Of a stretch of DNA of 64,000 nt, positions 1 through 64,000 are shown piece after piece. A model generated the notes under the pieces. The model had not been told where the DNA came from. It ran no database searches and was given only the letters and a program-made list of their open reading frames with translations. The stretch is from a virus: positions 1 through 64,000 of the IMG/VR virus record IMGVR_UViG_3300028388_002747, one strand, 5' to 3'. Both the position numbers and the translations under genes were made by a program. How positions within the stretch are numbered: position 1 is the stretch's first letter; the number at the start of each line of letters is the position of its first letter.

Positions 1-578
1 CACCATCCCGTATGGGTTTTGGTGCTTTTAAAAAGAGGTATCAAGATATTGGAACTTTATTAGTTGATTTTAATGAAAATTCTCTATCTTTGGAAGAAGT
101 TGATTCCACAATTAATCAGTGGGATGCTGACCTCTCAAAACTAAATCCTAAAATGTTTCTTTATGCAGATGCTTATGTCATAGCTGACAAAGGTAAATGC
201 AAAGACCGGGTAATCTGGATCAATAAAGATTTAGTAAAACATGGAAATATTCAGTTTTTACTAAATAATGAAGACTATAAACCTTCATTTGAATACCAGG
301 AAACTTTCAATACGATAACCGGTGGAGATATTTCCATTTATACAGATGGTACATTTACTCCTAAAGAAATAAAACTTCTATATGTACGCTATCCTAAAAA
401 AATTGATAAAGAAGGATATGTTGATTTCGATGGAAATTCTTCTATCAATCAGGATTGCGAGCTTGTAGATTATTTAGAAGATGAATTACTTGATTTAACA
501 ATTCAAAATTTAGCTGACTACACTGAAAATATGGCAGCAGCTCAAACAGCAAGAGTTAGATCAATGACAAATGAATAA
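1..578 (+). CDS. Head-tail connector/adaptor-like structural protein (5' end possibly cut)
   Basis: An ATG at 12 gives 188 aa, but the frame stays open to the left edge, so the true start may lie outside the window. The C-terminal third has the pattern YVRYPKKID, then a Gly/Asp turn, 'NQDCEL', an acidic helix and a final Ala/Gln-rich helix. From memory this fits small adaptor proteins encoded just after the major capsid gene in crAss-like and other Bacteroidota phages. It is followed after about 20 bases by the 371-aa structural gene. The role (joining portal or capsid to tail) is inferred from position and pattern. It has no catalytic motif, signal peptide or membrane segment. Confidence 0.55.
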   Translation, partial: PSRMGFGAFKKRYQDIGTLLVDFNENSLSLEEVDSTINQWDADLSKLNPKMFLYADAYVIADKGKCKDRVIWINKDLVKHGNIQFLLNNEDYKPSFEYQETFNTITGGDISIYTDGTFTPKEIKLLYVRYPKKIDKEGYVDFDGNSSINQDCELVDYLEDELLDLTIQNLADYTENMAAAQTARVRSMTNE

Positions 579-598
579 TTAATTTAAATTTTATAATC

Positions 599-1714
599 AT
601 GTCCGATTTTTCTATTACCACGTTATTCGTGGCTCCTGTAGGGCAGACTGCTCTCCCTAGCTCAGGATCGACACAAGACCTTACTGCTGGTCAGTTAGGC
701 GTATTTTTGAATGATTACAGTGTTGCCAATGCTGGTAACATTGCTGCTGCACCTTATTTTTATGTAGCTCAAGGACGCGAGAACACTTATTTACAAGGTT
801 CAAAACGTTCTGACAAAATAAAAGGTGGTGTTGGTGGTAACGTAATTGAATGGTACAAAGTTGCTGGTAACCCAGTTGCTGTAAACCAAATCACTGAAGT
901 AGATAATTTTGTCGTTAAACCTAACGAACAAATTACTCTTACTATTCGTGCTCACAGTTCTTATATTGATACATTGTATTTCAATGGATGGACTAAATCT
1001 GTAACTCTTCCTCGCGAGTGTTTAACTTGTGGTGGAGATCCATGTGTAAACGTAGACCCAGAAACTATTGTTGATGCTTTAATCGCGAAGTTTGCTGAAG
1101 GTGCTCCTTCTCCTGCTGCTGAAAATATTACTTGGGATACATTCTTCCGTTTTGAGAAGATTGGAACTGGTGCTTCTGCTAAGCTTGTAATTGAAGGGAA
1201 ACCTCTTACTGCTTACGGTGAGCCTTGTGATGTTGCTGCATTCCCACATGAATATGACAGAATGTGGTTTGAGGTTTTCGTATATGAAGGCCCAGATACA
1301 ACTGCTGATTTCTTTAACTCTGATGCTTGTGTATCAGTTGCTGATGTAGTAACTACTCAAGAATCTCAGTATCCTTCTGGAACTTCTGAAGAAATTAAAC
1401 AATTAGAGAAAAACTTCCATAGCTATCAAGCTGGATACTTAAAACATCTTCATAGAATGACTGGTTACAACCAGAATTTCGAGAGCCAAGTATCTGATGG
1501 TACTAACTATAGTACATTCTATATCCGTTTTGCTGATTTAGATTCTAAATCTCAAGTATTTAGTGATTATGTTCCTATGGCTAGTATGGTTATTATAGCT
1601 GTAGAATCTGGAGGTGCTCTTGAAACTGCATTAGAAGCTGTGTTAGAAGCAGATCTTGGTGCTGTTGCCGCTGATAATACATTAGTAACTACAACTAGTA
1701 CTACTACTGTGTAA
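599..1714 (+). CDS. Abundant virion structural protein with poly-Thr C-terminus
   Basis: This 371-aa protein is a good candidate for a major virion component. It uses more C-ending and CGT/CGC codons than its neighbours and is followed directly by a strong terminator, both typical of a highly expressed gene. The N-terminal half is Gly/Ala/Val-rich with a stretch (YFYVAQGRENTY) that recalls tube-like or auxiliary capsid proteins, but I cannot assign a family. A CLTCGG motif sits near residue 145. The protein ends in a short Thr tract closing with Val (TTTSTTTV), the same ending as two other proteins in this window. The start is preceded by TAATC with no Shine-Dalgarno, as is usual here. It could be an auxiliary capsid, head-fibre or tube-like protein. 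Confidence 0.6.
   Translation: MSDFSITTLFVAPVGQTALPSSGSTQDLTAGQLGVFLNDYSVANAGNIAAAPYFYVAQGRENTYLQGSKRSDKIKGGVGGNVIEWYKVAGNPVAVNQITEVDNFVVKPNEQITLTIRAHSSYIDTLYFNGWTKSVTLPRECLTCGGDPCVNVDPETIVDALIAKFAEGAPSPAAENITWDTFFRFEKIGTGASAKLVIEGKPLTAYGEPCDVAAFPHEYDRMWFEVFVYEGPDTTADFFNSDACVSVADVVTTQESQYPSGTSEEIKQLEKNFHSYQAGYLKHLHRMTGYNQNFESQVSDGTNYSTFYIRFADLDSKSQVFSDYVPMASMVIIAVESGGALETALEAVLEADLGAVAADNTLVTTTSTTTV
1688..1711 (+). repeat. Thr-codon tract ending in Val and stop
   Basis: Seven codons, mainly ACT with one Ser, then GTG and TAA: the end of the 371-aa structural protein. Confidence 0.8.
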
Positions 1715-1742
1715 TACTACTAGGATTAAACAAACAATAACC

Positions 1743-1789
1743 TAAGCCAGAGGTGATGAGAGGAATCTCTTTCCTCTGGCTTATTTTTT
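1743..1789 (+). terminator. Strong rho-independent terminator
   Basis: An 11-bp perfect stem (1743-1753 with 1773-1783) is topped by a second 4-bp GAGA/TCTC stem with a GGAA loop and followed by six T (1784-1789). It closes the 371-aa structural gene and rules out the in-frame start at 1753 for the next gene. Confidence 0.85.
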
Positions 1790-1800
1790 ATAGACATATC

Positions 1801-2355
1801 ATGGCTTTCATATTAGATTTTTTAATAACTCCAACATATAGCACTAAAACTATAGGTATCACTGATACTTCAACTTATCCAAATGATCCCCCAGAAGTTA
1901 CAGGTGCTTCATTGGAAGTTAGTATTCCAGGATTTGATACTGTTATTGTTCCATTTGTTCCAACAGAACTTAACCTACTTAATTCTACAATCCTGGGAAT
2001 TACAACAGAAGGTGAAGACCCATTACCAGATGGTATATATGTATTTAGATACTCTGTAGATCCTTCTACAATTAATTTTGTAGAAAAAACTATAATGAGA
2101 GTGGATCAATTACAAGAAAAATTTGATGCTGCTTTTATGAAGTTAGATATGATGGATGCTAATTCTAAGTTAAAGAAACAACAGAAAGTTAGTCTGGACA
2201 CTATCTATTACTTCATCCAAGGAGCAATTGCTGCTGCTAATAACTGTGCAACAGATACTGCTGTAAGGTTGTATAAAAAAGCAGATAAATTATTGTATGA
2301 TTTCACTGAAAGAGGAGAATGTTGTGGAGTAACATTTCCTAATAACTTTTATTAA
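1801..2355 (+). CDS. Conserved phage structural protein of unknown role
   Basis: I place the start at ATG 1801 (184 aa), because the longer frame from 1753 would begin inside the terminator hairpin. The N-terminal half looks like a beta-sandwich with many Thr/Pro/Val residues and the motif LPDGIYVFRYSV. The C-terminal half is helical, with a Lys-rich segment near residue 120 and Cys residues at the end (GECCG). Proteins of this build sit next to Cys-rich small genes in Bacteroidota phages, and that is also the case here: the 32-aa zinc-ribbon-like gene and the Cys-rich 218-aa gene follow. It is likely a virion or assembly protein. Enzymatic motifs are absent. Confidence 0.55.
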   Translation: MAFILDFLITPTYSTKTIGITDTSTYPNDPPEVTGASLEVSIPGFDTVIVPFVPTELNLLNSTILGITTEGEDPLPDGIYVFRYSVDPSTINFVEKTIMRVDQLQEKFDAAFMKLDMMDANSKLKKQQKVSLDTIYYFIQGAIAAANNCATDTAVRLYKKADKLLYDFTERGECCGVTFPNNFY

Positions 2356-2366
2356 TAAAAATAATT

Positions 2367-2465
2367 ATGGCAACTTGTAAGAACTGTGGTACAAAAGTAG
2401 GGTGTAGCTGTAAACTTAAAAATGGTTTATGTTCCTACTGTGCTAATAAAGAAAAAGAACAATAA
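2367..2465 (+). CDS. 32-aa six-cysteine zinc-ribbon-like microprotein
   Basis: ATG at 2367 follows the upstream stop by 11 bases, and the TAA at 2463 lies 2 bases before the ATG of the next gene, so it fits tightly into the operon. The peptide has Cys at positions 4, 7, 13, 15, 22 and 25 (CxxC, CxC, CxxC), a spacing suited to one or two zinc sites or to disulfides, with a charged tail (KEKEQ). It is too short for standard gene finders. I recall similar tiny CxNCG-type proteins beside structural genes of Bacteroidota phages, but no function is known to me. The conserved position suggests a structural or assembly cofactor role. Confidence 0.65.
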   Translation: MATCKNCGTKVGCSCKLKNGLCSYCANKEKEQ

Positions 2466-2467
2466 TC

Positions 2468-3124
2468 ATGTTAAGTGTAAAATTAACAAGCTGTAGAGAT
2501 TGTGCTCAGATATGTAAACTTATTGATAGCATTAATTGTCAATTGGCAAAAATGGCTAATAATTTGTATCTTAACATCGCGTATATGTTAGACAAACCTG
2601 TAGAAGCATGTACAATGTCTACATTATTACATTATAAAAGAATACTAACGTATAAAAGCTGTAATGCAGATTGGGCTTCAGATTATAGTGTAACAGATAT
2701 TGCTAGTAGAGTGAATGCTTTAACAGTGGGATGTAAGTGTTGTGATGAACAAAGTAGTGGAGAGTTAACAACCACTACTACTACTACTACAGCTGCACCA
2801 ACAACTACAACAACTACTACAGCTTTAACTTTAACAGCCTTTTTAGGTACAGCAACTACTGCTTCTAATTGTGTTTGGCCAAACTTTTTTGAAGAAGCAA
2901 CAACAACATATTACCATGATGGTTTAAATCCAACACCAGCTGTAGGAGATACTGTTTATGTAGATTCTGAAGGAACCATTCCTTTAGTAACAAGTGAATT
3001 ACCTGGATCTCCATTAGCAGAGGGAATACCACAAGCTCAAGGGCCTTATGTAGGTACTGTGGAAAGTGGTTCATTTGGTACAGACCTTGAAGGAGTAGTA
3101 CAAGTACCAGGTGACTGTAGATAA
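2468..3124 (+). CDS. Cys-rich protein with poly-Thr linker and C-terminal surface module
   Basis: 218 aa in three parts. Residues 1-95 are helical and cysteine-rich (CRDC, CK, NCQ, SCN, CKCC) and probably anchor the protein in the virion. Residues about 101-118 are a mucin-like linker of Thr runs around AAP. The rest, beginning at the Cys encoded at 2870, is a small all-beta module with 'PAVGDTVYVDSEGT' and a final Cys. The same module type recurs in four other places in this window. The gene starts 2 bases after the microprotein stop. It is probably a decoration or adsorption protein exposed on the particle; the receptor, if any, is unknown. Confidence 0.6.
   Translation: MLSVKLTSCRDCAQICKLIDSINCQLAKMANNLYLNIAYMLDKPVEACTMSTLLHYKRILTYKSCNADWASDYSVTDIASRVNALTVGCKCCDEQSSGELTTTTTTTTAAPTTTTTTTALTLTAFLGTATTASNCVWPNFFEEATTTYYHDGLNPTPAVGDTVYVDSEGTIPLVTSELPGSPLAEGIPQAQGPYVGTVESGSFGTDLEGVVQVPGDCR
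2768..2821 (+). repeat. Poly-Thr (ACN) tract with AAP break
   Basis: Eight Thr codons, Ala-Ala-Pro, seven Thr codons. It is the linker between the Cys-rich domain and the Cys module. Confidence 0.9.
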
Positions 3125-3152
3125 TAATAATAATAAAATAAATTAAAATAAA

Positions 3153-4310
3153 ATGAGTCAACAACCTTGTTCAAATTGCTACTCTAATTGTGTAGAAATC
3201 ACTTCAGATAAATGTGTAAAATACACAGGAGTAGATATAGAAGTGCTAGGCATACAAAATGGTGATAGTATTAATTATGTCACCTCTGCTATAGCTGGGT
3301 TCTTAACTTCTGTACTGGATGGATCTGGTATTAAATATGAACTTGAGCCCGAAAATTTATGTACAATAATCTCAGATAGTTTTGTAGACTGTACAGATAT
3401 AACACAAAAAGATATTTCAAACGCTCTAGCAGCAGCTATTTGTGCTATTGATACAAGGGTTACGGCTCTTGAAAACTACAATACTGCTTTAGATGCAGAT
3501 TATACAATTCCATGTGCAGAAATTGCTGTCACTGGAAATGAAGGAACCCGTGCTGTATTACAAGCAGTAGTTAATCAACTTTGTACTGTTACAACTGATT
3601 TAGATGCATTAGAGTTAAATGTAGCTACAAACTATGTTTTAATAGCTGATATTGATCAATACATTGAAAACTATATTACTAATAACTCAGGAGGTGCTAC
3701 AGCACAAAGAGATAAAATGGTTCCATTTACAGTGGTAGAATACTATGGCCCTCTTACAGTGTTTGATGCTTCTGGTGCTGGATTAGATGATGTAGATGGT
3801 GTAGATTGGTCACAAATTTATTTATGTAATGGCGATAATGGTACTCCAGATAAAAGAGGTAGAATTGCTGTAGGTACTACATCCGGAATGGGTGGTGGTG
3901 CTTTCCCTTCAGCTACAGATCCTTTGATTAGTGGTAACCCTACATATAACTTGTATACTACTACAGGAACAAACACTGTAACACTACAGACATCACAAAT
4001 TCCTGCTCACTCTCATAATATTACTATAGACCCTGCTGGGGAACACTCACATTTCTGTTTTGCAGATGTTAGTGATAATGAAACTATTAGTTCTACATTA
4101 GCTACAGCTCGTAGATTTAGAGATGGAGATTTTTCAGAAAATTATTCTTTAAGAGCTACAACAGGAAATGTACAAGATGTTGGCCCAACTAATACTGAAG
4201 CTGATCATACGCATAACGCTACTGCTACTAGTTCAGGAGGTGGTGGAAGTCATAATAATATTCCTCCTGTTTTAGCTTGTCACTATATAATGTATATACC
4301 AACAGTATAA
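3153..4310 (+). CDS. Collar-type tail fibre / receptor-binding protein
   Basis: 385 aa. The first 55 residues carry CSNC and the 'CVKYTG' core shared with three other proteins here, so they likely form a common virion-attachment domain. Residues about 60-180 are helical or trimeric-looking. From about residue 215 a tail-collar domain appears: 'LCNGDNGTPDKRGR', then Gly-rich text and repeated HxH pairs (HSHN, HSHF, HTHN) before a C-terminal 'NNIPPVLACHYIMY'. In T4 gp12-like tips such HxH pairs bind a metal ion that locks the trimer, so this is probably a receptor-binding fibre. Its TAA overlaps the ATG of the next gene (TAATG), which suggests coupled translation. Confidence 0.75.
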   Translation: MSQQPCSNCYSNCVEITSDKCVKYTGVDIEVLGIQNGDSINYVTSAIAGFLTSVLDGSGIKYELEPENLCTIISDSFVDCTDITQKDISNALAAAICAIDTRVTALENYNTALDADYTIPCAEIAVTGNEGTRAVLQAVVNQLCTVTTDLDALELNVATNYVLIADIDQYIENYITNNSGGATAQRDKMVPFTVVEYYGPLTVFDASGAGLDDVDGVDWSQIYLCNGDNGTPDKRGRIAVGTTSGMGGGAFPSATDPLISGNPTYNLYTTTGTNTVTLQTSQIPAHSHNITIDPAGEHSHFCFADVSDNETISSTLATARRFRDGDFSENYSLRATTGNVQDVGPTNTEADHTHNATATSSGGGGSHNNIPPVLACHYIMYIPTV

Positions 4311-4558
4311 TGGGAATGTTTTTAGAATCACCGGGATGTGGAGAATCAACTACAAATGGATTATGTGCTTGTGGTAAAACGGTAAAAATACCTTTACAAT
4401 CAGGTAAAAATATCTATTATAATGGGCCAAATTTATCTGGGTCTGGTAGTAATACTTGTGATACACTAAATGAAGTGTTAGCAAAACAAGATGCAATGAT
4501 ATTACAGTTAAAACAACAAGTATATCAATTGCAACAAACATTAAAATTAATACAATAA
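4310..4558 (+). CDS. Small Cys-rich coiled-coil fibre-associated protein
   Basis: I choose ATG 4310, which overlaps the preceding TAA (TAATG), over the longer frame from 4277 that would run back into the fibre gene. The 82-aa product has Cys residues near the N-terminus (CGES, CACGK), an 'IYYNGPNLSG' stretch matching the xVxYxG core of neighbouring fibres, and a C-terminal coiled coil rich in Gln/Leu (DAMILQLKQQVYQLQQ). It looks like the attachment domain of a fibre plus a trimerising helix without a tip, so it may be a connector, a chaperone or a minimal fibre relic. Confidence 0.6.
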   Translation: MGMFLESPGCGESTTNGLCACGKTVKIPLQSGKNIYYNGPNLSGSGSNTCDTLNEVLAKQDAMILQLKQQVYQLQQTLKLIQ

Positions 4559-4559
4559 C

Positions 4560-5885
4560 ATGTATGCATATATTACCATATCAAATGTAGGAGCTGATGC
4601 TGGGCCTTTTGATTTATATTCAGATGTTGATGGTTATACATCCGCTTTTGAAACAAACATACCAAAAGCGTTATTAGAAGCAGGATATGCTACAAGCTTA
4701 GTACCTGCTGGAACTACAATTATAAAAATTCAGAGTGTAAATAGTGAATGTAATAATTTTGTAAATGTAGGTGTACTTCCTCTTGAATACTACTTTACTC
4801 CTAATGATGGTTCAAGTTATGTTTTGGACTTTGTAAACTCTGGTACTTATGGTTATGCTTATGGATATTTTAATGGATATTATAATGGTAGCTCATTAGT
4901 CCCAGGGAACCATGTTGTAAAATTAAATTCTGATAGAAGTGTAGATACAAGTTTTGATATTGATGAAGGCCCTGAGTTTCACACTGTATTCCTTGGAGCA
5001 TCTATAACAGAACTACCTGATTTGTCAATTATATTTGGTGGTTTCTATCTTACTTTTAATGGTGAAACTGTTAATAGAATATTGAAACTTTTACCTGATG
5101 GATCAAGAGATCCTAATTTTGACTCAGGCACAGGATTTAACAACTTTGTAACGAACGTACAAGTAGATACTTCAGGAAGATTTTATGTATTAGGTTTATT
5201 TAATGCTTATGATGGTTCATCTGTTCCAAGAGGTATGGTTCGTTTATTTGCTGATGGTTCATTAGATACAACATATAATAGTGGTGGTGTTGGTTTTAAT
5301 AACACTTCTATTTTTGGGATAGTTAATCCAGATAATTCTATTATTGTATCAGGGTATTTTACTATTTATAATGGTAGTGGTGTTAGTACAGGAATTGTAA
5401 AATTAGATGAAAATGGAGCAGTTTCTCCTGATTTTAATGGTGGAACTGGTTTTAATGTTGTTAATGGACAGCCTGTATCAATCACACAGATAACCGGAGA
5501 GAGCTCTTTTTACGCTGCTGGATACTTTACTCAATACAATGGAAATCCTTACCCATACATTGTTAAATTAACTCAAACAGGGGCTGTAGATCCTTCTTTA
5601 GATGCTGTAGGTACAGGTTTTGATGCTCCTGTATTCATAATTAAAAATATTTGGGGAGACAAATTATGGTGTTATGGTAGTTTTACATCTTATAATGGTG
5701 TACCTTCCCCTAATTATATTGTATTAAATTCTGATGGGTCAGTTTTCTGGGCTGCACCAGAATCTTATTATAATGTATATGTTATCGGTAATGATTTATT
5801 TGGTATGGATTTTACAACAAATCTCAATGAATTAAGGTTTACATTTGATCCAACATACACAACCACAACAACAACAACAGTATAA
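4560..5885 (+). CDS. Delta-60-repeat beta-propeller surface protein ending in a poly-Thr tag
   Basis: 441 aa. Residues 1-68 form the 'GPF' domain (VGADAGPFDLYSD, then a Cys-Asn end), also found at the start of the next gene and of the gene at 15759. Residues about 75-425 hold several repeats of the form 'GxFxxYNG...xLxxDGSxDxxFN...GF', matching the delta-60 repeat of Bacteroidota secreted and adhesin-like proteins, which fold as propeller blades. The last eight residues are seven Thr and Val. It probably displays a propeller on the virion for glycan or surface binding. The stop overlaps the next ATG (TAATG). Confidence 0.65.
   Translation: MYAYITISNVGADAGPFDLYSDVDGYTSAFETNIPKALLEAGYATSLVPAGTTIIKIQSVNSECNNFVNVGVLPLEYYFTPNDGSSYVLDFVNSGTYGYAYGYFNGYYNGSSLVPGNHVVKLNSDRSVDTSFDIDEGPEFHTVFLGASITELPDLSIIFGGFYLTFNGETVNRILKLLPDGSRDPNFDSGTGFNNFVTNVQVDTSGRFYVLGLFNAYDGSSVPRGMVRLFADGSLDTTYNSGGVGFNNTSIFGIVNPDNSIIVSGYFTIYNGSGVSTGIVKLDENGAVSPDFNGGTGFNVVNGQPVSITQITGESSFYAAGYFTQYNGNPYPYIVKLTQTGAVDPSLDAVGTGFDAPVFIIKNIWGDKLWCYGSFTSYNGVPSPNYIVLNSDGSVFWAAPESYYNVYVIGNDLFGMDFTTNLNELRFTFDPTYTTTTTTTV
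5859..5882 (+). repeat. Poly-Thr tract before Val-stop
   Basis: Seven ACA/ACC codons and GTA before TAA, ending the delta-60 protein. Confidence 0.85.
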
Positions 5886-6964
5886 TGGCAGATATAATTA
5901 TAACATTAACGACTGTAGGTGCTGATCAAGGCCCATTATTTGATCTCTACTCAGATGTAGATGGTTATTCTAGTGCTTTTGAAGTAGGAGTAGCTCAAGC
6001 TGCTTTAGAAAGTGGTTACACTACAGCTCTAGCTCCAGATGGCACATCTATTGTAAGAGTCTGTGGTCAAGGTGTTAAATGCTCTAATTGTGTAGATATT
6101 CCAATTATATATACAACTACAACTACTACAACTCTCACTCCTGTAGGATGTGAAGAAACAGCAAATTCTGGAGGTGTAGGTGTGACAGAATACTTCATCC
6201 AGCTTGAAACTGATGGAGGAGAATTAGTATTAGACTTTGATGCTTATGGTGTTCCGGATAAATTAGAAATCCTTCACAATGGAATTAAAGTAGCTACATC
6301 AGGTATGACAGTAGCTAACTCAGGCCCATTCGATGATATTTATGGAGATCCAACAGTACCAACACAACCACAAACATTAACAGTTGATCAATTTATAGGT
6401 ACACAAAAAGCTGTACCACCAACTAGAGAAGCAGAAATATTTGCTGATTTAGGAAAAACTTTTATATCTAATGGACAACAACTAATTTGGTTTAGCTACA
6501 CAGCTACAGATTATTTAGATGATCCATTTGCTATTGTAAGAATTACAGGCCCAAGCGGTACAGCTTGGCAGTTAACTAGATTGTGTGATGAAAACACAAC
6601 TACAACAACTACAACTAGCACTAGTAGTACAACTACTACTACCACTACGGCAGCCCCTACTACTACAACTACTACAACATTATCTGGATTAATAGCTTCA
6701 ACTATTAATGATCATCCTAACACTAATTTAATTCAAGGGTGTGATATTTTAACAGCAAATGTTAATGTTAATGTATGGGTTGATACTCAATCTGGAAATA
6801 ACATTCCAAGTATAGGTGATGTGATTTATCAAAATCCTTCAGGAACAGCTGTATATCCTGGAAATGGAGACTATTATAAATTTGAACTTGGTGGTGGAAG
6901 TTATTATGGTGCTAGGGTTAGTGCTGCAGGTGTGATATTAGCACCAATATCTATTTGTGCATAA
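5885..6964 (+). CDS. Modular decoration protein: GPF domain, poly-Thr linkers, beta domain, Cys module
   Basis: 359 aa built entirely of recurring parts. Residues 1-76 are the GPF domain (VGADQGPLFDLYSDVDGY). A first Thr tract follows, then a beta-rich domain at about residues 84-236 with an acidic 'LDFDAYGVPDKLEILHNG' motif that resembles a lectin-like or jelly-roll sandwich. A 28-codon Thr/Ser tract with one AAP break comes next. A C-terminal module (from 6740) starts at a Cys, has 'PSIGDVIY' and ends 'ISICA'. It is probably exposed on the virion surface; the ligand is unknown. A terminator follows 45 bases downstream and closes the left structural operon. Confidence 0.6.
   Translation: MADIIITLTTVGADQGPLFDLYSDVDGYSSAFEVGVAQAALESGYTTALAPDGTSIVRVCGQGVKCSNCVDIPIIYTTTTTTTLTPVGCEETANSGGVGVTEYFIQLETDGGELVLDFDAYGVPDKLEILHNGIKVATSGMTVANSGPFDDIYGDPTVPTQPQTLTVDQFIGTQKAVPPTREAEIFADLGKTFISNGQQLIWFSYTATDYLDDPFAIVRITGPSGTAWQLTRLCDENTTTTTTTSTSSTTTTTTTAAPTTTTTTTLSGLIASTINDHPNTNLIQGCDILTANVNVNVWVDTQSGNNIPSIGDVIYQNPSGTAVYPGNGDYYKFELGGGSYYGARVSAAGVILAPISICA
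6113..6133 (+). repeat. Poly-Thr tract
   Basis: Seven Thr codons between the GPF domain and the beta domain. Confidence 0.85.
6596..6679 (+). repeat. Long Thr/Ser/AAP tract (28 codons)
   Basis: The longest tract in the window, with one Ala-Ala-Pro break as at 2768. It precedes the Cys module at 6740. Confidence 0.9.
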
Positions 6965-7008
6965 TAATATACATAGTCATGTTTTTTGATTGGTTTTAGT
7001 GTGACTAT

Positions 7009-7041
7009 AGCTCCCTGGAGCAAATTGTTTCAGGGAGTTTT
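7009..7041 (+). terminator. Rho-independent terminator
   Basis: The stem CTCCCTG (7011-7017) pairs with CAGGGAG (7031-7037), extendable by two pairs at the base, and is followed by four T. It separates the left decoration genes from the metallophosphoesterase operon. Confidence 0.7.
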
Positions 7042-7061
7042 AATAAAATAAGTTAAAAACA

Positions 7062-7076
7062 ATTTGTTATCTTTAC
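7062..7076 (+). promoter_or_regulatory. Bacteroidota-type promoter -7 box
   Basis: The sequence ATTTGTTATCTTTAC contains TATCTTTA at 7068-7075, close to the Bacteroidota -7 consensus TAnnTTTG. It lies just after a terminator and about 33 bases before the ATG at 7109, so it probably starts transcription of the metallophosphoesterase and tail genes. I see no clear -33 TTG at the standard distance. Confidence 0.45.
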
Positions 7077-7108
7077 GGTAACACAGTTCATTTAAAATTT
7101 GAAATGTT

Positions 7109-8317
7109 ATGGAACAACCTGAAAGTAATTTCGAGGACTTGGCAGAGTTATCGAGATTATTAAAGCGAAAGAGGAGCAGGGAGTTTTATGCAAAAAAATT
7201 AGGAGTGAGTGTTGAAACGATAGATCGGTATAAAAAGGAACTAAAAAAATACAGATCAAGCGAGAATACAAAGAAAGAAGATTTATTATTAGGTACTTTA
7301 GAAAGTATTAGAACTATTTCATTTGAACCAAAAAACCATAAAGAATTAGCAATAATTCATAATGTGGATTTAAAGGTTTTTCAGATCACAAATTATTGGT
7401 CTAAACAAAAACCAAATGGAAAGTTTACTTCTTCAATATTCTGCAAGCGTAAAACGCCACAAGATTATTCACTAGAAGATTTTTCAAAGTTCCTGAAAAA
7501 TTACAAATCTAACTACATACCGAGAACCTCAATAGAGCGATCAGTTACGAAAGATACTGTTGATGTAGAATTAAGTGTAAGTGATTTGCACTTGGCTAAA
7601 AAGTATGTTGATGAAAAGAATTTAAATGTACAAAAAAGAGCTCAAAAGTTTTACAACATTGTAGAAAAGTTAGTGTTAAGAACAGCTAATTTTTATAATA
7701 TAGATGAAATTGTATTTCCTATTTCAAACGATTTTTTCCACACTGACACATATTGGAATACCTCAACAAAAGGTACACCACAAGATGTGATTGCAGAGTA
7801 TGATGAAGAATATGAAGTAGGATTTGATTTATTAGTAAGATGTATTACGTTATTGACAAGTGTTTGCAATAAGCTCACTGTTGTATTAGTTCCAGGGAAT
7901 CATGATAGGACAAAAGGATTCTACTTGGCCCATGCACTAGATGTGTATTTTAAAGGAGAGACCCATGTTTCTTTTCTCAGGAATAAAAACAACGATAAGG
8001 CTGTAGTGTTAGGTAAGACATTTATTGGTTACCATCATGGGAACTGTAAGATTGATCAACTACCATTATTATTTGCTACTAATAATGAAACAAGTAAGCA
8101 ATTTGGAAATGCTACTTATAGAGAAGTCCATACAGGTGATAAACATCATTATATGGCAAAAGAGGTGAAAGGTGTTAGAATACAACAAATGCCTAGTATG
8201 TCAGGAAATGACAGATGGCACAAAGATAATTTATATGTCAATAATGTAAGAGCAGCATTGTTATTGATGTATGACAAGAAAAAAGGAAAAATTGGGGAGC
8301 TAGAAGAAAGACTATAA
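7109..8317 (+). CDS. Calcineurin-like metallophosphoesterase with N-terminal helix-turn-helix
   Basis: 402 aa. Residues about 18-45 form a helix-turn-helix-like segment (YAKKLGVSVETIDRYK). The rest carries the metallophosphoesterase signature in order: SDLH (D159, H161), ND at 207-208 in place of the usual GD, GNHD (N264, H265, D266), HH at 309-310, and H341 plus GDKHH (H346, H347) in place of the usual GHxH. These residues coordinate two metal ions, so phosphodiesterase or nuclease activity is likely. It leads the tail-connector operon behind its own promoter-like box. Substrate unknown: DNA processing during packaging, or a signalling nucleotide from host defence, are both possible. Confidence 0.8.
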   Translation: MEQPESNFEDLAELSRLLKRKRSREFYAKKLGVSVETIDRYKKELKKYRSSENTKKEDLLLGTLESIRTISFEPKNHKELAIIHNVDLKVFQITNYWSKQKPNGKFTSSIFCKRKTPQDYSLEDFSKFLKNYKSNYIPRTSIERSVTKDTVDVELSVSDLHLAKKYVDEKNLNVQKRAQKFYNIVEKLVLRTANFYNIDEIVFPISNDFFHTDTYWNTSTKGTPQDVIAEYDEEYEVGFDLLVRCITLLTSVCNKLTVVLVPGNHDRTKGFYLAHALDVYFKGETHVSFLRNKNNDKAVVLGKTFIGYHHGNCKIDQLPLLFATNNETSKQFGNATYREVHTGDKHHYMAKEVKGVRIQQMPSMSGNDRWHKDNLYVNNVRAALLLMYDKKKGKIGELEERL

Positions 8318-8319
8318 TT

Positions 8320-9054
8320 ATGAGCACATTAAGACAAATGGTATCAAGTGTAAGGAGTACACATCGTATTCTTTCCACGGATTCTATGATTACAGATAGA
8401 GCTATTGCTAGAGAAATCAAGCAGGCTTCTCTTTTGCTTATAAAGAGAGAAACTAATCTTAGAAAGCTATGGGGTACAGATACTCTGTTTACTACAATAC
8501 CTTGTTTGGAAATGATTGAAGTTCCAATTACAGATTGTTGTGATTATGCAGAAAACCTATATATAGCTCGAAGTAAACATAAGTTACCTAGAATAGCAGA
8601 AGGAAACTACAACTATGTTATTCAAGGAGTTTATTCAATCAATGTGCTTGGTGGAACTGGTAAGAAATTAAAAGAAATTAGTATTAATAGATACTTAAAT
8701 CTTTTAAAACTTCCCACTAAGAAAAACGAAGAATATTTTTGGATTAATAATGACTATTTATATGTAAGTTCTAGTTTTGTAGAAAAGGTTAGAATTTCAG
8801 CTTTATTTACTGAAGGATATGTATCTAATGACTTAATGTATCCTCAAGATTGTGAATGTTCTGGAGATAATTATACTATAGAAGAATATTGTATGAATCC
8901 TCTTGATAAACAATTTTACTTACCGGCCTACTTAGAACAACAAGTTATGGATATTGTAAGTAAAGGGTTGAGAGAAACGTATTTCCAAATTCAGCAAGAT
9001 GTTAGTAATGAAGGTATAGATGGGCAACAAATCAACTCAACACCTACAGATTAA
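8320..9054 (+). CDS. Conserved tail ring/connector protein
   Basis: 244 aa, starting 2 bases after the metallophosphoesterase stop. Features include an N-terminal helical segment (TLRQMVSSVRSTHR), 'LIKRETNLRKLW', 'IPCLEMIEVPI', 'YVIQGVYSIN' and 'YFWINNDYLYV'. I recognise the pattern from a conserved structural gene of crAss-like and other Bacteroidota phages, placed just before the small basic gene and the tail-tubular gene, as here. Its job is most likely a ring of the neck between portal and nozzle. The C-terminal helix (YLEQQVMDIVSKGL) is typical of connector proteins. The stop overlaps the next ATG (TAATG). Confidence 0.65.
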   Translation: MSTLRQMVSSVRSTHRILSTDSMITDRAIAREIKQASLLLIKRETNLRKLWGTDTLFTTIPCLEMIEVPITDCCDYAENLYIARSKHKLPRIAEGNYNYVIQGVYSINVLGGTGKKLKEISINRYLNLLKLPTKKNEEYFWINNDYLYVSSSFVEKVRISALFTEGYVSNDLMYPQDCECSGDNYTIEEYCMNPLDKQFYLPAYLEQQVMDIVSKGLRETYFQIQQDVSNEGIDGQQINSTPTD

Positions 9055-9533
9055 TGAGAACTAAAATAGATTGGAGGAGTGCAAGTAAAAACAACTATTT
9101 GGATTTTTGTAAAAAACATCCAGACATAGAGTTAACTTTTATAGAATGGAAAAATATAATTTACATCTATAATGACTATTACAGAAATTATATCTTAGAA
9201 ACTGGGGACACTGTAAAGATGCCTTTTGGATTTGGGGAGTTTTCTGTAATAAAAAAGAAAAGAAAAACTAAAAAAACAATAGACGGAAAAGAATATATCA
9301 ATCTACCTATTGACTGGAAAAGAACCAGAGAACTAGGTAAAAAAGTTTATAATTTTAATAGACACACAGATGGGTATTTTTTTGGATGGTATTGGTTTAA
9401 AAAGAAGGCTAGGATTAAACATCCTAAACTCTGGTATTTTAAACCAGCTAGAGCTACTTCCAGACTGATCCAACATTATTTGACAACAGATAAAAAATAT
9501 CAATATCTCTATAAAGAGATTTCAAAATATTAA
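9054..9533 (+). CDS. Small basic structural protein (possible IHF/HU-like relative)
   Basis: 159 aa, strongly basic and rich in Trp/Tyr, translationally coupled to the preceding gene. The central 'MPFGFGEFSVIKKKRK' is reminiscent of the HU/IHF core (GFGxFxVxxR), and crAss-like genomes are reported to carry IHF-type genes at this place, but the C-terminal half (GWYWFKKKARIKHPKLWYF) is not HU-like. The conserved position between the ring gene and the tail-tubular gene suggests either a DNA-contacting plug protein or a small ring component. The HU link is only a weak motif match. Confidence 0.5.
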   Translation: MRTKIDWRSASKNNYLDFCKKHPDIELTFIEWKNIIYIYNDYYRNYILETGDTVKMPFGFGEFSVIKKKRKTKKTIDGKEYINLPIDWKRTRELGKKVYNFNRHTDGYFFGWYWFKKKARIKHPKLWYFKPARATSRLIQHYLTTDKKYQYLYKEISKY

Positions 9534-9536
9534 GCT

Positions 9537-10532
9537 ATGGCATATTACTATAAATATAATTTCATTTCTCCAGAACCAATCTACGCGATTGTAAAGGAAG
9601 AGTTGAAATCTTACTTTGATACTGGAGCAGTTGATGACTTATTATTTCCTGTATACACTAATAAGTGTCTGGAAAAATTAGGTAGAGCTACTCATGCTAT
9701 TGTGCCTGTAGTTTTATATGTAGAAGATTTTAAAGCAAGACTTCCTGATAATTTTTATGCTGTTAGAGAAGCATGGTACTGCCATTGGATAGGTGGGGGT
9801 ACTTACAAAGATAATTCTGCTTTTTATACACAAACATCAGATTTAAACACAATCCAGGTTAGTCCTCTTACGATTGGTGGTGATCCTACATGCAATAACC
9901 CTATTTGTGAAGATCCAAATTGTGAAGGAGAATGTTTAAATCAAGTAGTGCAGGCAGTTTATAAAACTGTAAATGAATTACCAAGAAGTTCATTCAAAAG
10001 AAGTTTCTTATTGAAGCCAGGAAATATTTCCATGGAGCCAGAATGCTCATATAACTATAATGAGGTGGGAGCCTTATATGGAAACATTTCTACAGTAGAC
10101 CTTCCTGTACCACAATCAGCAGATTATGATTCTTTTGATATACACGATAACCAACTTGTTACAACTTTTAGAGAAGGTGTAGTAGAGCTTGTAATGTATG
10201 CTTCTGATTTTGATAATCTAGGAAATCAAATGATTCCAGATAATTATAGAATCAGAGAATTTATTGAAGCTTTTATTAAATATAAAGTATTTGAAACTTT
10301 GACGAATCAGACTAATGATGAAACATTTAACCAATTACAGCAAAAAATGATGTTGTATAAACAAATGGCAGGTGAGGCATACATTATGGCTGAAAGTGAA
10401 ATTAAAAAACAAGATGTTTATACAAAGCAGAGAAGAATAAGAAAAAATCTTAAAAGATTCGATAAATACGAACTACCTTCTAGCAGAAGGGGAAGAAGTG
10501 GAAGAAATTTCAGAAGAAATAGATACTATTAA
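9537..10532 (+). CDS. Tail tubular / ring protein
   Basis: 331 aa. The N-terminus (EPIYAIVKEELKSYFDTG) and C-terminus ('NYRIREFIEAFIKYKVFETL' followed by a helix and a basic tail) match the tail-tubular type found in podovirus-like Bacteroidota phages, where it forms a ring below the portal. The middle contains a Cys-rich insert (CNNPICEDPNCEGEC), perhaps a metal-binding or disulfide loop. The last 30 residues are Arg/Lys-rich, which may contact DNA in the channel. It lies 8 bases upstream of the very large nozzle gene, the usual order in crAss-like genomes. Confidence 0.65.
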   Translation: MAYYYKYNFISPEPIYAIVKEELKSYFDTGAVDDLLFPVYTNKCLEKLGRATHAIVPVVLYVEDFKARLPDNFYAVREAWYCHWIGGGTYKDNSAFYTQTSDLNTIQVSPLTIGGDPTCNNPICEDPNCEGECLNQVVQAVYKTVNELPRSSFKRSFLLKPGNISMEPECSYNYNEVGALYGNISTVDLPVPQSADYDSFDIHDNQLVTTFREGVVELVMYASDFDNLGNQMIPDNYRIREFIEAFIKYKVFETLTNQTNDETFNQLQQKMMLYKQMAGEAYIMAESEIKKQDVYTKQRRIRKNLKRFDKYELPSSRRGRSGRNFRRNRYY

Positions 10533-10540
10533 TAATAACC

Positions 10541-13500
10541 ATGGCAGAAGAGTCTAATAAAAGTAACGTTAAACAAGAATTTAATGCTGCTACAACCGGT
10601 TTAAATTTAGATAACTCTCAAAATAATATAAAAAAGGGGGTACTTTCCTATGCTCTAAATGCAGCTATGGAAAACTTTGATGCTAATTCTGTACAATATC
10701 AAAATGAACCTGGTAACACTCCATGTTTTGATTTTCCTGAAGGATATGTTTTAGTTGGTAGATATTACATTCCAGAGAAGAGTAAGATTTTGTTTTGGTT
10801 AACTAATCCTGATGGAGGAGATGAGATTGGTTACATGGAAAATAATGACTGTGTTTATAAAACTCTTGTAAATGCAGATTGTTTAAATTTTGATATTAAC
10901 AGACCTATACTTGGTATTGTACATAGAATACAAAGAAACGGAGAAGTAGAGGTTTATTGGTCAGATAATAATGGAAGACGTTACTTAAATATAGATGATA
11001 TTCCTTATCTACCACTTTCTACCTCTGATATTTGTGATCCGGAAGATAGCTCTGAGTTAGACTGTAATGCTTTATTGCTTCAGCCAGATATAACAACACC
11101 TTATACAAGTGTCACAGATGTTATCTCTGGAGGAGAGATTACCAGTGGTACATACCAATTTACAGTACAATATGCAGATGCTAATGGAAATCCATATACA
11201 TCTTACTACAATGTAACTAACCCTTTACCTATTGCAGATACTGATACAGCAACAGTGAATTTTGATATTCCTGTAGGTAAAAGTATTGTTGTTAACGTAG
11301 ATAATTTAGATCCCCTTGGTCAATATAAATGGTTTAATCTGGCCGTAATTAAAACTGTTAATAATATCTCTACCCCTGAGTTAGTTGGTACATATTTTAT
11401 AGATGATACTTTTAAACAGATAACTTATACCGGCCAGATTCAAACTAATATTCAATTATCTATATCAGATATATTTGAAAAATTTGCTTTCTATGAGAAT
11501 GCTGATTATGTAACTGCTGTACAAGATGTGTTAGTATGGCAAGGTGTTACACTTCCTGAGCGTGTAAGCTATCAAAAAATAGCAAACCAAATAACTTTAC
11601 AATGGCAGACTTACAGATTACCTCCTTCTGATAGAGGCTATGCTAATGAAGTAAATGCAGCTAATCTTAGAAGTTATTTAAGAGATGAAGTCTATGCATT
11701 TGAAATAGCATTTCTATTAAAAGGAAAAGGAGAAACAGATGCTTTTCATATCCCTGGAAGATCTATAGGTGCTTTAGAAATAGCTCAACCAGATATACAA
11801 GTTGATAATCCAGATTATATAGGAGATGGCGTAAACCCTTCTCCATATTGGTATGTATATAATACTGCTACAGTGGTAGGTACTTCTTCTGAATACACAC
11901 CTGAAGATGATTATAAAGGGCCATATCAATTTGGTGATTTTGCTTATTGGGAATCTACAGAAGAATATCCTTGTGATGAAGATGTATGGGGAGATTTAGC
12001 AGGAGAAAAAATCAGACACCATAAATTTCCAGATGTAGCTATAAGTCCTATTATTGAAGGAACAGTTTTTACAAGTCCTCAAGATTTACAAACTGAAGAT
12101 GTAGCTATTTTTCCAATAGGAGTTAAAATAGATAGTGCAGAAATAGAGAGACTTATAAGAGATTCAGAAGATCTCACTGATGCACAAAAAGCAGATATTG
12201 TAGGATATAAAATTACCAGAGCAGATAGAGGTATAAATAAATCTATCATTGCAAAAGGTATGCTAAGAAACGTTGGGAAATATGAAAGAGATGATCAAGA
12301 ATTCTATTATCCAAATTATCCTTACAATGATTTAAATCAGGATCCATTTATTAATAGTTTAAATAATGCTCTTTTACAACAATGTGAACCATTCACTGTA
12401 GAAGTTTTTAATTTAACAGACACTTGTGAAGATGGGCCTTGTTTAAAAGTTGAATATGTAAACTGTACATCAGCAAGAACTGATACAACAGAATATTATG
12501 CAACAGGTACATATACTCTTTGTTCTATTGGTAGACCGAGGTTCATTTCTCCAGGAACATTTGATAAGTTGATTTTTAGAAACAACCCAAATTTACCTTT
12601 ACCTGCTAATGATGCAGATGGTAATATTACATATGCAAATCATGATATATATGATGTAGGTAAAAGTAGAAATAGAGGATGTAGAATAGAGTGGGAAGAT
12701 GCTACACAAGGTACAACGAGTGAATGGTTTAATGGTGTAGGTGATGGAGATCAAGACCCTTGGAGAGTAAGAGTAGTTCCAGGAACTGTTCCAGTGAAAA
12801 CAGATGGAGCAGGAGCAGAACTTATTCGTTTTGTTGATACTGTTGAAGCAGAGGATTGTTTTGAAGAAGATAATCCTATCACTATAAATTCAGAAGATTA
12901 TAATAGACAAATATTTAACTCTCCTGAAACTTCATTTGGTCAGCCATTTTTAGGTAACATTCTAAAATTAGAGAGTGTTATGTTTGGAGGTGGTAAAGGT
13001 CATTTTGTAGAAGTTAAAGATAATGCTAAGTATAGACTTATTACAAAAGAAGCTCAAGAAGATGCTTTAGCAACTGCAGAAAGAGTAGCTGCCCAAACAC
13101 AATCATTCAATCTTGAAGCTATGTTTGCTGTGTATAATGCTCAGCTCACTATATTTAGAAATGACATCACTAAACGTAATTTTGCAAGAAGTTTCAACTC
13201 TATTGCTAGCTATAACTACACTGTACCGGTTCCTAATGACCAAGGTGTAAAACAGAGAAATCTTGATATTAAACGCTACCTAATACCAGAAGTATTAAAT
13301 GTTGGTGAAGATGATATAAACATTAATAACTTTCAAAGAGAAACATCTGTTTATTTAAGATGCACAGAAACATTACCTGTTCCTCATGAAAGTCCTGAAA
13401 TGCTTTCAACAGGCTTAGTGGAAGAGAGTAGATTTACTATTAGTGAAAAAGGTAATTGTTCAAAACCAGAAAAAGAAGAACCTTTATCTGTAGTATCTTA

Positions 13501-15757
13501 TTATGGGTCATTAAAAAATCAGTTTGTAAATCAATATGGACAGATTTATTCTTATGAAAGTATAGATACAGGATTTACTAAAATATTTGATAATGAAGAA
13601 CTTACAGAGGATATAATATGGGGAGGTGATACTTTTATAGGTAGATTTGCTTATAAAACTAAAGTACCATTCTTTATTGATAATCGCGTAAACTTCCCTG
13701 ATGATAGTGATATATTCTATGATGAAATAGGAAATATAGGATTCCCTAGATATTGGCATTCTTCAAGGTCAATTCTTGAAACATGGCAAGGTAGTTTTGA
13801 TTCTGATTTAGTATTAACTAACTTTTTAAGTTATAAAGCAACTAATTTTGATTGTCCTAACTCTCAAGAGTTGACACCAGAATCTGCAGATCCAGAAACA
13901 AATCCTAATAGAACATTCTATGATGGATTCTTTTACATGTTTGCATATGGAATTCCTAGTTTCTATTGTGAAAGTTCATATAATCTTGATTTAAGAACAG
14001 CCTTTAATAATAAAGAAGGAGATTTTTGGCCACATGTTTCTTCAGGAATACCTGACAACTGGGTGCAAGAAACTAATGTTCCTATTGCTCAAGATAATAC
14101 ATACAATTATAATGTAACATTTTCTAAACAAAATAAAGAAAGTGTAATAAGTAACTTACCAGCAGACTGGGATCCAGATGATGAAATTACTTATTACCCA
14201 TTTAGAGCTGTATACTCTGATATTTTAAATTCAGGAACAAGTATAAACAATTGGTTGGTTTATAGACCAGCTAGTTTGTTTGATTTTCCACAGAACTTTG
14301 GAAACTTAACAGCTTTAGACAGTTTAAAAGACACAGCAATACTAGCTAGATTTGAGAATAAAAGTTTGCTGTACAACAATTTATTAGTGCTGGATACATC
14401 TAATCCACAAGCAGCTTTTTTAGGAAATCCTAATTTCTTTTCTGCCCCTCCAATAGATTATGCAGAAACAGATCAAGGATATATGGGAGCACAAAATAAG
14501 ATGTTATTAAAAACACCTTATGGTGCTGTTAGTGTAGATGCTAAACGTGGACATGTATTTTTAATTAATGGTCAACAAGCAGAAGATTTAACTCAATTTG
14601 GTTCCGGAATGCATAGATGGTTTACAGCACATTTACCATTTGAAATCTTAAACTATTTCCCTGGAATAAATACAGACAATCATTATAACGGGATTGGATT
14701 GCATGGTGTGTTTGATAGTAATTACGAAAGAGTAATTCTAACTAAAATAGACTATGTTCCTCTATCTGAAAAAATTAGATATGAAAATAATAAGTTTGTT
14801 ATTAATGAAAAAGGCTTTGATAAAGAAGTATTTTTAAATGACAGTGATTATTTTTGTAATGTATCATGGACAATATCCTTTAACTTTAATACAAAGAGTT
14901 GGATAAGTTTCCATAGTTATATACCTAATTGGTATGTAGGAGAAAGCAATTTCTTCTATTCTGGATTAAATAGTTGTCCAAATGATTTTGATGCATTAGT
15001 GGCAGTTGTGGATCAAACTATTCCATCTACCACTACAACTACTACATTACCATTAACCACTACAACAAGTACAACAGTGTTTATTAAAGATCCAGAGTGT
15101 GACTTTGATGCAGTTGCTGAAGTTCCAGATTGTGGTCTTGAAGGTGAAGGTGTGTTTGTAGATGCAGAACCAGTAGAACCATGTAGAAGACCAAGAACAG
15201 TGCAAACAGCATTCTTATTTACAGGATATAATTTAGTAACTCCTACAGCAATCGTAGATAGTACAGGAAGCTCAACAGATGCTTGTGCTCATGTAAGTGT
15301 GTTCTTAGCTTTCCAAGGTGATGAAACTAATAACTACACTCCAACAACTATTATTGCTGAAGCAATAGCATTTGAAGTAGGCAATAAAGTTTATGATGGA
15401 AATACAGGTACAGATTGTCAAGTAGTTCCTGATGGATGGTATTTCACTGGAGAAGGAGCTGAATTAGGACAAGTGTTTGAGGTTAATAGTGGGGATATAG
15501 TTAGTGTTGTTTCTTGTGGATTATCTGTTAGTACAACCACTACTACAACTACACCTAATCCTGGTATAATAAGTGTATGTTATCAATCAGATATTGCTGC
15601 TGGTGATCCATCATATCCACTAGGAGGTGTAATCAATTATATTGATGTAGATGGTAATCCTCAAACTTATACTAACTTCTATGCCCCTGATACAATTCAA
15701 TTAGAAGTATTAGATGTAACATCTACATTTGGTGTAACCCCATTAATATGTCCATAA
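10541..15757 (+). CDS. Large tail nozzle (muzzle/stabilization-type) protein, N-terminal part, with poly-Thr modules appended
   Basis: 1738 aa. Residues about 1-1490 look like one long beta-rich nozzle protein of the P22 gp10/T7 gp12 type that crAss-like phages place after the tail-tubular gene. 'GAQNKMLLKTPYGAVSVDAK' near residue 1315 and 'SWISFHSYIPNWYVG' near 1455 fit such proteins. After 'FYSGLNSC' the character changes: a poly-Thr linker, a Cys-bounded module (15284-15517), a second Thr tract and another Cys-bounded module (15578 to the end). The missing C-terminal part of the nozzle seems to be the next gene. It probably encloses the DNA exit channel and carries displayed domains. Family assignment is by pattern and position. 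Confidence 0.6.
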   Translation: MAEESNKSNVKQEFNAATTGLNLDNSQNNIKKGVLSYALNAAMENFDANSVQYQNEPGNTPCFDFPEGYVLVGRYYIPEKSKILFWLTNPDGGDEIGYMENNDCVYKTLVNADCLNFDINRPILGIVHRIQRNGEVEVYWSDNNGRRYLNIDDIPYLPLSTSDICDPEDSSELDCNALLLQPDITTPYTSVTDVISGGEITSGTYQFTVQYADANGNPYTSYYNVTNPLPIADTDTATVNFDIPVGKSIVVNVDNLDPLGQYKWFNLAVIKTVNNISTPELVGTYFIDDTFKQITYTGQIQTNIQLSISDIFEKFAFYENADYVTAVQDVLVWQGVTLPERVSYQKIANQITLQWQTYRLPPSDRGYANEVNAANLRSYLRDEVYAFEIAFLLKGKGETDAFHIPGRSIGALEIAQPDIQVDNPDYIGDGVNPSPYWYVYNTATVVGTSSEYTPEDDYKGPYQFGDFAYWESTEEYPCDEDVWGDLAGEKIRHHKFPDVAISPIIEGTVFTSPQDLQTEDVAIFPIGVKIDSAEIERLIRDSEDLTDAQKADIVGYKITRADRGINKSIIAKGMLRNVGKYERDDQEFYYPNYPYNDLNQDPFINSLNNALLQQCEPFTVEVFNLTDTCEDGPCLKVEYVNCTSARTDTTEYYATGTYTLCSIGRPRFISPGTFDKLIFRNNPNLPLPANDADGNITYANHDIYDVGKSRNRGCRIEWEDATQGTTSEWFNGVGDGDQDPWRVRVVPGTVPVKTDGAGAELIRFVDTVEAEDCFEEDNPITINSEDYNRQIFNSPETSFGQPFLGNILKLESVMFGGGKGHFVEVKDNAKYRLITKEAQEDALATAERVAAQTQSFNLEAMFAVYNAQLTIFRNDITKRNFARSFNSIASYNYTVPVPNDQGVKQRNLDIKRYLIPEVLNVGEDDININNFQRETSVYLRCTETLPVPHESPEMLSTGLVEESRFTISEKGNCSKPEKEEPLSVVSYYGSLKNQFVNQYGQIYSYESIDTGFTKIFDNEELTEDIIWGGDTFIGRFAYKTKVPFFIDNRVNFPDDSDIFYDEIGNIGFPRYWHSSRSILETWQGSFDSDLVLTNFLSYKATNFDCPNSQELTPESADPETNPNRTFYDGFFYMFAYGIPSFYCESSYNLDLRTAFNNKEGDFWPHVSSGIPDNWVQETNVPIAQDNTYNYNVTFSKQNKESVISNLPADWDPDDEITYYPFRAVYSDILNSGTSINNWLVYRPASLFDFPQNFGNLTALDSLKDTAILARFENKSLLYNNLLVLDTSNPQAAFLGNPNFFSAPPIDYAETDQGYMGAQNKMLLKTPYGAVSVDAKRGHVFLINGQQAEDLTQFGSGMHRWFTAHLPFEILNYFPGINTDNHYNGIGLHGVFDSNYERVILTKIDYVPLSEKIRYENNKFVINEKGFDKEVFLNDSDYFCNVSWTISFNFNTKSWISFHSYIPNWYVGESNFFYSGLNSCPNDFDALVAVVDQTIPSTTTTTTLPLTTTTSTTVFIKDPECDFDAVAEVPDCGLEGEGVFVDAEPVEPCRRPRTVQTAFLFTGYNLVTPTAIVDSTGSSTDACAHVSVFLAFQGDETNNYTPTTIIAEAIAFEVGNKVYDGNTGTDCQVVPDGWYFTGEGAELGQVFEVNSGDIVSVVSCGLSVSTTTTTTTPNPGIISVCYQSDIAAGDPSYPLGGVINYIDVDGNPQTYTNFYAPDTIQLEVLDVTSTFGVTPLICP
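15029..15079 (+). repeat. Poly-Thr tract inside the nozzle gene
   Basis: Six Thr codons, Leu-Pro-Leu, seven Thr/Ser codons, Val. It marks the point where nozzle-like sequence stops. Confidence 0.85.
15533..15553 (+). repeat. Second poly-Thr tract in the nozzle gene
   Basis: Seven Thr codons between the two Cys modules of the nozzle gene. Confidence 0.85.
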
Positions 15758-15758
15758 T

Positions 15759-16625
15759 ATGCCACAAACAGTAACCATAAGACTAACAAATGCTGGCCCA
15801 AGATTAGGCCCATTCACTATTAAAGATAACTTTGATAACATACTTGCTACAGATGTTTCCAGAGAAGACTTAAAAGATGGTATCGTATACTCTGTTGCGG
15901 ATGAAGTTACTGTTATTACTATATGTTCTACTGGTAGAGTGAAGCTTTGTAAAAACTTTTCTATACTACAATTTAATGTAATAGAATACATGGCTGCTGA
16001 TTTTACTACTAGAAACACTGCTTGTGCATGGACACATTTAAAAGATCCTACAATCTATAACACTTACTATGGAGTAGTAGAACCATATGTTATAGAGTAT
16101 CCTTTTGCTTATGAATTTCAAGATGAAATACTACGTAATGTAAAAGATCATACTAAAGTGTGGAAATACATACCTTTAACTAACACAGTGTTAAAAGATT
16201 ATGCAAAGTATGAATTAGATGATGCTTGGTTCAATAAAGCTATTTTATATAACAACCAACAAAATAGTGGCATATTAGAACTTATGCCTAAAACACGGAA
16301 TAATTTATCTGCATACATGTCCTACCCACAATACAATTCAGAAAGCAAAGGAATTAAATGGACTAAGAGTGATAATTTCTATCAATACAATACATTCTGG
16401 AATGTTACAGTAGATCAAACACAACCACAGTTTATTGAAGATTGTGAGAGCCTTTCTATTGATAAGCAGATCAATCAAGACAATATGGACTATAGTGTAA
16501 GATCAAGAAAAAAAGAACCTCTAAGAGCTAAAGAGTTAAAAATTAGACACATTTTAGACAATAGGGGAGACATAAAGCTTGTGAGTCAATTCATTGTGGC
16601 TCCTGCTCAAATCAGTTACAAGTGA
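15759..16625 (+). CDS. Apparent C-terminal part of the nozzle protein preceded by a GPF domain
   Basis: 288 aa starting 1 base after the preceding stop. Residues 1-72 are the GPF domain (NAGPRLGPFTIKD ... CKNFSI), seen also at 4560 and 5885. From residue 86 the text (CAWTHLKDPTIYNTYYG, EPYVIEYPF, FNKAILYNNQQNSG, FYQYNTFWNV, NKI-like 'IDKQINQDNMDY') resembles the distal region of crAss-like nozzle proteins and does not look like a separate fibre. This suggests the nozzle is encoded as two polypeptides that assemble together. It ends in TGA, unusual here. Alternatively it is an independent tail protein; an alignment would decide. Confidence 0.55.
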   Translation: MPQTVTIRLTNAGPRLGPFTIKDNFDNILATDVSREDLKDGIVYSVADEVTVITICSTGRVKLCKNFSILQFNVIEYMAADFTTRNTACAWTHLKDPTIYNTYYGVVEPYVIEYPFAYEFQDEILRNVKDHTKVWKYIPLTNTVLKDYAKYELDDAWFNKAILYNNQQNSGILELMPKTRNNLSAYMSYPQYNSESKGIKWTKSDNFYQYNTFWNVTVDQTQPQFIEDCESLSIDKQINQDNMDYSVRSRKKEPLRAKELKIRHILDNRGDIKLVSQFIVAPAQISYK

Positions 16626-16674
16626 ATGTAACATAAAAAATTATTTGGGTTTATCCTATTTTATAAGTAATTTT

Positions 16675-16687
16675 AAAAATTGGGAGC
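16675..16687 (+). promoter_or_regulatory. Motif AAAAATTGGGAGC in the leader of the cargo genes
   Basis: The 86-base gap 16626-16711 holds this 13-mer, which recurs with one change (A to G) at 44442-44454 in the leader of the 633-aa adhesin gene. No hairpin or clear promoter box is visible beside it. It may be a phage regulatory site or chance. Confidence 0.25.
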
Positions 16688-16711
16688 CCTGAATTTATAA
16701 TATAAAAAATT

Positions 16712-19700
16712 ATGATTGCTCAATTTTTAAAAGTAGGTGGTGTTTCAAATGAAGCAGACTTCTACAAAAAATATCCTACCAAAGCAAAGTTTATGGCTAA
16801 ATGTGGAAAGAAGATAAAAGCTTTCCCTGGTATCTCTGCATTACTTACAGGTGCTGGTGGGGCTGCTGCGGGCGGAGCTGCCACAGGAGCTGTTACTGGT
16901 GGTGCTGGGGCTGCTGGAGGTGGTTGGCTAAGTGGTTTACTAGGTGGTGGTAGTGGTAGTAGTGCTGCTGGGCAAGGTGGTGTTGGTGGAATGCTACAAG
17001 GTATAACTGGTGGTAACCCTATTGGTATGGCTATTGATATTTTTCAAGGGGCAAAAGCACAGAAAAATGCTGTAGCACAAGCAAGACAAACTGCTGATGT
17101 AATGGAGTTTATGCGTGATGCTAAATTTTCCAATGATAGAGATGAGCAAATTAATCTTCAAAGAAGTAGAATGGACAGCTATGTTCGTCCTGAAGATTAT
17201 GCAATTACAGGTGAAGAATTATTTCCTATGTATGGAGTAGGTACAAATGTTCTTGCTAAAGAGGGGAAGACTATGAAATATCAAAGTGGAGGAGACCCTA
17301 AAAAGAAACAAACTCCTCATTTAAAACATGAACCTTATACTCATGCTCAATATATAAATAAACCTATTCCTTTAGGTAGAATGTCTGGATTTCAAGGATC
17401 TCCTGCTACTGCTATGGTAGATACTACAGGATTAAGTAGAAATTATGATGGACAATCATATGTTCCTTATACTGTAAAATATAACTCAGGATTAGAATTA
17501 TTTGATAAAATGTCTCCAGAGATGAGAGCTCAAGCTTTTGATAAATTCTACCCTTTAAGAAAAAACCCTATGACAGGAGAAAGAATACTAGATGCTCCTG
17601 CAGATTTTGAAGAAAAGAGAATACAAAGAATAAAAGAAAATCTTCCTGATGAGCGAGGTATGAATACTCGTGCTCAAGACAACACTACTGTTAGGATGCC
17701 TAAATTAAAAGCTAATAATGGTCAATTTTTAGGTATGACAGGTGACCAATGGAAGGGGGCAGGTATGCAAGGATTGAACTCTGGTTTACAATTTGGTTTA
17801 CAAAAAATGGGAGTAGGGGATGATTTAGGCTCAATGGTAGGAGGTAAAATTGGTGGTGCTGCTGGAAGTTTATTAGGGCCTGTTGGTGGTATGATAGGTG
17901 GTGCTTTAGGTAGTACTGTTGGAGATTTAATTGATCGTTCTGATAGCAAAATAAAGAAAGCACAAGCTAGATCTAATAGAGCTATTGATCAAATGATAGG
18001 CCTTCAAATGGGTAAAAAAGTACATAGTAATTTCCAAGCTAACCTAAAAGATGGAGGTACTATGAAATATGGTATGGGGGGTCAAGTACAAACTTATGAA
18101 GATGGTGGTAGTTTAACTCCTATTTCATCTAACCCTTATGGTGGTGATATGCATATGATAAATGGCCCAAAGCATTCTCAAGGTGGAGTAGATATGAATG
18201 TTATGGGAACAGAGATAGAAGCAGAAGGTGGAGAACCTATCCAACAAACAAGTGAAGGTGATATGGCTATTATGGGTAATTTAGAAGTTCCTTCTCACCT
18301 CAAAAAGTCAGCTCAAGCTTTCACTGGAGAAACTTTCTCTGGTAAAAAATTTAAAAATGTAATGGCTAGTATAGGAAAAGCTGAAAATAAAGTACAATCT
18401 AAAATAGATTCAGATATTAATAAAGCTGAACAATACACTCCTGTAAATAAACTTGATAGAATTAGTTTAAACACTCTAAATATAAATTTAGAAAATAATG
18501 ATACAAAACTAAAAAAACTTCAAGTAGTTAAAGATGGTATGGTTACAGCTCAAGAAGGAATTAATGAACTTGAAGGTAATGATGCTGTAGCTAAGTATGG
18601 AGCTAGATTCCCAAGTAAAAATAGAAAGAAAAAGAAAAAGAAATACAATACTGGTGGAGATCCTCTGGAAGATCTATTTATGATAAAAATGTTACCAGAT
18701 GAAAATGTAAATACTACCACTACACAAACTACAGATCCAGTAAAAGCTACTTCTAAAAGTTATAAAGGTATTCAGCCTGGAAGAGGTAATAATATTTATG
18801 GTAATGCTACTGCAGATAATATGGAGCATTTAGAACTTATGGCTAGTCAACAAGATTGGTTTAAAGACCAAAGTACTGATTTTAGTAAACCTGAAAATCT
18901 TCTTAATTTCCAAAAACTTTATAATGAAAATAATCCTAAATCAAAAAGACTAAGAGAAGATGGGTTATTTGGTAATCAGATGGCTAGTGTTGTTTTTTCT
19001 GTTGATGCAACAGGCGAACCTGCTAGTATGGTTCAACCAAAAATTACAGGAGATGTTGCTACTCCTGATATAATTCCTTTAAATACAGAAGAAAAAGAAG
19101 AAGAAACTAACCCAAATAATTTGAACTGGTTATCTGGACTTAATCAATTGTTTAGAGGTAGTAATGCTGAACCATTTGATAACAGACAATTGTTACCTGA
19201 AGCCTGGGCTATGGCTAACAATAAGCTTGAACCGGTGCAGGCTCAAAAATATAATCCTAGATTAAGAGTTCCTTATGATATTTCTTTGCAGGATCAGTTA
19301 AACCAAAACACTGCTAAAGCTAGACAAGCTGAAAGAATGGTTGCACAAATGGGCCCACAAGGAGCAGGAGCTCTGGCAGCTTTAAAAGCAGAAGAGTATA
19401 TGGCAGATCAAAGAGTGTTAGGAGATCAGTTTAGACAAAATCAAGGATTTAAAGATCAGGTTTATAGTCAAAATCTACAAACTCTTAATGATGCTGATTT
19501 AAAAAACTTAGCTATTGCTGATAAGCAATATGAACGTCAAGAAATGGCTAAGGCTTTAACTAAAGCTACAGATCAAAAAGCTATTACAAGTATGGTCGAT
19601 AAAAGACTTAAACATAATCTTGAAAATCAAACATTACGTGTGTTTGAAAATATGTATGATTATAGGTTTGATAAAGCTGGTAGAGCTTGGTATATGGGTG

Positions 19701-19942
19701 AGCCTGCTGACTTTACTCAATGGACTAATATTGATCCAAGTCAAGAAACTGTTGACACAAAAACATATGATTATTTATATGATGCTCAAGGTAACCCTGT
19801 CCAAAAACGTGTTAAACAACAAGGAGTACCTACAAGAGAACTGAGAACTAGAAGAGGAAAAATACCACCATTAGCATATAATCCATTTAATGGAAATGCT
19901 AAAAATGGTATGCTAGTTAAAAAACTAAAAAAGTACAAATAA
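16712..19942 (+). CDS. Internal virion (cargo) protein with glycine zippers
   Basis: 1076 aa. Residues about 45-115 and 365-410 are Gly/Ala-rich with GxxxG spacing (glycine zippers, for example GGKIGGAAGSLLG), suited to membrane insertion. Residues about 470-520 show 'GGDMHMINGPKHSQGGVDM' and 'EIEAEGGEP', a pattern common in structural proteins of Bacteroidota phages. A Lys-rich patch lies near residue 635, and a stretch near 685-755 ends in 'LREDGLFGNQMAS', similar to peptidoglycan-binding 'DGxFG' repeats. The C-terminal quarter is helical and basic. It probably sits in the tail barrel or capsid and forms a channel during DNA ejection, as T7 inner proteins do; this role is inferred. Confidence 0.6.
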   Translation: MIAQFLKVGGVSNEADFYKKYPTKAKFMAKCGKKIKAFPGISALLTGAGGAAAGGAATGAVTGGAGAAGGGWLSGLLGGGSGSSAAGQGGVGGMLQGITGGNPIGMAIDIFQGAKAQKNAVAQARQTADVMEFMRDAKFSNDRDEQINLQRSRMDSYVRPEDYAITGEELFPMYGVGTNVLAKEGKTMKYQSGGDPKKKQTPHLKHEPYTHAQYINKPIPLGRMSGFQGSPATAMVDTTGLSRNYDGQSYVPYTVKYNSGLELFDKMSPEMRAQAFDKFYPLRKNPMTGERILDAPADFEEKRIQRIKENLPDERGMNTRAQDNTTVRMPKLKANNGQFLGMTGDQWKGAGMQGLNSGLQFGLQKMGVGDDLGSMVGGKIGGAAGSLLGPVGGMIGGALGSTVGDLIDRSDSKIKKAQARSNRAIDQMIGLQMGKKVHSNFQANLKDGGTMKYGMGGQVQTYEDGGSLTPISSNPYGGDMHMINGPKHSQGGVDMNVMGTEIEAEGGEPIQQTSEGDMAIMGNLEVPSHLKKSAQAFTGETFSGKKFKNVMASIGKAENKVQSKIDSDINKAEQYTPVNKLDRISLNTLNINLENNDTKLKKLQVVKDGMVTAQEGINELEGNDAVAKYGARFPSKNRKKKKKKYNTGGDPLEDLFMIKMLPDENVNTTTTQTTDPVKATSKSYKGIQPGRGNNIYGNATADNMEHLELMASQQDWFKDQSTDFSKPENLLNFQKLYNENNPKSKRLREDGLFGNQMASVVFSVDATGEPASMVQPKITGDVATPDIIPLNTEEKEEETNPNNLNWLSGLNQLFRGSNAEPFDNRQLLPEAWAMANNKLEPVQAQKYNPRLRVPYDISLQDQLNQNTAKARQAERMVAQMGPQGAGALAALKAEEYMADQRVLGDQFRQNQGFKDQVYSQNLQTLNDADLKNLAIADKQYERQEMAKALTKATDQKAITSMVDKRLKHNLENQTLRVFENMYDYRFDKAGRAWYMGEPADFTQWTNIDPSQETVDTKTYDYLYDAQGNPVQKRVKQQGVPTRELRTRRGKIPPLAYNPFNGNAKNGMLVKKLKKYK

Positions 19943-19945
19943 GAC

Positions 19946-22705
19946 ATGGCTGGGTTTAAAGATATAATTCCTGAATTTAATCCATATGTAGCTCAACAAC
20001 CTGTTGAGGCTATGGTGCAAGTAGGAATGATGAAACAAAAACAATACGATGCTAATCTTCAAAAGATTCAGCAAAGTATGTCTAATATAGCTGGGTTAGC
20101 TATTGCTAGAGATGTTGATAAACAATATCTAAATAATAAAATGAATGATATGAGCAGCCAGCTTAGTGTGTTTGCTGGTAGTGATTTGTCTAGTAATAGG
20201 CTTACAGGCCAACTTAAAGGTATGGTTGATAATATGGCTAATGATGAAATAGTTCGTAATGCTGTTGCATCTACACAACGTTATCAACAACAAATGGCTT
20301 TTATAGATAAGGAAAGACAAGATGGAAATCTTACTCCTGATAACTATTATCATTTTCAAAAACAAGCTAATGCTTGGTTTCAAGACCCTAATGAAGGAGC
20401 CTCTTTTAATGGCCAATATGTAAAACATTTTGATGTACTTGAATATACCAGGGAAGTATTTGATGACATAAAACCTGATGGAATGACATATGATGATGTT
20501 TTCTCTGGAGTAGATGAAAATGGTGTTCCTACTCTTACAGCAGCTATGAAACGTATGAAGAAGGAAGGTATTATGCCTGAAAAAGCTAAAGCTGTTGTTG
20601 ACCAAGTGTTTAATGATCCAAGAGTTAGAACACAGTTACAAATATCTGGAGAATATAATTATAGAGGTTTTACTCCACAAATGCTACAACAAAATATTTT
20701 AGATCAAAAAGATGCATCAGTAAAACTAATTGACAAACAACTAGAACAATTAAAAATTAAAAAAGCTGCAGGGGCTAATGTTCAAAAAGATATAGATGCT
20801 CTTACTACACAAAGAGAAACTGTAATATCAAGAGCTAATAATTTTGCACAACAAGCTTTAGATAATCCTGATTCTGTAAGAGGTAATTTATACACAGAAC
20901 AAACTAGATTGAATTATACTAGAATGTTTACAAATGTAAATACTTCTGAAACTTTACATGATAATCCTGTATGGAAAGGTAACTGGGAAATTCAAAAAGA
21001 AGCTAATAGAAATGCTAGGCATAATGAAGAAATGCGATTAAAGAAAAATGCATTAGCATGGGATCAAAGAATGGATTTAGCAAATCTTGATATTGATAGA
21101 ATGAAAATTGAAGCTGATAAAGCAAAAAGTGGTAGTGATGGTTTTGCTGGTTTAGCAGGTGATAAAGGAGTTCAATCACAAGAAAAAGGTAAATTTGATG
21201 TAGTAGCTTATCAAAGAAATATTTATAATAAAGCTCAACAACAGTATTCTAGTGCTACTAATAGAGTTTTGTATGAAGGCTTATTAAGACAAGATAACTA
21301 TAGTAATGTACAGGATTTATTAAATGCTAATCCTGAAATGACTGAAGACCAAGCTATTGCTAAAGTAATAGAACAAGAAGCTATAAAACAAGGTTACATA
21401 ACTACTCAACAAACACCAAATGGTGAAATTGAGGTTGCAGACATACAAAGGTTTACTACAGAAAAAATATCTGAAGTAGAATCAACTTTATCTTCTAATC
21501 CTAATCTTTCTGAACTAGAAACTCTTTATGATGATTATGATCAAAAGAAAAAGTATTTTCAGTCTGAAAAAGCAGAAATGGATGCTCAAACTAAATTATT
21601 TGAAGATGAACTTAAAGCAGTAGGAGTAGATGTACAAGAAGGAGAACTTTTTACTCATAATAATAAAGACTATTATTTTACTCCAGATGACTTAATTGAT
21701 TTTGCTATGTGGAGAGAAAACAGAGGATTATTAGTTCAATCTTGGTTTTCTGATGATGCAGAAGAAAAAATGAAGTTAGCAGATAAAGCTAAAGAACGTT
21801 TATTACAGAAATATCCTAAAGATGTAGTAGATAGAGTAGGGAATATGATGAAAGAAAAAACTGCTAATCGAACACCTAATTATGGTATTTTAGATGCTGA
21901 AGAAGGACTACAAACAAAACTATGGACTTTAGAAAAACAAATGCGTGATGCTGATTTTACTGATGCTATAACAAATAGAAAACAAAGAATCATCAATCGT
22001 TATGGTAAAGATCCTAATAAAACTTTTACAATTTTTTCTGAAGATAACAAATTTAATGAAGCTCAAAGAAGAAGACTACAACAAATATCAGCAGCTTATT
22101 ATGGTACAGAAGATGATCCATTAAATGATTCAGACTCATTTGAAGAATTTACATCATTATTAGCAGACCAGGATAATGCAGATAAACTTGATTTAGTGTT
22201 AGATATGGCTACAGGAATAGATGGAGAAAAAGTAGCATATGTTCGTAACATTAAAGGAGATAAAGGTATGTATTTAAAATGGGAAGATGCTTTAATGCTC
22301 AAACCAGATTTAAAAGATCAATTTGCTCCAGAGAAAGTAAATCAGATACAAACATTTATGAGAAGTAATAATGGTAGCACTTCGCAAGGAGACCCACAAG
22401 AAGTATCTACTTATAAAAATGGAGGAGGTTACTTTAATAACTTTAACTTCCCTGGAATGAGAGGATCTAAGTCTGTATTTGTACAAGGTAATTTAGTCCA
22501 AGATCGAGGTACTGGTAAAATAATTCCTTATCTTTACTATAATCAAGTAACACCAGGAGGTGAGTATCAAGGAGTTATTAAATTACAATCTGTAGATAAT
22601 ATAGGAACAGCTTTAAATTTATTTAATGATCCTTCAGTAATTAATCCTATTTCTGTATCACAGATGATGTTTGAAAGAGGATTAGGGCCACAAGAAGAAG
22701 AATAA
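19946..22705 (+). CDS. Helical cargo / internal virion protein
   Basis: 919 aa, starting 3 bases after the previous stop. The N-terminus (GFKDIIPEFNPYVAQQPVE) followed by long charged helices is typical of the second large cargo protein of crAss-like phages. It is almost entirely helical, with many Gln/Lys/Asp residues and predicted coiled coils at about residues 235-290 and 505-560. No signal peptide, membrane segment or catalytic motif is visible. Placed between a glycine-zipper protein and the polymerase-like giant, it likely packs with them in the tail or capsid and is ejected with DNA. Function is inferred from context. Confidence 0.6.
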   Translation: MAGFKDIIPEFNPYVAQQPVEAMVQVGMMKQKQYDANLQKIQQSMSNIAGLAIARDVDKQYLNNKMNDMSSQLSVFAGSDLSSNRLTGQLKGMVDNMANDEIVRNAVASTQRYQQQMAFIDKERQDGNLTPDNYYHFQKQANAWFQDPNEGASFNGQYVKHFDVLEYTREVFDDIKPDGMTYDDVFSGVDENGVPTLTAAMKRMKKEGIMPEKAKAVVDQVFNDPRVRTQLQISGEYNYRGFTPQMLQQNILDQKDASVKLIDKQLEQLKIKKAAGANVQKDIDALTTQRETVISRANNFAQQALDNPDSVRGNLYTEQTRLNYTRMFTNVNTSETLHDNPVWKGNWEIQKEANRNARHNEEMRLKKNALAWDQRMDLANLDIDRMKIEADKAKSGSDGFAGLAGDKGVQSQEKGKFDVVAYQRNIYNKAQQQYSSATNRVLYEGLLRQDNYSNVQDLLNANPEMTEDQAIAKVIEQEAIKQGYITTQQTPNGEIEVADIQRFTTEKISEVESTLSSNPNLSELETLYDDYDQKKKYFQSEKAEMDAQTKLFEDELKAVGVDVQEGELFTHNNKDYYFTPDDLIDFAMWRENRGLLVQSWFSDDAEEKMKLADKAKERLLQKYPKDVVDRVGNMMKEKTANRTPNYGILDAEEGLQTKLWTLEKQMRDADFTDAITNRKQRIINRYGKDPNKTFTIFSEDNKFNEAQRRRLQQISAAYYGTEDDPLNDSDSFEEFTSLLADQDNADKLDLVLDMATGIDGEKVAYVRNIKGDKGMYLKWEDALMLKPDLKDQFAPEKVNQIQTFMRSNNGSTSQGDPQEVSTYKNGGGYFNNFNFPGMRGSKSVFVQGNLVQDRGTGKIIPYLYYNQVTPGGEYQGVIKLQSVDNIGTALNLFNDPSVINPISVSQMMFERGLGPQEEE

Positions 22706-22711
22706 TATATT

Positions 22712-25700
22712 ATGGGTAAGCAACAAAATAAACCAGGTATTCCAGTAGTTAAACCTATTTCGGATGCAGCATATCAACCTACACCTGACTTAGCACAACC
22801 AAATTTTAATGTAGATGGTAGTCCAAGAAGTTTGGATGATTTGTGGAACGCAGGTATAGCTAGAAATAGAACTGACTATATAGAGCAACTACCTTTAAAA
22901 GATATGTATATAGGTGGAAGGTATAACAATACTATTCCAGGAACAGATTATGAGTCTACTCATGGTGCTCAACAGTCTGGTTTAGAACAAGCTTTTAATG
23001 GTGTTGTAAAAGGAGTTAATTTAGCAGGAACAACTGTTCTTGGTGGTTTCGGAACTTTATATGGTGTTGGTAAAGCTGTATTACCTGGAGGTAAGCTTTC
23101 TGATATATGGGATAATGAAATAATGCAGAGTTTAGATGAGTGGAATAAAAAAGTAGATGAAGAGTGGTTACCTAATTATTATTCTGCTAAAGAAACTAAT
23201 TCTAAATGGTATGAAACTGATAACTGGTTTACTACTAATTTTCTTTTTGATAAGTTAATTAAAAATAGTGGATTTGCTGTTGGTGCTATGATTAGTGGTA
23301 ACATAGCTAATGCTGGTTTAATGAGAACTGGTACAGCTATAGCTAGTCAAGCTAGTAAATTAGAAAAACTAGCAAAAGCTAAAAAAGGATTTGAATCTTT
23401 TACTCCTTTATTAAGAAACACTTCAAGAGCTTTTAGTCAAGGTAAAAATATTGAAGCAGCCACTATACTTGAAAAAGAAATAACAAGCATGGCTGATTTG
23501 TCTTTAAGAGCAAAATCTCTTTCAGAATTAGCTACACAAACAAATAAGTTTGTAAACCTATCTAATAACTTCCGTAGATCTGCTGTAGCTTTATATTCTT
23601 CTGCAGGAGAAGCAAACTTTGAAGCATTACAAAGTAGTAATGAATATAGAGAAAGTTTGATACAAGCTTATATTGATGCAAATGGAGTACACCCTACAGG
23701 AGAAGAATTAGCTGAAATAGATGGTAAAGTAAACAGATTAGGTGCAACAGCTTTTATAGGTAATATGGCTCTTTTAGGTGTTACAGAATGGTTTCAATTA
23801 CCATACTTAATGGGTAGTACATACAGAACTACTAAGTCTGCAGCAAACAGATTTGTAAGAGAAACTGGTGAAATCACATTTGATGAAGCAGGAAAAGCTA
23901 TGGCTAAGCCTAAAAATTGGGCAGAAAAAAGTTTTGGTAGACTTTATAAAGGCTCAAGATATATTATAGATCCAAAAGAAGCATTTCAAGAAATGGGTCA
24001 GTTTGCTTTACAAGTAGGTAGTGAAAACTATTATGATAAAGCCTATGAAACTGGAGAAGCTGATTGGTGGGTAGATGGTGTATTACATGGTTTCTTTGGA
24101 AGAGATAATGAAACAGGAGAAGGTGTTGGTGCTTTTGTATCTAAAGAAGGTATAGAAGGTGGTATTATGGGTATGCTTACCGGTGGATTTATGCAAGGTA
24201 GACAAAAATATGTTGCTGATCGTACTAAAGCTACAAATACACAAAACTTTATTGAAGAGTTAAATAACTCTCCTACATTTAAAGATGCTTACAAACAAAA
24301 ACTTAGAGATGCTAATAGAGGTATTGCTCTAGCAGAATTACAAGAAGAAGCTATTAAACAAGGGAATGAGCTTGAAGCTAAAGATATTAGACATGATATG
24401 ATGTTTAACTACATGTACAATAAAATTAAGTACGGTAGAAAAGATCTTATTGCTGCAGATTTTGATATGATGATTAGCAAAGGTTCTACTACAGATGGAT
24501 TAAATGAATTAAAAGAAGAAGGGTTTGCTAATATAGATGATACGATTACTACTTTTACAGAAAGAGCTAATCGTATGAAAGAGTTCATGAATAAGATTGA
24601 ACTTATGGCAGGTAATATAAATCAAGTTTATGCTGGTCAAGTAGTAACAGATTCAGAAGGAAATACTAAACCTGCTTATTCAGAAGCTGTTATAGAAAAG
24701 ATGACTTATGCTGCTTCTAAAATAGCTGATTATGATGTTCGTATTCCTCAATTAGAAGCTAATTTAGGCAATAAAAATATTGTAAATACACAGAACATAT
24801 TAGATAATCTTGATAATGCTAAAGCATTAGATGAAGCTCGTATAGAAGAAGAAATTAAGATTGAGTCTGCTTTAGAAAATAGACAGGTTAGAAAAGATGA
24901 AGCATTAAAACTTGCAAAAGAGTTGGATGATTATGTAGAATTACAAGAAAGAAAAAAGTATTTCTACAATGAATACAATGATATGATTAGCAACCCTGCT
25001 AAGTATGATGTTCCAGAAGCTGATATACAAGTACCAACAGAACAAACACCTATCACTGTAACAACTAAGAATGGTGATAGAGAAGTTATGCTTGGTAAAG
25101 AGTACAGATTAGGTACTGTTGTTAAATATGATAAAAATAATAAACAAGTATTTAGAGCTCCTACTCTTACAATTATAGAACAAAAAGAAGATGGTACATT
25201 AGTAGTACAAGATACTAAAGGTAAAGTAAGTGAAGTTACTCCAGAACAATTAGAAGATTATGATTTAATTGATCCAGAGAAAACAACTAAAACTGAAAAC
25301 TTTTTCTTGGCTCACTGGAATGATGTATTTATACATCAAGGTATCAAACATACTAAAGGTAAAAGAAAAGGCAAACCTATTGAAGGAAGATTACAACTTA
25401 CTAAAGATCACAAGGGTTTAAATTTTGTTTTTATAAATGATCAAGGAAAGAAAAAAGTTGTTCCATTAGAAAACTCTCACTTTATAGCAGACAAAGCTAA
25501 AGGGTTTACTATGCCTAGAGTTAGAAAAGTGGGGGAAGTAACTCCTGCACAACAAACAGCTACAAATGAATTGATTTCAGAATCAGGATTTACAGAAGAT
25601 GTAGCTCCTCATATTGATAAAAGAAATAAGATTTTAGATGAGTTATTTGATCAATTATCTGATAAACAAAAGAAAGCAGACAAACTTATTGCTGCTAAGA

Positions 25701-28700
25701 AAAAACAGATTGAAAAAAATCAAAAAGAACTCAATAAGCTAAAAGGAAAAATTAGAGAAGCTAAAGCAGATAAACGTGTTAAAGGTACGTTTCGTTTTAA
25801 AACTGAAGCTCGTAAAGCATTACAGAAAGCTATGCAGCTTTCTAATATGCAAAGACAACTTGAAAATGAAATTGAACAATTAGAAGATCAAATTTCTGAT
25901 ATAGATGTTGCTCAACAAACTATCTTAAACATAGTTGACAACTTAGAAAAGTATAGTGAAAAACCTACTGAGTTTTTAGAAGAATTACAGTTTGATCTTC
26001 TTAATATAGAAGAAGCAAAAGAAAAAACTGTAAAGCAAATAGATGCTATTAAAGATTTAATATCCAGTACAAAAGCTGCTATAAAATCTGCTGTAAAATA
26101 TTTAGAAAATCTGATTAATAAATTTGAAGCTAAGAATCCAGATATACCTCTTTTTATAGGTAAAAGATTTATGGATAATGCTGATAATCTATTACAAGGA
26201 GAAATACAAAATCTTTTAGATACTATTGAGTTGACAGAAGAACAAGTAATTGTTCCTGATGAAGCTAGAGTAGAGCAATTAGAAGAGCACTACGAAATGA
26301 TGATGGAAGATATGGTTGTTCTTGATAGACAGCATAAAGCAATGCAAGTTGTTATTGAAAAATTTGAAGAAGTAGCTGCTAATTGGAAATTACAAAAAGT
26401 AGAAGAAGCTGTTTTTGGTGATAATGAAGCTTTAGCTCAAGAGCTTATTGATACTCAAGAAGATAGTGGTACACCTATTTCTTCTGCTGAAGAAAATCAA
26501 AACTATGAACCAGAAGATAAAAAAGAACAATACAATGTAGTCTTGTCAACTAAACCATTCTCTGGAAGAATAAACCCTTTAACTGAAGAATGGGAAGAAC
26601 CTAGAGAACATCATAAACGTGCTAATAGATTTGGTTTTAGATTTGAAAGCTTAGATAACAAAGAGGACATTCAAGGAGTTGTTTTAAATCAAAAAACAGA
26701 AGCTGGTATTGCTGACGGTCTTATGGAACATTTAGCTGGTGATAGTGGTGTAGATCCTTCAGACACTTTAGCTTTTTTAATGGTTGTAAATACTCGCGAA
26801 GGTCTTAGACCTGTAGATGAGTTTGGTAACCCTATAATGGATGGTAAAGATGTTCTTAATAGAGCAGTGTATCAAGTGTTTCCAAAAGAAGATAAAGATG
26901 GTAAACTTACTGCATACTATAAAGGGAAAAAACAAAGTATGTTTAGAAACACTGCTGATAGTGTTGATGCTCTTACAGAAAAATATATAGCTTGGAGAGA
27001 AAAAGAAGTTAATAAAGAAGAAAGATCTCCGGCAGAAGCTGTTAAAGTAAGTTTTGGTGTTCCTACTTATGCTACATATTTAGATGAGAATGGAGAAGAG
27101 CAAAGAGATTATGCTGTAAGAACCAATGTAAAAGATGCAGGTTTAGCAGATGAAAATAGATTAGGAAATGAAGATGTGCTTTTGGTAGGTACAACCAACG
27201 ACACTATTACTCAAGGTACTACATCATTTACTAATGCATTAGGTAGAGTATTTTTAAGATCTGATAATGGTTTAACTAGACTAGATAATCGTAAACATAC
27301 TCCAGAAGAAGCTGAAGTTATTTTTGATGTACTATTTAGATTAGCTCAAATAGCTCAAGATAAAAAATCGTTAAAAGGAGAAGAAGTAACCAGGTTAACT
27401 AACTGGTTAAAGTCTGTAGTATATTGGGGCCATGTAAAAGATCAAGATGGTAAAGTTAAGAAAAAAGGATACAACAGTATTTGGTTTGATTGGGTAGTAA
27501 ATGATGCTACAAATAAAAAAGAACCTAGATTATTCTTTTCTAAAAGTGAACAAAGTGTAGCTTTAACTCCAACATCTTTGAATGGAAACAAAAACTCAAT
27601 ACTACATATTTTAGAACAAATGTATCTGAATGTAGATGCTAAAAGAGTTAATGAAGCTTCATTTAATGCTGCATATATTCAAATTACTGGTATAGATTCA
27701 AAAGGACAGCCTATTACAAAGAAATGGCCTAATTATCAGAGTTACTTATTATCAGATAAATCTCCTGATAGTAAAGGACAGTTAACACAAAATAGAACAA
27801 CTCCTGTTCCTCTAGCTACAAACCTTTCTCCTATTACACCTACTAGTCCTGTAAACAGAAATGGTATATATTTTACAAGAGTAGGAGGTATGGAAGAAAT
27901 GTATGTTGAACCAGAAAGTAAAGCTGCACCTCCTACTGCTACTCCAGAAGCAACAGAAACTGCAGAGAAAGAAGAAAAATCTGTAGAGGAAGTACTAGAA
28001 ACTACAGAATCTGAAAAACAAGGATATACATTAGATGGTGTAGAAAATAATTTATTCACTTTAAAGAATAAAGACACTGTATTTTTTAAAATGGATTTAG
28101 CAAAAGCTAAAGAAGTTTTTGAAGAACTTGGAGTTAATTTAAAAGATAGTATATCAAAAATAAAATTTGTTCAACAATTATTAGCTAGACAAATACTTGA
28201 TGTACAATTAACTACTGAAATTATAAAAGCAAGAGCAAAAGAAAAAAATATTCCTGAGTTACAAGCTGCAATTTCTATAGGAGTAGATATTTTTAATGAT
28301 CTCTCTATTAATTTCTCTGGAATAACTAATACCAAACCTGTAGAGTATGTTCCTAAAAAACCAAACATGGATGGCAAAGAAAGCAATGTTATTGATGTTG
28401 ATGGTTTAGGAAAAGTTGTATACACTTTTGATATGGCAAAAGCTCAGAAACTTCTTGAGGCAGATACTTTATCTGATCCTGATAAGAGAGCTGAGTTCAT
28501 ACTTAAATTATTTCAAGAAGGCATTTTAAATCCTACTGCTGATACAAAAGTTGTAACTAAAGTAGCTGAAAATACTGGTAAAACTCCATTACAAGTAGTA
28601 TTAAAAGCTGTTAAAACAATATTTAAACAAGTAGAGCCACATTTTGTTCTTGAAGAACGACCTACAGATGAAACTATTGAAGCTCCTAAAAAACCAGAAA

Positions 28701-31700
28701 CCCCTAAAGATGATAAAACTAAAAAGGTTAAAGAATTTAAAGTTGGAGATAGAGTTGTAGATAAAAATTATAATGTATGGGAAATAATTTCTTTAAAAGA
28801 GTGGGAAGCAGAAACCAGGATTCCAGAAATGAAATCTGGAATAAAAGCTCGTTTTATTGAAAATGTACATCCTAATGAAAAGAAAAGGGAAATATTACAA
28901 AACCCAGACTCAACACAATATATAGAACCTGGAAGTGTAAATACTCTTCCTGTAAATATGACAGCAACTTTATCTGTTACTCCAGAGATTGTTGAATCTG
29001 ATACTACTAATGAAGAAACGGAAACAGATAATTTTGCTGACGGATTAGATTATTCTCAATTTGAAGATGAGGATGAAAAAGGTATGAGAGCTTTGTTGAA
29101 TAATCAAGAAACTTCTACAGTTACTCCTGAGAATTGGAAAGAGGTTGAGGCTTGGTTAAAAAATAAATTTCCTAATCTTCCTGTATTCAGAGTTAAGAAA
29201 ATGATAGAGGGTACAGATGGTTCTAAGAATTGGGGTATGTTCCATAAAGGAGCATTGTATATATATGAGAACGCTGAAACTGGTACAGTGTATCATGAGG
29301 TTTTTGAAGCTGTTTGGAAAATGTTTACTACTCCGGAAGAAAGAGCTCAAATTATGAATGAGTTTAGATTTCAGGAAGGAACATTTACTGATAGATTTAC
29401 TGGTAAAGAATATGAATATGCTACAGCTCCTGCTGAAAGAATTAAAGAAGAACTTGCAGAAGAATTTAGAGATAAAGTACAATTTAATATCAATCCAAGA
29501 AGAAAGAAAGGGAACTTGATAACTCGTATTTTTAATGACATTATTAATGCAATTAAAAACTTTGTATTTGGTAAAAAGGCTCGTACAAATATCGAACAAC
29601 TATTTGAAAAAATAGAAGGTGGACAGTATGCACGATACTCACCTTATGCTGCTAAATTATCATATGCTCAAGTAGGAATACAGGATATTGCTACAGCTAA
29701 GGGAGACCAGACTTCAGCGTATAGAGCTGCTATTAATGAAATTCCTGCACAACAACAACATGATATAATGCAAGAAATGACATATCAGGTCTTGCGTAAA
29801 CTTATTACTGATAATGAAACTTTATTTTCATTAAATGAAACAACTTTTAATAAACAACAATTATATAAAGAGTTGAAAATGAAAGTAATAGGTAAGGTAG
29901 GAGCTATGGTAAATACTCTTGCTAAACAAATTAATAGTGGTGAAAAGACTGCTGAAGAGAATAATCCTAGAATAGATACAAACAAACATTTAATTAATCT
30001 TATTAATAGAGAGTGGCCAAACATTGTTTCTAATCATGAAGAGTTATTGAGACAATACGAAATTACTTTTGATGAAAATGATGAATTGGAAATCAGAAAT
30101 TATGAGAAATCAAAGAATGATCCTTATGGTAGTGCTATAAAAAGAGATCAATATAGAAAAGCTTCTTATGCTGTTAAGTTTTTATTAGGTAGTTTGCCTA
30201 GAGTGGATGCTTCTAACAACATATTAAAGAGTTCTATTAATGGAGCTCAATTGATTCCTTCAGATAAAGTGGTTATTGATTTAAAGAATCAATTATATGA
30301 TGCTGTAGATGTAGAAGAAATGTTTGATAGATTAGGAAAAATAGCTATTAAAAATCCTAATTATGCAAACCTTTATAAAAGATTGACAAACAACCCACCA
30401 AGCGAATTTGCTGATTTAAGTAATGTTGATGAAAGAGGCTGGGAATTAATTGGTGGTTTCTGGAAGTTAATGAAGAGCCAACACCCTGATGTACTTGCTG
30501 TTTTTGTTATGTCAGACAGTGTTCAGATAGGTGATAGTGCATTAGCTGGTGCAGCTAGAGCAGCTAAAAGAACTATGATAATGTCTATGATAGAGAAAAT
30601 TAAAAAAGGCTCTGACTTTTTTGATTATAATAGACAAACAGGTAAATACACAAGTTCAGATTTAATTAAGAAAAAACAATTAAATAGATCTGCACCACAA
30701 TCTTATACACAATTTTTAGAGCATTTTAATATTGATATAAAGGCTACAGATATTACTAGTAAACTAACAGATAATCAAAAAAGAACTTTTTTTGAGGCAG
30801 TAGATGGTATACTTCTTAGTATGAAAAATATTGAGGATATGGTTAATATATCTACTACTACTTTAGATATTGATGGTAACTTAATGAAGTTAGGTACAAT
30901 TCAAGCTATAATAGAAAACCCAGAGTTTGAAAGTACTTATTTTAATATAAATAATGAGAAAGCTCAAACTTATATTGGTACTAATGCACTAAGTAATATT
31001 TATCATGTCCTTTCTAATAGCAAAATCAAAAAATTTGAAGACTTAAAAGGAACTGCTTACAACTATTTAAGAACAGATAGTTTTGCAAAAGGGTCTTTAA
31101 TCTTAGACAAGATATTTAATATGTCTGGTAATGGAGCTAAAAGAAAGAATAGTGATTTAGTTCTTAAACCAGTGTATATAGATGGTACAGTAGATCAACG
31201 TAAAGGAAAGAAAAAACAATCTTCTAAACTTACTTACAGACAAAGGTTCTTACAAGAACTTAATCTTAATTTAGATGGTGTATACATGAACCTAGTACCA
31301 GGTGATGCTTCTCTGGAACATGCAACTCGATTACATAACTCCAGAGATCCATTTGTAACATTAGAAGAAGTACAGGCTAAAACTTATGATCAAATATTTG
31401 AAGATTATTTTAAAGCAGAAGTTGAGTTAGTACGCGATGAAAGAATTGTAGATTCAAGACATAATAATAAAGAATTAAGATTTTTCAAAGAAATTTTAAT
31501 GAATGGTATGGATAAGAAAAGATACAACGCTTTGATGACTGCCATTAATAAGAAAACTAAAACAAAAGGTTACACTGTATCTATTGAAGAAATTTTAAAA
31601 GAATACAAAAAAGACATTATAGATTCTGTAGAGTTATTTATTACTCAAGAAGCACAAGATACAGAAGCTATGCTAAATCAATTTGGTGCAATTGTTTACA

Positions 31701-34700
31701 CTGATGAAGGTATTGATGTTACAGAATTAAAAGCTGAGCCTAATTCACTTTTAGCAGAAAATACAGAATTAGATGCTGATAGTTTAAGAAGCAGTATGAA
31801 AGCTGTTGCTATTAATTACATGATTGCAAATATTGAGCTTCATAAAGTTCTTTATTCAGATCCATATCAATATGGGGATGAGTTAAAACGTATTAAAAAC
31901 TTTAACTCTCCTAGACAACCTCTTATGACTGTAAGTAAAAATGTTGGTAAAGTGTTACATAAACTTTATAACAAAAATTTTGCAAAAGATGATATTGGTT
32001 ACACTGATATGCATAGAAATCATTTCCGTACAATAACTTTTGAAGATGTTGTACATCAATATGGTATACCAGGTTATGAAGGAGATACTTATGATGAAAC
32101 TGATGGTGCTGGTATTATTACTTTAAAATCTTATAGAAAATATGCTATTCTAGCTAATCAATGGAGCACAGATAATGAACGTCAATATAGATATGAGATT
32201 GCTTGGGAAAAGAAGCATAAAAAATTAAAACTAACTGATAATGATAAAAAAGTTTTAGCTGAAGGTGATCCAAAAATTAAAAGTACATTCACTCCATTAA
32301 AACCTATTGTTTCTGGAAACAAAGCGAATGGTAGAAATTATAATGATACTGTTTTAGATAAATATGCACTTATGGCATTTTCATACAGAACATTATATGA
32401 AATAAATCCGGAAGCCAATGCTTTGAATTTGTATGACAGAATGATGGATGAAGATATTGATTATGTTGTATTCAAAAGTGCTAGAAAAGTAGGAGCAGAA
32501 CAGGTATTACCATTGTATGATAAAGATGGTAATGTTACTACTGCTGAATTTACTGAAATAACAAACCCTAATGTACCACATATTATTACAAATATTCCTT
32601 TTGATATTATGTCTGTACAGAGTGAAGTTCCTTCTAAAGACACACATAAGATAACAAGAGGTAGTCAGATTACAAAACTTGCTACATTAGATTATATGCA
32701 AGCTGGTGTTCCTATTGACTTTATGCAAGAAGAAGATAACTTTGAAAAAAGATGGCTCGCTTGGGCCAAGCTTGAAGATAAGACTTCATATAATAATGGA
32801 GACAATCTTTACAATTTAATACAAAGAAACCAGCAGTTACTTGAAGCAAAAACTAAACTAGGATATAGACAACTTTTAAAAGAATTTGGAATTAAAGAAA
32901 CTGTTTCTGGTTACACTTTAGTAGATAGAAAAAAATTAATAAATACTCTAAAAGGAGAAATGCTCAAACGTGAGATCAATCATAACATTTCTTCTGCTTT
33001 TGATGAGTTTGAAAAAGGTGAAGTAGTTTTAGAAGCTACTCCAGCTTATCAACAAATAAGACATATTCTTTATTCTATTGCAGATAGTAGAGTAGTTAGT
33101 CCTAAAATTACTGGTGGATTTAAAGTACAAATTCCTGCGACTCTATTAGAAAGTAAAAAGATAAAGCCTGAGAAAATTAATGGTAAAGATGCTTATGTAT
33201 CTGACACATTAAAATTTTATGAAGATGAAGATGGTAAGCGTGTTTGTGAAATAATGGTTGCTAGATGGTTCAAGTCTGATAAAACAGATGAAGAACTATT
33301 AAATGAATGGTATGTACTAGATAAAGATGGCAACAGAACTTCAGAACTTACAGAAAAAGGCAAGAAAATTTTATCAGGTATAGGTTTCCGTATTCCTACT
33401 CAGAAACAAAATTCTATTGATTCTTTTGTAATTAAAAAATTACTTCCTGAAACATTAGGAGATAGTGTAGTGGTTCCTTCTCAAATAGTACAGAAAGTAG
33501 GATCTGATTTTGATATTGATAAACTATCAATTTATTTAAAGAATGTATTATCTAATCCTGATGGTACTGTATCTATTATAGAATATCAAGATGACTCAAA
33601 TTCTACTATTGCTGAAAGATATAATCAATACATAAGAGGTGAGGTTAAAGAGTACAGAGAAATTAGAGAAGAAGTAGAAAGAGACTCTATTGAATATTCT
33701 CAACTTAGAGAAACTATTAATAACTATTACAACGAATTTTTAAGTAAAGTAAATGAAGCAAAAGAAGATTTTATTTTACCTCTTTCTAATGAATTAAATA
33801 ATTTACAAGAGCTAATTCAAAATAAAAAGTCTGCTTCAAAAGAAATTTATAGTATGGGGTATAAGATATTCAAAACTTTATCTCCAGGCTTACAAGACTC
33901 TTTTTACAATTTAGATTCAGTAATGAACAGTGAAGTTGTTAATGGTAAAATGAGTAGATGGGAAAAAACTTTAAGATTTAAATCTCATGCAGAAGATTGG
34001 ATTGCTGACATTACAGAAAATGAAATAATTTATGATTGGACAACACCTAAAGGTGTTAAGATGAGTGATACAATTGAGTTATCAGAGATTAATAAATTAA
34101 AAGCTCTTATAGCAAACTACGATTTATTTTTAGCTGAATCAGGATTTACTTCTGAAACTATTACACAACATAAAGCTAAATTAGATTCTCTAAAACAAAA
34201 TAAAAAGGAGTATCATAAAGTAAAAGATGCTGAAAGATCTGGTTTATCTGCTGTCAAGAGTAAATTATATCAAGCATTTAATGAAGAGTTCAATAAAACC
34301 CTTGCTGAAGAATTTGATTTAATGTCCATGGAGGAGTTTGGACAACAAAATATGGACTTACAAAACTCTAAACAAGCTTTAGAAAATGAATACATACAAA
34401 GTCTTCAAGATTTAGTTAGTCATCCTTTAAACTTTAATAATCTTGTTAAACCAAACTCTGCTGATCCTATGAAGAAAATAGCAAAGGCTATTAACAGAGA
34501 TTTAGGTAGAACAGAAATAGATTATTCTTCTCCAGGGAATATGATGAGAAGAAGATTTATGTCAGGCTTACGTCAGGCATTTGTTAGTGGAAAATACGCA
34601 ATTGGTATTGCTGCTGTAAACCAAACTAATCATTCTTTAATGCAAAGATTTGTTTCTTATCTAAATACAGATAGGATTCTTGATGAAAGTATAATTTCTT

Positions 34701-37639
34701 CTGAAGACAGATACTGGTTAAAAGTTAATGGTGGAGAAATTATGTTTAAAAACAAAAACACTGTTACAGTTGGTGGTAAACTTTACACTACATTTTCTGG
34801 TATTACAAATGCAGTAGGGGAAAACATTTCTGATATTGTAGGTATGTTTATTGATGGTTATGTTGATATATCAGCCGGCCCTTGGATTATGGAGATAGGT
34901 GCTACACCTACTACAGCTTCAACATGGCTTACACTTATTAAAGCTGGGGTTCCTGTAGAAGAAGTTGCTTATTTTATGAATCAACCTATTATTAGAGAGT
35001 ATCTACAAATGCTTGATAATGCTGGATATAGTTGGTTGTTTATAGATGATTATGTAGATTTATTTTTAGAAAAATATGAGCCTAGTAATCCTGTTGAAAT
35101 TACAGAAATGCCTAGTCTCGCTACTATGAAAAAGACTATTAAAATGTCTATGGAAGACATGCAAAAAGATGATAGTACTCTAGCTCAGCAGCAGTTTATT
35201 CTTAAAGAATTTATGAAGTACAGTATGATGGCTAGTCATATGTTTAGAGTTACACAAGGTACTAACTTTGATACAGCTAATTTTAATGATGGTTTCTTGA
35301 TTTTTAAGAAAAGATTACAATTAGAATATGCTAAGAATACAATTATATCTTCTGCTAAAGTAGAGAATGATAAAATAGTATATGACACTAATGCTGCTGA
35401 TGCTATACTTAACAACTCTTTCTTAGGTACATTAAAAGATATGTTGTATAATGTAAGAAATGCAATGTCTGAAGTTCTTATTTCAGATAGACCTAGTAAG
35501 ACAAGAAATGGAATAAGTACTAGATCTGTTTTAGAAAAAGTACTTTTACCATATGTACAATTACCAGATAGAGAATTTTTAAAAGTTTCAAAAAGAGCTG
35601 TAAATGATTTATTTGATTGGTTTGTGTTTAATAAAAGAGGATTAAATGGTGCTGGTGTTATTGCAGAGATTTTGTTAGGAACTGATACGGCTGCTAGTGC
35701 TGCTAGTCAAATTATGGATTTTAAAAAGCAAGTTGAAAATACAGCTAATCATACATTACATGGAAATATAATTCTTGATTCTATACAATATGAAAGTGGT
35801 TCTAATAAAAACAAACCAGATAACTTAATGATTGTTAGAAAGGAAAACAAAGTGTATGATCAAAACTTAGTGATTGCAGCTTTTAGAGAATTAAGAGATT
35901 ATCTTGGCACAGAAAAAGGAGGGCTTTATGGTAAGTTGGTAAGATTAGCTTTGTTACAAAGTGGGTCTAATAATTCAAGAATTTCTTTTAGTAGTCTCCT
36001 ACCTTTTGAAGATTTTATAGAAGTGTATAAAGTTCCATTGAGTGAGATTAATAAGTCTGAAGAAATTTCACACTTTGTTCAATTAGATGTGTTCCAAAGA
36101 AACAATTGGAATAATGATACATTAGTTCCTTTTAAAAGAGAAACTATGATACCTTATGAAGATAGGTATGGAAGACAGAGAATGTTTAAACCTAATTCTG
36201 ATAAAGTACATAAGAATTTTAAACTTGCTATGAATAAAAAAATAATCCCAAAAGTAATTAATATTAACATGTTTAGTAGAGAAGCTGCTAGTGATATTAT
36301 TGTTTACAATTGGGAAGTTAAACCTACAATCACTGATGAAGATAGAGCTGCTGGTATAAAAACTATTAAGGCTAAAAAAGCTGCAATGAAAAAAGCAGGA
36401 GACCGTTCTTATAGTAAAAAAGCTCTAATGAAAAAAGTTTACATCAGAGATAAAAATAATCAAAGAGTACCATTAGAACACCAAACTAAAGGTAAAGGAG
36501 ATAAAGTTTATTACAATCATGTTTATAAAGCAATTAATGCTTGGGGAGATGGCACAAGAGCTGTAGAAATGTATGGTAAGTTACATCCAGATTCTTTAAT
36601 GTCTACAGTAGGTAGATCAGGTGTTCTTGATAATGGCTTTGAAAAATATATAGAAGTTGAAGATGAAGTTATTGAAGATATATTTAATCAAGAGAATATG
36701 ATTGATCTTCAACAAGAACCTATGGAAATGGCATTTTCTGAAGAAAACCAGAAGAAAATAATCAGTGGTGAAAAAACTATGACTACAAGAAATAATAGTG
36801 AACATAGTGGTATATACAGTATTAGAGGTAGAAAGTTTTTAATTACACCTAGAGATGGAGTTAATGGATATATGGATGTACAAGATGCAGGTGGAGCTCT
36901 TGCTGTAGTAAAAGCAGAAGCCCTTCCAACAAAAGCTACTAAACGTAATAAATATCCAGTATCTGTTGATGGAACTACTTATTTTGCTATGTATCAAAGT
37001 ACAGTGGATTTTATAAATGGAGAAACTAGAAAGTATGTTTTTGATATAAAAGATGTTACAGATGAAGTAGCTCAAGATAAATTAGATACAGAGGAAAGAG
37101 TAGCTGCAAATGTGGCTGCTGCTACCTCTCCTTTAGCTATAAATATTTACTCCACAGATAAAAATGGATTTGAAGAACTAAGTAACTTTAGTAATAAACG
37201 TCCATACACTGATAGTAGTGGAAGAAAATTTGCTACTGTAGAGGCTGCCTATCAATTTTCTAAGTCTCATTTTGCTACAGGCAACAATGATACTGTAAAA
37301 AGACAAATTTTAAAATCCACAACTGGAGCTCAGGCTAAAGCTCTTGGTAAAAAAATTCAAGGTCTTAATAAAGAATTATGGGATAAAAATGCTGGCACTA
37401 TAATGTATAGAATTATCAAAGATAGTTTCTTACAAAACCCAGATCAAATACCATTATTAATGTCTACTGGTGATGCTATATTAACACATATAAGTGGGCC
37501 TAAAACAGATAAATGGACAACATTATTTCCTAGAATTTTGACACAAGTCAGAAGTGAACTATCTTTAGAGAATATTAATACTGATAAAAATAAACCAACA
37601 GGTTTACCTGAGATAGACAGAACAAATGAAAATTGTTAA
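22712..37639 (+). CDS. Giant virion polyprotein with RNA-polymerase-like DFDID core, ASCH and NADAR domains
   Basis: 4975 aa in one frame, the largest gene here. In order: Gly-rich hydrophobic segments (about residues 90-120 and 190-215), long coiled coils (about 985-1250), a degenerate zincin-like HEVFE (2195-2199, second His replaced by Glu), SH3-like stretches, then R3560-x-P3562 and D3599-F-D-I-D3603. That layout matches the RxP...DxDxD core of RNA polymerase beta' (E. coli R425/P427 and D460-D464), which binds the catalytic Mg. Residues about 4671-4790 resemble an ASCH domain (SGEKTMTTR) and about 4811-4955 a NADAR domain (ELSNFSN, TVEAAYQFSK). It is likely a virion-borne early transcriptase with extra effector domains. 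Polymerase assignment rests on motifs only. Confidence 0.7.
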   Translation: MGKQQNKPGIPVVKPISDAAYQPTPDLAQPNFNVDGSPRSLDDLWNAGIARNRTDYIEQLPLKDMYIGGRYNNTIPGTDYESTHGAQQSGLEQAFNGVVKGVNLAGTTVLGGFGTLYGVGKAVLPGGKLSDIWDNEIMQSLDEWNKKVDEEWLPNYYSAKETNSKWYETDNWFTTNFLFDKLIKNSGFAVGAMISGNIANAGLMRTGTAIASQASKLEKLAKAKKGFESFTPLLRNTSRAFSQGKNIEAATILEKEITSMADLSLRAKSLSELATQTNKFVNLSNNFRRSAVALYSSAGEANFEALQSSNEYRESLIQAYIDANGVHPTGEELAEIDGKVNRLGATAFIGNMALLGVTEWFQLPYLMGSTYRTTKSAANRFVRETGEITFDEAGKAMAKPKNWAEKSFGRLYKGSRYIIDPKEAFQEMGQFALQVGSENYYDKAYETGEADWWVDGVLHGFFGRDNETGEGVGAFVSKEGIEGGIMGMLTGGFMQGRQKYVADRTKATNTQNFIEELNNSPTFKDAYKQKLRDANRGIALAELQEEAIKQGNELEAKDIRHDMMFNYMYNKIKYGRKDLIAADFDMMISKGSTTDGLNELKEEGFANIDDTITTFTERANRMKEFMNKIELMAGNINQVYAGQVVTDSEGNTKPAYSEAVIEKMTYAASKIADYDVRIPQLEANLGNKNIVNTQNILDNLDNAKALDEARIEEEIKIESALENRQVRKDEALKLAKELDDYVELQERKKYFYNEYNDMISNPAKYDVPEADIQVPTEQTPITVTTKNGDREVMLGKEYRLGTVVKYDKNNKQVFRAPTLTIIEQKEDGTLVVQDTKGKVSEVTPEQLEDYDLIDPEKTTKTENFFLAHWNDVFIHQGIKHTKGKRKGKPIEGRLQLTKDHKGLNFVFINDQGKKKVVPLENSHFIADKAKGFTMPRVRKVGEVTPAQQTATNELISESGFTEDVAPHIDKRNKILDELFDQLSDKQKKADKLIAAKKKQIEKNQKELNKLKGKIREAKADKRVKGTFRFKTEARKALQKAMQLSNMQRQLENEIEQLEDQISDIDVAQQTILNIVDNLEKYSEKPTEFLEELQFDLLNIEEAKEKTVKQIDAIKDLISSTKAAIKSAVKYLENLINKFEAKNPDIPLFIGKRFMDNADNLLQGEIQNLLDTIELTEEQVIVPDEARVEQLEEHYEMMMEDMVVLDRQHKAMQVVIEKFEEVAANWKLQKVEEAVFGDNEALAQELIDTQEDSGTPISSAEENQNYEPEDKKEQYNVVLSTKPFSGRINPLTEEWEEPREHHKRANRFGFRFESLDNKEDIQGVVLNQKTEAGIADGLMEHLAGDSGVDPSDTLAFLMVVNTREGLRPVDEFGNPIMDGKDVLNRAVYQVFPKEDKDGKLTAYYKGKKQSMFRNTADSVDALTEKYIAWREKEVNKEERSPAEAVKVSFGVPTYATYLDENGEEQRDYAVRTNVKDAGLADENRLGNEDVLLVGTTNDTITQGTTSFTNALGRVFLRSDNGLTRLDNRKHTPEEAEVIFDVLFRLAQIAQDKKSLKGEEVTRLTNWLKSVVYWGHVKDQDGKVKKKGYNSIWFDWVVNDATNKKEPRLFFSKSEQSVALTPTSLNGNKNSILHILEQMYLNVDAKRVNEASFNAAYIQITGIDSKGQPITKKWPNYQSYLLSDKSPDSKGQLTQNRTTPVPLATNLSPITPTSPVNRNGIYFTRVGGMEEMYVEPESKAAPPTATPEATETAEKEEKSVEEVLETTESEKQGYTLDGVENNLFTLKNKDTVFFKMDLAKAKEVFEELGVNLKDSISKIKFVQQLLARQILDVQLTTEIIKARAKEKNIPELQAAISIGVDIFNDLSINFSGITNTKPVEYVPKKPNMDGKESNVIDVDGLGKVVYTFDMAKAQKLLEADTLSDPDKRAEFILKLFQEGILNPTADTKVVTKVAENTGKTPLQVVLKAVKTIFKQVEPHFVLEERPTDETIEAPKKPETPKDDKTKKVKEFKVGDRVVDKNYNVWEIISLKEWEAETRIPEMKSGIKARFIENVHPNEKKREILQNPDSTQYIEPGSVNTLPVNMTATLSVTPEIVESDTTNEETETDNFADGLDYSQFEDEDEKGMRALLNNQETSTVTPENWKEVEAWLKNKFPNLPVFRVKKMIEGTDGSKNWGMFHKGALYIYENAETGTVYHEVFEAVWKMFTTPEERAQIMNEFRFQEGTFTDRFTGKEYEYATAPAERIKEELAEEFRDKVQFNINPRRKKGNLITRIFNDIINAIKNFVFGKKARTNIEQLFEKIEGGQYARYSPYAAKLSYAQVGIQDIATAKGDQTSAYRAAINEIPAQQQHDIMQEMTYQVLRKLITDNETLFSLNETTFNKQQLYKELKMKVIGKVGAMVNTLAKQINSGEKTAEENNPRIDTNKHLINLINREWPNIVSNHEELLRQYEITFDENDELEIRNYEKSKNDPYGSAIKRDQYRKASYAVKFLLGSLPRVDASNNILKSSINGAQLIPSDKVVIDLKNQLYDAVDVEEMFDRLGKIAIKNPNYANLYKRLTNNPPSEFADLSNVDERGWELIGGFWKLMKSQHPDVLAVFVMSDSVQIGDSALAGAARAAKRTMIMSMIEKIKKGSDFFDYNRQTGKYTSSDLIKKKQLNRSAPQSYTQFLEHFNIDIKATDITSKLTDNQKRTFFEAVDGILLSMKNIEDMVNISTTTLDIDGNLMKLGTIQAIIENPEFESTYFNINNEKAQTYIGTNALSNIYHVLSNSKIKKFEDLKGTAYNYLRTDSFAKGSLILDKIFNMSGNGAKRKNSDLVLKPVYIDGTVDQRKGKKKQSSKLTYRQRFLQELNLNLDGVYMNLVPGDASLEHATRLHNSRDPFVTLEEVQAKTYDQIFEDYFKAEVELVRDERIVDSRHNNKELRFFKEILMNGMDKKRYNALMTAINKKTKTKGYTVSIEEILKEYKKDIIDSVELFITQEAQDTEAMLNQFGAIVYTDEGIDVTELKAEPNSLLAENTELDADSLRSSMKAVAINYMIANIELHKVLYSDPYQYGDELKRIKNFNSPRQPLMTVSKNVGKVLHKLYNKNFAKDDIGYTDMHRNHFRTITFEDVVHQYGIPGYEGDTYDETDGAGIITLKSYRKYAILANQWSTDNERQYRYEIAWEKKHKKLKLTDNDKKVLAEGDPKIKSTFTPLKPIVSGNKANGRNYNDTVLDKYALMAFSYRTLYEINPEANALNLYDRMMDEDIDYVVFKSARKVGAEQVLPLYDKDGNVTTAEFTEITNPNVPHIITNIPFDIMSVQSEVPSKDTHKITRGSQITKLATLDYMQAGVPIDFMQEEDNFEKRWLAWAKLEDKTSYNNGDNLYNLIQRNQQLLEAKTKLGYRQLLKEFGIKETVSGYTLVDRKKLINTLKGEMLKREINHNISSAFDEFEKGEVVLEATPAYQQIRHILYSIADSRVVSPKITGGFKVQIPATLLESKKIKPEKINGKDAYVSDTLKFYEDEDGKRVCEIMVARWFKSDKTDEELLNEWYVLDKDGNRTSELTEKGKKILSGIGFRIPTQKQNSIDSFVIKKLLPETLGDSVVVPSQIVQKVGSDFDIDKLSIYLKNVLSNPDGTVSIIEYQDDSNSTIAERYNQYIRGEVKEYREIREEVERDSIEYSQLRETINNYYNEFLSKVNEAKEDFILPLSNELNNLQELIQNKKSASKEIYSMGYKIFKTLSPGLQDSFYNLDSVMNSEVVNGKMSRWEKTLRFKSHAEDWIADITENEIIYDWTTPKGVKMSDTIELSEINKLKALIANYDLFLAESGFTSETITQHKAKLDSLKQNKKEYHKVKDAERSGLSAVKSKLYQAFNEEFNKTLAEEFDLMSMEEFGQQNMDLQNSKQALENEYIQSLQDLVSHPLNFNNLVKPNSADPMKKIAKAINRDLGRTEIDYSSPGNMMRRRFMSGLRQAFVSGKYAIGIAAVNQTNHSLMQRFVSYLNTDRILDESIISSEDRYWLKVNGGEIMFKNKNTVTVGGKLYTTFSGITNAVGENISDIVGMFIDGYVDISAGPWIMEIGATPTTASTWLTLIKAGVPVEEVAYFMNQPIIREYLQMLDNAGYSWLFIDDYVDLFLEKYEPSNPVEITEMPSLATMKKTIKMSMEDMQKDDSTLAQQQFILKEFMKYSMMASHMFRVTQGTNFDTANFNDGFLIFKKRLQLEYAKNTIISSAKVENDKIVYDTNAADAILNNSFLGTLKDMLYNVRNAMSEVLISDRPSKTRNGISTRSVLEKVLLPYVQLPDREFLKVSKRAVNDLFDWFVFNKRGLNGAGVIAEILLGTDTAASAASQIMDFKKQVENTANHTLHGNIILDSIQYESGSNKNKPDNLMIVRKENKVYDQNLVIAAFRELRDYLGTEKGGLYGKLVRLALLQSGSNNSRISFSSLLPFEDFIEVYKVPLSEINKSEEISHFVQLDVFQRNNWNNDTLVPFKRETMIPYEDRYGRQRMFKPNSDKVHKNFKLAMNKKIIPKVININMFSREAASDIIVYNWEVKPTITDEDRAAGIKTIKAKKAAMKKAGDRSYSKKALMKKVYIRDKNNQRVPLEHQTKGKGDKVYYNHVYKAINAWGDGTRAVEMYGKLHPDSLMSTVGRSGVLDNGFEKYIEVEDEVIEDIFNQENMIDLQQEPMEMAFSEENQKKIISGEKTMTTRNNSEHSGIYSIRGRKFLITPRDGVNGYMDVQDAGGALAVVKAEALPTKATKRNKYPVSVDGTTYFAMYQSTVDFINGETRKYVFDIKDVTDEVAQDKLDTEERVAANVAAATSPLAINIYSTDKNGFEELSNFSNKRPYTDSSGRKFATVEAAYQFSKSHFATGNNDTVKRQILKSTTGAQAKALGKKIQGLNKELWDKNAGTIMYRIIKDSFLQNPDQIPLLMSTGDAILTHISGPKTDKWTTLFPRILTQVRSELSLENINTDKNKPTGLPEIDRTNENC

Positions 37640-37641
37640 TT

Positions 37642-40600
37642 ATGCCTTGTAAAATTCAAATAAAACAAAATTTACAAACTACTGTGGAACAAAAATCTCA
37701 AGGATGGGATAAAGTTTCTTTTGAGCAGGTTCAACTACTTGCAAATAAAATTAATGCAGAGTTTAGATCTGCAGTAGTATCTTTTCCTAAAGAAGGTGTT
37801 AGAAAGATAAACATACCTAATGAGTTAGTAGATACATACTATAATTTTGAAAACAAATTAGAAGCTATGGAAGTAATTGATGCATCTAAAAATGTACAAT
37901 TACAAACAGATAATATGAGAATGACTCCTGCAAATGAAGGCACTATTGCAAGAGTAAAGATGGTAGCAGAAAAAATGGGTATAAGTTTTATGGACTTACA
38001 AGATTACTTAAAAGGTAATCCTAATATTTCTGACATTGGTATTAATGCTTTAGCTGATCAGTTCCAGGGAATAGTAGCTATTGCACAAGGCATGGAAGCA
38101 CAAGCTATTACAGAAGAAACTGTACATATTGCAACATCTATTTTAGAACAAACTAACCCACAACTTATCACTGGATTAATTAAAGACATTGGAAAATTTA
38201 AAATTTATCGTGAAACTTTAAAAGCATATAGAGGTAAAAAAGCGTATCAACTTGCTAATGGCAAACCTAATATTCGTAAGATAAAAAAAGAAGCTGTAGA
38301 TAAACTCATAGCTGAAGTTATTGTAAATGAAGATAGAAACTTTGGTGACTCATTTCCTGAATTAATGCAGCCTAAAATATTTGAAAGAATAAAAAATTGG
38401 TGGAAAGGGATTTTAAATAGTTTAGGTGCTTCTTACAGAGAAACAAATTTAGATATGTTTCAAACTGCTGCTTCTTTAGTTATGGAAGGAGTACCAGGAG
38501 GTAACATAAAAGATATTGAAAATAAAGATATTTATTATCAAGCAGGCAACAACACTGCTGTAGATAATATGTATAACACTATACTAGAAAAAGCTAAACG
38601 TATTAAAGGCCCTATTCCTGAAACAGCAGAAAAGAAAAGGCATTATTTGTTTGAAATAGGAGGTAAGTTTAAAGAAGTAGCTAAAACTGTTACAGAAAAA
38701 ATCAAAGAAGGAAAGCAATTCCCCGATCGTAGTCCTAAACAAAAAATTGTAGATGATATTAAAAAAGAGTGGGGTACAGAAGGACATAATTTTATTGAAA
38801 AATATATTGCTAAAAATTTAATTGATGCTGATGGGTATGCTAGACCAACTGCTTTAAATAATAAAATTGAATCTAATCTTCCAGATAAAATGCAAGCAGC
38901 TCTGATAGAATTTTCTAAAGAGCTAATAGGATCTTACCCAGAAGGAACAAGATTTATGGTAGAAGTAAAGGCTGTTAATGAGGCTATCCCTGGTATGTTA
39001 GCTTCTACTATTGACTTTGTAGCTTTGGAACCTACTACAAAAAAAGATGGTAGTCCAGATGTTAAGGTAGATATCCTTGACTGGAAGTTTTCATCTTTTG
39101 ATGAAAATTTAAGTGGAGATGATATTCCATTTTATAAGCAAAAAGATTGGAAAGCTCAAATGAGTGAGTATGTACGTATGTTTAAAAATTATGGTGCTAC
39201 TAATACTACTATTAGAAAAGCAAGAATGATTCCATTTAAGATGAACTATAAATACTTTAAGGATAAAAATCCTGAAATCCAAAGTATGGAAATAGGAAGT
39301 CTTAATAATCTTAAAGAAACTAAAACATATTTATTACCTGTAGCAATTGATTCAGAATCTACAGGGTTTGCTCAAATAGACACTTTACTTAGTGGTTTAA
39401 GACAACAATATTCTAAACTTTATGAAAAAGTTGTTTCAGAAGATGAACAACAAGAAAAAAATATTGAATTAAATCAAATTTCTAAAGCTATTCGTTTGCT
39501 TCAAATGAAGCATGATTTTGAGCCTTTGTTAGCAGTAACTAATTCTTTTTTAGAAAGAGCAGCAAAACTTGTAAAAACTTTTGATAAGATTGATTATACT
39601 CAATTAAGTGAAGAAGAGATCAGAACAAAATTGAAAGATTTAAAAGAAGCTAAAAACAGTGCTGAAAAATATATAGAAATGGCTGCTGCTTTTAAGCTAG
39701 TGATGGATAAAACAAATAAAAAAGATCGTCAAATACTAGCTGAATTAGCAAAACTTGATAATAAAGTTGATGGTATGCTCAAAATGTCTACAGAGATACA
39801 AAGTGAATATGCTGTACAGCTTTCTATTATTAAAGGATTAACAACTTCTGAAACTGCAGAAGAAGTATTACGCCCAGAGAAAAAAATAGATAAGCTATCA
39901 CGTTCTTTTTTAGAAGCATCTAAACTTCCTTCTTATTTAATTAAACTAGGAGTTGATATGATTCAAAGAGTTAAGAATTATGCAGACTTACAATATAATG
40001 AAAAGATGCAAGAATTTAAAGAAGTTCTTATTCCTTTAGAAAAATTAGCTCAATCTCAAAATAAAAAAGCCTTTGATCTAATAGCAAAGAAAACATCAAA
40101 CTCATTACAACTTATAAGAAAACTTGATGATAAATTTATTAGCCAAGTTAAAGATGCAAAAGCATCTAAAGATACAGAGTTCTTTAAAAAGAACATGAAT
40201 ATGGAAAAGTATCAAGAGTTACTTAAAAAGACTCTTGAAGAAAATGAAGCAAAAATAAATGCTAGAACATGGTATCCTTTAGATGAGCAGGCTAATCAAG
40301 CTAAAAAAGAATATGAAATAAAAAGACTTAGAAACAGAGTTGATATTAGTAGAAAAGGATTTAATGGACATGATACTAGTCATTTCTCTTATTTATTTTA
40401 TAATTCTATTAATGAAGAGCAACATTATTCTCCTGAATTTAAACAGCTTAAAAGTCAGCCTGCAGCATACAAAGCATGGCAATTTTTTACAGAGCTTAAT
40501 GATACAGCAAAAGAATTGGGTTATTTAGGTAAAAAACAACTTTCTTTTTTCCCTTTGATTGAGGCTACTACTGTTGAAAAAATGATACAAGCAGATAGTA

Positions 40601-42525
40601 AATTAGGACAAGTTAAAGATTCTGCTATGGATCTTTATAGTATAAGAACTAATGAGATGTATGATTTTGCTAAAATAGATCCTGAAACAGGGCAGATTCA
40701 AAAGAATATTCCTAAGTATTATACATCTACAGATAAACAAATTAACCAGCTTTCTACTAACCTTGATATGGTTGGTAGTATGTGGATTAAAGCTATACTA
40801 GATTATAAGTCTTCTAAAAACTTAGAATATGAGCTTCTTACATTGTTAGACGTAGAAAAAGCTAAAAATAATTTAGCTGTAGCTAATGGAGGTATTGTTT
40901 TTCAAGGAGGAACTCCATTAACAGAAGATGGCTCTAATGCTAATGCAGACGTATTTGAAACCATTATAGATGATTCTGTCTATGGAATTAAAGAAGACCT
41001 AGATAGTTGGGGAGCCAGATCTATTTCTGCTGTAAGTGGATTAAAATCAAAAAGTAGTGAACAAACAGCTAATAGAAGCTTTAAAGTTAAAAAAGGTATT
41101 AGAAGTGCAGACACATTGTTTCGTAGTTTAGCTATTGGTTTAAAACCTTTAATAGGATTAGCTAACTATTTTGGTTTACAATTTCAAGCATTTATTAATG
41201 CAGGAGAATTTTACAAGTTTAGAGAATTTATGGGTAACAATGCTAGAGTTACCGGTAATATGCTTTCCAAAGAACAAAAAGCTTTGTTACATTATATTAT
41301 GCCACTTAATGAAGATATTGTAGCTGAAAAAAGAAGACAAATAGCTAAAGAACAAGGATCTGTAATGAAATGGTTAAGCACATGGACTTTTACAGATGTT
41401 ATGATGTCAACAAATGCTTTTCCTGAGAGACTATTACAATATGCTAATGCTGTTTCTATGAACCAAAACTCTATGGTAGTAGATGGAAAGATTGTTAACA
41501 TTAGGCAATATTTAAAAGCTCAGGATAGAAAATCTAAATATAACATGAGTGCTTCTGATCGTAAAAAATTAGAAAAGACATTTGAAGACAGAGTTAAAAA
41601 ACTAAAAGAAACAAAAGCTTTAGATAAGATTGTAAAAATAGAAGGAGATAAGATTACTATCCCTGGTGCGGATTTAAAAGCTGTAGCAGATTATAGATTA
41701 CAAATCACGGAATATGGTAGAAAGCTTAGTGGTCTTATGAGTGAAAACAATAAAATGGGTTATAGAAGAGACACTATAATAAGTTCTTTTATGATGTTTA
41801 GGAGTTGGATGCCTAAGCATGTTGGTACTCGTATCTTAGATATTAATAAAAATCTTGAATTAAATCAGTGGGAGTATGGTAAGACAAGATTATTTGTAAA
41901 AACTGTTGCTATGTTAGGCTTTAGGAATATTACAAAGATAAAAGATATTTTAGCTGGAAATGAAGAAGGTGTAAAATTTATGAGAGAAATGTTAGAAGAG
42001 AAAAAAATGTCGTATTTTAATGCAACAGGTAAACAGCTAACAATCTCTGAAGAAGAATTTTTTGATTTAGTTAGAACAGAATTAAACAATCAAATGAAAG
42101 AATTACTAACTCTAACTACTATTGTAGCTACAGTTATGAAAGTTAGTGCTATGGAACCACCTGAAGATGCTACCCCAGAAGAGATAAATAGATATAAATG
42201 GTGGGCTAAGTTGTTTAATAAAACATCAGATGAAATTAGTTTTTACTATAATCCTTTGTCTTTCGATGCATTTACTCAAGGTTCTATAATGCCTTCTTTA
42301 AGATTACTAACTAAAGTTTGGAGAGCATTTAATCAACTTTATAAAGAGACCAAAGGAGTTTATTTAGATGATGAAGACATTATGGATGGTGCTCATCCTA
42401 CAAAATATTTCTTAAATCTTGTTCCTGGAGCTTCACAGTTTCAAAATGAGTTACTTCCATATTTATACCCAGAAGTAGCTAAAGAATTAGGTATAAGAGT
42501 TAGTGCTCATCCTTTCCATAGATAA
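37642..42525 (+). CDS. Giant cargo protein with PD-(D/E)XK nuclease core and degenerate zincin motif
   Basis: 1627 aa from ATG 37642; the frame extends 3 codons upstream to a TTG, but the ATG sits 2 bases after the preceding stop. Residues 158-162 read EETVH, a possible degenerate metalloprotease helix. Residues about 435-520 give a RecB/Cas4-like nuclease core: E441, G451, D458, D480-W-K482, Q506 and Y510. Long coiled coils follow (about 600-900), and the C-terminal third resembles the last giant gene of crAss-like cargo blocks (FMMFRSWMPKHVGTR). It probably enters the cell with the DNA, where the nuclease could attack host DNA or process phage DNA. Activity untested. Confidence 0.65.
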   Translation: MPCKIQIKQNLQTTVEQKSQGWDKVSFEQVQLLANKINAEFRSAVVSFPKEGVRKINIPNELVDTYYNFENKLEAMEVIDASKNVQLQTDNMRMTPANEGTIARVKMVAEKMGISFMDLQDYLKGNPNISDIGINALADQFQGIVAIAQGMEAQAITEETVHIATSILEQTNPQLITGLIKDIGKFKIYRETLKAYRGKKAYQLANGKPNIRKIKKEAVDKLIAEVIVNEDRNFGDSFPELMQPKIFERIKNWWKGILNSLGASYRETNLDMFQTAASLVMEGVPGGNIKDIENKDIYYQAGNNTAVDNMYNTILEKAKRIKGPIPETAEKKRHYLFEIGGKFKEVAKTVTEKIKEGKQFPDRSPKQKIVDDIKKEWGTEGHNFIEKYIAKNLIDADGYARPTALNNKIESNLPDKMQAALIEFSKELIGSYPEGTRFMVEVKAVNEAIPGMLASTIDFVALEPTTKKDGSPDVKVDILDWKFSSFDENLSGDDIPFYKQKDWKAQMSEYVRMFKNYGATNTTIRKARMIPFKMNYKYFKDKNPEIQSMEIGSLNNLKETKTYLLPVAIDSESTGFAQIDTLLSGLRQQYSKLYEKVVSEDEQQEKNIELNQISKAIRLLQMKHDFEPLLAVTNSFLERAAKLVKTFDKIDYTQLSEEEIRTKLKDLKEAKNSAEKYIEMAAAFKLVMDKTNKKDRQILAELAKLDNKVDGMLKMSTEIQSEYAVQLSIIKGLTTSETAEEVLRPEKKIDKLSRSFLEASKLPSYLIKLGVDMIQRVKNYADLQYNEKMQEFKEVLIPLEKLAQSQNKKAFDLIAKKTSNSLQLIRKLDDKFISQVKDAKASKDTEFFKKNMNMEKYQELLKKTLEENEAKINARTWYPLDEQANQAKKEYEIKRLRNRVDISRKGFNGHDTSHFSYLFYNSINEEQHYSPEFKQLKSQPAAYKAWQFFTELNDTAKELGYLGKKQLSFFPLIEATTVEKMIQADSKLGQVKDSAMDLYSIRTNEMYDFAKIDPETGQIQKNIPKYYTSTDKQINQLSTNLDMVGSMWIKAILDYKSSKNLEYELLTLLDVEKAKNNLAVANGGIVFQGGTPLTEDGSNANADVFETIIDDSVYGIKEDLDSWGARSISAVSGLKSKSSEQTANRSFKVKKGIRSADTLFRSLAIGLKPLIGLANYFGLQFQAFINAGEFYKFREFMGNNARVTGNMLSKEQKALLHYIMPLNEDIVAEKRRQIAKEQGSVMKWLSTWTFTDVMMSTNAFPERLLQYANAVSMNQNSMVVDGKIVNIRQYLKAQDRKSKYNMSASDRKKLEKTFEDRVKKLKETKALDKIVKIEGDKITIPGADLKAVADYRLQITEYGRKLSGLMSENNKMGYRRDTIISSFMMFRSWMPKHVGTRILDINKNLELNQWEYGKTRLFVKTVAMLGFRNITKIKDILAGNEEGVKFMREMLEEKKMSYFNATGKQLTISEEEFFDLVRTELNNQMKELLTLTTIVATVMKVSAMEPPEDATPEEINRYKWWAKLFNKTSDEISFYYNPLSFDAFTQGSIMPSLRLLTKVWRAFNQLYKETKGVYLDDEDIMDGAHPTKYFLNLVPGASQFQNELLPYLYPEVAKELGIRVSAHPFHR

Positions 42526-42553
42526 TGGAAAAGATGTTTTACTATAGCTATAT

Positions 42554-42583
42554 TATGTGACATAAATAATTAAGTATCACATA
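42554..42583. other. Inverted repeat in the gap after the cargo genes
   Basis: TATGTGA (42554-42560) and TCACATA (42577-42583) form a 7-bp palindromic pair with a 16-base spacer in the 100-base gap 42526-42625. There is no T run, so it is a weak terminator at best; an operator or mRNA hairpin is possible. Confidence 0.35.
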
Positions 42584-42625
42584 TTTCCGTACAATAATAA
42601 TTAAATTTGATTAAAATATAATATC

Positions 42626-43303
42626 ATGAGAACATCAGATGTATGTCCTACTTGTTCCACATTTACTAATGCTTTATGTGTTATTTATAATGGTGCAAAC
42701 TTACCGACATTAAACATAGCAACTTTAGAGAGCTTAGAAAGTGCTCTTATTAAAATTGAAGCCTGGGTTTCCGACATAGGATCTTTAGGTGCAGGAAATA
42801 TTTATACAACAAATGGAACTATTCCAGCGACTACAAACAGGGTTGTAACTTTAGCTGCTGAAGACAGTACTTTACAGTTTGGGGCTGCTAATACATATTT
42901 ATATGTAGATTCTACTAGTGTAGCAATGCAAGGACAAACTTTTAATGTAACTAGTGAAAATGGTGCTGTAGGAGTTAATGGAGGCCAAGCATCTCCATTA
43001 GAAATGTTAGGATTTTATGGTTCAGTGTTGAGACTTGGTACTGCTGGAGTAGAAACTCCTCCTAACCCTGGTCAAATTTTAGCAGCAGCAGATGGTACGG
43101 GTAGATTAGAGTGGGTAGATGAGTCTTATGAAAGAAATGGTACGACTGTAGCTGGTTTACCAGGCTCACCAGTTGCAGGACTAAGAGGATTTGTTACAGA
43201 TAGTACTGTAGCTGCTGCAGGAAATTTTGGTGCAACAGTTGTGGGTGGTGGTGCTAATACAGTACCTGTATTTTATGATGGAGCTAATTGGATAATTGCT
43301 TAA
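42626..43303 (+). CDS. Tail fibre / adhesin with shared N- and C-terminal domains
   Basis: 225 aa. Residues 1-50 have CPTC and the 'CVIYNG' core common to the fibres at 3153 and 43683, likely the virion-attachment domain. The middle is a low-complexity beta region (Ala/Gly/Thr). The last about 50 residues begin 'VAGLPGSP', continue with 'FVTDSTVAAAGNFG' and end 'PVFYDGANWII', a fibre-tip motif repeated almost exactly at the end of the gene at 59051. Together these show a short fibre with interchangeable ends. It opens the second fibre block after the cargo genes. The receptor is unknown. Confidence 0.65.
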   Translation: MRTSDVCPTCSTFTNALCVIYNGANLPTLNIATLESLESALIKIEAWVSDIGSLGAGNIYTTNGTIPATTNRVVTLAAEDSTLQFGAANTYLYVDSTSVAMQGQTFNVTSENGAVGVNGGQASPLEMLGFYGSVLRLGTAGVETPPNPGQILAAADGTGRLEWVDESYERNGTTVAGLPGSPVAGLRGFVTDSTVAAAGNFGATVVGGGANTVPVFYDGANWIIA

Positions 43304-43317
43304 TAATATGAAATAAA

Positions 43318-43683
43318 ATGGCTTCAGAACTATCAGAAAAGACATTGGTAAAATTACCATTACCATTAGCTATTACAATAGCTGCTGGTTTGATAGGTTT
43401 TGGGGGGACTTACTTTAGTATTAAGAATGTGATTGTAGAAAATGAAATACTAAGACAAGAGGTAAAAGATCTAAAAGAGATCATTTCCATAAATGAAAGA
43501 AACAATAGAGCAGCTAGAGAAGAAATCAAAGATGATGCTAAAGCAAATCATGATAAACTAGAAGCAAGGTTTATGGATTGGTTAGAGAAAGAAATAGGAG
43601 GATTAAGATCAGATTGGGAAAGAGATAAAGATACCCAAGAAGATGAAATAGATGATTTGAATAGAAAAGTATTTGGAAAATAA
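43318..43683 (+). CDS. Small membrane-anchored coiled-coil protein
   Basis: 121 aa. Residues about 12-33 form one hydrophobic segment (ALAITIAAGLIGFGG-like), followed by a charged coiled coil (about residues 40-118) rich in Glu/Lys/Arg. There is no signal-cleavage site or lipobox. A single inner-membrane anchor with a long helix resembles spanin- or holin-partner proteins, but it sits between fibre genes and not in the lysis block. It could also be a virion-associated helix. The stop overlaps the ATG of the next fibre gene (TAATG), so the two are probably coupled. Confidence 0.5.
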   Translation: MASELSEKTLVKLPLPLAITIAAGLIGFGGTYFSIKNVIVENEILRQEVKDLKEIISINERNNRAAREEIKDDAKANHDKLEARFMDWLEKEIGGLRSDWERDKDTQEDEIDDLNRKVFGK

Positions 43684-44441
43684 TGGCACAAATAGTAACA
43701 TGTCCTCCAGCAGGATGCAAAACAATCCTTAGCTCAGCGTGTGTATTTTACGAGGGGCCTGCTTTGATGACCACTGGAGTAAATACTAACGATAGTGTTG
43801 AAGTTATTATTCAAAAGATAGATGAATATCTAACTATAAATTCTGGAGGTGGGCCAGGAGATAATGAAACATCGTTTAATAAAGATGTGTTTCAAATTGC
43901 TCACGGTTTTCAAGTAGGAGATGCTATTAGAAATGCAAATGGTGTATGGGTTAAAGCTCAGGCTAATGTTTTTGCTAACTCTGGTACTGTTGGAGTTGTC
44001 TCTGATGTATTTGATACAAATAACTTCACATATCAATTTGCTGGACACTTAGCAGGAGGTGGCCCTTGGATAGAAGGTGAAAGTTACTTTCTCTCAACTA
44101 CTGTCCCTGGAGGAATTGTGTTAGAAGAAGTTTATAGTAGTGGACAAGTGAGAGAATTTATTGGTACTGGTACTGCTCACGGATTATTACTTGAAATAGA
44201 TTTAGGTGATTTATATCAAAGTAATGTAGAACCTGGAGAACCTGGAGGTGGAGGAGCAATTAATACTGTCACTGATTATAGAAGCAGCTTTGAAATTAGT
44301 GATGGCAAGGTTTATGCAGGATATTTATTAAATAACTCTCCTGTAATAACAAGAACCATAGATGGAAACTTGGAAACTGCACAAAATTTAACTAATTTAG
44401 AGGCAGATTGGACAAATAGACTATCTTTGATATACGTATAA
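43683..44441 (+). CDS. Fibre/adhesin with CVxYxG attachment domain
   Basis: 252 aa. The first about 55 residues (CPPAGC, 'SSACVFYEGPAL', 'DSVEVIIQKIDEYL') align with the N-termini of the proteins at 3153 and 42626. Residues about 60-165 look like a beta domain of the type 'F..AHGFQVGDAIRNANGVWVKAQA', often found in phage fibres. The C-terminal part (TDYRSSFEISDGKVYAGYLLN) resembles a compact tip domain. Its last 20 bases contain a promoter-like TATCTTTG box for the next gene. It is probably a virion surface fibre; binding target unknown. Confidence 0.6.
   Translation: MAQIVTCPPAGCKTILSSACVFYEGPALMTTGVNTNDSVEVIIQKIDEYLTINSGGGPGDNETSFNKDVFQIAHGFQVGDAIRNANGVWVKAQANVFANSGTVGVVSDVFDTNNFTYQFAGHLAGGGPWIEGESYFLSTTVPGGIVLEEVYSSGQVREFIGTGTAHGLLLEIDLGDLYQSNVEPGEPGGGGAINTVTDYRSSFEISDGKVYAGYLLNNSPVITRTIDGNLETAQNLTNLEADWTNRLSLIYV
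44422..44429 (+). promoter_or_regulatory. Promoter -7 box TATCTTTG
   Basis: An exact match to the Bacteroidota -7 consensus TAnnTTTG lies 62 bases before the ATG at 44492. A gene-rich terminator follows that gene, so the 633-aa protein may be transcribed on its own. A clear -33 element is not visible. A nearby A/T inverted repeat (AAAAAAAT/ATTTTTTT) is too weak to call. Confidence 0.4.
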
Positions 44442-44491
44442 AAAAATTGGGGGCAAAAGAAAATTTTTTTAACTGTTAAAAACAAATAATT

Positions 44492-46393
44492 ATGGCTTTT
44501 GTACCCGGCGATTGGAGTATAACCAGAAATGGATCAGCCCTCGATGTAAGATATATTGGGGCAGACCACACTGGGGCAGCTACCTACGCAACAACAATTG
44601 AGTTACACAGGGCTTTACAAGACTTCGCAGATAATGAGTTTGATACTGCTCCTGATGATGAACTCTCAATTATTGATCAAACTCCTTCCGATCGAGGGGG
44701 TGTTGATACAAACATCACATTACTAAATGGATGTAACATTGATGATGCTTCTGCTCAGCACATTTATGATGGTTCTATTACACAAGATGGTGGTGATACT
44801 ATTTATGATGGTATCCAGGTCTTTGGTAATGCTGAAACTATCCAAGTGATTCAGAATGGAGCAAGAATTGATGATGATTTCTGGAACTATGCTAATCACA
44901 AAGCAGCTACTTCTGATGCAGCTTCTTCTACTACACACCGATTCATGGTTAAAGTAAGAGCTAATGGAGTAGATATTGATGGCAGACGACTTTTAGGAAC
45001 ACAAAGAGAATTAGGAACTGTATATACAGAGTTCTTTATTGGTGGTGGTACTAACCGTGGTAACAACGTACTTGCACTTACAGCAAACACTGATAACAAC
45101 AATCAGACTGCTGGTGCTACTATTGCTACTTGGGACACTATCACTAACGTAACAGAAGGATATAACCTTATTGATATAGGTGGAACAAATTTTGCCTTCT
45201 ACTCTGAATGGGATATTGGTTCTCAAACTAAAAATGATTTCTACGAAAGAGCTAAATGGATTCAAACAAGAGTTGGTGACATTGGTGGTGGTAATGATAC
45301 TAGAGATGCTGACCAGATTCTTTATGGATTACAAGGTGACATCTTTCGTGGTGTCACTCACTCTGTAGCTATTGATACTCCAACAGGAACTTTCACAGAA
45401 CCAGAAAGGGTAACTTGGGGAGATGCTACTGATGTAACTGCAGGTTCTTTTGTAGTAGGAAATACATACGTAATTAGAACTGCAGGTACTACAGACTTTA
45501 CACTAATTGGTGCTGCTGACTCTAATGTTGGTACAATTTTCACCGCTACAGGTGTGGGTTCTGGTACAGGTACAGCAGAAACTATTACAGGTTGGGGACA
45601 ATTGTTAGCAATTGACTCTACTACTGCTGGTACAGAAATGTGGATACAGCTTCTTGCTGGTGTTCAACCTGCAGACAATCAAAGTATTGAAGGTATTACA
45701 TCTGGAGCAACTGCTCTTGTAAATGTAACAGTGAGTTCTGAAACAGTACAACTTCCATTTATTGGTTCCTCTACTGGTGCTGCTATTCTTGGTGCATTTG
45801 GTTCTGGTATTGAAACTGCTGATTTAGGTCAGAATGATAGACCAATTGACCTTACTGGTACTACTCGAACTCCTCCTAACAACATCACATACACTGTTAA
45901 TAATATTGTTCTTAATGACTATATTATTTCAGCTAATAACTCTGGTGGTGACTTTGATTTTACTCAATTATCTACTGCTTCTGCATACACTGGAGCTGCT
46001 GTAACATCTATTCAGATGACTGCTTCTATTCCAACTGATATTCCTTCATCTGGAACATTCAGAATGCAAGAAGCTAGTGGTGCGTATAGAAGAATAGAAT
46101 ACACTTCATTCTCTGGAGATACATTTACTATTACTTCTACTGATTTTAGTGGAGCTGGTCAGAATGTAGCTCTTAATGCTAATGCATTTGTAACTTATAT
46201 TGATAAAATTGCAGATGCTACTGATAATACTAATGGATTTGTAGATGTAACTTATGTATATGATGCAGATAGAACATTATTTACAAGGGTTAGAAATGCA
46301 ACTCCAGGATCTGAAATCAAAACATTTGAAACAACTGCCTTAGTTGGTTCAGGTGGTGGTTCATCTACTGTAGGTAGAATTGATGACTTTTAA
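44492..46393 (+). CDS. Large abundant adhesin / structural protein of marine-phage type
   Basis: 633 aa. The first about 310 residues (MAFVPGDWSITRNG, 'YATTIELHRALQDFAD', 'IDDASAQHIYDGSI', 'SHRF-like HRFMVKVRANGVDIDGRR', 'LYGLQGDIFRG') follow a structural protein that I recall from marine and freshwater tailed phages. A short insert near residues 330-365 (VGNTYVIRTAGTTDFTLIGA) is a small domain often scattered through aquatic phage fibres. The C-terminal half is beta-rich. Codons are more C-ending than in neighbours, and the gene has its own promoter-like box and terminator, all of which suggest high expression. It is likely a whisker, spike or surface layer protein. Confidence 0.65.
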   Translation: MAFVPGDWSITRNGSALDVRYIGADHTGAATYATTIELHRALQDFADNEFDTAPDDELSIIDQTPSDRGGVDTNITLLNGCNIDDASAQHIYDGSITQDGGDTIYDGIQVFGNAETIQVIQNGARIDDDFWNYANHKAATSDAASSTTHRFMVKVRANGVDIDGRRLLGTQRELGTVYTEFFIGGGTNRGNNVLALTANTDNNNQTAGATIATWDTITNVTEGYNLIDIGGTNFAFYSEWDIGSQTKNDFYERAKWIQTRVGDIGGGNDTRDADQILYGLQGDIFRGVTHSVAIDTPTGTFTEPERVTWGDATDVTAGSFVVGNTYVIRTAGTTDFTLIGAADSNVGTIFTATGVGSGTGTAETITGWGQLLAIDSTTAGTEMWIQLLAGVQPADNQSIEGITSGATALVNVTVSSETVQLPFIGSSTGAAILGAFGSGIETADLGQNDRPIDLTGTTRTPPNNITYTVNNIVLNDYIISANNSGGDFDFTQLSTASAYTGAAVTSIQMTASIPTDIPSSGTFRMQEASGAYRRIEYTSFSGDTFTITSTDFSGAGQNVALNANAFVTYIDKIADATDNTNGFVDVTYVYDADRTLFTRVRNATPGSEIKTFETTALVGSGGGSSTVGRIDDF

Positions 46394-46398
46394 TATAT

Positions 46399-46430
46399 AG
46401 GGGAGGAGAAAGCTCCTCCCTTTAATTTTA
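46399..46430 (+). terminator. Rho-independent terminator after the adhesin gene
   Basis: GGGAGGAG (46401-46408) pairs with CTCCTCCC (46413-46420) around an AAAG loop, followed by the interrupted T run TTTAATTTTA. It is 6 bases past the stop of the 633-aa gene. Confidence 0.75.
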
Positions 46431-46435
46431 ACTAA

Positions 46436-46870
46436 ATGGGAGTTAATAAATGTGGTGAGTGTACAGTTTGCTGTACATTGAGTGAAGTAAAGGATATCAA
46501 TAAGAACGCTTGGGAAGATTGTAAATTTTGTATCAGTAAAAAAGGATGTAGTATTTATAAAGATAGACCACAAGATTGTAAAGATTTTGAGTGTGCTTAC
46601 TTACAAACTCAAGCCCCTATAGAGCTACGACCAGATAACTGTGGTGTAATGTTCATTAAAAAAAGTGATAGAATATTCGTTGGAGCAGTTGTTCCAGGGA
46701 ATGAAATTACAGATGTAGCTAGAGGACAGATAGAGGCTTTCAAAAAACAAGGCTTTTCAGTAATAATGCTAAAACGTTTTGCTAAACCGCATTTAGAAAT
46801 TTCCGAGGCTCATGATAGAGAAGAAATATGGAAAGAGTATATTAATGTATTAACAAATGGCAACGTATAG
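46436..46870 (+). CDS. YkgJ-like cysteine-cluster protein
   Basis: 144 aa. The motif CGECTVCC near the N-terminus, CKFC near residue 29, then GCSIYKDRPQDCKDFEC match the CxxCxxCC...C...YxxRPxxCxxFxC layout of the YkgJ/UPF0153 family, thought to bind an iron-sulfur cluster or zinc. The rest, 'ELRPDNCGVMF' and a charged helix, is also typical of phage and marine members. The family has no settled function. Its place between fibre genes, with a 14-base overlap into the next spike gene, suggests a role in modifying or assembling tail proteins. It ends in TAG, uncommon here. Confidence 0.75.
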   Translation: MGVNKCGECTVCCTLSEVKDINKNAWEDCKFCISKKGCSIYKDRPQDCKDFECAYLQTQAPIELRPDNCGVMFIKKSDRIFVGAVVPGNEITDVARGQIEAFKKQGFSVIMLKRFAKPHLEISEAHDREEIWKEYINVLTNGNV

Positions 46871-48734
46871 CACAGATTTAACAACCCTTACAACAGCAGA
46901 AGCAGGAACTTGGGTAGATTTTGATTCTCCTTATAACTCTGGTAATCCAGGATTATCTGGAGAAAATTTTATTCAAGGTACTGACTGCTACTCTGTAAAT
47001 ACAGGTAAGAATGTAGGACTTGAAATTTCTGTTGTATTTGATAATGGAACCAATGTAACTTTTGCTACAGATGAAGTTGTATTTGCATGGTGTTTTTATT
47101 TTGCAGGAACAAACTTAGATACTTATGCCAACTCTGGATGGAGATTTGGTATTGGTAGTTCCACAGCAGCTTGGGATTGGTTTAGAGTAGGTGGCTCTGA
47201 TTATAGTAACCATGCATTAGGTGGTTGGAGAAACTTTGCTATTGATCCAACAGCAACTCAAACTGGTACTATTGGTGGAGGTAATGGTGGCTCATATAGA
47301 TATTTTGGTAATGTTCCAAATACTCTTGCAGAAGTAAGCAAAGGAGATCCTGTTGCTGTAGATGCTATTAGATATGGTAGAGGAGAGATTAGTATTACTG
47401 GCACAGGAGGTTCTTTTGATGAATTAGCACAATACAATGATTATAATGCTGGTGGAACTCCTCCAGGTACAAGTTCTACATCTGTAGACTCAGGTAGACA
47501 TGTTCTTGGATTATTTCAAGAAGCTGGTGGTGGTTACTTATGGAAAGGAATGCTCGCTCTTGGACTAACAGGAACTTCTGTAACCTTTTCAGATAGTAAT
47601 GTTGTAATCACTATTGATGATTGTCCTCACACTTACGCTGCTTTTAATAAAGTAGAAATCAGAAATGCTTCTAGTAGTGTTACATTAAATAATATCACAT
47701 TTATTTCTACAGCAACTACAGCAAATGGTATTGGTCATTTTGAAGTGGTAGATAATGCAACAGTGAGTTTAACTGGTTGTAGTTTTAATGATATGGGAAT
47801 ATTTACATTCCTATCCAACTCAACTATAACCAACTCTGGATTTAATGGTTGTGGATTAATTACAGCAGGTTCCGCTACATTCACTGGAAATAGTTTTAAC
47901 AGCAGTACATCTTCAGCAACTTTATTAGCTGGTACAAATGATATGACTAACATCACTGATAATAACTTTATATCAGACGGGTCTAATCATGCAGTGGAAA
48001 TTAATGCTGTTGGTACTGGAGCTATGACTTGGAACAACACTTTAGATAGTTATGTTGCAGGTACATCAGGAAATAATGTAACCACAACATCAACAGGAAA
48101 TGAAGCAATATATTTAAATTTTACTTCTGCTGCCACCTACACTATTAATGTATCTTCTGGAGCTACTGTACCTTCAGTTAGAAAGGGTGCTGGTATGACA
48201 GGTAATGTTAATGTAGTAGCTGGTGCTGTTACAGTAGATATTAATGTAGCACAAACTGATGGTACTGCTATATCAGGAGCAAGAGTGTTGGTTGAAGCAG
48301 GAACTACTGGTGATTTACCTTCTGGAGATTCTGTAACTATTACTCGTTCTGGTAGTACAGCAACAGTAACTCATACAGCCCATGGTTTAGAGGCTGGAGA
48401 TGAAGTAGTTATAAGAGGAGCAGACCAAAACGAATATAATGGTCTGAGAACAATATCTAATGTAACAACTAATACATATGATTACACTGTTACTGGAACT
48501 CCAACAACTCCAGCAACTGGAACTATAACAAGTACGTTTGTATTTATAAATGGTACAACTGATGTAAATGGAGATATTTCATCTACAGCAAGAACATTAA
48601 CTGCTAATCAATCTGTAACTGGAAGAGCTAGAAAAGGTTCTAGTTCTCCTTTTTATAAAACAGGACAAATAGTTGGTACTGCAACAACAACTGCAGGATT
48701 ATCTACTACTGTAATTTTGATTAGAGATGAATAA
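46857..48734 (+). CDS. Beta-helix tail spike-like protein
   Basis: 625 aa. The N-terminal about 230 residues are a beta domain with an aromatic-rich core (WFRVGGSDYSNHALGGW). Residues about 260-430 show repeated short Asn/Ser/Thr-ended rungs (ITNSGFNGCG, FTGNSFN) typical of right-handed parallel beta-helix spikes, which often bind or cleave surface polysaccharides. No catalytic residues can be assigned. The C-terminus has an Ig/fibre domain 'THTAHGLEAGDEVVIRGA' common in aquatic phage fibres and a final cell-surface-type sandwich. The start overlaps the cysteine-cluster gene by 14 bases. A receptor-binding or depolymerase role is plausible. Confidence 0.65.
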   Translation: MATYSTDLTTLTTAEAGTWVDFDSPYNSGNPGLSGENFIQGTDCYSVNTGKNVGLEISVVFDNGTNVTFATDEVVFAWCFYFAGTNLDTYANSGWRFGIGSSTAAWDWFRVGGSDYSNHALGGWRNFAIDPTATQTGTIGGGNGGSYRYFGNVPNTLAEVSKGDPVAVDAIRYGRGEISITGTGGSFDELAQYNDYNAGGTPPGTSSTSVDSGRHVLGLFQEAGGGYLWKGMLALGLTGTSVTFSDSNVVITIDDCPHTYAAFNKVEIRNASSSVTLNNITFISTATTANGIGHFEVVDNATVSLTGCSFNDMGIFTFLSNSTITNSGFNGCGLITAGSATFTGNSFNSSTSSATLLAGTNDMTNITDNNFISDGSNHAVEINAVGTGAMTWNNTLDSYVAGTSGNNVTTTSTGNEAIYLNFTSAATYTINVSSGATVPSVRKGAGMTGNVNVVAGAVTVDINVAQTDGTAISGARVLVEAGTTGDLPSGDSVTITRSGSTATVTHTAHGLEAGDEVVIRGADQNEYNGLRTISNVTTNTYDYTVTGTPTTPATGTITSTFVFINGTTDVNGDISSTARTLTANQSVTGRARKGSSSPFYKTGQIVGTATTTAGLSTTVILIRDE

Positions 48735-48742
48735 TAAAATAG

Positions 48743-49981
48743 ATGATTACAATAGATTACAGTGTAACACCTTATATTATAAATGTGCCAAGATTGTATA
48801 CACAATTTGTCGCCACTGATCCACAAACAGGATTAGAGGTAAGACAAATGAATTTAACACAATTTGCACAAGATATAGGGGATTTACAGGATAACGTTGA
48901 AGGAGCTTGGGCCCCTACTGCATATGAGTATACAGCTCCTGTGTCAGTTGGTGGTGTACAGTTAGCACCTGTTGTTGTAATCACAGAGTTTTATGTTGTA
49001 CAATTTGAAGATTTACAATATGCTGTAAACCTTGTAGGAGCTAACACTAACGTACAGGATCAAGTAGTAGTTAATCAGGTTTCTATACGTCCTAGTAACT
49101 CAGCAGGTTTAACATTCTCTGATGCTATTAATTCACAGTCATTCTTAGAAGCTGCTGTTTGGGTAGATTCAGAGGATGGATTACCTGGAACCCAATTCCC
49201 TAGAGGAACTCCTCCAGATGAAGTTGATAATGTTACAGATGCAATTACAATAGCTTTACGAGAAGGCTTGCATAGATTTAATATTAGAGGTACATTTAAC
49301 GCGGTTGGTAATGTTGGAATAGAAAGATACCATGTAAAGGGGCAAACCCCTCAGAATGCTATAATTGTTGCAAATGCTTTAAATGTAACTAATAGTTCTT
49401 TTGAAAGGATTGCAATAGTTGGTAGTATAACAGGAAGAGGAACTTTTCAAGATTGTTCTGTTGCTAAAACATTAAATTTGTCTGGTGTAGAAGGTATATG
49501 GGATAATTGCGGTATTGCTGGAAATTTAACTTTAGATGCTAGTGCAACAGAACCAATAGTATTTAAAGATTGTATTTCTACTATTGCAGGAACAGATAAA
49601 CCTAGCTTAGATTGTAATGGTACAGCAGCAGGAATTAATTTTAGAAGATATGCAGGTGGTTTAGCTGTAACTAATTTTAATAATCCTGCAGGAGCTATGA
49701 CATTAGATTTAATGGGTAGTGAAGTTAGTATAGATTCTGTATCTTGTACAAATGGAGAAATAGTAGCTAGAGGTGTAGGTAAATTGATTGATGAGAATGG
49801 AAATGTAATACCTAATGGTAGTATAACAATAAATGGAAATTTGTTTATTTCAAATAGATTAGTAAACTCAGATCAAGTTGCTTCAGGAAGTAATGTTTGG
49901 TCAGAGGCAGAGAAAGATGAAGTAATACAATATAGTAAAAAATCAAGTGATAATGCTGAACAAGCAAATTTAAAATTGTAA
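48743..49981 (+). CDS. Tail/adhesin protein of aquatic-phage type
   Basis: 412 aa. The N-terminus (NVPRLYTQF, 'LEVRQMNLTQFAQDIGDLQDNVEGAW', 'FEDLQYAVNLVGANTNV') follows a pattern I recall in marine phage tail or baseplate-proximal proteins that start fibre operons. The middle and C-terminus are beta-helix-like, with short repeated rungs ('FQDCSVAKTLNLSG', 'FKDCISTIAG'). The tail end is charged and helical (AEKDEVIQYSKKSSDNAEQ). It probably joins the particle through its N-terminus and exposes a beta-helical body. No enzymatic residues are visible. Confidence 0.6.
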   Translation: MITIDYSVTPYIINVPRLYTQFVATDPQTGLEVRQMNLTQFAQDIGDLQDNVEGAWAPTAYEYTAPVSVGGVQLAPVVVITEFYVVQFEDLQYAVNLVGANTNVQDQVVVNQVSIRPSNSAGLTFSDAINSQSFLEAAVWVDSEDGLPGTQFPRGTPPDEVDNVTDAITIALREGLHRFNIRGTFNAVGNVGIERYHVKGQTPQNAIIVANALNVTNSSFERIAIVGSITGRGTFQDCSVAKTLNLSGVEGIWDNCGIAGNLTLDASATEPIVFKDCISTIAGTDKPSLDCNGTAAGINFRRYAGGLAVTNFNNPAGAMTLDLMGSEVSIDSVSCTNGEIVARGVGKLIDENGNVIPNGSITINGNLFISNRLVNSDQVASGSNVWSEAEKDEVIQYSKKSSDNAEQANLKL

Positions 49982-49985
49982 AATC

Positions 49986-50210
49986 ATGCCTAGAGCGATT
50001 GGGGTTTTAAACCATAATCACAGTTATGTACACGTACAAGGTGTAGCTGCTTCAGTGTGGGTAATTAATCACAATCTGAACAGGAAACCTAGTATTACAA
50101 TTGTAGATAGTGCTGATTCAGTAGTTGGAGGGGATCCAGATTATATAGATGAAAATACAATAATAATAACCTTTAATGCTTCTTTCGCTGGAAAGGCATA
50201 CTTAAATTAA
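49986..50210 (+). CDS. Small beta-sandwich fibre tip protein
   Basis: 74 aa. The sequence 'WVINHNLNRKPSITIVDS', then 'DYIDENTIIITF' and 'FAGKAYLN' is a common fibre-tip or head-decoration sandwich in phages ('H-N-L ... P-S-V ... F-x-G-x-A-Y-L-N'). Here it stands alone as a full small gene, starting 4 bases after the previous stop and followed 6 bases later by a longer fibre that ends in a related 'VTHNLGTTDIT' domain. It may bind on the fibre as a separate subunit or be a detached tip. Confidence 0.6.
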   Translation: MPRAIGVLNHNHSYVHVQGVAASVWVINHNLNRKPSITIVDSADSVVGGDPDYIDENTIIITFNASFAGKAYLN

Positions 50211-50216
50211 TAAGCC

Positions 50217-52157
50217 ATGGCAAAATTTGAATATTTAGTGCATTTAGACTTAGTTCAGAACGAACTACAAAATGCTGTAATCCAAAATTTAGGAACTGCT
50301 CCTGGCTCCCCTTTAGATGGTCAAATCTACTATGACACCACAGTGTCTAATCATAGATTCAGAGGCTATATAGATGGTGCATGGGCAGATTTCCTCACAA
50401 GTGCAGATACATTTGTTTCTTCTGTAACAGTTAACTCTGGTACTGGTACTGATGTAGTATCTTCTGGTACTGCTTCTGATCCTGTATACACAGTTAATTT
50501 AGATTATGTAGGAACAGATAACTTTATTGATTCTGCAACAAACTTAGAAGGTACACCCATAACAACAGGTGACACAATTATTTATCACGATGCTACAGAT
50601 GATACAGTAAAGAAAGGATTTATTTCTGATCTTCCTTTTGATCCTGCTGGTACTGATAACTCTACAGATGTTACATTAGCTGCTACAGTTACAGATGTTT
50701 TAACGTTAACAACTCAAGAAATTGGTGCTGTAGATGCTGGGTTAGATGCTATTGCCGGTTGGGATGATACTGCTGGTGATTTTACATATCTTACAGCTAC
50801 ACAGGTTAGAACTATTATCAATGTAGAAGATGGTGCAAACAATTACACACACCCTAATCACACTGGACAAGTAACTTCTACCGGTGATGGTGCTACAGTG
50901 GTAACTGTAAATGCTATTACAGATCAAGTTGCTTTAACTTCTGGACTAATTTCTACTGACGAACTTCTTGTAAATGATGGTGGTGTTCTAAAAAGAATGG
51001 ATATTTCTGTTATTGAAGCATACATGCAAGCAAACTTATCATTTGGTGGTACATATGATTTTGATGCTGGTGCTAACCAAGGAGCTAATCAAACAGTTGA
51101 TAGTCAAGATATATTAGATATCACAGCTTCTGCTGCTACAACTAGTGGTGCTACACCTATTGAAACAGAAGTAAGTAAAGTTTCCACCACTGTAACTGTA
51201 GCTATTAAACTTGATTTCATTGATGATGATACATTTGCTACAGCTACTAATACAAATATTCCTTCAGCAGAATCTGTAAAAGCTTATGTTGACTCTGTTG
51301 CACAAGGACTTGATGCTAAGGATAGTGTAAGAGTTGCTACTACGGCTGCTGGTACATTAGCTTCTTCATTTGAAAATGGTGATACTATTGATGGTGTTAC
51401 ACTTGCAACAAATGACCGAATATTAATTAAGAACCAGTCTGCTGCTGCAGAAAATGGTATCTATATAGTACAAGCAACTGGTGCTCCAGTGAGAGCAGAT
51501 GATGCTGATACGTGGGATGAGCTTGTTTCTGCATTTGTATTTGTAGAAGAAGGAACTACTCAGGCAGATACAGGATGGGTTTGTACAGCTGATTCAGGTG
51601 GTACATTAGGTACAACAGCTAACAACTGGACACAATTCAGCGGTGCTGGATCTTATACTGCTGGTGATGGTATTGATTTGACAGGTACAGTGTTTAGTTT
51701 AACAACACCTACTACTAATCTTTCAGGAACATCCACTAATGCTGTCACTGGAACAGGTCACACCCACGCAATTGATACCGGTATAGCTGACAATGATATT
51801 GTAGCAATTGATAGTACAACTGTTGCTTCAGGAGAGTATGCTAGATTTACAGCTAATGGTTTAGAAGGTAGAACAGTTGCAGAGATGCAAGCTGATTTAG
51901 CTATTCCAGGGAAATTCAGTGTGAATTTAGATTCAACTGAAGGATCTGTATCAAGAGCTAATGCTGGTGGTGTAACAACTTTCACTGTAACACACAATTT
52001 AGGTACAACTGACATAACATATTCTGTTAAAAGAATTGCAGATAATAAAACAGTAGGAGTGGAAATGGATACTGCTTCTACAAACACTGTTGATGTAGCA
52101 TTTAATGATGCTGGCAACACAAATGATAATTTGTATAGAGTAACAATAATTGGGTAA
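50217..52157 (+). CDS. Long tail fibre protein
   Basis: 646 aa. The N-terminus (LVHLDLVQNELQNAVIQNLG, 'GQIYYDT') is the usual fibre attachment segment. The middle holds Asp/Thr/Gly-rich repeats. Residues about 380-470 are a well-known fibre domain ('DGVTLATNDRILIKNQ', 'ENGIYIVQATGAPVRADD'). The C-terminus has 'FTVTHNLGTTDITYSVK' and ends in a beta tip (NLYRVTIIG), matching the small protein before it. It probably trimerises as a side fibre. It stands 6 bases from the previous gene and 7 from the next, so all belong to one operon. Confidence 0.75.
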   Translation: MAKFEYLVHLDLVQNELQNAVIQNLGTAPGSPLDGQIYYDTTVSNHRFRGYIDGAWADFLTSADTFVSSVTVNSGTGTDVVSSGTASDPVYTVNLDYVGTDNFIDSATNLEGTPITTGDTIIYHDATDDTVKKGFISDLPFDPAGTDNSTDVTLAATVTDVLTLTTQEIGAVDAGLDAIAGWDDTAGDFTYLTATQVRTIINVEDGANNYTHPNHTGQVTSTGDGATVVTVNAITDQVALTSGLISTDELLVNDGGVLKRMDISVIEAYMQANLSFGGTYDFDAGANQGANQTVDSQDILDITASAATTSGATPIETEVSKVSTTVTVAIKLDFIDDDTFATATNTNIPSAESVKAYVDSVAQGLDAKDSVRVATTAAGTLASSFENGDTIDGVTLATNDRILIKNQSAAAENGIYIVQATGAPVRADDADTWDELVSAFVFVEEGTTQADTGWVCTADSGGTLGTTANNWTQFSGAGSYTAGDGIDLTGTVFSLTTPTTNLSGTSTNAVTGTGHTHAIDTGIADNDIVAIDSTTVASGEYARFTANGLEGRTVAEMQADLAIPGKFSVNLDSTEGSVSRANAGGVTTFTVTHNLGTTDITYSVKRIADNKTVGVEMDTASTNTVDVAFNDAGNTNDNLYRVTIIG

Positions 52158-52164
52158 TAACTAA

Positions 52165-55118
52165 ATGGCACAATATGATTTTTATACTGATGTAGAAATT
52201 AATGGTTCTTTAACTGTTAATTCATTAGAAGCAGGAATTGCTGACTATGATGCATTTGTTGTGTCTGATGGAGGAGTATTAAAGTTTCGTACAGGATCAC
52301 AAGTCCTTTCAGATATTGGTGGAACAACACAAAATTTAACAATTGGTACAGATAATCAAATACCATTTGTCAATTTAGCTGGGAATGATTTTGAATATGA
52401 CACTGGATTTACTTTTGATGGGGCAGTATTAGATATTGTAGGGCAGATAAATCTAAGTCAAACAATAACTGGAACAGAAGATTTATTGGTGCTGCTTCAG
52501 CAAGTGATTATGTTCCTTACAATGGAGCAACTAATTCAGTTGATTTAGGCATATATAATTTAACAGCAAATAGATTGTTTACAGGTGCAAATGGTATTGA
52601 TATTGAAGGTAGTGGGCCAAGATTATCACTTATTAACACAAGTTCACTAGCTGATGAAGGTGAATGGAAGATTTATGCAGAAAGTGATTATTTAACAATA
52701 AGATCTTACAATGATTTAGGAAATTCATTCGAAAATGCACTTTTATTTTTAAGAACTGGAACTAACATTGATGAAGTACGTTGGAATGCTGATTTATTTA
52801 ATCTTCAATCAGCTCCACTTGAAACAACAAGTTCAGTTTCTGCTAAAACATTAATACTTCAAAATGAAGAACTAACAGACGCGACTCAAATGGGCCAAAT
52901 TGCTTTTGATATTAATGATACAGCAGCTCCAGCAGAATTAGGTAATTTTAATGGCACAGACCCAATTGGTTTGTATGTTCATGACGGTACAGATGTTAGA
53001 CGCATTTGGACAACAGACAATTTTGATGGTACTGATGTTGCAAATTGGCAATCAACATATACTGAATGGGGTGGATTGACTGCTTCACAATTTTTAAGAA
53101 GTGACACTGCTGATACAGCAAATGGACTAATAACATTTGCTAATGGATTTCAAGATGATGTAACAAATTTAGGTAAAACATCAACCACATATGAAGTTGT
53201 TGCTAATCAAGACTGGGATAGCCCAATTGGTACATCAAGATTTACTCAACCTACTTCAGTTGGTGGAGCTGGAATTGCTGGTTATTGGTTTATAACTGGT
53301 AGAAGAGATGTTTCTGGTGGTTATAGTGGTATTCTAACTTCTTTTAATGGTAATGATTCTTATATAGGCTCAGCAGGTGATAGTACAACAAACCCAATTT
53401 GGCATAAGATAATTACAGATAATAATGCAACTTCTGAATTAAATGAATTCCTAAGAAGTGATGTTGCTGATATTAAAACAAGTGGTAATTTAAGGTTTGA
53501 TGATTTTATAGCAATTGATTTTGGAAATGACGTAGATTCAAGGCTTTATTCTTCAAATACAACAACTCTTTTTGATTTAAAAAATGGAGACTTTTTCATA
53601 AGAGATAATACAACTGATAGATTTAGATTTAGAAGAACCTCTGGAAATTTAGAATTAGAAATTGGAAGTATCTTTTTTGTCAGCGATGGAAATGGTGTTG
53701 TTTTTAATAATGATGCTAAAATGTACCAATCTGGTACGATAACAGTATTAAACTTACACGGAAATTCTGATTCATTTAAAATATATGATAATGGTGTTGA
53801 ACAATTTCATTTTGACGTTACAACTGGTAATTTCACTGGACAAGGAAGTGTTTTTGTAGGAAATGAAATTCGATCGTCAGGCCCTTCTCCTAAAATTGTT
53901 TTTAATCAAACTGACGGAGCTACTGATCAAACACTTACTAGAATTGTAGCTGATAGTAATATATTTGACATAAGACTTCAAAATGATACTAATACCGCTT
54001 TTAGTACTCCATTCAGAATAACAAGATCAGGTACGACTGCGACTGAAATAGATTTAATTGCAAATTTAATTGATATTACGGGAGGACTCAGAGTTAGTGG
54101 AGATGGTACTTTTTTAGATGACATATTATTAGCTAATAATGATAATTACTTATTTGCTGACACTTCAGGTAATGTTCCTACAAGAATACACGGTATTAAT
54201 TCTGGCAATGTTGAATATATAGGTTCTATTGACCAAACAACTGCCTCAACAAGAGTTGCAAACAATACTGGAGATTTGATTTTTAAAAATGGTGATCTTA
54301 TTTTAAAATCTAGTGGTTTTCTTGGATTAAATAAAACCGTCCCCACTTCCAGATTAGATATTGATGAAAACATAGACTTGGTTAATGCTACTGAACAAAG
54401 ATCACTCAGAAGTACATGTGATTTTACAACATCAACAGCAAGTACATTTTCTGGATTCAAGCAACATTTTAGACTTGACACTGTAACTAGACACACAGCT
54501 GGTACAGTTGACATAGTTAATGCCGTTATGAGCTTAATAAGAAATACAAATGTTGGTGATGTAAATAACGCAGCTGGATTTTGGACTAGAATAGATCAAT
54601 CAAATCTTAGTGGACAAATAGATAATGCAATAGGTGTCTGGGTTAAAGACGGAATTGACACTGGAGTTATAGAAAATTATTATGGACTTTATGTTGATAA
54701 CCTAACTGCTGGAAGAACTAGCAACTATGGAGTTTATCTTGCTGGAAATACTCAATCTTATTTTGGCGGACATGTTCATTGCAATTCTAGTATAGAAGGA
54801 ATAAATGCATTAAAAAAAGATATTGTAGATAAAACATCCTCATACACAATTGATGAGGCCGATAGGCAAAGTGTAATAAGAATTACTGGATCTGGAAATG
54901 CAAATATTACTGTAAACACGGATTCTTTAGCAAATATTGGCGAAACAGTAGAAGTTGATCATTTTGGTACTGGTACAGTTACTATTGTAGCAGGCACTGC
55001 AACATTAAGAGTAAATTCTAATGACACACTTGTTCTTGATGGTCAATATTCAAGGGTGGCCATTCAAAAAATAACATCAACTGAATATAGGGTATTCGGT
55101 CAATTAACACCAGCATAA
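52165..55118 (+). pseudogene. Large tail fibre gene interrupted by a single-base frameshift
   Basis: Two frames belong together. The first (52165-52548, 127 aa) begins as a normal fibre ('MAQYDFYTDVEINGSLTVNSLE') but loses sense after 'GTED' near 52482. The second (847 aa from the first Met at 52575, to 55118) continues upstream without a stop back to the same place, giving 'FIGAASASDYVPYNGATNS' in the -1 frame. A TTTT run that has lost one T (now 52482-52484) would explain it, so about 984 codons would be restored. The long part is a Ser/Asn/Thr-rich fibre with a C-terminal 'RRVAIQKI-like SRVAIQKITSTEYRVFGQL' tip. It may be a sequencing error, a real mutation or phase variation. No classic slippery heptamer is seen. 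Confidence 0.7.
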
Positions 55119-55120
55119 TC

Positions 55121-55675
55121 ATGAATGGAATAATTGCAGCTTCAAGAAGAATTGGTGACAATCAGCCTCCATCAGTACCAACTGGGTTAAATGCTACAAG
55201 TATTTGTCAAACAACATTTACGCTTAATTGGAGTGCTTCAACAGATAATGTTGGCGTAACTGGGTATAGAGTATATAAAAATGGAGTTTCTGAAGCTACA
55301 TTAGGTAATGTTACATCTTATAATGTAACTGGGCAATCAGCTGGTGCAACAAATACTTGGACAGTATCAGCTTTAGATGCAGCTGGTAATGAATCATCAC
55401 AATCAAGTGGTTTAAGTGTTACTCAAAGTGTTAGTGTTTCAGCTGTATTAATGTCAAATACTGGTCAATCCACACAAGTTGCTGCTTGTGGAGAGTCAAC
55501 AACTATAACAAGATATGTAACTGGTGGAAATACAACTCCAGATAATGGTGAAACTGTATATAATAACAGTTGTGCATCAAATGTATTTGTTGGAGGTAAT
55601 TTATGGTACACAAATGGATCTGTTTCATTTACAATTAATAATTCAGGTGTTGTGTCTAACTCTACAATTTGTTAA
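55121..55675 (+). CDS. Fibronectin type III protein with C-terminal Cys module
   Basis: 184 aa. Residues about 15-105 form an Fn3 domain ('PSVPTGLNAT', 'FTLNWSASTDNVGVTGYRVYKNG', then 'WTVSALDAAGNES'), common in surface and phage proteins that touch glycans. From residue about 122 a module begins at a Cys, with 'TPDNGETVY' and a final Cys (55487-55672), the same type as in the poly-Thr proteins, here joined to Fn3 and not to a Thr tract. It starts 2 bases after the fibre gene. It probably binds or decorates the fibre surface. Confidence 0.65.
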   Translation: MNGIIAASRRIGDNQPPSVPTGLNATSICQTTFTLNWSASTDNVGVTGYRVYKNGVSEATLGNVTSYNVTGQSAGATNTWTVSALDAAGNESSQSSGLSVTQSVSVSAVLMSNTGQSTQVAACGESTTITRYVTGGNTTPDNGETVYNNSCASNVFVGGNLWYTNGSVSFTINNSGVVSNSTIC

Positions 55676-55677
55676 TT

Positions 55678-56055
55678 ATGAAAAAATTTTTAAAATATAT
55701 ACTCGTATTTGGGTTTTTGATTTTGTTTATTAAGTATAGTTTTTTGATATTACTTATATGGGGAATTATAGAGTTATTAATTTTTTCATTATACCATAAA
55801 TCGACAACAAAAATCAAGCAATTTATTTGTAACTTTGTTTTAACAATATTAAATTGCATAGATATCCTCTTTAATGTTATTTTGCAGATTCCTGCAAACA
55901 GGATATTGTTAACTACACATTCTCCTACTCTTTTTGGAAACCCCCAACAGTCTTTTACAGAAGTATTAAGATCTAATTTTATTTATAACAATCTGAAGTA
56001 CAGGGGTGTGTTACTTTACAAATTTATTATTTATTTTAAAAAAATACTAGCATGA
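55678..56055 (+). CDS. Membrane protein of unknown function
   Basis: Start at ATG 55678, 2 bases after the previous stop, which drops three residues from the longest frame; 125 aa. Residues about 1-40 are strongly hydrophobic (FLKYILVFGFLILFIKYSFLILLIW), probably two membrane passes, with a further hydrophobic segment at about 50-70. The C-terminal half is polar with basic residues. It opens the lysis block (membrane proteins, DUF5675, spanin-like pair). The final TGA overlaps the next ATG (ATGA). Holin or antiholin is possible but has no specific motif. Confidence 0.5.
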   Translation: MKKFLKYILVFGFLILFIKYSFLILLIWGIIELLIFSLYHKSTTKIKQFICNFVLTILNCIDILFNVILQIPANRILLTTHSPTLFGNPQQSFTEVLRSNFIYNNLKYRGVLLYKFIIYFKKILA

Positions 56056-56384
56056 ATATAACAGACTTTTTACGTGATCATTTTAAAGATGCATTATATA
56101 TTGGAGGTGCTGTTGTATCATTTTTTGTAGGGACTAAATTAAGAAAACTTAATGTTAAAAAAGAGGAAGTAAATGTACAAACAAGTGAACTAGAAAATGT
56201 TGAAGCAGCATTAAAAATATATAGATTAATGCTCACGGATTTACAGGAAAAATTAAAAAAGGCTGAAGAAGCTTATATGGTAATTGAGGAGAGGTTACAC
56301 GCATCAATAGAGAACAATAAAACTCTGAGTGATGAAAATAAAAAATTAAAATCTCAACTCAATGAAATTACAGGTAATAGTTAA
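56052..56384 (+). CDS. Membrane-anchored coiled-coil protein
   Basis: 110 aa, overlapping the previous stop by 4 bases. Residues about 12-30 are a hydrophobic segment (ALYIGGAVVSFFVGTKL); residues about 45-105 are a coiled coil ending in 'LKSQLNEIT'. One membrane anchor plus a periplasmic helix recalls inner-membrane spanin or phage envelope-connector proteins. The last 23 bases also code the start of the DUF5675 gene in another frame, an arrangement frequent in lysis blocks. Confidence 0.5.
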   Translation: MNITDFLRDHFKDALYIGGAVVSFFVGTKLRKLNVKKEEVNVQTSELENVEAALKIYRLMLTDLQEKLKKAEEAYMVIEERLHASIENNKTLSDENKKLKSQLNEITGNS

Positions 56385-56799
56385 TCGGTTTAGAGTAGAA
56401 CACAATTATGCATTAGGACATTGTTATATAAAACATGGCCCAGGTCAAGCTGAATATGTTGGTTGCTCGCTTGAAAGAGGTTGGAGAAACAATCAAAATA
56501 GAATTAGTTGTGTTCCGGAAGGTGTATATCCATTGAAGTATGAATATTCTCCAAGGTTTAGAAAGAAACTTTGGGAATTATATGATGTCCCTGGAAGATC
56601 TGAATGTAAGTTCCATGCAGCAAATTACTGGCGACAACTTAATGGCTGTATTGCTCTTGGTAATAAACATATAGATATTGACAGAGATGGTGATCCGGAT
56701 GTAACCTCATCCAGAAATACAATGAAAAAATTTCATGAACTAATGGACAAGTATGTTCAGCCAGGTATGGAAGTAGAAGTTGTGATTCGTAATATTTAA
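56362..56799 (+). CDS. DUF5675-like protein (probable lysis-associated)
   Basis: 145 aa, overlapping the previous gene by 23 bases. It has 'CSLERGWRNNQNRISCVPEGVYPLKY', then 'FHAANYWRQLNGCIALG', the DUF5675 pattern (Leu-Glu, Asn, Pro-Glu-Gly-x-Tyr, His-x-x-Asn, Gly-Cys-Ile-x-Leu-Gly). The family is common in Bacteroidota phages next to holins and is suspected to act on peptidoglycan, but its chemistry is not established. There is no signal peptide, so export would need a holin. The gene lies in a membrane-protein block and may be the endolysin or its partner. Confidence 0.7.
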   Translation: MKLQVIVNRFRVEHNYALGHCYIKHGPGQAEYVGCSLERGWRNNQNRISCVPEGVYPLKYEYSPRFRKKLWELYDVPGRSECKFHAANYWRQLNGCIALGNKHIDIDRDGDPDVTSSRNTMKKFHELMDKYVQPGMEVEVVIRNI

Positions 56800-56803
56800 A
56801 ATT

Positions 56804-56818
56804 TATTTTGTATCTTTA
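56804..56818 (+). promoter_or_regulatory. Promoter-like TTTTGTATCTTTA box
   Basis: TATCTTTA at 56811-56818 has the same core as the box at 7068. It ends only 4 bases before the ATG at 56823, so transcription from here would give a very short or no leader for that gene, or serve the genes further on. Confidence 0.35.
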
Positions 56819-56822
56819 AATC

Positions 56823-57155
56823 ATGGCTAAAAAAATTATGAGCTTTATCTCAAATAATTGGTTTACATTATTAATTATTGCAATTTTTATATTTGTAATA
56901 GTGAAAACTTTTTTTGAGTTAAAAGATTATCAAAAGCAGGTTAGAGAGTATGAAGCAAAAATTAAATCATTGAATGAACGTATCAAAAAAGACTTTGAGC
57001 TTATAGAAGAGCTCAAAGAAAAAGATACTGTTTACATTGATAGTATAAAAGTAATTAAAGATAAAGCAGATGTCCAAATTAAGCTTGTTGATACTATGTC
57101 TGTTAGTACCATGCAGTCTTTTTTCTCAGATAGATACGACAAAACAAAAGACTAA
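56823..57155 (+). CDS. Inner-membrane spanin-like protein
   Basis: 110 aa. Residues about 10-30 form one membrane helix (FTLLIIAIFIFVIVKTFF), and residues 33-85 a charged coiled coil. That is the layout of an inner-membrane spanin (Rz type). The next gene starts inside it in another frame and carries a signal sequence, as Rz1-type partners often do. No sequence identity to known Rz is claimed. It would link the inner membrane to the outer membrane at lysis. Confidence 0.55.
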   Translation: MAKKIMSFISNNWFTLLIIAIFIFVIVKTFFELKDYQKQVREYEAKIKSLNERIKKDFELIEELKEKDTVYIDSIKVIKDKADVQIKLVDTMSVSTMQSFFSDRYDKTKD

Positions 57156-57564
57156 ATACGTATTTTTAACAGAAGCACAAGCTAGAGCAAATATTAAAGA
57201 GCTGATAGCTTATGATGCTTTAAAGCTTGTATCAGAACAGCAAGAAAAAAGGATTAAAAATTTAGGTGAACAGATAGAACTTTATAAAGGAGTAGTAAAA
57301 AAGAAAGACTCTGTAATATCTTATAAAGATTCTATAATAGATGTTCAAGATAAAATTATAAATGCAAAGTGGATTCCTAAAATTAGTGGTTATGGAGGGT
57401 TAGATTTCATAGGCTTTGATTTTAATAATCCAACTTTTTATTTTAGAAGTGCTTTAGAATTTAGAAAAATAAGTATAGGAATACAATTAAATGGAAGAGT
57501 GTCTGACCAATATAATTTACCAAATTTATTTGGTACACTAAGAGCAGAATTTAAAATATTTTAA
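57070..57564 (+). CDS. Exported outer-membrane/spanin-partner-like protein
   Basis: 164 aa, overlapping the previous gene by 86 bases in a different frame. Residues 1-20 are a signal peptide (LSLLILCLLVPCSLFSQ); a Cys at position 15 is not in a perfect lipobox, so both cleaved and lipoprotein forms are possible. Residues about 40-115 are a coiled coil with 'DSVISYKDSIIDVQDK'. The last about 55 residues alternate in beta fashion and end in Phe, as outer-membrane proteins do. Together with its neighbour it resembles a two-part spanin that spans the periplasm. Confidence 0.55.
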   Translation: MSKLSLLILCLLVPCSLFSQIDTTKQKTKYVFLTEAQARANIKELIAYDALKLVSEQQEKRIKNLGEQIELYKGVVKKKDSVISYKDSIIDVQDKIINAKWIPKISGYGGLDFIGFDFNNPTFYFRSALEFRKISIGIQLNGRVSDQYNLPNLFGTLRAEFKIF

Positions 57565-57575
57565 AACCAAAACAT

Positions 57576-57710
57576 ATGCCTTTAATAGGAAACAATGAAT
57601 ACCGGAAAAAAGTAAAGAAGAAGCGTCCAGGTATTCATGCAAAAACAAAGACTTCTTCTAACAAGAATAGTAAATTATATAAAAAAATGTACAATGGGCA
57701 GGGTAACTAA
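57576..57710 (+). CDS. 44-aa basic protein (KKRPGIHAKTKTS type)
   Basis: ATG 57576 and TAA 57708-57710 define a very basic peptide with the motif 'KRPGIHAKTKTSSNKNSK' and end 'YNGQGN'. I recall this pattern as a tiny gene that recurs in Bacteroidota phages near lysis or structural genes. It lies 11 bases after the previous stop, and its end overlaps the next start by 17 bases, so it is translated in the operon. It may bind nucleic acid or a partner protein; function unknown. Confidence 0.6.
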   Translation: MPLIGNNEYRKKVKKKRPGIHAKTKTSSNKNSKLYKKMYNGQGN

Positions 57711-57912
57711 TTTGTGGAATGGATATGCTCTTACTAATATTGAGCAAAAAATATTAACAAAAATGACTCTTAATGAGTTTAAAAAACCTGTACATAAAAG
57801 ACGTACACCACAAGAGTTAATGAGTAGGGTACTTAGATTGTTTTCTAAAAAAGTAGAAGCAAGATTAAAATACGCGAAAGTTAAATATGAAAAGACTTCT
57901 AAAAAGCAGTAG
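57694..57912 (+). CDS. Small basic helical protein
   Basis: The chosen start, ATG 57694, overlaps the basic microprotein by 17 bases; a longer frame from 57637 would overlap it completely. The 72-aa product is helical and basic (LNEFKKPVHKRRTPQELM, then 'RLKYAKVKYEKTSKK'). It ends in TAG, and its last 26 bases contain the start of the holin-like gene at 57887. No domain is recognised. It may be a regulatory or membrane-associated lysis factor. Confidence 0.45.
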   Translation: MGRVTNLWNGYALTNIEQKILTKMTLNEFKKPVHKRRTPQELMSRVLRLFSKKVEARLKYAKVKYEKTSKKQ

Positions 57913-58084
57913 ATTTGCTGTAACTGTGATAGGTTTAGTAGCTTCTTGGGTTACAATGAAATGGTTTGGATCTGAAACATATGCATTAGCAGTGTTAGGT
58001 GCTTTTACAACCATGGTGATAACTACAGCAGGAAAAGACATAGCATCAACTATGAAAGGAGTAGAATTTAAAAGAGAACAATAA
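57887..58084 (+). CDS. Small two-helix holin-like membrane protein
   Basis: 65 aa, overlapping the previous gene by 26 bases. A basic N-terminus (KRLLKSSRF) is followed by two hydrophobic helices (about residues 10-27 and 31-48) and a polar C-terminus (KGVEFKREQ). This fits class II holins. The TAA overlaps the ATG of the lipoprotein gene (TAATG). It is the best holin candidate next to DUF5675; there is a second at 58752. Confidence 0.55.
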   Translation: MKRLLKSSRFAVTVIGLVASWVTMKWFGSETYALAVLGAFTTMVITTAGKDIASTMKGVEFKREQ

Positions 58085-58746
58085 TGAAAAAATCAAATTT
58101 TATAACATTTTTACTACTAATTATTTTAGTAGTATTAAGTTGTGACGATGGAAATAATAATATTACTTCATCTAGTAATAAAGAAGAACTTATTAAAGAA
58201 ACTAATTTAGAGGACTCAGTTTTATACTCTAAACTTTATAGATATAGTCCTTATCAACAAGTAAGTTCTTTGTTAGAAGAACAAATGAAGTATGATTATA
58301 AGTATAGAATGGCTAGATATGATATACTTCTACAAGCTATTAATAAATTTGAGGAGCGTCTTAAAACATTGGAATCACAAACAAGCGTTGTTGATACTAT
58401 AGTTATTACACCAGATTATTCTGAAATACTAGTTAAGATAGATTCTATAGGACAATTGATTGATAATATTCCAACAACAGATTTATCTAGTGTAAATAGT
58501 AGAATAGATAGTATTGTTAATGTTCTTAATAATCAACCAGAGTATGTGCAACCCCAAACATTCCAAGATAGTATTAATCAATTAAAGTTAATTAATGAAT
58601 TACAGGGAATAGCACTACAAGATCTTTTTACTTTTAAAACGTATATTGATCAACGCGATAGAGTGAAAGATAGTATCTTAATGAACAGACAAGAGGGTAT
58701 GCAAGATCAATTAAACATTATTAATCAAATTTTAAATCAAAATTAA
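58084..58746 (+). CDS. Lipoprotein with acidic surface-export signal and coiled coils
   Basis: 220 aa. A signal peptide ends in the lipobox 'VLSC' at residue 20, directly followed by Asp-Asp-Gly. In Bacteroidota, acidic residues just after the lipid-anchored Cys are known to send lipoproteins to the cell surface, so this one may face outward. The rest is helical, with several 'IDSI' heptads (about residues 95-205). It might be an outer-membrane spanin or a superinfection-exclusion protein that changes the host surface. Neither can be told apart from sequence. Confidence 0.6.
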   Translation: MKKSNFITFLLLIILVVLSCDDGNNNITSSSNKEELIKETNLEDSVLYSKLYRYSPYQQVSSLLEEQMKYDYKYRMARYDILLQAINKFEERLKTLESQTSVVDTIVITPDYSEILVKIDSIGQLIDNIPTTDLSSVNSRIDSIVNVLNNQPEYVQPQTFQDSINQLKLINELQGIALQDLFTFKTYIDQRDRVKDSILMNRQEGMQDQLNIINQILNQN

Positions 58747-58751
58747 ATATT

Positions 58752-59048
58752 ATGGAATTTTCAGTAGGAATGATTTTAGAAGCACTTACACCATTAATTG
58801 TTTATGGAGTAACTGCATTATTTAGAAAAATATCTCCTTGGTTAGAGAACAATAGTGTTGCCACTATTGCATTAGTTGCTTTACTTTCAGGTGTAGTTCC
58901 TGTAGTAACAAATTTGTTTGAAGGATCAGGAGAACTAAGTTTCTTAGTTCAATTTGGATATGGTTTACTCTCAATTGTATTGAGTCAAGTTTATAGAGCT
59001 CTTACAGGTGGAAATGAAGCATATCATCAACGTAAATTAAATAAGTAA
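58752..59048 (+). CDS. Holin-like membrane protein
   Basis: 98 aa with three hydrophobic segments (about residues 6-24, 36-54 and 66-86) and a basic tail (YHQRKLNK). It begins 5 bases after the lipoprotein stop. A three-pass protein of this size with a charged C-terminus fits a class I holin or an antiholin paired with the two-pass protein at 57887. No family motif was found. Confidence 0.5.
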   Translation: MEFSVGMILEALTPLIVYGVTALFRKISPWLENNSVATIALVALLSGVVPVVTNLFEGSGELSFLVQFGYGLLSIVLSQVYRALTGGNEAYHQRKLNK

Positions 59049-59050
59049 TT

Positions 59051-60112
59051 ATGGCATATGAAAGTACATATATTAAACCTGGTTTCTGGATAACCACCAG
59101 AAAACCTTATGGAAAAGGGTTTCTTAATTTAACCCAAATGATAACATCAGCTATTCCTGAATTGGAAACATTAGATGTTTTATCATATCCTGTTGAAAAT
59201 TCATATCCCACTGCAAATGATATGACATCTGACCAAGTGAGTCAAACTGTGAAATTTTTTCAATATGTAATAGATACAGATACCTATTATGAATATTTAG
59301 GAACTACAAATGGAGTTATTACAGACTATAGAGAACTCACACCAGATGAGGTTACAATTATAAATGCTAAAGTAAAAACTCCTGTTGATAAAATTTATGC
59401 AGATGCAACAGCTTTATATGCTGATCAGAAAAAACAAATTAAAGGTTTTATTTATCGTACATCTGATGATGATGCTCATTTTGAATATTTAGGTACACGT
59501 AATGGTGATGCTACAGATTATAAACCTGTTGGTGGTAGTAGTGGTGGAACTACTCCTGCAGGAAATAACACTGAAATTCAATTTAATAATGGAGGTTCTT
59601 TTGGTTCTAGTCCTAATCTTACATTTGCTTCTGCTTCTGACACTTTAAATGTTGGTAGAGATGCTCTATCTGATGGACAAATCAATGTTTATGGTGGTTC
59701 TGGGGGAGGTACTTCTGAAGTTAGATTATATAATTCTTCAGCATCTCAAACAAATACTGTTTTTTGGAGTACTGGTACAGCTAATGGAGATTTTATACTC
59801 ACTGATTCATCTTTTAATAGATATATTGAAATAGATGATTTTGATACTACTATGAGATTTCCTCAACAAACAGTAGCAAAAATAGATGCTGATGATGGGT
59901 TTACAGCAGCTACAAAACAATATGTTTTAGATAAAACACTTAGTCCAGTATCTACAGTAGCAGGATTACCAGGAACACCATCTCAAGGTGATAGAGCTTT
60001 TGTTACAGATAGCACTGTAGTAGCAGCAGGTAATTTTGGTAATGTTGTCGCTGGTAGTGGTGCAAATTTCTGTCCAGTTTATTATGATGGAACAGATTGG
60101 AGAATAGGATAA
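59051..60112 (+). CDS. Tail fibre with internal repeat and shared tip domain
   Basis: 353 aa. The N-terminal half has a tandem pair: 'YYEYLGTTNGVITDYREL' (near residue 78) and 'HFEYLGTRNGDATDYKPV' (near 138), two copies of a small domain. The last about 50 residues (VAGLPGTPSQGDRAFVTDS ... PVYYDGTDWRIG) are nearly the same as the end of the protein at 42626. The middle (GSGGGTSEVRLYNSS) is a flexible beta region. It is probably a separate fibre with the same tip domain, 2 bases after the holin-like gene. Confidence 0.65.
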   Translation: MAYESTYIKPGFWITTRKPYGKGFLNLTQMITSAIPELETLDVLSYPVENSYPTANDMTSDQVSQTVKFFQYVIDTDTYYEYLGTTNGVITDYRELTPDEVTIINAKVKTPVDKIYADATALYADQKKQIKGFIYRTSDDDAHFEYLGTRNGDATDYKPVGGSSGGTTPAGNNTEIQFNNGGSFGSSPNLTFASASDTLNVGRDALSDGQINVYGGSGGGTSEVRLYNSSASQTNTVFWSTGTANGDFILTDSSFNRYIEIDDFDTTMRFPQQTVAKIDADDGFTAATKQYVLDKTLSPVSTVAGLPGTPSQGDRAFVTDSTVVAAGNFGNVVAGSGANFCPVYYDGTDWRIG

Positions 60113-60128
60113 AATTAAAAAATTAAAT

Positions 60129-61157
60129 ATGGAAAAAAGGGAGTTAAAATTTATGACCTGTTGCCCAGATGATACTTACTTTACATGGCAAGTACATCTT
60201 TGGTTAGATAACCTTAGAAATTTAGGCTACAGTCAAAATGCAGTTGTATTATTATTTATTCCAGTTACTAGGAATAGAAATCCTAAATGGGATAAGATAA
60301 TAGAAATGTTTCCGGAAACTATATTTAAATTTTATAAGGATGAAAAAGATGAAATTAGCAGAGCATTTATTCCTCAATATATTTCTGTATTACGTCCTTG
60401 GTTGATGAGAGAGTGGTTTAAAGAAAACCCAGAGTATGAAAAACATGCTATCTTTTATTGTGACAGTGATATCTTATTTACTGAAAGCTTTAATATTGCT
60501 GATTATGTTAATGATAATATTAATTATCTCAGTGATACTAATTCCTATATATCTGTTACCTACTTTGATAGTAAGATTAAAGATGTTAAAGTAGATAAGC
60601 TAAATGAATATAGGAACCTTGATGTGTTTTCAATGGTAGGTTCTTTAATAGGTATCACTAGAGAACAAGGTGAAAAGTATAAAAATGATAGTGGTGGTGC
60701 TCAGTATCTTCTTAAAGATTTAAATGCTGAATATTGGCATAAAGTAATGAATGATTGTATGATCATTCGTGGTTACTTACAAAAAATAAATAGGGAGTTT
60801 TTTGAATCTGAAGCAAAAGGATTTCAAAGTTGGTGTGCAGATATGTGGGCCGTGCTTTGGAACTTATGGTTTAGAGGAAATGAAACTAAAGTTATTCCAG
60901 AGATGGGTTTTGCATGGTCTACAGATTCAATAGACAAATTAAAAACACATCCTATTATGCATAATGCTGGTGTAACTAGTACATATATGGGAAAAGTTCC
61001 TTATTTTTACAAAGGTAAATATCACCAGGGAACAGATCCAACAAGTGACCCTCATTTAGATAAAGTTCTAAATCATGAGGTAACAAAAACAAAATGCAAT
61101 TGGTACTATGCCAATGCACTAAAAAATTTAAAACAAACGTATAATATTAATTATTAA
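60129..61157 (+). CDS. Glycosyltransferase-like protein (GT-A type)
   Basis: 342 aa. The motif 'IFYCDSDILF' contains D112-S-D114, a DxD that in GT-A glycosyltransferases binds the metal and sugar nucleotide. Other signs are 'HLWLDNLRNLGY' and the C-terminal 'PIMHNAGVT' with 'GKYHQGTDP'. It has no signal peptide or membrane segment. In this gene block it could modify virion proteins (for example Thr-rich linkers) or host polysaccharides. Donor and acceptor are unknown. Confidence 0.65.
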   Translation: MEKRELKFMTCCPDDTYFTWQVHLWLDNLRNLGYSQNAVVLLFIPVTRNRNPKWDKIIEMFPETIFKFYKDEKDEISRAFIPQYISVLRPWLMREWFKENPEYEKHAIFYCDSDILFTESFNIADYVNDNINYLSDTNSYISVTYFDSKIKDVKVDKLNEYRNLDVFSMVGSLIGITREQGEKYKNDSGGAQYLLKDLNAEYWHKVMNDCMIIRGYLQKINREFFESEAKGFQSWCADMWAVLWNLWFRGNETKVIPEMGFAWSTDSIDKLKTHPIMHNAGVTSTYMGKVPYFYKGKYHQGTDPTSDPHLDKVLNHEVTKTKCNWYYANALKNLKQTYNINY

Positions 61158-61168
61158 ATTTTAACACT

Positions 61169-61339
61169 ATGGCACTTGATAGAAGACTTAGAGCTTTTGT
61201 TCGTTATGATGGTAGCGGGCGGGTAGTTCCTGGCAGTATGGTTCTTAGAAAGAACAAACCTAAAGTGGGTAGATGGCAGGAGATCACTACATATGAATGT
61301 TGCAATCCTACCACTACGACCACTACTACAACAGTTTAA
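61169..61339 (+). CDS. 56-aa protein ending in an eight-Thr tag and Val
   Basis: ATG 61169, TAA 61337-61339, lying between the glycosyltransferase and the Dps-like gene. The sequence begins 'MALDRRLRAFVRYDGSGRVV', has 'GRWQEITTYECCNP', and ends with eight Thr and Val. The same ending (Thr run, Val, stop) is found in the proteins at 599 and 4560. The N-terminal part is basic and may bind the particle. It is a minimal carrier of the poly-Thr tag with no module after it. Confidence 0.65.
   Translation: MALDRRLRAFVRYDGSGRVVPGSMVLRKNKPKVGRWQEITTYECCNPTTTTTTTTV
61310..61336 (+). repeat. Poly-Thr tract before Val-stop
   Basis: Eight Thr codons and GTT before TAA in the 56-aa gene. Confidence 0.85.
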
Positions 61340-61350
61340 TATAAAATAGT

Positions 61351-61758
61351 ATGGAGAAGGTAATTTTTCCATCATCTATGAAACAAAAAGAAGAATGTTC
61401 AGCTACTAGTGTAGCTATGAATCTGTCTTATTTTCAAGATCAGCTTCATCTTGCTCACTGGCAAACACAAAGTTATTCAGAGCATGAAGCTCTTGGTAGT
61501 TTGTATGAATATATTTTTGAGTTTAAAGATGGTGTAGTAGAAAAGATAATGGGTTATACCGGAGAAAGACCAAAGGCTTTTTCTCATAAACCCTTAATGG
61601 ACAATTGTAATTGTATGCAAATTGTCAAAGACCTCAAAGCATACTCAGATAAACTAGGTATGTGGGCTGATAGTAAAGGATATACAGATATCAAAAACTC
61701 AGCAGATGAACTTAGTGGCCAAGCTGCTAAGACACTTTATTTATTAACTTTAAAATAA
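61351..61758 (+). CDS. Dps/ferritin-like protein (DUF5856 type)
   Basis: 135 aa. It has 'HLAHWQTQSYSEHEALGSLY' and then 'FKDGVVEKIMG'. H33, H45, D60 and E64 keep the same gaps (12, 15 and 4) as H31, H43, D58 and E62 of the Listeria Dps ferroxidase centre, so an iron-binding Dps-like fold is likely. The aspartate that Dps has four residues after the second His is Gly here. Phage members are listed as DUF5856. It could protect DNA, store iron or shape DNA in the head. There is no signal peptide. Confidence 0.65.
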   Translation: MEKVIFPSSMKQKEECSATSVAMNLSYFQDQLHLAHWQTQSYSEHEALGSLYEYIFEFKDGVVEKIMGYTGERPKAFSHKPLMDNCNCMQIVKDLKAYSDKLGMWADSKGYTDIKNSADELSGQAAKTLYLLTLK

Positions 61759-61762
61759 AAAC

Positions 61763-62020
61763 ATGAAAGCAATTATTGATTGGTTTAAAAATGCATTTGC
61801 CTTTGTTAAAAACATTGGTACTATTATACAAGAATGGATTAAAGAATATGGTTTCCAAAATGCCTTACTAATAATTTTAGCTTTAATATTGTGGTTTGTA
61901 ATCCCTGGAGCCTTTTGGTCTTATTGGGGACATGCAATCTTTTGGTTCTTTATAGGACGTAATGTTGTAGCTTTAGAAAAAGTATGGAAAGATATAGTGA
62001 AGCCTAAGCTTGGACTATAA
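61763..62020 (+). CDS. Small two-pass membrane protein
   Basis: 85 aa, starting 4 bases after the Dps-like stop. Hydrophobic segments lie at about residues 32-49 and 52-70 (ALLIILALILWFVIPGAFWSYWG, AIFWFFIGRN), with a basic C-terminus (VWKDIVKPKLGL). It may be a further holin or envelope protein. The stop is followed directly by the ATG of the next gene. Confidence 0.5.
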   Translation: MKAIIDWFKNAFAFVKNIGTIIQEWIKEYGFQNALLIILALILWFVIPGAFWSYWGHAIFWFFIGRNVVALEKVWKDIVKPKLGL

Positions 62021-62305
62021 ATGGAAATACATAAAAAGTTTTTTGGAATACTTTCAGAAAATGAAGAGTTATACTTTGCACAATTAAAAGGTGTCATAGA
62101 AAGTGCTGATGAATACAGCTCTTTACAAATTATAAAAACCCCTCATCATTATATTTTTAGGTTAGCCCCAAGTTTACCAAAATACACTAATAATATAATT
62201 GATGTTTTGACTCAGTTTCATAATACTCTTGGAATTAGAATGATTTTTTCCAAGAGTATTAAGTCATCTGGGTCTATTTATTTCAAAATTAACTTGTCAG
62301 ATTAA
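62021..62305 (+). CDS. Hypothetical small soluble protein
   Basis: 94 aa starting immediately after the previous TAA. It has alternating helix and strand character ('LQIIKTPHHYIFRL', 'IRMIFSKSIKSSGSIYFKI') and no membrane segment or signal. No family is recognised. The good spacing and coding character make it a real gene. It may work with the neighbouring membrane protein. Confidence 0.45.
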   Translation: MEIHKKFFGILSENEELYFAQLKGVIESADEYSSLQIIKTPHHYIFRLAPSLPKYTNNIIDVLTQFHNTLGIRMIFSKSIKSSGSIYFKINLSD

Positions 62306-62348
62306 AAAAATTATTCTAATTTTATATCTTAATTAAAACAATTACAAA

Positions 62349-62666
62349 ATGGCAGAGAATAAATATGATCCTAATGTAAAATATGGATGGAATAAGGAAA
62401 CACAATTCCTTTTAAATGGGAATGAGTTTGGATTAATATTAAACACTTTTAGAACAGTGTTATCCAGTCCAGAAGCACAAAAAATACTTCTTCTTAATCG
62501 TGCTAACGATCAAATGGAAGATATTCTACAAAGAAATGTAGAATCTGGTAATGTTAAACCAGCAGAGCAACCTGAACAAGCTCCTATGCAAGCTGTTAAA
62601 GAAAAACCAAAAGCTTCTAAAAAAATACAGTCGTCTAAAAAGAAAGTTGCGACTGCTAAAAAATAA
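62349..62666 (+). CDS. Small protein with Lys-rich tail, common in Bacteroidota phages
   Basis: 105 aa. The N-terminal about 65 residues form a compact helical domain ('YGWNKETQFLLNGNEFGLIL', 'ANDQMEDILQRNVESG'). The C-terminal 35 residues are Pro/Gln then Lys/Ala/Ser-rich (KASKKIQSSKKK), like a nucleic-acid-binding tail. I recall a protein with 'Y.W...T.F.L.G.EF' in many Bacteroidota phages. It lies behind a weak promoter-like TATATCTTAA (about 62321-62330) and before a strong terminator. It may be a structural or DNA-binding protein. Confidence 0.55.
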   Translation: MAENKYDPNVKYGWNKETQFLLNGNEFGLILNTFRTVLSSPEAQKILLLNRANDQMEDILQRNVESGNVKPAEQPEQAPMQAVKEKPKASKKIQSSKKKVATAKK

Positions 62667-62714
62667 TTTCTTTCTCTTTCATTCATTTTTGAAATGTAAT
62701 TTTTGTTCCAAAGG

Positions 62715-62742
62715 AAAAGCCCTCTTAATTGAGGGCTTTTTT
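62715..62742. terminator. Bidirectional rho-independent terminator
   Basis: A perfect 10-bp stem (AAAAGCCCTC, 62715-62724, with GAGGGCTTTT, 62731-62740) and a TTAATT loop lie between the last plus-strand gene and the convergent minus-strand genes. A T run follows on the plus strand, and a TTTT run lies in the stem on the other, so it can act both ways. Confidence 0.85.
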
Positions 62743-62766
62743 ATATATAATGAATAATAGATTTGG

Positions 62767-63372
62767 TTATTTTAGATAGATAAATAATGCTTCTTCTGTT
62801 ACAGCTCCTGGTATTATTTGCCATTCAAATATATCTACATCTTCATGTTCTGTTAAGAATTCTTCTATATCTCTCTTTGAATAAGTGTTGTGATAAAGAT
62901 TATTATCAGGGTTATAGTTGATAATTTCTTGTTTTGCAGGTCTAATAAAGAATATGTGTACAACTAATTTACTAGCAACTCTAATCATTTCTTCTAGCAT
63001 AGGCTGGAAATGTTTCTGATGTTCTAATACATGTCTTGAATAAGACACTTCTGTAGAGCCCGTAGCTAAACCAGTTTTATGGCCTTCTTTATTAATTACA
63101 GGTATTTCTTTTTGTGCTGCATCATTCCAGAGATAAACACTAGATTCAATCCCCTGCCACATAATATCTGGATGATCATTTGTGTAAATAAAGTAATCAT
63201 CACACACACCACAACCAAAATCTGTTATACTTCTATACTTTTGTCCGGTTATATAATCTCTTACATACACTTTAGAAAGTGCTGCAGGACTACCTACCCA
63301 AGATTTAAAGTTTTGGTATTGAGATTTAATATCTTTATCCCACCAAGTCTGTTTGTGTATATTATTTTCCAT
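62767..63372 (-). CDS. Class I SAM-dependent methyltransferase
   Basis: 201 aa from ATG 63372; a TTG three codons upstream is less likely. The N-terminal part has 'SITDFGCGVCDDYF' (SAM-binding motif I), and near residue 115 'YSRHVLEHQKHF', the usual SxxxLEH post-motif. That is a Methyltransf_11-like enzyme. It overlaps the end of the GT6-like gene by 11 bases, so the two are probably co-transcribed on the minus strand and may modify the same glycan. DNA methylation is less likely, since no DNA-specific motif such as NPPY is seen. Confidence 0.75.
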   Translation of the reverse strand: MENNIHKQTWWDKDIKSQYQNFKSWVGSPAALSKVYVRDYITGQKYRSITDFGCGVCDDYFIYTNDHPDIMWQGIESSVYLWNDAAQKEIPVINKEGHKTGLATGSTEVSYSRHVLEHQKHFQPMLEEMIRVASKLVVHIFFIRPAKQEIINYNPDNNLYHNTYSKRDIEEFLTEHEDVDIFEWQIIPGAVTEEALFIYLK

Positions 63373-64000
63373 GATTATCAAATTTTAATTCTCCATGTTG
63401 AATATCCCAAAGTTCATCTCTATTCAATGCTATTACATCAATTAAAGGTTGAATATTTAAATTCATAATTCTAGTATTACCAAGTCCACCTTTATCACTT
63501 ACTACAAATTCAAACTTTTCGATAGGTACTACATAATGATCTTCGTAATGAAAGAATTTATTAATATAACTTTCATCATTCACTGGAGGCTCATAGTTTA
63601 TTCTTTGATCTTTTTCTTGCCATATTTTAAGAGTTTTACACATACCTATCATGTTTTCTTTAGTTCCTCCAAAGAAAGCACCATAATGATATATATAAGG
63701 TAAGTTACTGTTATGAGGTACATATGCATTACCTCTAGGATTACGATCGAACCCTTTACCATTAGATAATGTAGTACGAGCAGCATAATGTTCACCACCT
63801 ACTAATGAACCAATAAACCAATCTTCTGTAAAAGGCTTTTGGATATTAGTGTCTGCATCAAAATAGTATAAGAAATCAGATGAACAATTGGCAAGTTTAA
63901 TAATGTTCAAGAATTTAGAGTTGGTTCCATCCCTCCAGTTATTATGACTAGTGGGATGGTACTCAACATTTACACCGTTTAAAGGTAGCAATTTGCACGG
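63362..64000 (-). CDS. ABO/GT6-type glycosyltransferase (N-terminus beyond the window)
   Basis: The frame is open to the right edge, so the start is missing; 213 codons are visible. 'LYYFDADTNIQKPF' contains a DxD metal motif. 'YIYHYGAFFGGTKENMI' and 'VNDESYINKFFH' match GT6 (histo-blood-group ABO) enzymes, which add GalNAc or Gal in alpha-1,3 linkage and are known in some bacteria. Bacterial GT6 enzymes often have NxN in place of DxD; here DAD is kept. A phage may use it to alter host surface sugars or its own glycans. Linked with the methyltransferase. Confidence 0.75.
   Translation of the reverse strand, partial: PCKLLPLNGVNVEYHPTSHNNWRDGTNSKFLNIIKLANCSSDFLYYFDADTNIQKPFTEDWFIGSLVGGEHYAARTTLSNGKGFDRNPRGNAYVPHNSNLPYIYHYGAFFGGTKENMIGMCKTLKIWQEKDQRINYEPPVNDESYINKFFHYEDHYVVPIEKFEFVVSDKGGLGNTRIMNLNIQPLIDVIALNRDELWDIQHGELKFDNHGK

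Follow-up and report, generated by a model that had tools for sequence, protein, structure and literature searches.

This locus raises the question of whether two adjacent phage genes encode one structural protein and, if so, why a break within it would be kept. The window that we analysed is a stretch of 64,000 nucleotides (positions 1 to 64,000 of IMG/VR virus record IMGVR_UViG_3300028388_002747), in which ORF1 (10541-15757) and ORF2 (15759-16625) follow one another on the plus strand. Our preferred explanation, to which we assign a probability of roughly 0.8, is that one muzzle protein is made as two chains after fibre-type DNA entered a loop, and that the resulting free tail serves as a display site.

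Two genes match the front and back of one muzzle protein

The core of ORF1 (10541-14980, +; phrog_37948/15100) corresponds to the N-terminal ~1480 residues of a muzzle/nozzle protein, and its sequence ends with FYSGLNSC at 14977. Thr tract 1 (PSTTTTTTLPLTTTTSTTV; 15023-15079, +) follows, and then module 1 (15080-15529, +), consisting of a short Cys part and a CRRPRTVQTAF...SCG module, Thr tract 2 (15530-15556, +), and module 2 (15557-15754, +), which is terminal in ORF1. The break itself (15755-15761, +) is a TAATATG junction, with the TAA stop at 15755-15757 and the ATG of ORF2 at 15759-15761 in a different frame from ORF1. Residues 1-80 of ORF2 (about 15759-15998, +) form a GPF domain that is conserved in split relatives. 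Nozzle sequence restarts at CAWTHLKDP, whose Cys codon lies at 16023-16025, and residues 89-288 (16023-16622, +) are homologous to the nozzle C-terminal part. All elements that the sequence-only reading had listed were found in the order given there, and each muzzle part is present in a single copy within the window.

Several observations support, at the level of sequence and gene order, the assignment of ORF1 and ORF2 as the N-terminal and C-terminal portions of a single crAss-type muzzle/nozzle protein from a crAss-like phage. First, in the single-chain family phrog_15100 (1783 positions), ORF1 residues 19-572 match positions 11-552 and ORF2 residues 89-286 match positions 1589-1781. Second, the single-chain muzzle proteins of phages JY46, csAssE-Sib, and phi4:1 are homologous to both sides of the break, and the flanks are joined by only 0-13 residues (0-39 nt) in single-chain homologues; at the break site, Lbo-JY46, csAssE-Sib, and phi4:1 have a loop of a few residues and neither a Thr tail nor a GPF domain. 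The expected alignment of both flanks to single-chain proteins, with a short loop between them, was seen, and homologues without the block exist as these three phage proteins and as 37 unsplit related sequences. Neither of two contrary arrangements was found: from about residue 89, ORF2 is the nozzle C-terminus and not an unrelated protein, and ORF1 alone stops short of the end of the single-chain family. Third, the pair occupies the same gene slot as in crAss001, in the order ring protein 2 (CrAss_Ring_2; 8320-9054, +; PF25702, 4.5e-17), an IHF-like gene, ring protein 1 (CrAss_Ring_1; 9537-10532, +; PF24228, 1.2e-7), which precedes the muzzle as in crAss001, the muzzle, and the next cargo gene. 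Finally, the model of a single-chain relative, L115, had the crAss001 muzzle 7qol_P as its top structural match (E 1.5e-10, probability 1.00), followed by the nozzles of A4, SU10, VP1, T7, P22, and Sf6, and profile alignment also reached crAss001 gp44 (96% probability). Because of the phrog_15100 match, the three single-chain proteins, and recurrence in 153 sequences, the arrangement is more than chance.

Gp44 of crAss001, which is hexameric (7QOK/7QOL; PMC10172136), resembles the muzzle described here in its C-terminal fold and its R2-IHF-R1-muzzle neighbourhood. It is, however, one chain of 1371 amino acids, whereas the muzzle of the split clade is encoded as two or three chains, and the break maps to approximately gp44 1232-1236, in the later part of the propeller. 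Length variation in gp44-type muzzles has been reported in the IG2 and crass domains (PMC10172136). Gp44 was reached only by structure comparison and profile alignment; when ORF1, ORF2, and two alignments were searched directly against PDB sequences, nothing matched. ORF2 and the ORF1 tail had no Pfam or NCBIfam match above threshold, scanning with only the C-terminus of JY46 yielded no relatives, and neither did a scan of bacterial genomes. The usual state of a muzzle as a single polypeptide is replaced by two genes here and by three in 25 relatives.

The break is shared by a large clade

The split is present in 153 distinct related sequences from many contigs and absent in the 37 unsplit ones, with no intermediates. 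On the tree it appears as one gain followed by two re-fusions. The ORF2 muzzle part has been rejoined in frame in L113 and L115, each of which is a single metagenomic contig in which mis-assembly is possible; L115 reads straight through the break and is ~80% identical in nucleotide sequence to the split relatives L044 and L081. By these sequence comparisons, the split has been reversed at least twice, and some relatives have acquired a further one at a second hairpin. The earlier proposal that an insertion into a loop divided one gene holds as to position, because the block at this site (loop 1) maps in the model to a loop flanked by two predicted beta-strands that lie next to each other, but the event is old and clade-shared rather than recent in this phage.

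Might the break be a sequencing or assembly error, or gene decay in this phage? The window comes from a single metagenomic record and the frame changes between the ORFs, but the identical arrangement recurs across the 153 sequences and their many contigs, a Thr tract, stop, and start were found in every one of 86 split members checked, and both parts of ORF2 are under purifying selection (dN/dS 0.29 for the GPF head and 0.11 for the muzzle part). Clade-wide conservation refutes this reading, to which we give almost no credence.

Phages use frameshifts in tail genes, and the adjoining stop and start would fit frameshifting, read-through, or RNA splicing that yields one continuous chain and no two-chain muzzle. 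Against such a product, ORF2 shows no preferred frame with respect to ORF1 among the 86 members (offsets 31/31/24), which excludes frameshifting and sequencing error; the gap between the ORFs exceeds 40 nt in 19 of the 86, mostly with an additional gene inside; the ORF1 tail varies between near-identical phages while ORF2 retains its own ATG and a constant length; and a structured-RNA search of 8-20 kb found no Rfam intron or frameshift element. We regard a continuous chain as very improbable.

A third alternative is that ORF2 has been co-opted as a GPF-type fibre or adaptor protein in its own right, leaving ORF1 as a shortened nozzle that acts alone. In its favour, a GPF-headed protein can evidently stand alone: such domains begin separate fibre-like genes and, in many relatives, free-standing Thr/module genes that lie between the two ORFs. 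The muzzle part of ORF2 nonetheless carries the strong constraint given above, has been rejoined to ORF1 in frame in the two re-fused relatives, and is not predicted to fold alone: its pLDDT is 33-67 alone versus 76-96 in the fused single-chain relative, a comparison between different alignments and proteins. ORF2 folding is thus predicted by modelling to depend on ORF1, and recruitment of ORF2 as an independent protein seems unlikely. When the weak model of ORF2 alone was used as the query of a fold search, no match fell below 0.001, although crAss001 muzzle chains were among the top six.

A variable tail and a constant head

The sequence-only reading took the whole block to be an insertion; this fits the variable ORF1 tail but not the constant GPF head of ORF2. 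Across split relatives the tail is a hypervariable array of Thr-linked modules, 27-805 amino acids long, with a Thr/Ser run in 86 of 86 tails checked. In L052 and L077 the cores are 98.2% identical, yet only 10% of the block is held in common. The segment from GPF to core is, by contrast, near-constant at 258-279 nt, and as judged from these alignments only the ORF1 tail is a variable insertion.

Tail modules are shared widely. The CRRPRTVQTAF...SCG family of module 1 occurs in the muzzle tails of 37 genomes, and 68 of 175 tail modules are homologous to modules in upstream fibre-like genes. Two such genes lie in the window: one encoding GPF, a DUF5122 beta-propeller, and a Thr tail (4560-5885, +), which belongs to the proposed donor family, and a second with GPF, Thr tracts, and modules (5885-6964, +), whose ATG overlaps the stop behind the preceding Thr tail. 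DUF5122 also occurs in the muzzle tail of L021, and the only recognisable tail domains are DUF5122 propellers and one FISUMP domain. For module 2, L006 carries the sole relative found. The upstream Thr/module genes have N-termini homologous to the GPF head of ORF2. This head folds alone in prediction (pLDDT 80-91) and had no match in the phage collection; it looks to have been taken from the family of fibre-like genes that the phage itself carries.

We propose that, in an ancestor of the clade, a short loop joining neighbouring beta-strands of the C-terminal propeller region received DNA for a Thr tract, module, stop, ATG, and GPF domain, the incoming DNA being of the kind seen in the GPF-headed, Thr-linked fibre genes of the phage itself. 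ORF1 would then end in a free Thr-tethered tail, ORF2 would comprise the GPF domain plus the remaining muzzle, and the C-terminal fold would be completed only if ORF2 packed onto ORF1 during tail assembly. The split would provide an open-ended display site: recombination at Thr tracts could add adhesive modules to the C-terminal tail, remove them, or replace one with another, and such a tail, unlike an in-frame loop insertion, need not re-enter the fold. At the tail tip, the probable role of the modules is to bind surface structures of the host or the environment. A diversity-generating retroelement was considered and rejected, as whole modules vary rather than point positions and no RVT_1 reverse transcriptase was matched in the 69,514-base record, which is possibly incomplete.

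Comparison with other split or modular phage genes

Phage receptor-binding proteins exchange C-terminal modules, and the split muzzle resembles them in that a constant base carries C-terminal domains that can be swapped; it differs in that exchange takes place midway through a core nozzle fold, at a C-terminus made by breaking the gene. Mobile elements such as homing endonucleases can likewise divide one ancestral phage gene into a pair of neighbouring genes, the products of which have to assemble. Unlike those cases, the insert here is a variable display array, the split recurs at a second loop, and we saw no sign of a homing endonuclease, an intron, or an intein, the last as judged from Pfam and NCBIfam matches. 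We found no description of split muzzles or of poly-Thr module arrays in the open literature searched; the tail hypervariability, GPF homology, second split, Cys covariation, and ORF2 pLDDT contrast are new here.

A conserved crAss-like tail-gate protein can break inside its fold and yet persist across a large clade, plausibly because the break opens a site at the tail tip where modules can be exchanged rapidly. The split, joined, re-fused, Cys-containing, and Cys-less members constitute natural experiments on how broken proteins stay assembled and on how phages vary their contacts with the host while leaving the ejection channel undisturbed. For annotation, the small gene after the muzzle gene should be read as part of the muzzle.

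A second break and paired cysteines

In 25 relatives a second loop, a beta-hairpin turn, is also broken by a Thr tract, module, stop, and ATG, giving three chains. This loop 2 is intact in the window (14795-14824, +), with model strands on both sides, and the relatives split there have unsplit sisters (L062/L065, at 84-93% nucleotide identity). More speculatively, hairpin turns may be cut as a general display device, yielding free C-termini with interchangeable Thr-tethered adhesins and a covarying inter-chain Cys staple, with GPF as a virion docking domain common to muzzle and fibre-like genes, so that the same module pool would serve several particle sites. We hold this extension tentatively, at somewhat under even odds.

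At loop 1, Cys1479 of ORF1 (14975-14977, +) covaries with Cys89 of ORF2 (16023-16025, +): 134 of the 153 split sequences have both, 19 have neither, and none has one alone, a pattern that rests on only two evolutionary changes on the tree. The both-or-neither pattern suggests an inter-chain disulfide, in which one Cys on each side of the break would take the place of the lost peptide bond. ORF1 and ORF2 are probably joined in this way in most members, and the 19 without the pair show that split members exist without it. Shared ancestry, or a metal or fold effect, could instead account for the covariation with no disulfide, leaving the rest of our explanation intact; the two changes on the tree and the further cysteines near the break (the second Cys of a CC pair, and FCN) make this a serious competitor, though one we slightly disfavour. 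Against this alternative, disulfides have been reported in the crAss001 tail (PMC10172136). At the separate second split the pattern is again both or neither, with Cys on both sides in 3 of the 25 relatives and on neither in 22, and the unsplit sister L062 has no Cys there. The pattern also depends on position, since the second Cys of ORF1 departs from it, being absent in the window and L006 despite the ORF2 Cys, and retained in the Cys-less clade.

A muzzle gene cut at a loop

The ORF1/ORF2 locus is one ancestral muzzle gene that has been cut at a loop across an entire clade; the tail at the cut is exchanged rapidly, and the head stays constant. In the source record, a virus contig of 69,514 bases, ORF1 (10541–15757; 1738 aa) and ORF2 (15759–16625; 288 aa) meet at TAATATG in different frames. 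Nozzle-like sequence in ORF1 ends at FYSGLNSC (14977) and is followed by a Thr tract (15023–15079), a first module, a second Thr tract (15530–15556), a second module, and the stop, after which an ATG begins the GPF domain of ORF2 and nozzle sequence restarts at Cys89 (CAWTHLKDP; 16023). Every element of the block that the sequence-only reading had placed in this gene was present at 14977–16023. The gene order, ring 2 (PF25702), a weak HU/IHF-type match, ring 1 (PF24228), ORF1, and ORF2, resembles that of crAss001, which is gp40 (R2), gp42 (HU/IHF-like), gp43 (R1), gp44 (muzzle), and gp45 (ring names from PMC10172136). Elsewhere in the window, a 4975-aa ORF (22712–37639) has a C-terminal NADAR domain (PF08719, 4e-12) and a remainder without Pfam match.

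First, ORF1 and ORF2 aligned to positions 11–552 and 1589–1781, respectively, of the 1783 positions in phrog_15100, the profile of a single-chain virion protein. Second, in tblastn searches ORF1-like and ORF2-like parts adjoined in Leptolyngbya phage Lbo-JY46, phage csAssE-Sib, and one gut contig; the JY46 and csAssE-Sib homologues are one CDS each, the latter annotated 'Muzzle protein', and the MT837925 homologue is a single open ORF. Third, in the alignment only a few residues link the flanks in JY46 (FETGIQKNSRSSVWSHN), csAssE-Sib (FQTGINFPASDEEGGLWSH), and phi4:1 (FQTGVKDKGLWSH). Lbo-JY46, recorded from the cyanobacterium Leptolyngbya, has a crAss-type muzzle; its host record may be in error.

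Distribution and history of the split

A scan with ORF2 found relatives in 400 viral contigs. In all of the best 80 of these 400, residues 1–286 or more, including the GPF domain, were matched, and both the stop ending ORF1 and the ATG restarting ORF2 were present. A scan in which JY46 was the first sequence added single-chain relatives, and loop states were assigned with profiles made from three pieces of the core. Loop 1, the site of the break, was bimodal in this classification, being joined (0–39 nt between core pieces) or split (at least 355 nt), and no in-frame insertion at loop 1 was seen among the relatives so classified. In a tree built from 123 core sequences, a single gain accounted for the split, and two single-chain members fell inside the split clade: L115 beside L044/L081 (support 1.0) and L113 beside L072/L052/L077 (support 0.965). 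Fitch parsimony gave three changes, or one without L113 and L115, and a 189-sequence tree left the loop-1 result unchanged. L115 is unbroken (SGLNDCDGFTSTQQSATSCMWRHL) at roughly 73–82% DNA identity to L044/L081, and L113 reads YYSGKVGIGMWRHL at loop 1. Because of the single gain and the nested single-chain members, we conclude that the loop-1 split is old, stable, and reversible; split members are all metagenomic.

Production of ORF2 by frameshifting was ruled out, as its frame relative to ORF1 was scattered over the three offsets (31/31/24 in 86 relatives) and the spacing varied, exceeding 40 nt in 19/86 and then usually being occupied by additional GPF-headed genes. No Rfam families were found in 8–20 kb. 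Within ORF2, the muzzle part had a dN/dS of 0.11 and the GPF part one of 0.29.

Exchangeable tails and the GPF gene family

The block from core end to ORF2 start spanned 94–3691 nt (median about 880), and the GPF-to-core part of ORF2 spanned 258–279 nt. Tails were 27–805 aa long, ranging in content down to the bare Thr stubs of L007 and L018, and 86/86 tails checked had a Thr/Ser run. Pairs with 93–97% core identity had a median 55% of the block in common, and L052 and L077, with cores 98.2% identical, shared only 10%. Upstream Thr-rich genes contained homologues of 68/175 tail modules; the family that includes window module 1 was seen in 37 genomes, and a DUF5122 propeller occurs both in window gene 4560–5885 and in the L021 muzzle tail. 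Thr runs also stand directly before stops at 1688–1714, 5859–5885, and 61307–61335 (TTTSTTTV, TTTTTTTV, and TTTTTTTTV, respectively) and resemble empty module acceptor tails; the first closes frame 599–1714, a gene of the head-gene region.

A profile of ORF2 heads matched the N-termini of fibre-like genes lying upstream, with E values down to 1e-13 (0.001 in the case of the window gene at 4560). It also matched the N-termini of free-standing genes of the GPF-Thr-module type that many relatives carry between ORF1 and ORF2, including three in tandem in L168 (7353–11045), the largest block seen. The junction of window genes 4560–5885 and 5885–6964 is like the break, with Thr tail, stop, overlapping ATG, and GPF. 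Based upon this head homology and shared junction type, the insert at the muzzle break would derive from the GPF-headed Thr/module gene family. The adjacent GPF-headed pair at 4560–6964, with its propeller in the first gene, possibly encodes paired adhesive fibres.

Possible contacts and predicted fold of the two chains

Among split sequences, the Cys of ORF1 SGxNxC and that of ORF2 CxWxHL were both present in 134, both absent in 19, and mixed in 0, a pattern resting on two tree changes and thus few independent events. Covariation was limited to this ORF1 position: in the window and in L006 the usual CC is without its second Cys, which most members of the Cys-less clade retain. The pair was absent from outgroup single chains. 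The simplest reading of these sequence patterns is an inter-chain disulfide; tail disulfides are reported for crAss001 (PMC10172136).

In an AlphaFold2 model of window ORF2, pLDDT was 80–91 for GPF and 33–67 for the muzzle part, compared to 76–96 for the equivalent part (461–645) of single-chain L115, a comparison limited by the different alignments used. ORF2 folding is predicted from these models to require ORF1. In the L115 model, loop 1 (446–460) lies between strands 441–445 and 461–465, consistent with the proposed insertion into a loop, and loop 2 (391–395) between strands 386–390 and 396–399. The best PDB match of this model was the crAss001 muzzle (7qol_P, E 1.5e-10). Profile alignment to this muzzle protein, gp44, placed loop 1 near 1232–1236 and loop 2 near 1186–1190, both past the IG2/crass insertion (318–1021), the region in which length variation has been reported (PMC10172136).

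The nozzle would contain both chains, in many members held together by a disulfide, and the free ORF1 tail would present modules that bind surfaces at the tip of the phage tail. The split is probably explained by the fact that a free C-terminus accepts any change in length or content and a loop insertion does not. We found no description of this arrangement in the open-access literature, which was partially covered.

A second break at loop 2

Loop 2, a second hairpin turn (around 14795–14824), is intact in the window. Relatives form a series from a short turn, to a Thr linker in frame (L007, L008, L015), to Thr plus module in frame (L025), to stop and restart with a Thr tail (L026, L057, L065, L091). 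The in-frame Thr linkers suggest the route by which splitting came about. After further scans, loop 2 was split in 25 cases, 25/25 of them also split at loop 1, and its state changed seven times on the tree. One of the 25, the L249 break (about 4000), has two residues and a stop in place of a Thr tail and is more probably an assembly or sequencing error than a true split. Sisters L062 (unsplit) and L065 (split) share 84–93% DNA identity around loop 2, and the L091 loop-2 module is a FISUMP domain (TIGR02145, 1.8e-23; PF09603). Cysteines flanked the loop-2 break on both sides in L065, L176, and L177 and on neither side in the other 22, with none in unsplit L062. A CC motif occurs in the unsplit turns of L020, L055, L059, L061, and L075 (e.g. 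FYLEKPVDCCGAEKL), where intra-turn or inter-chain pairing is possible.
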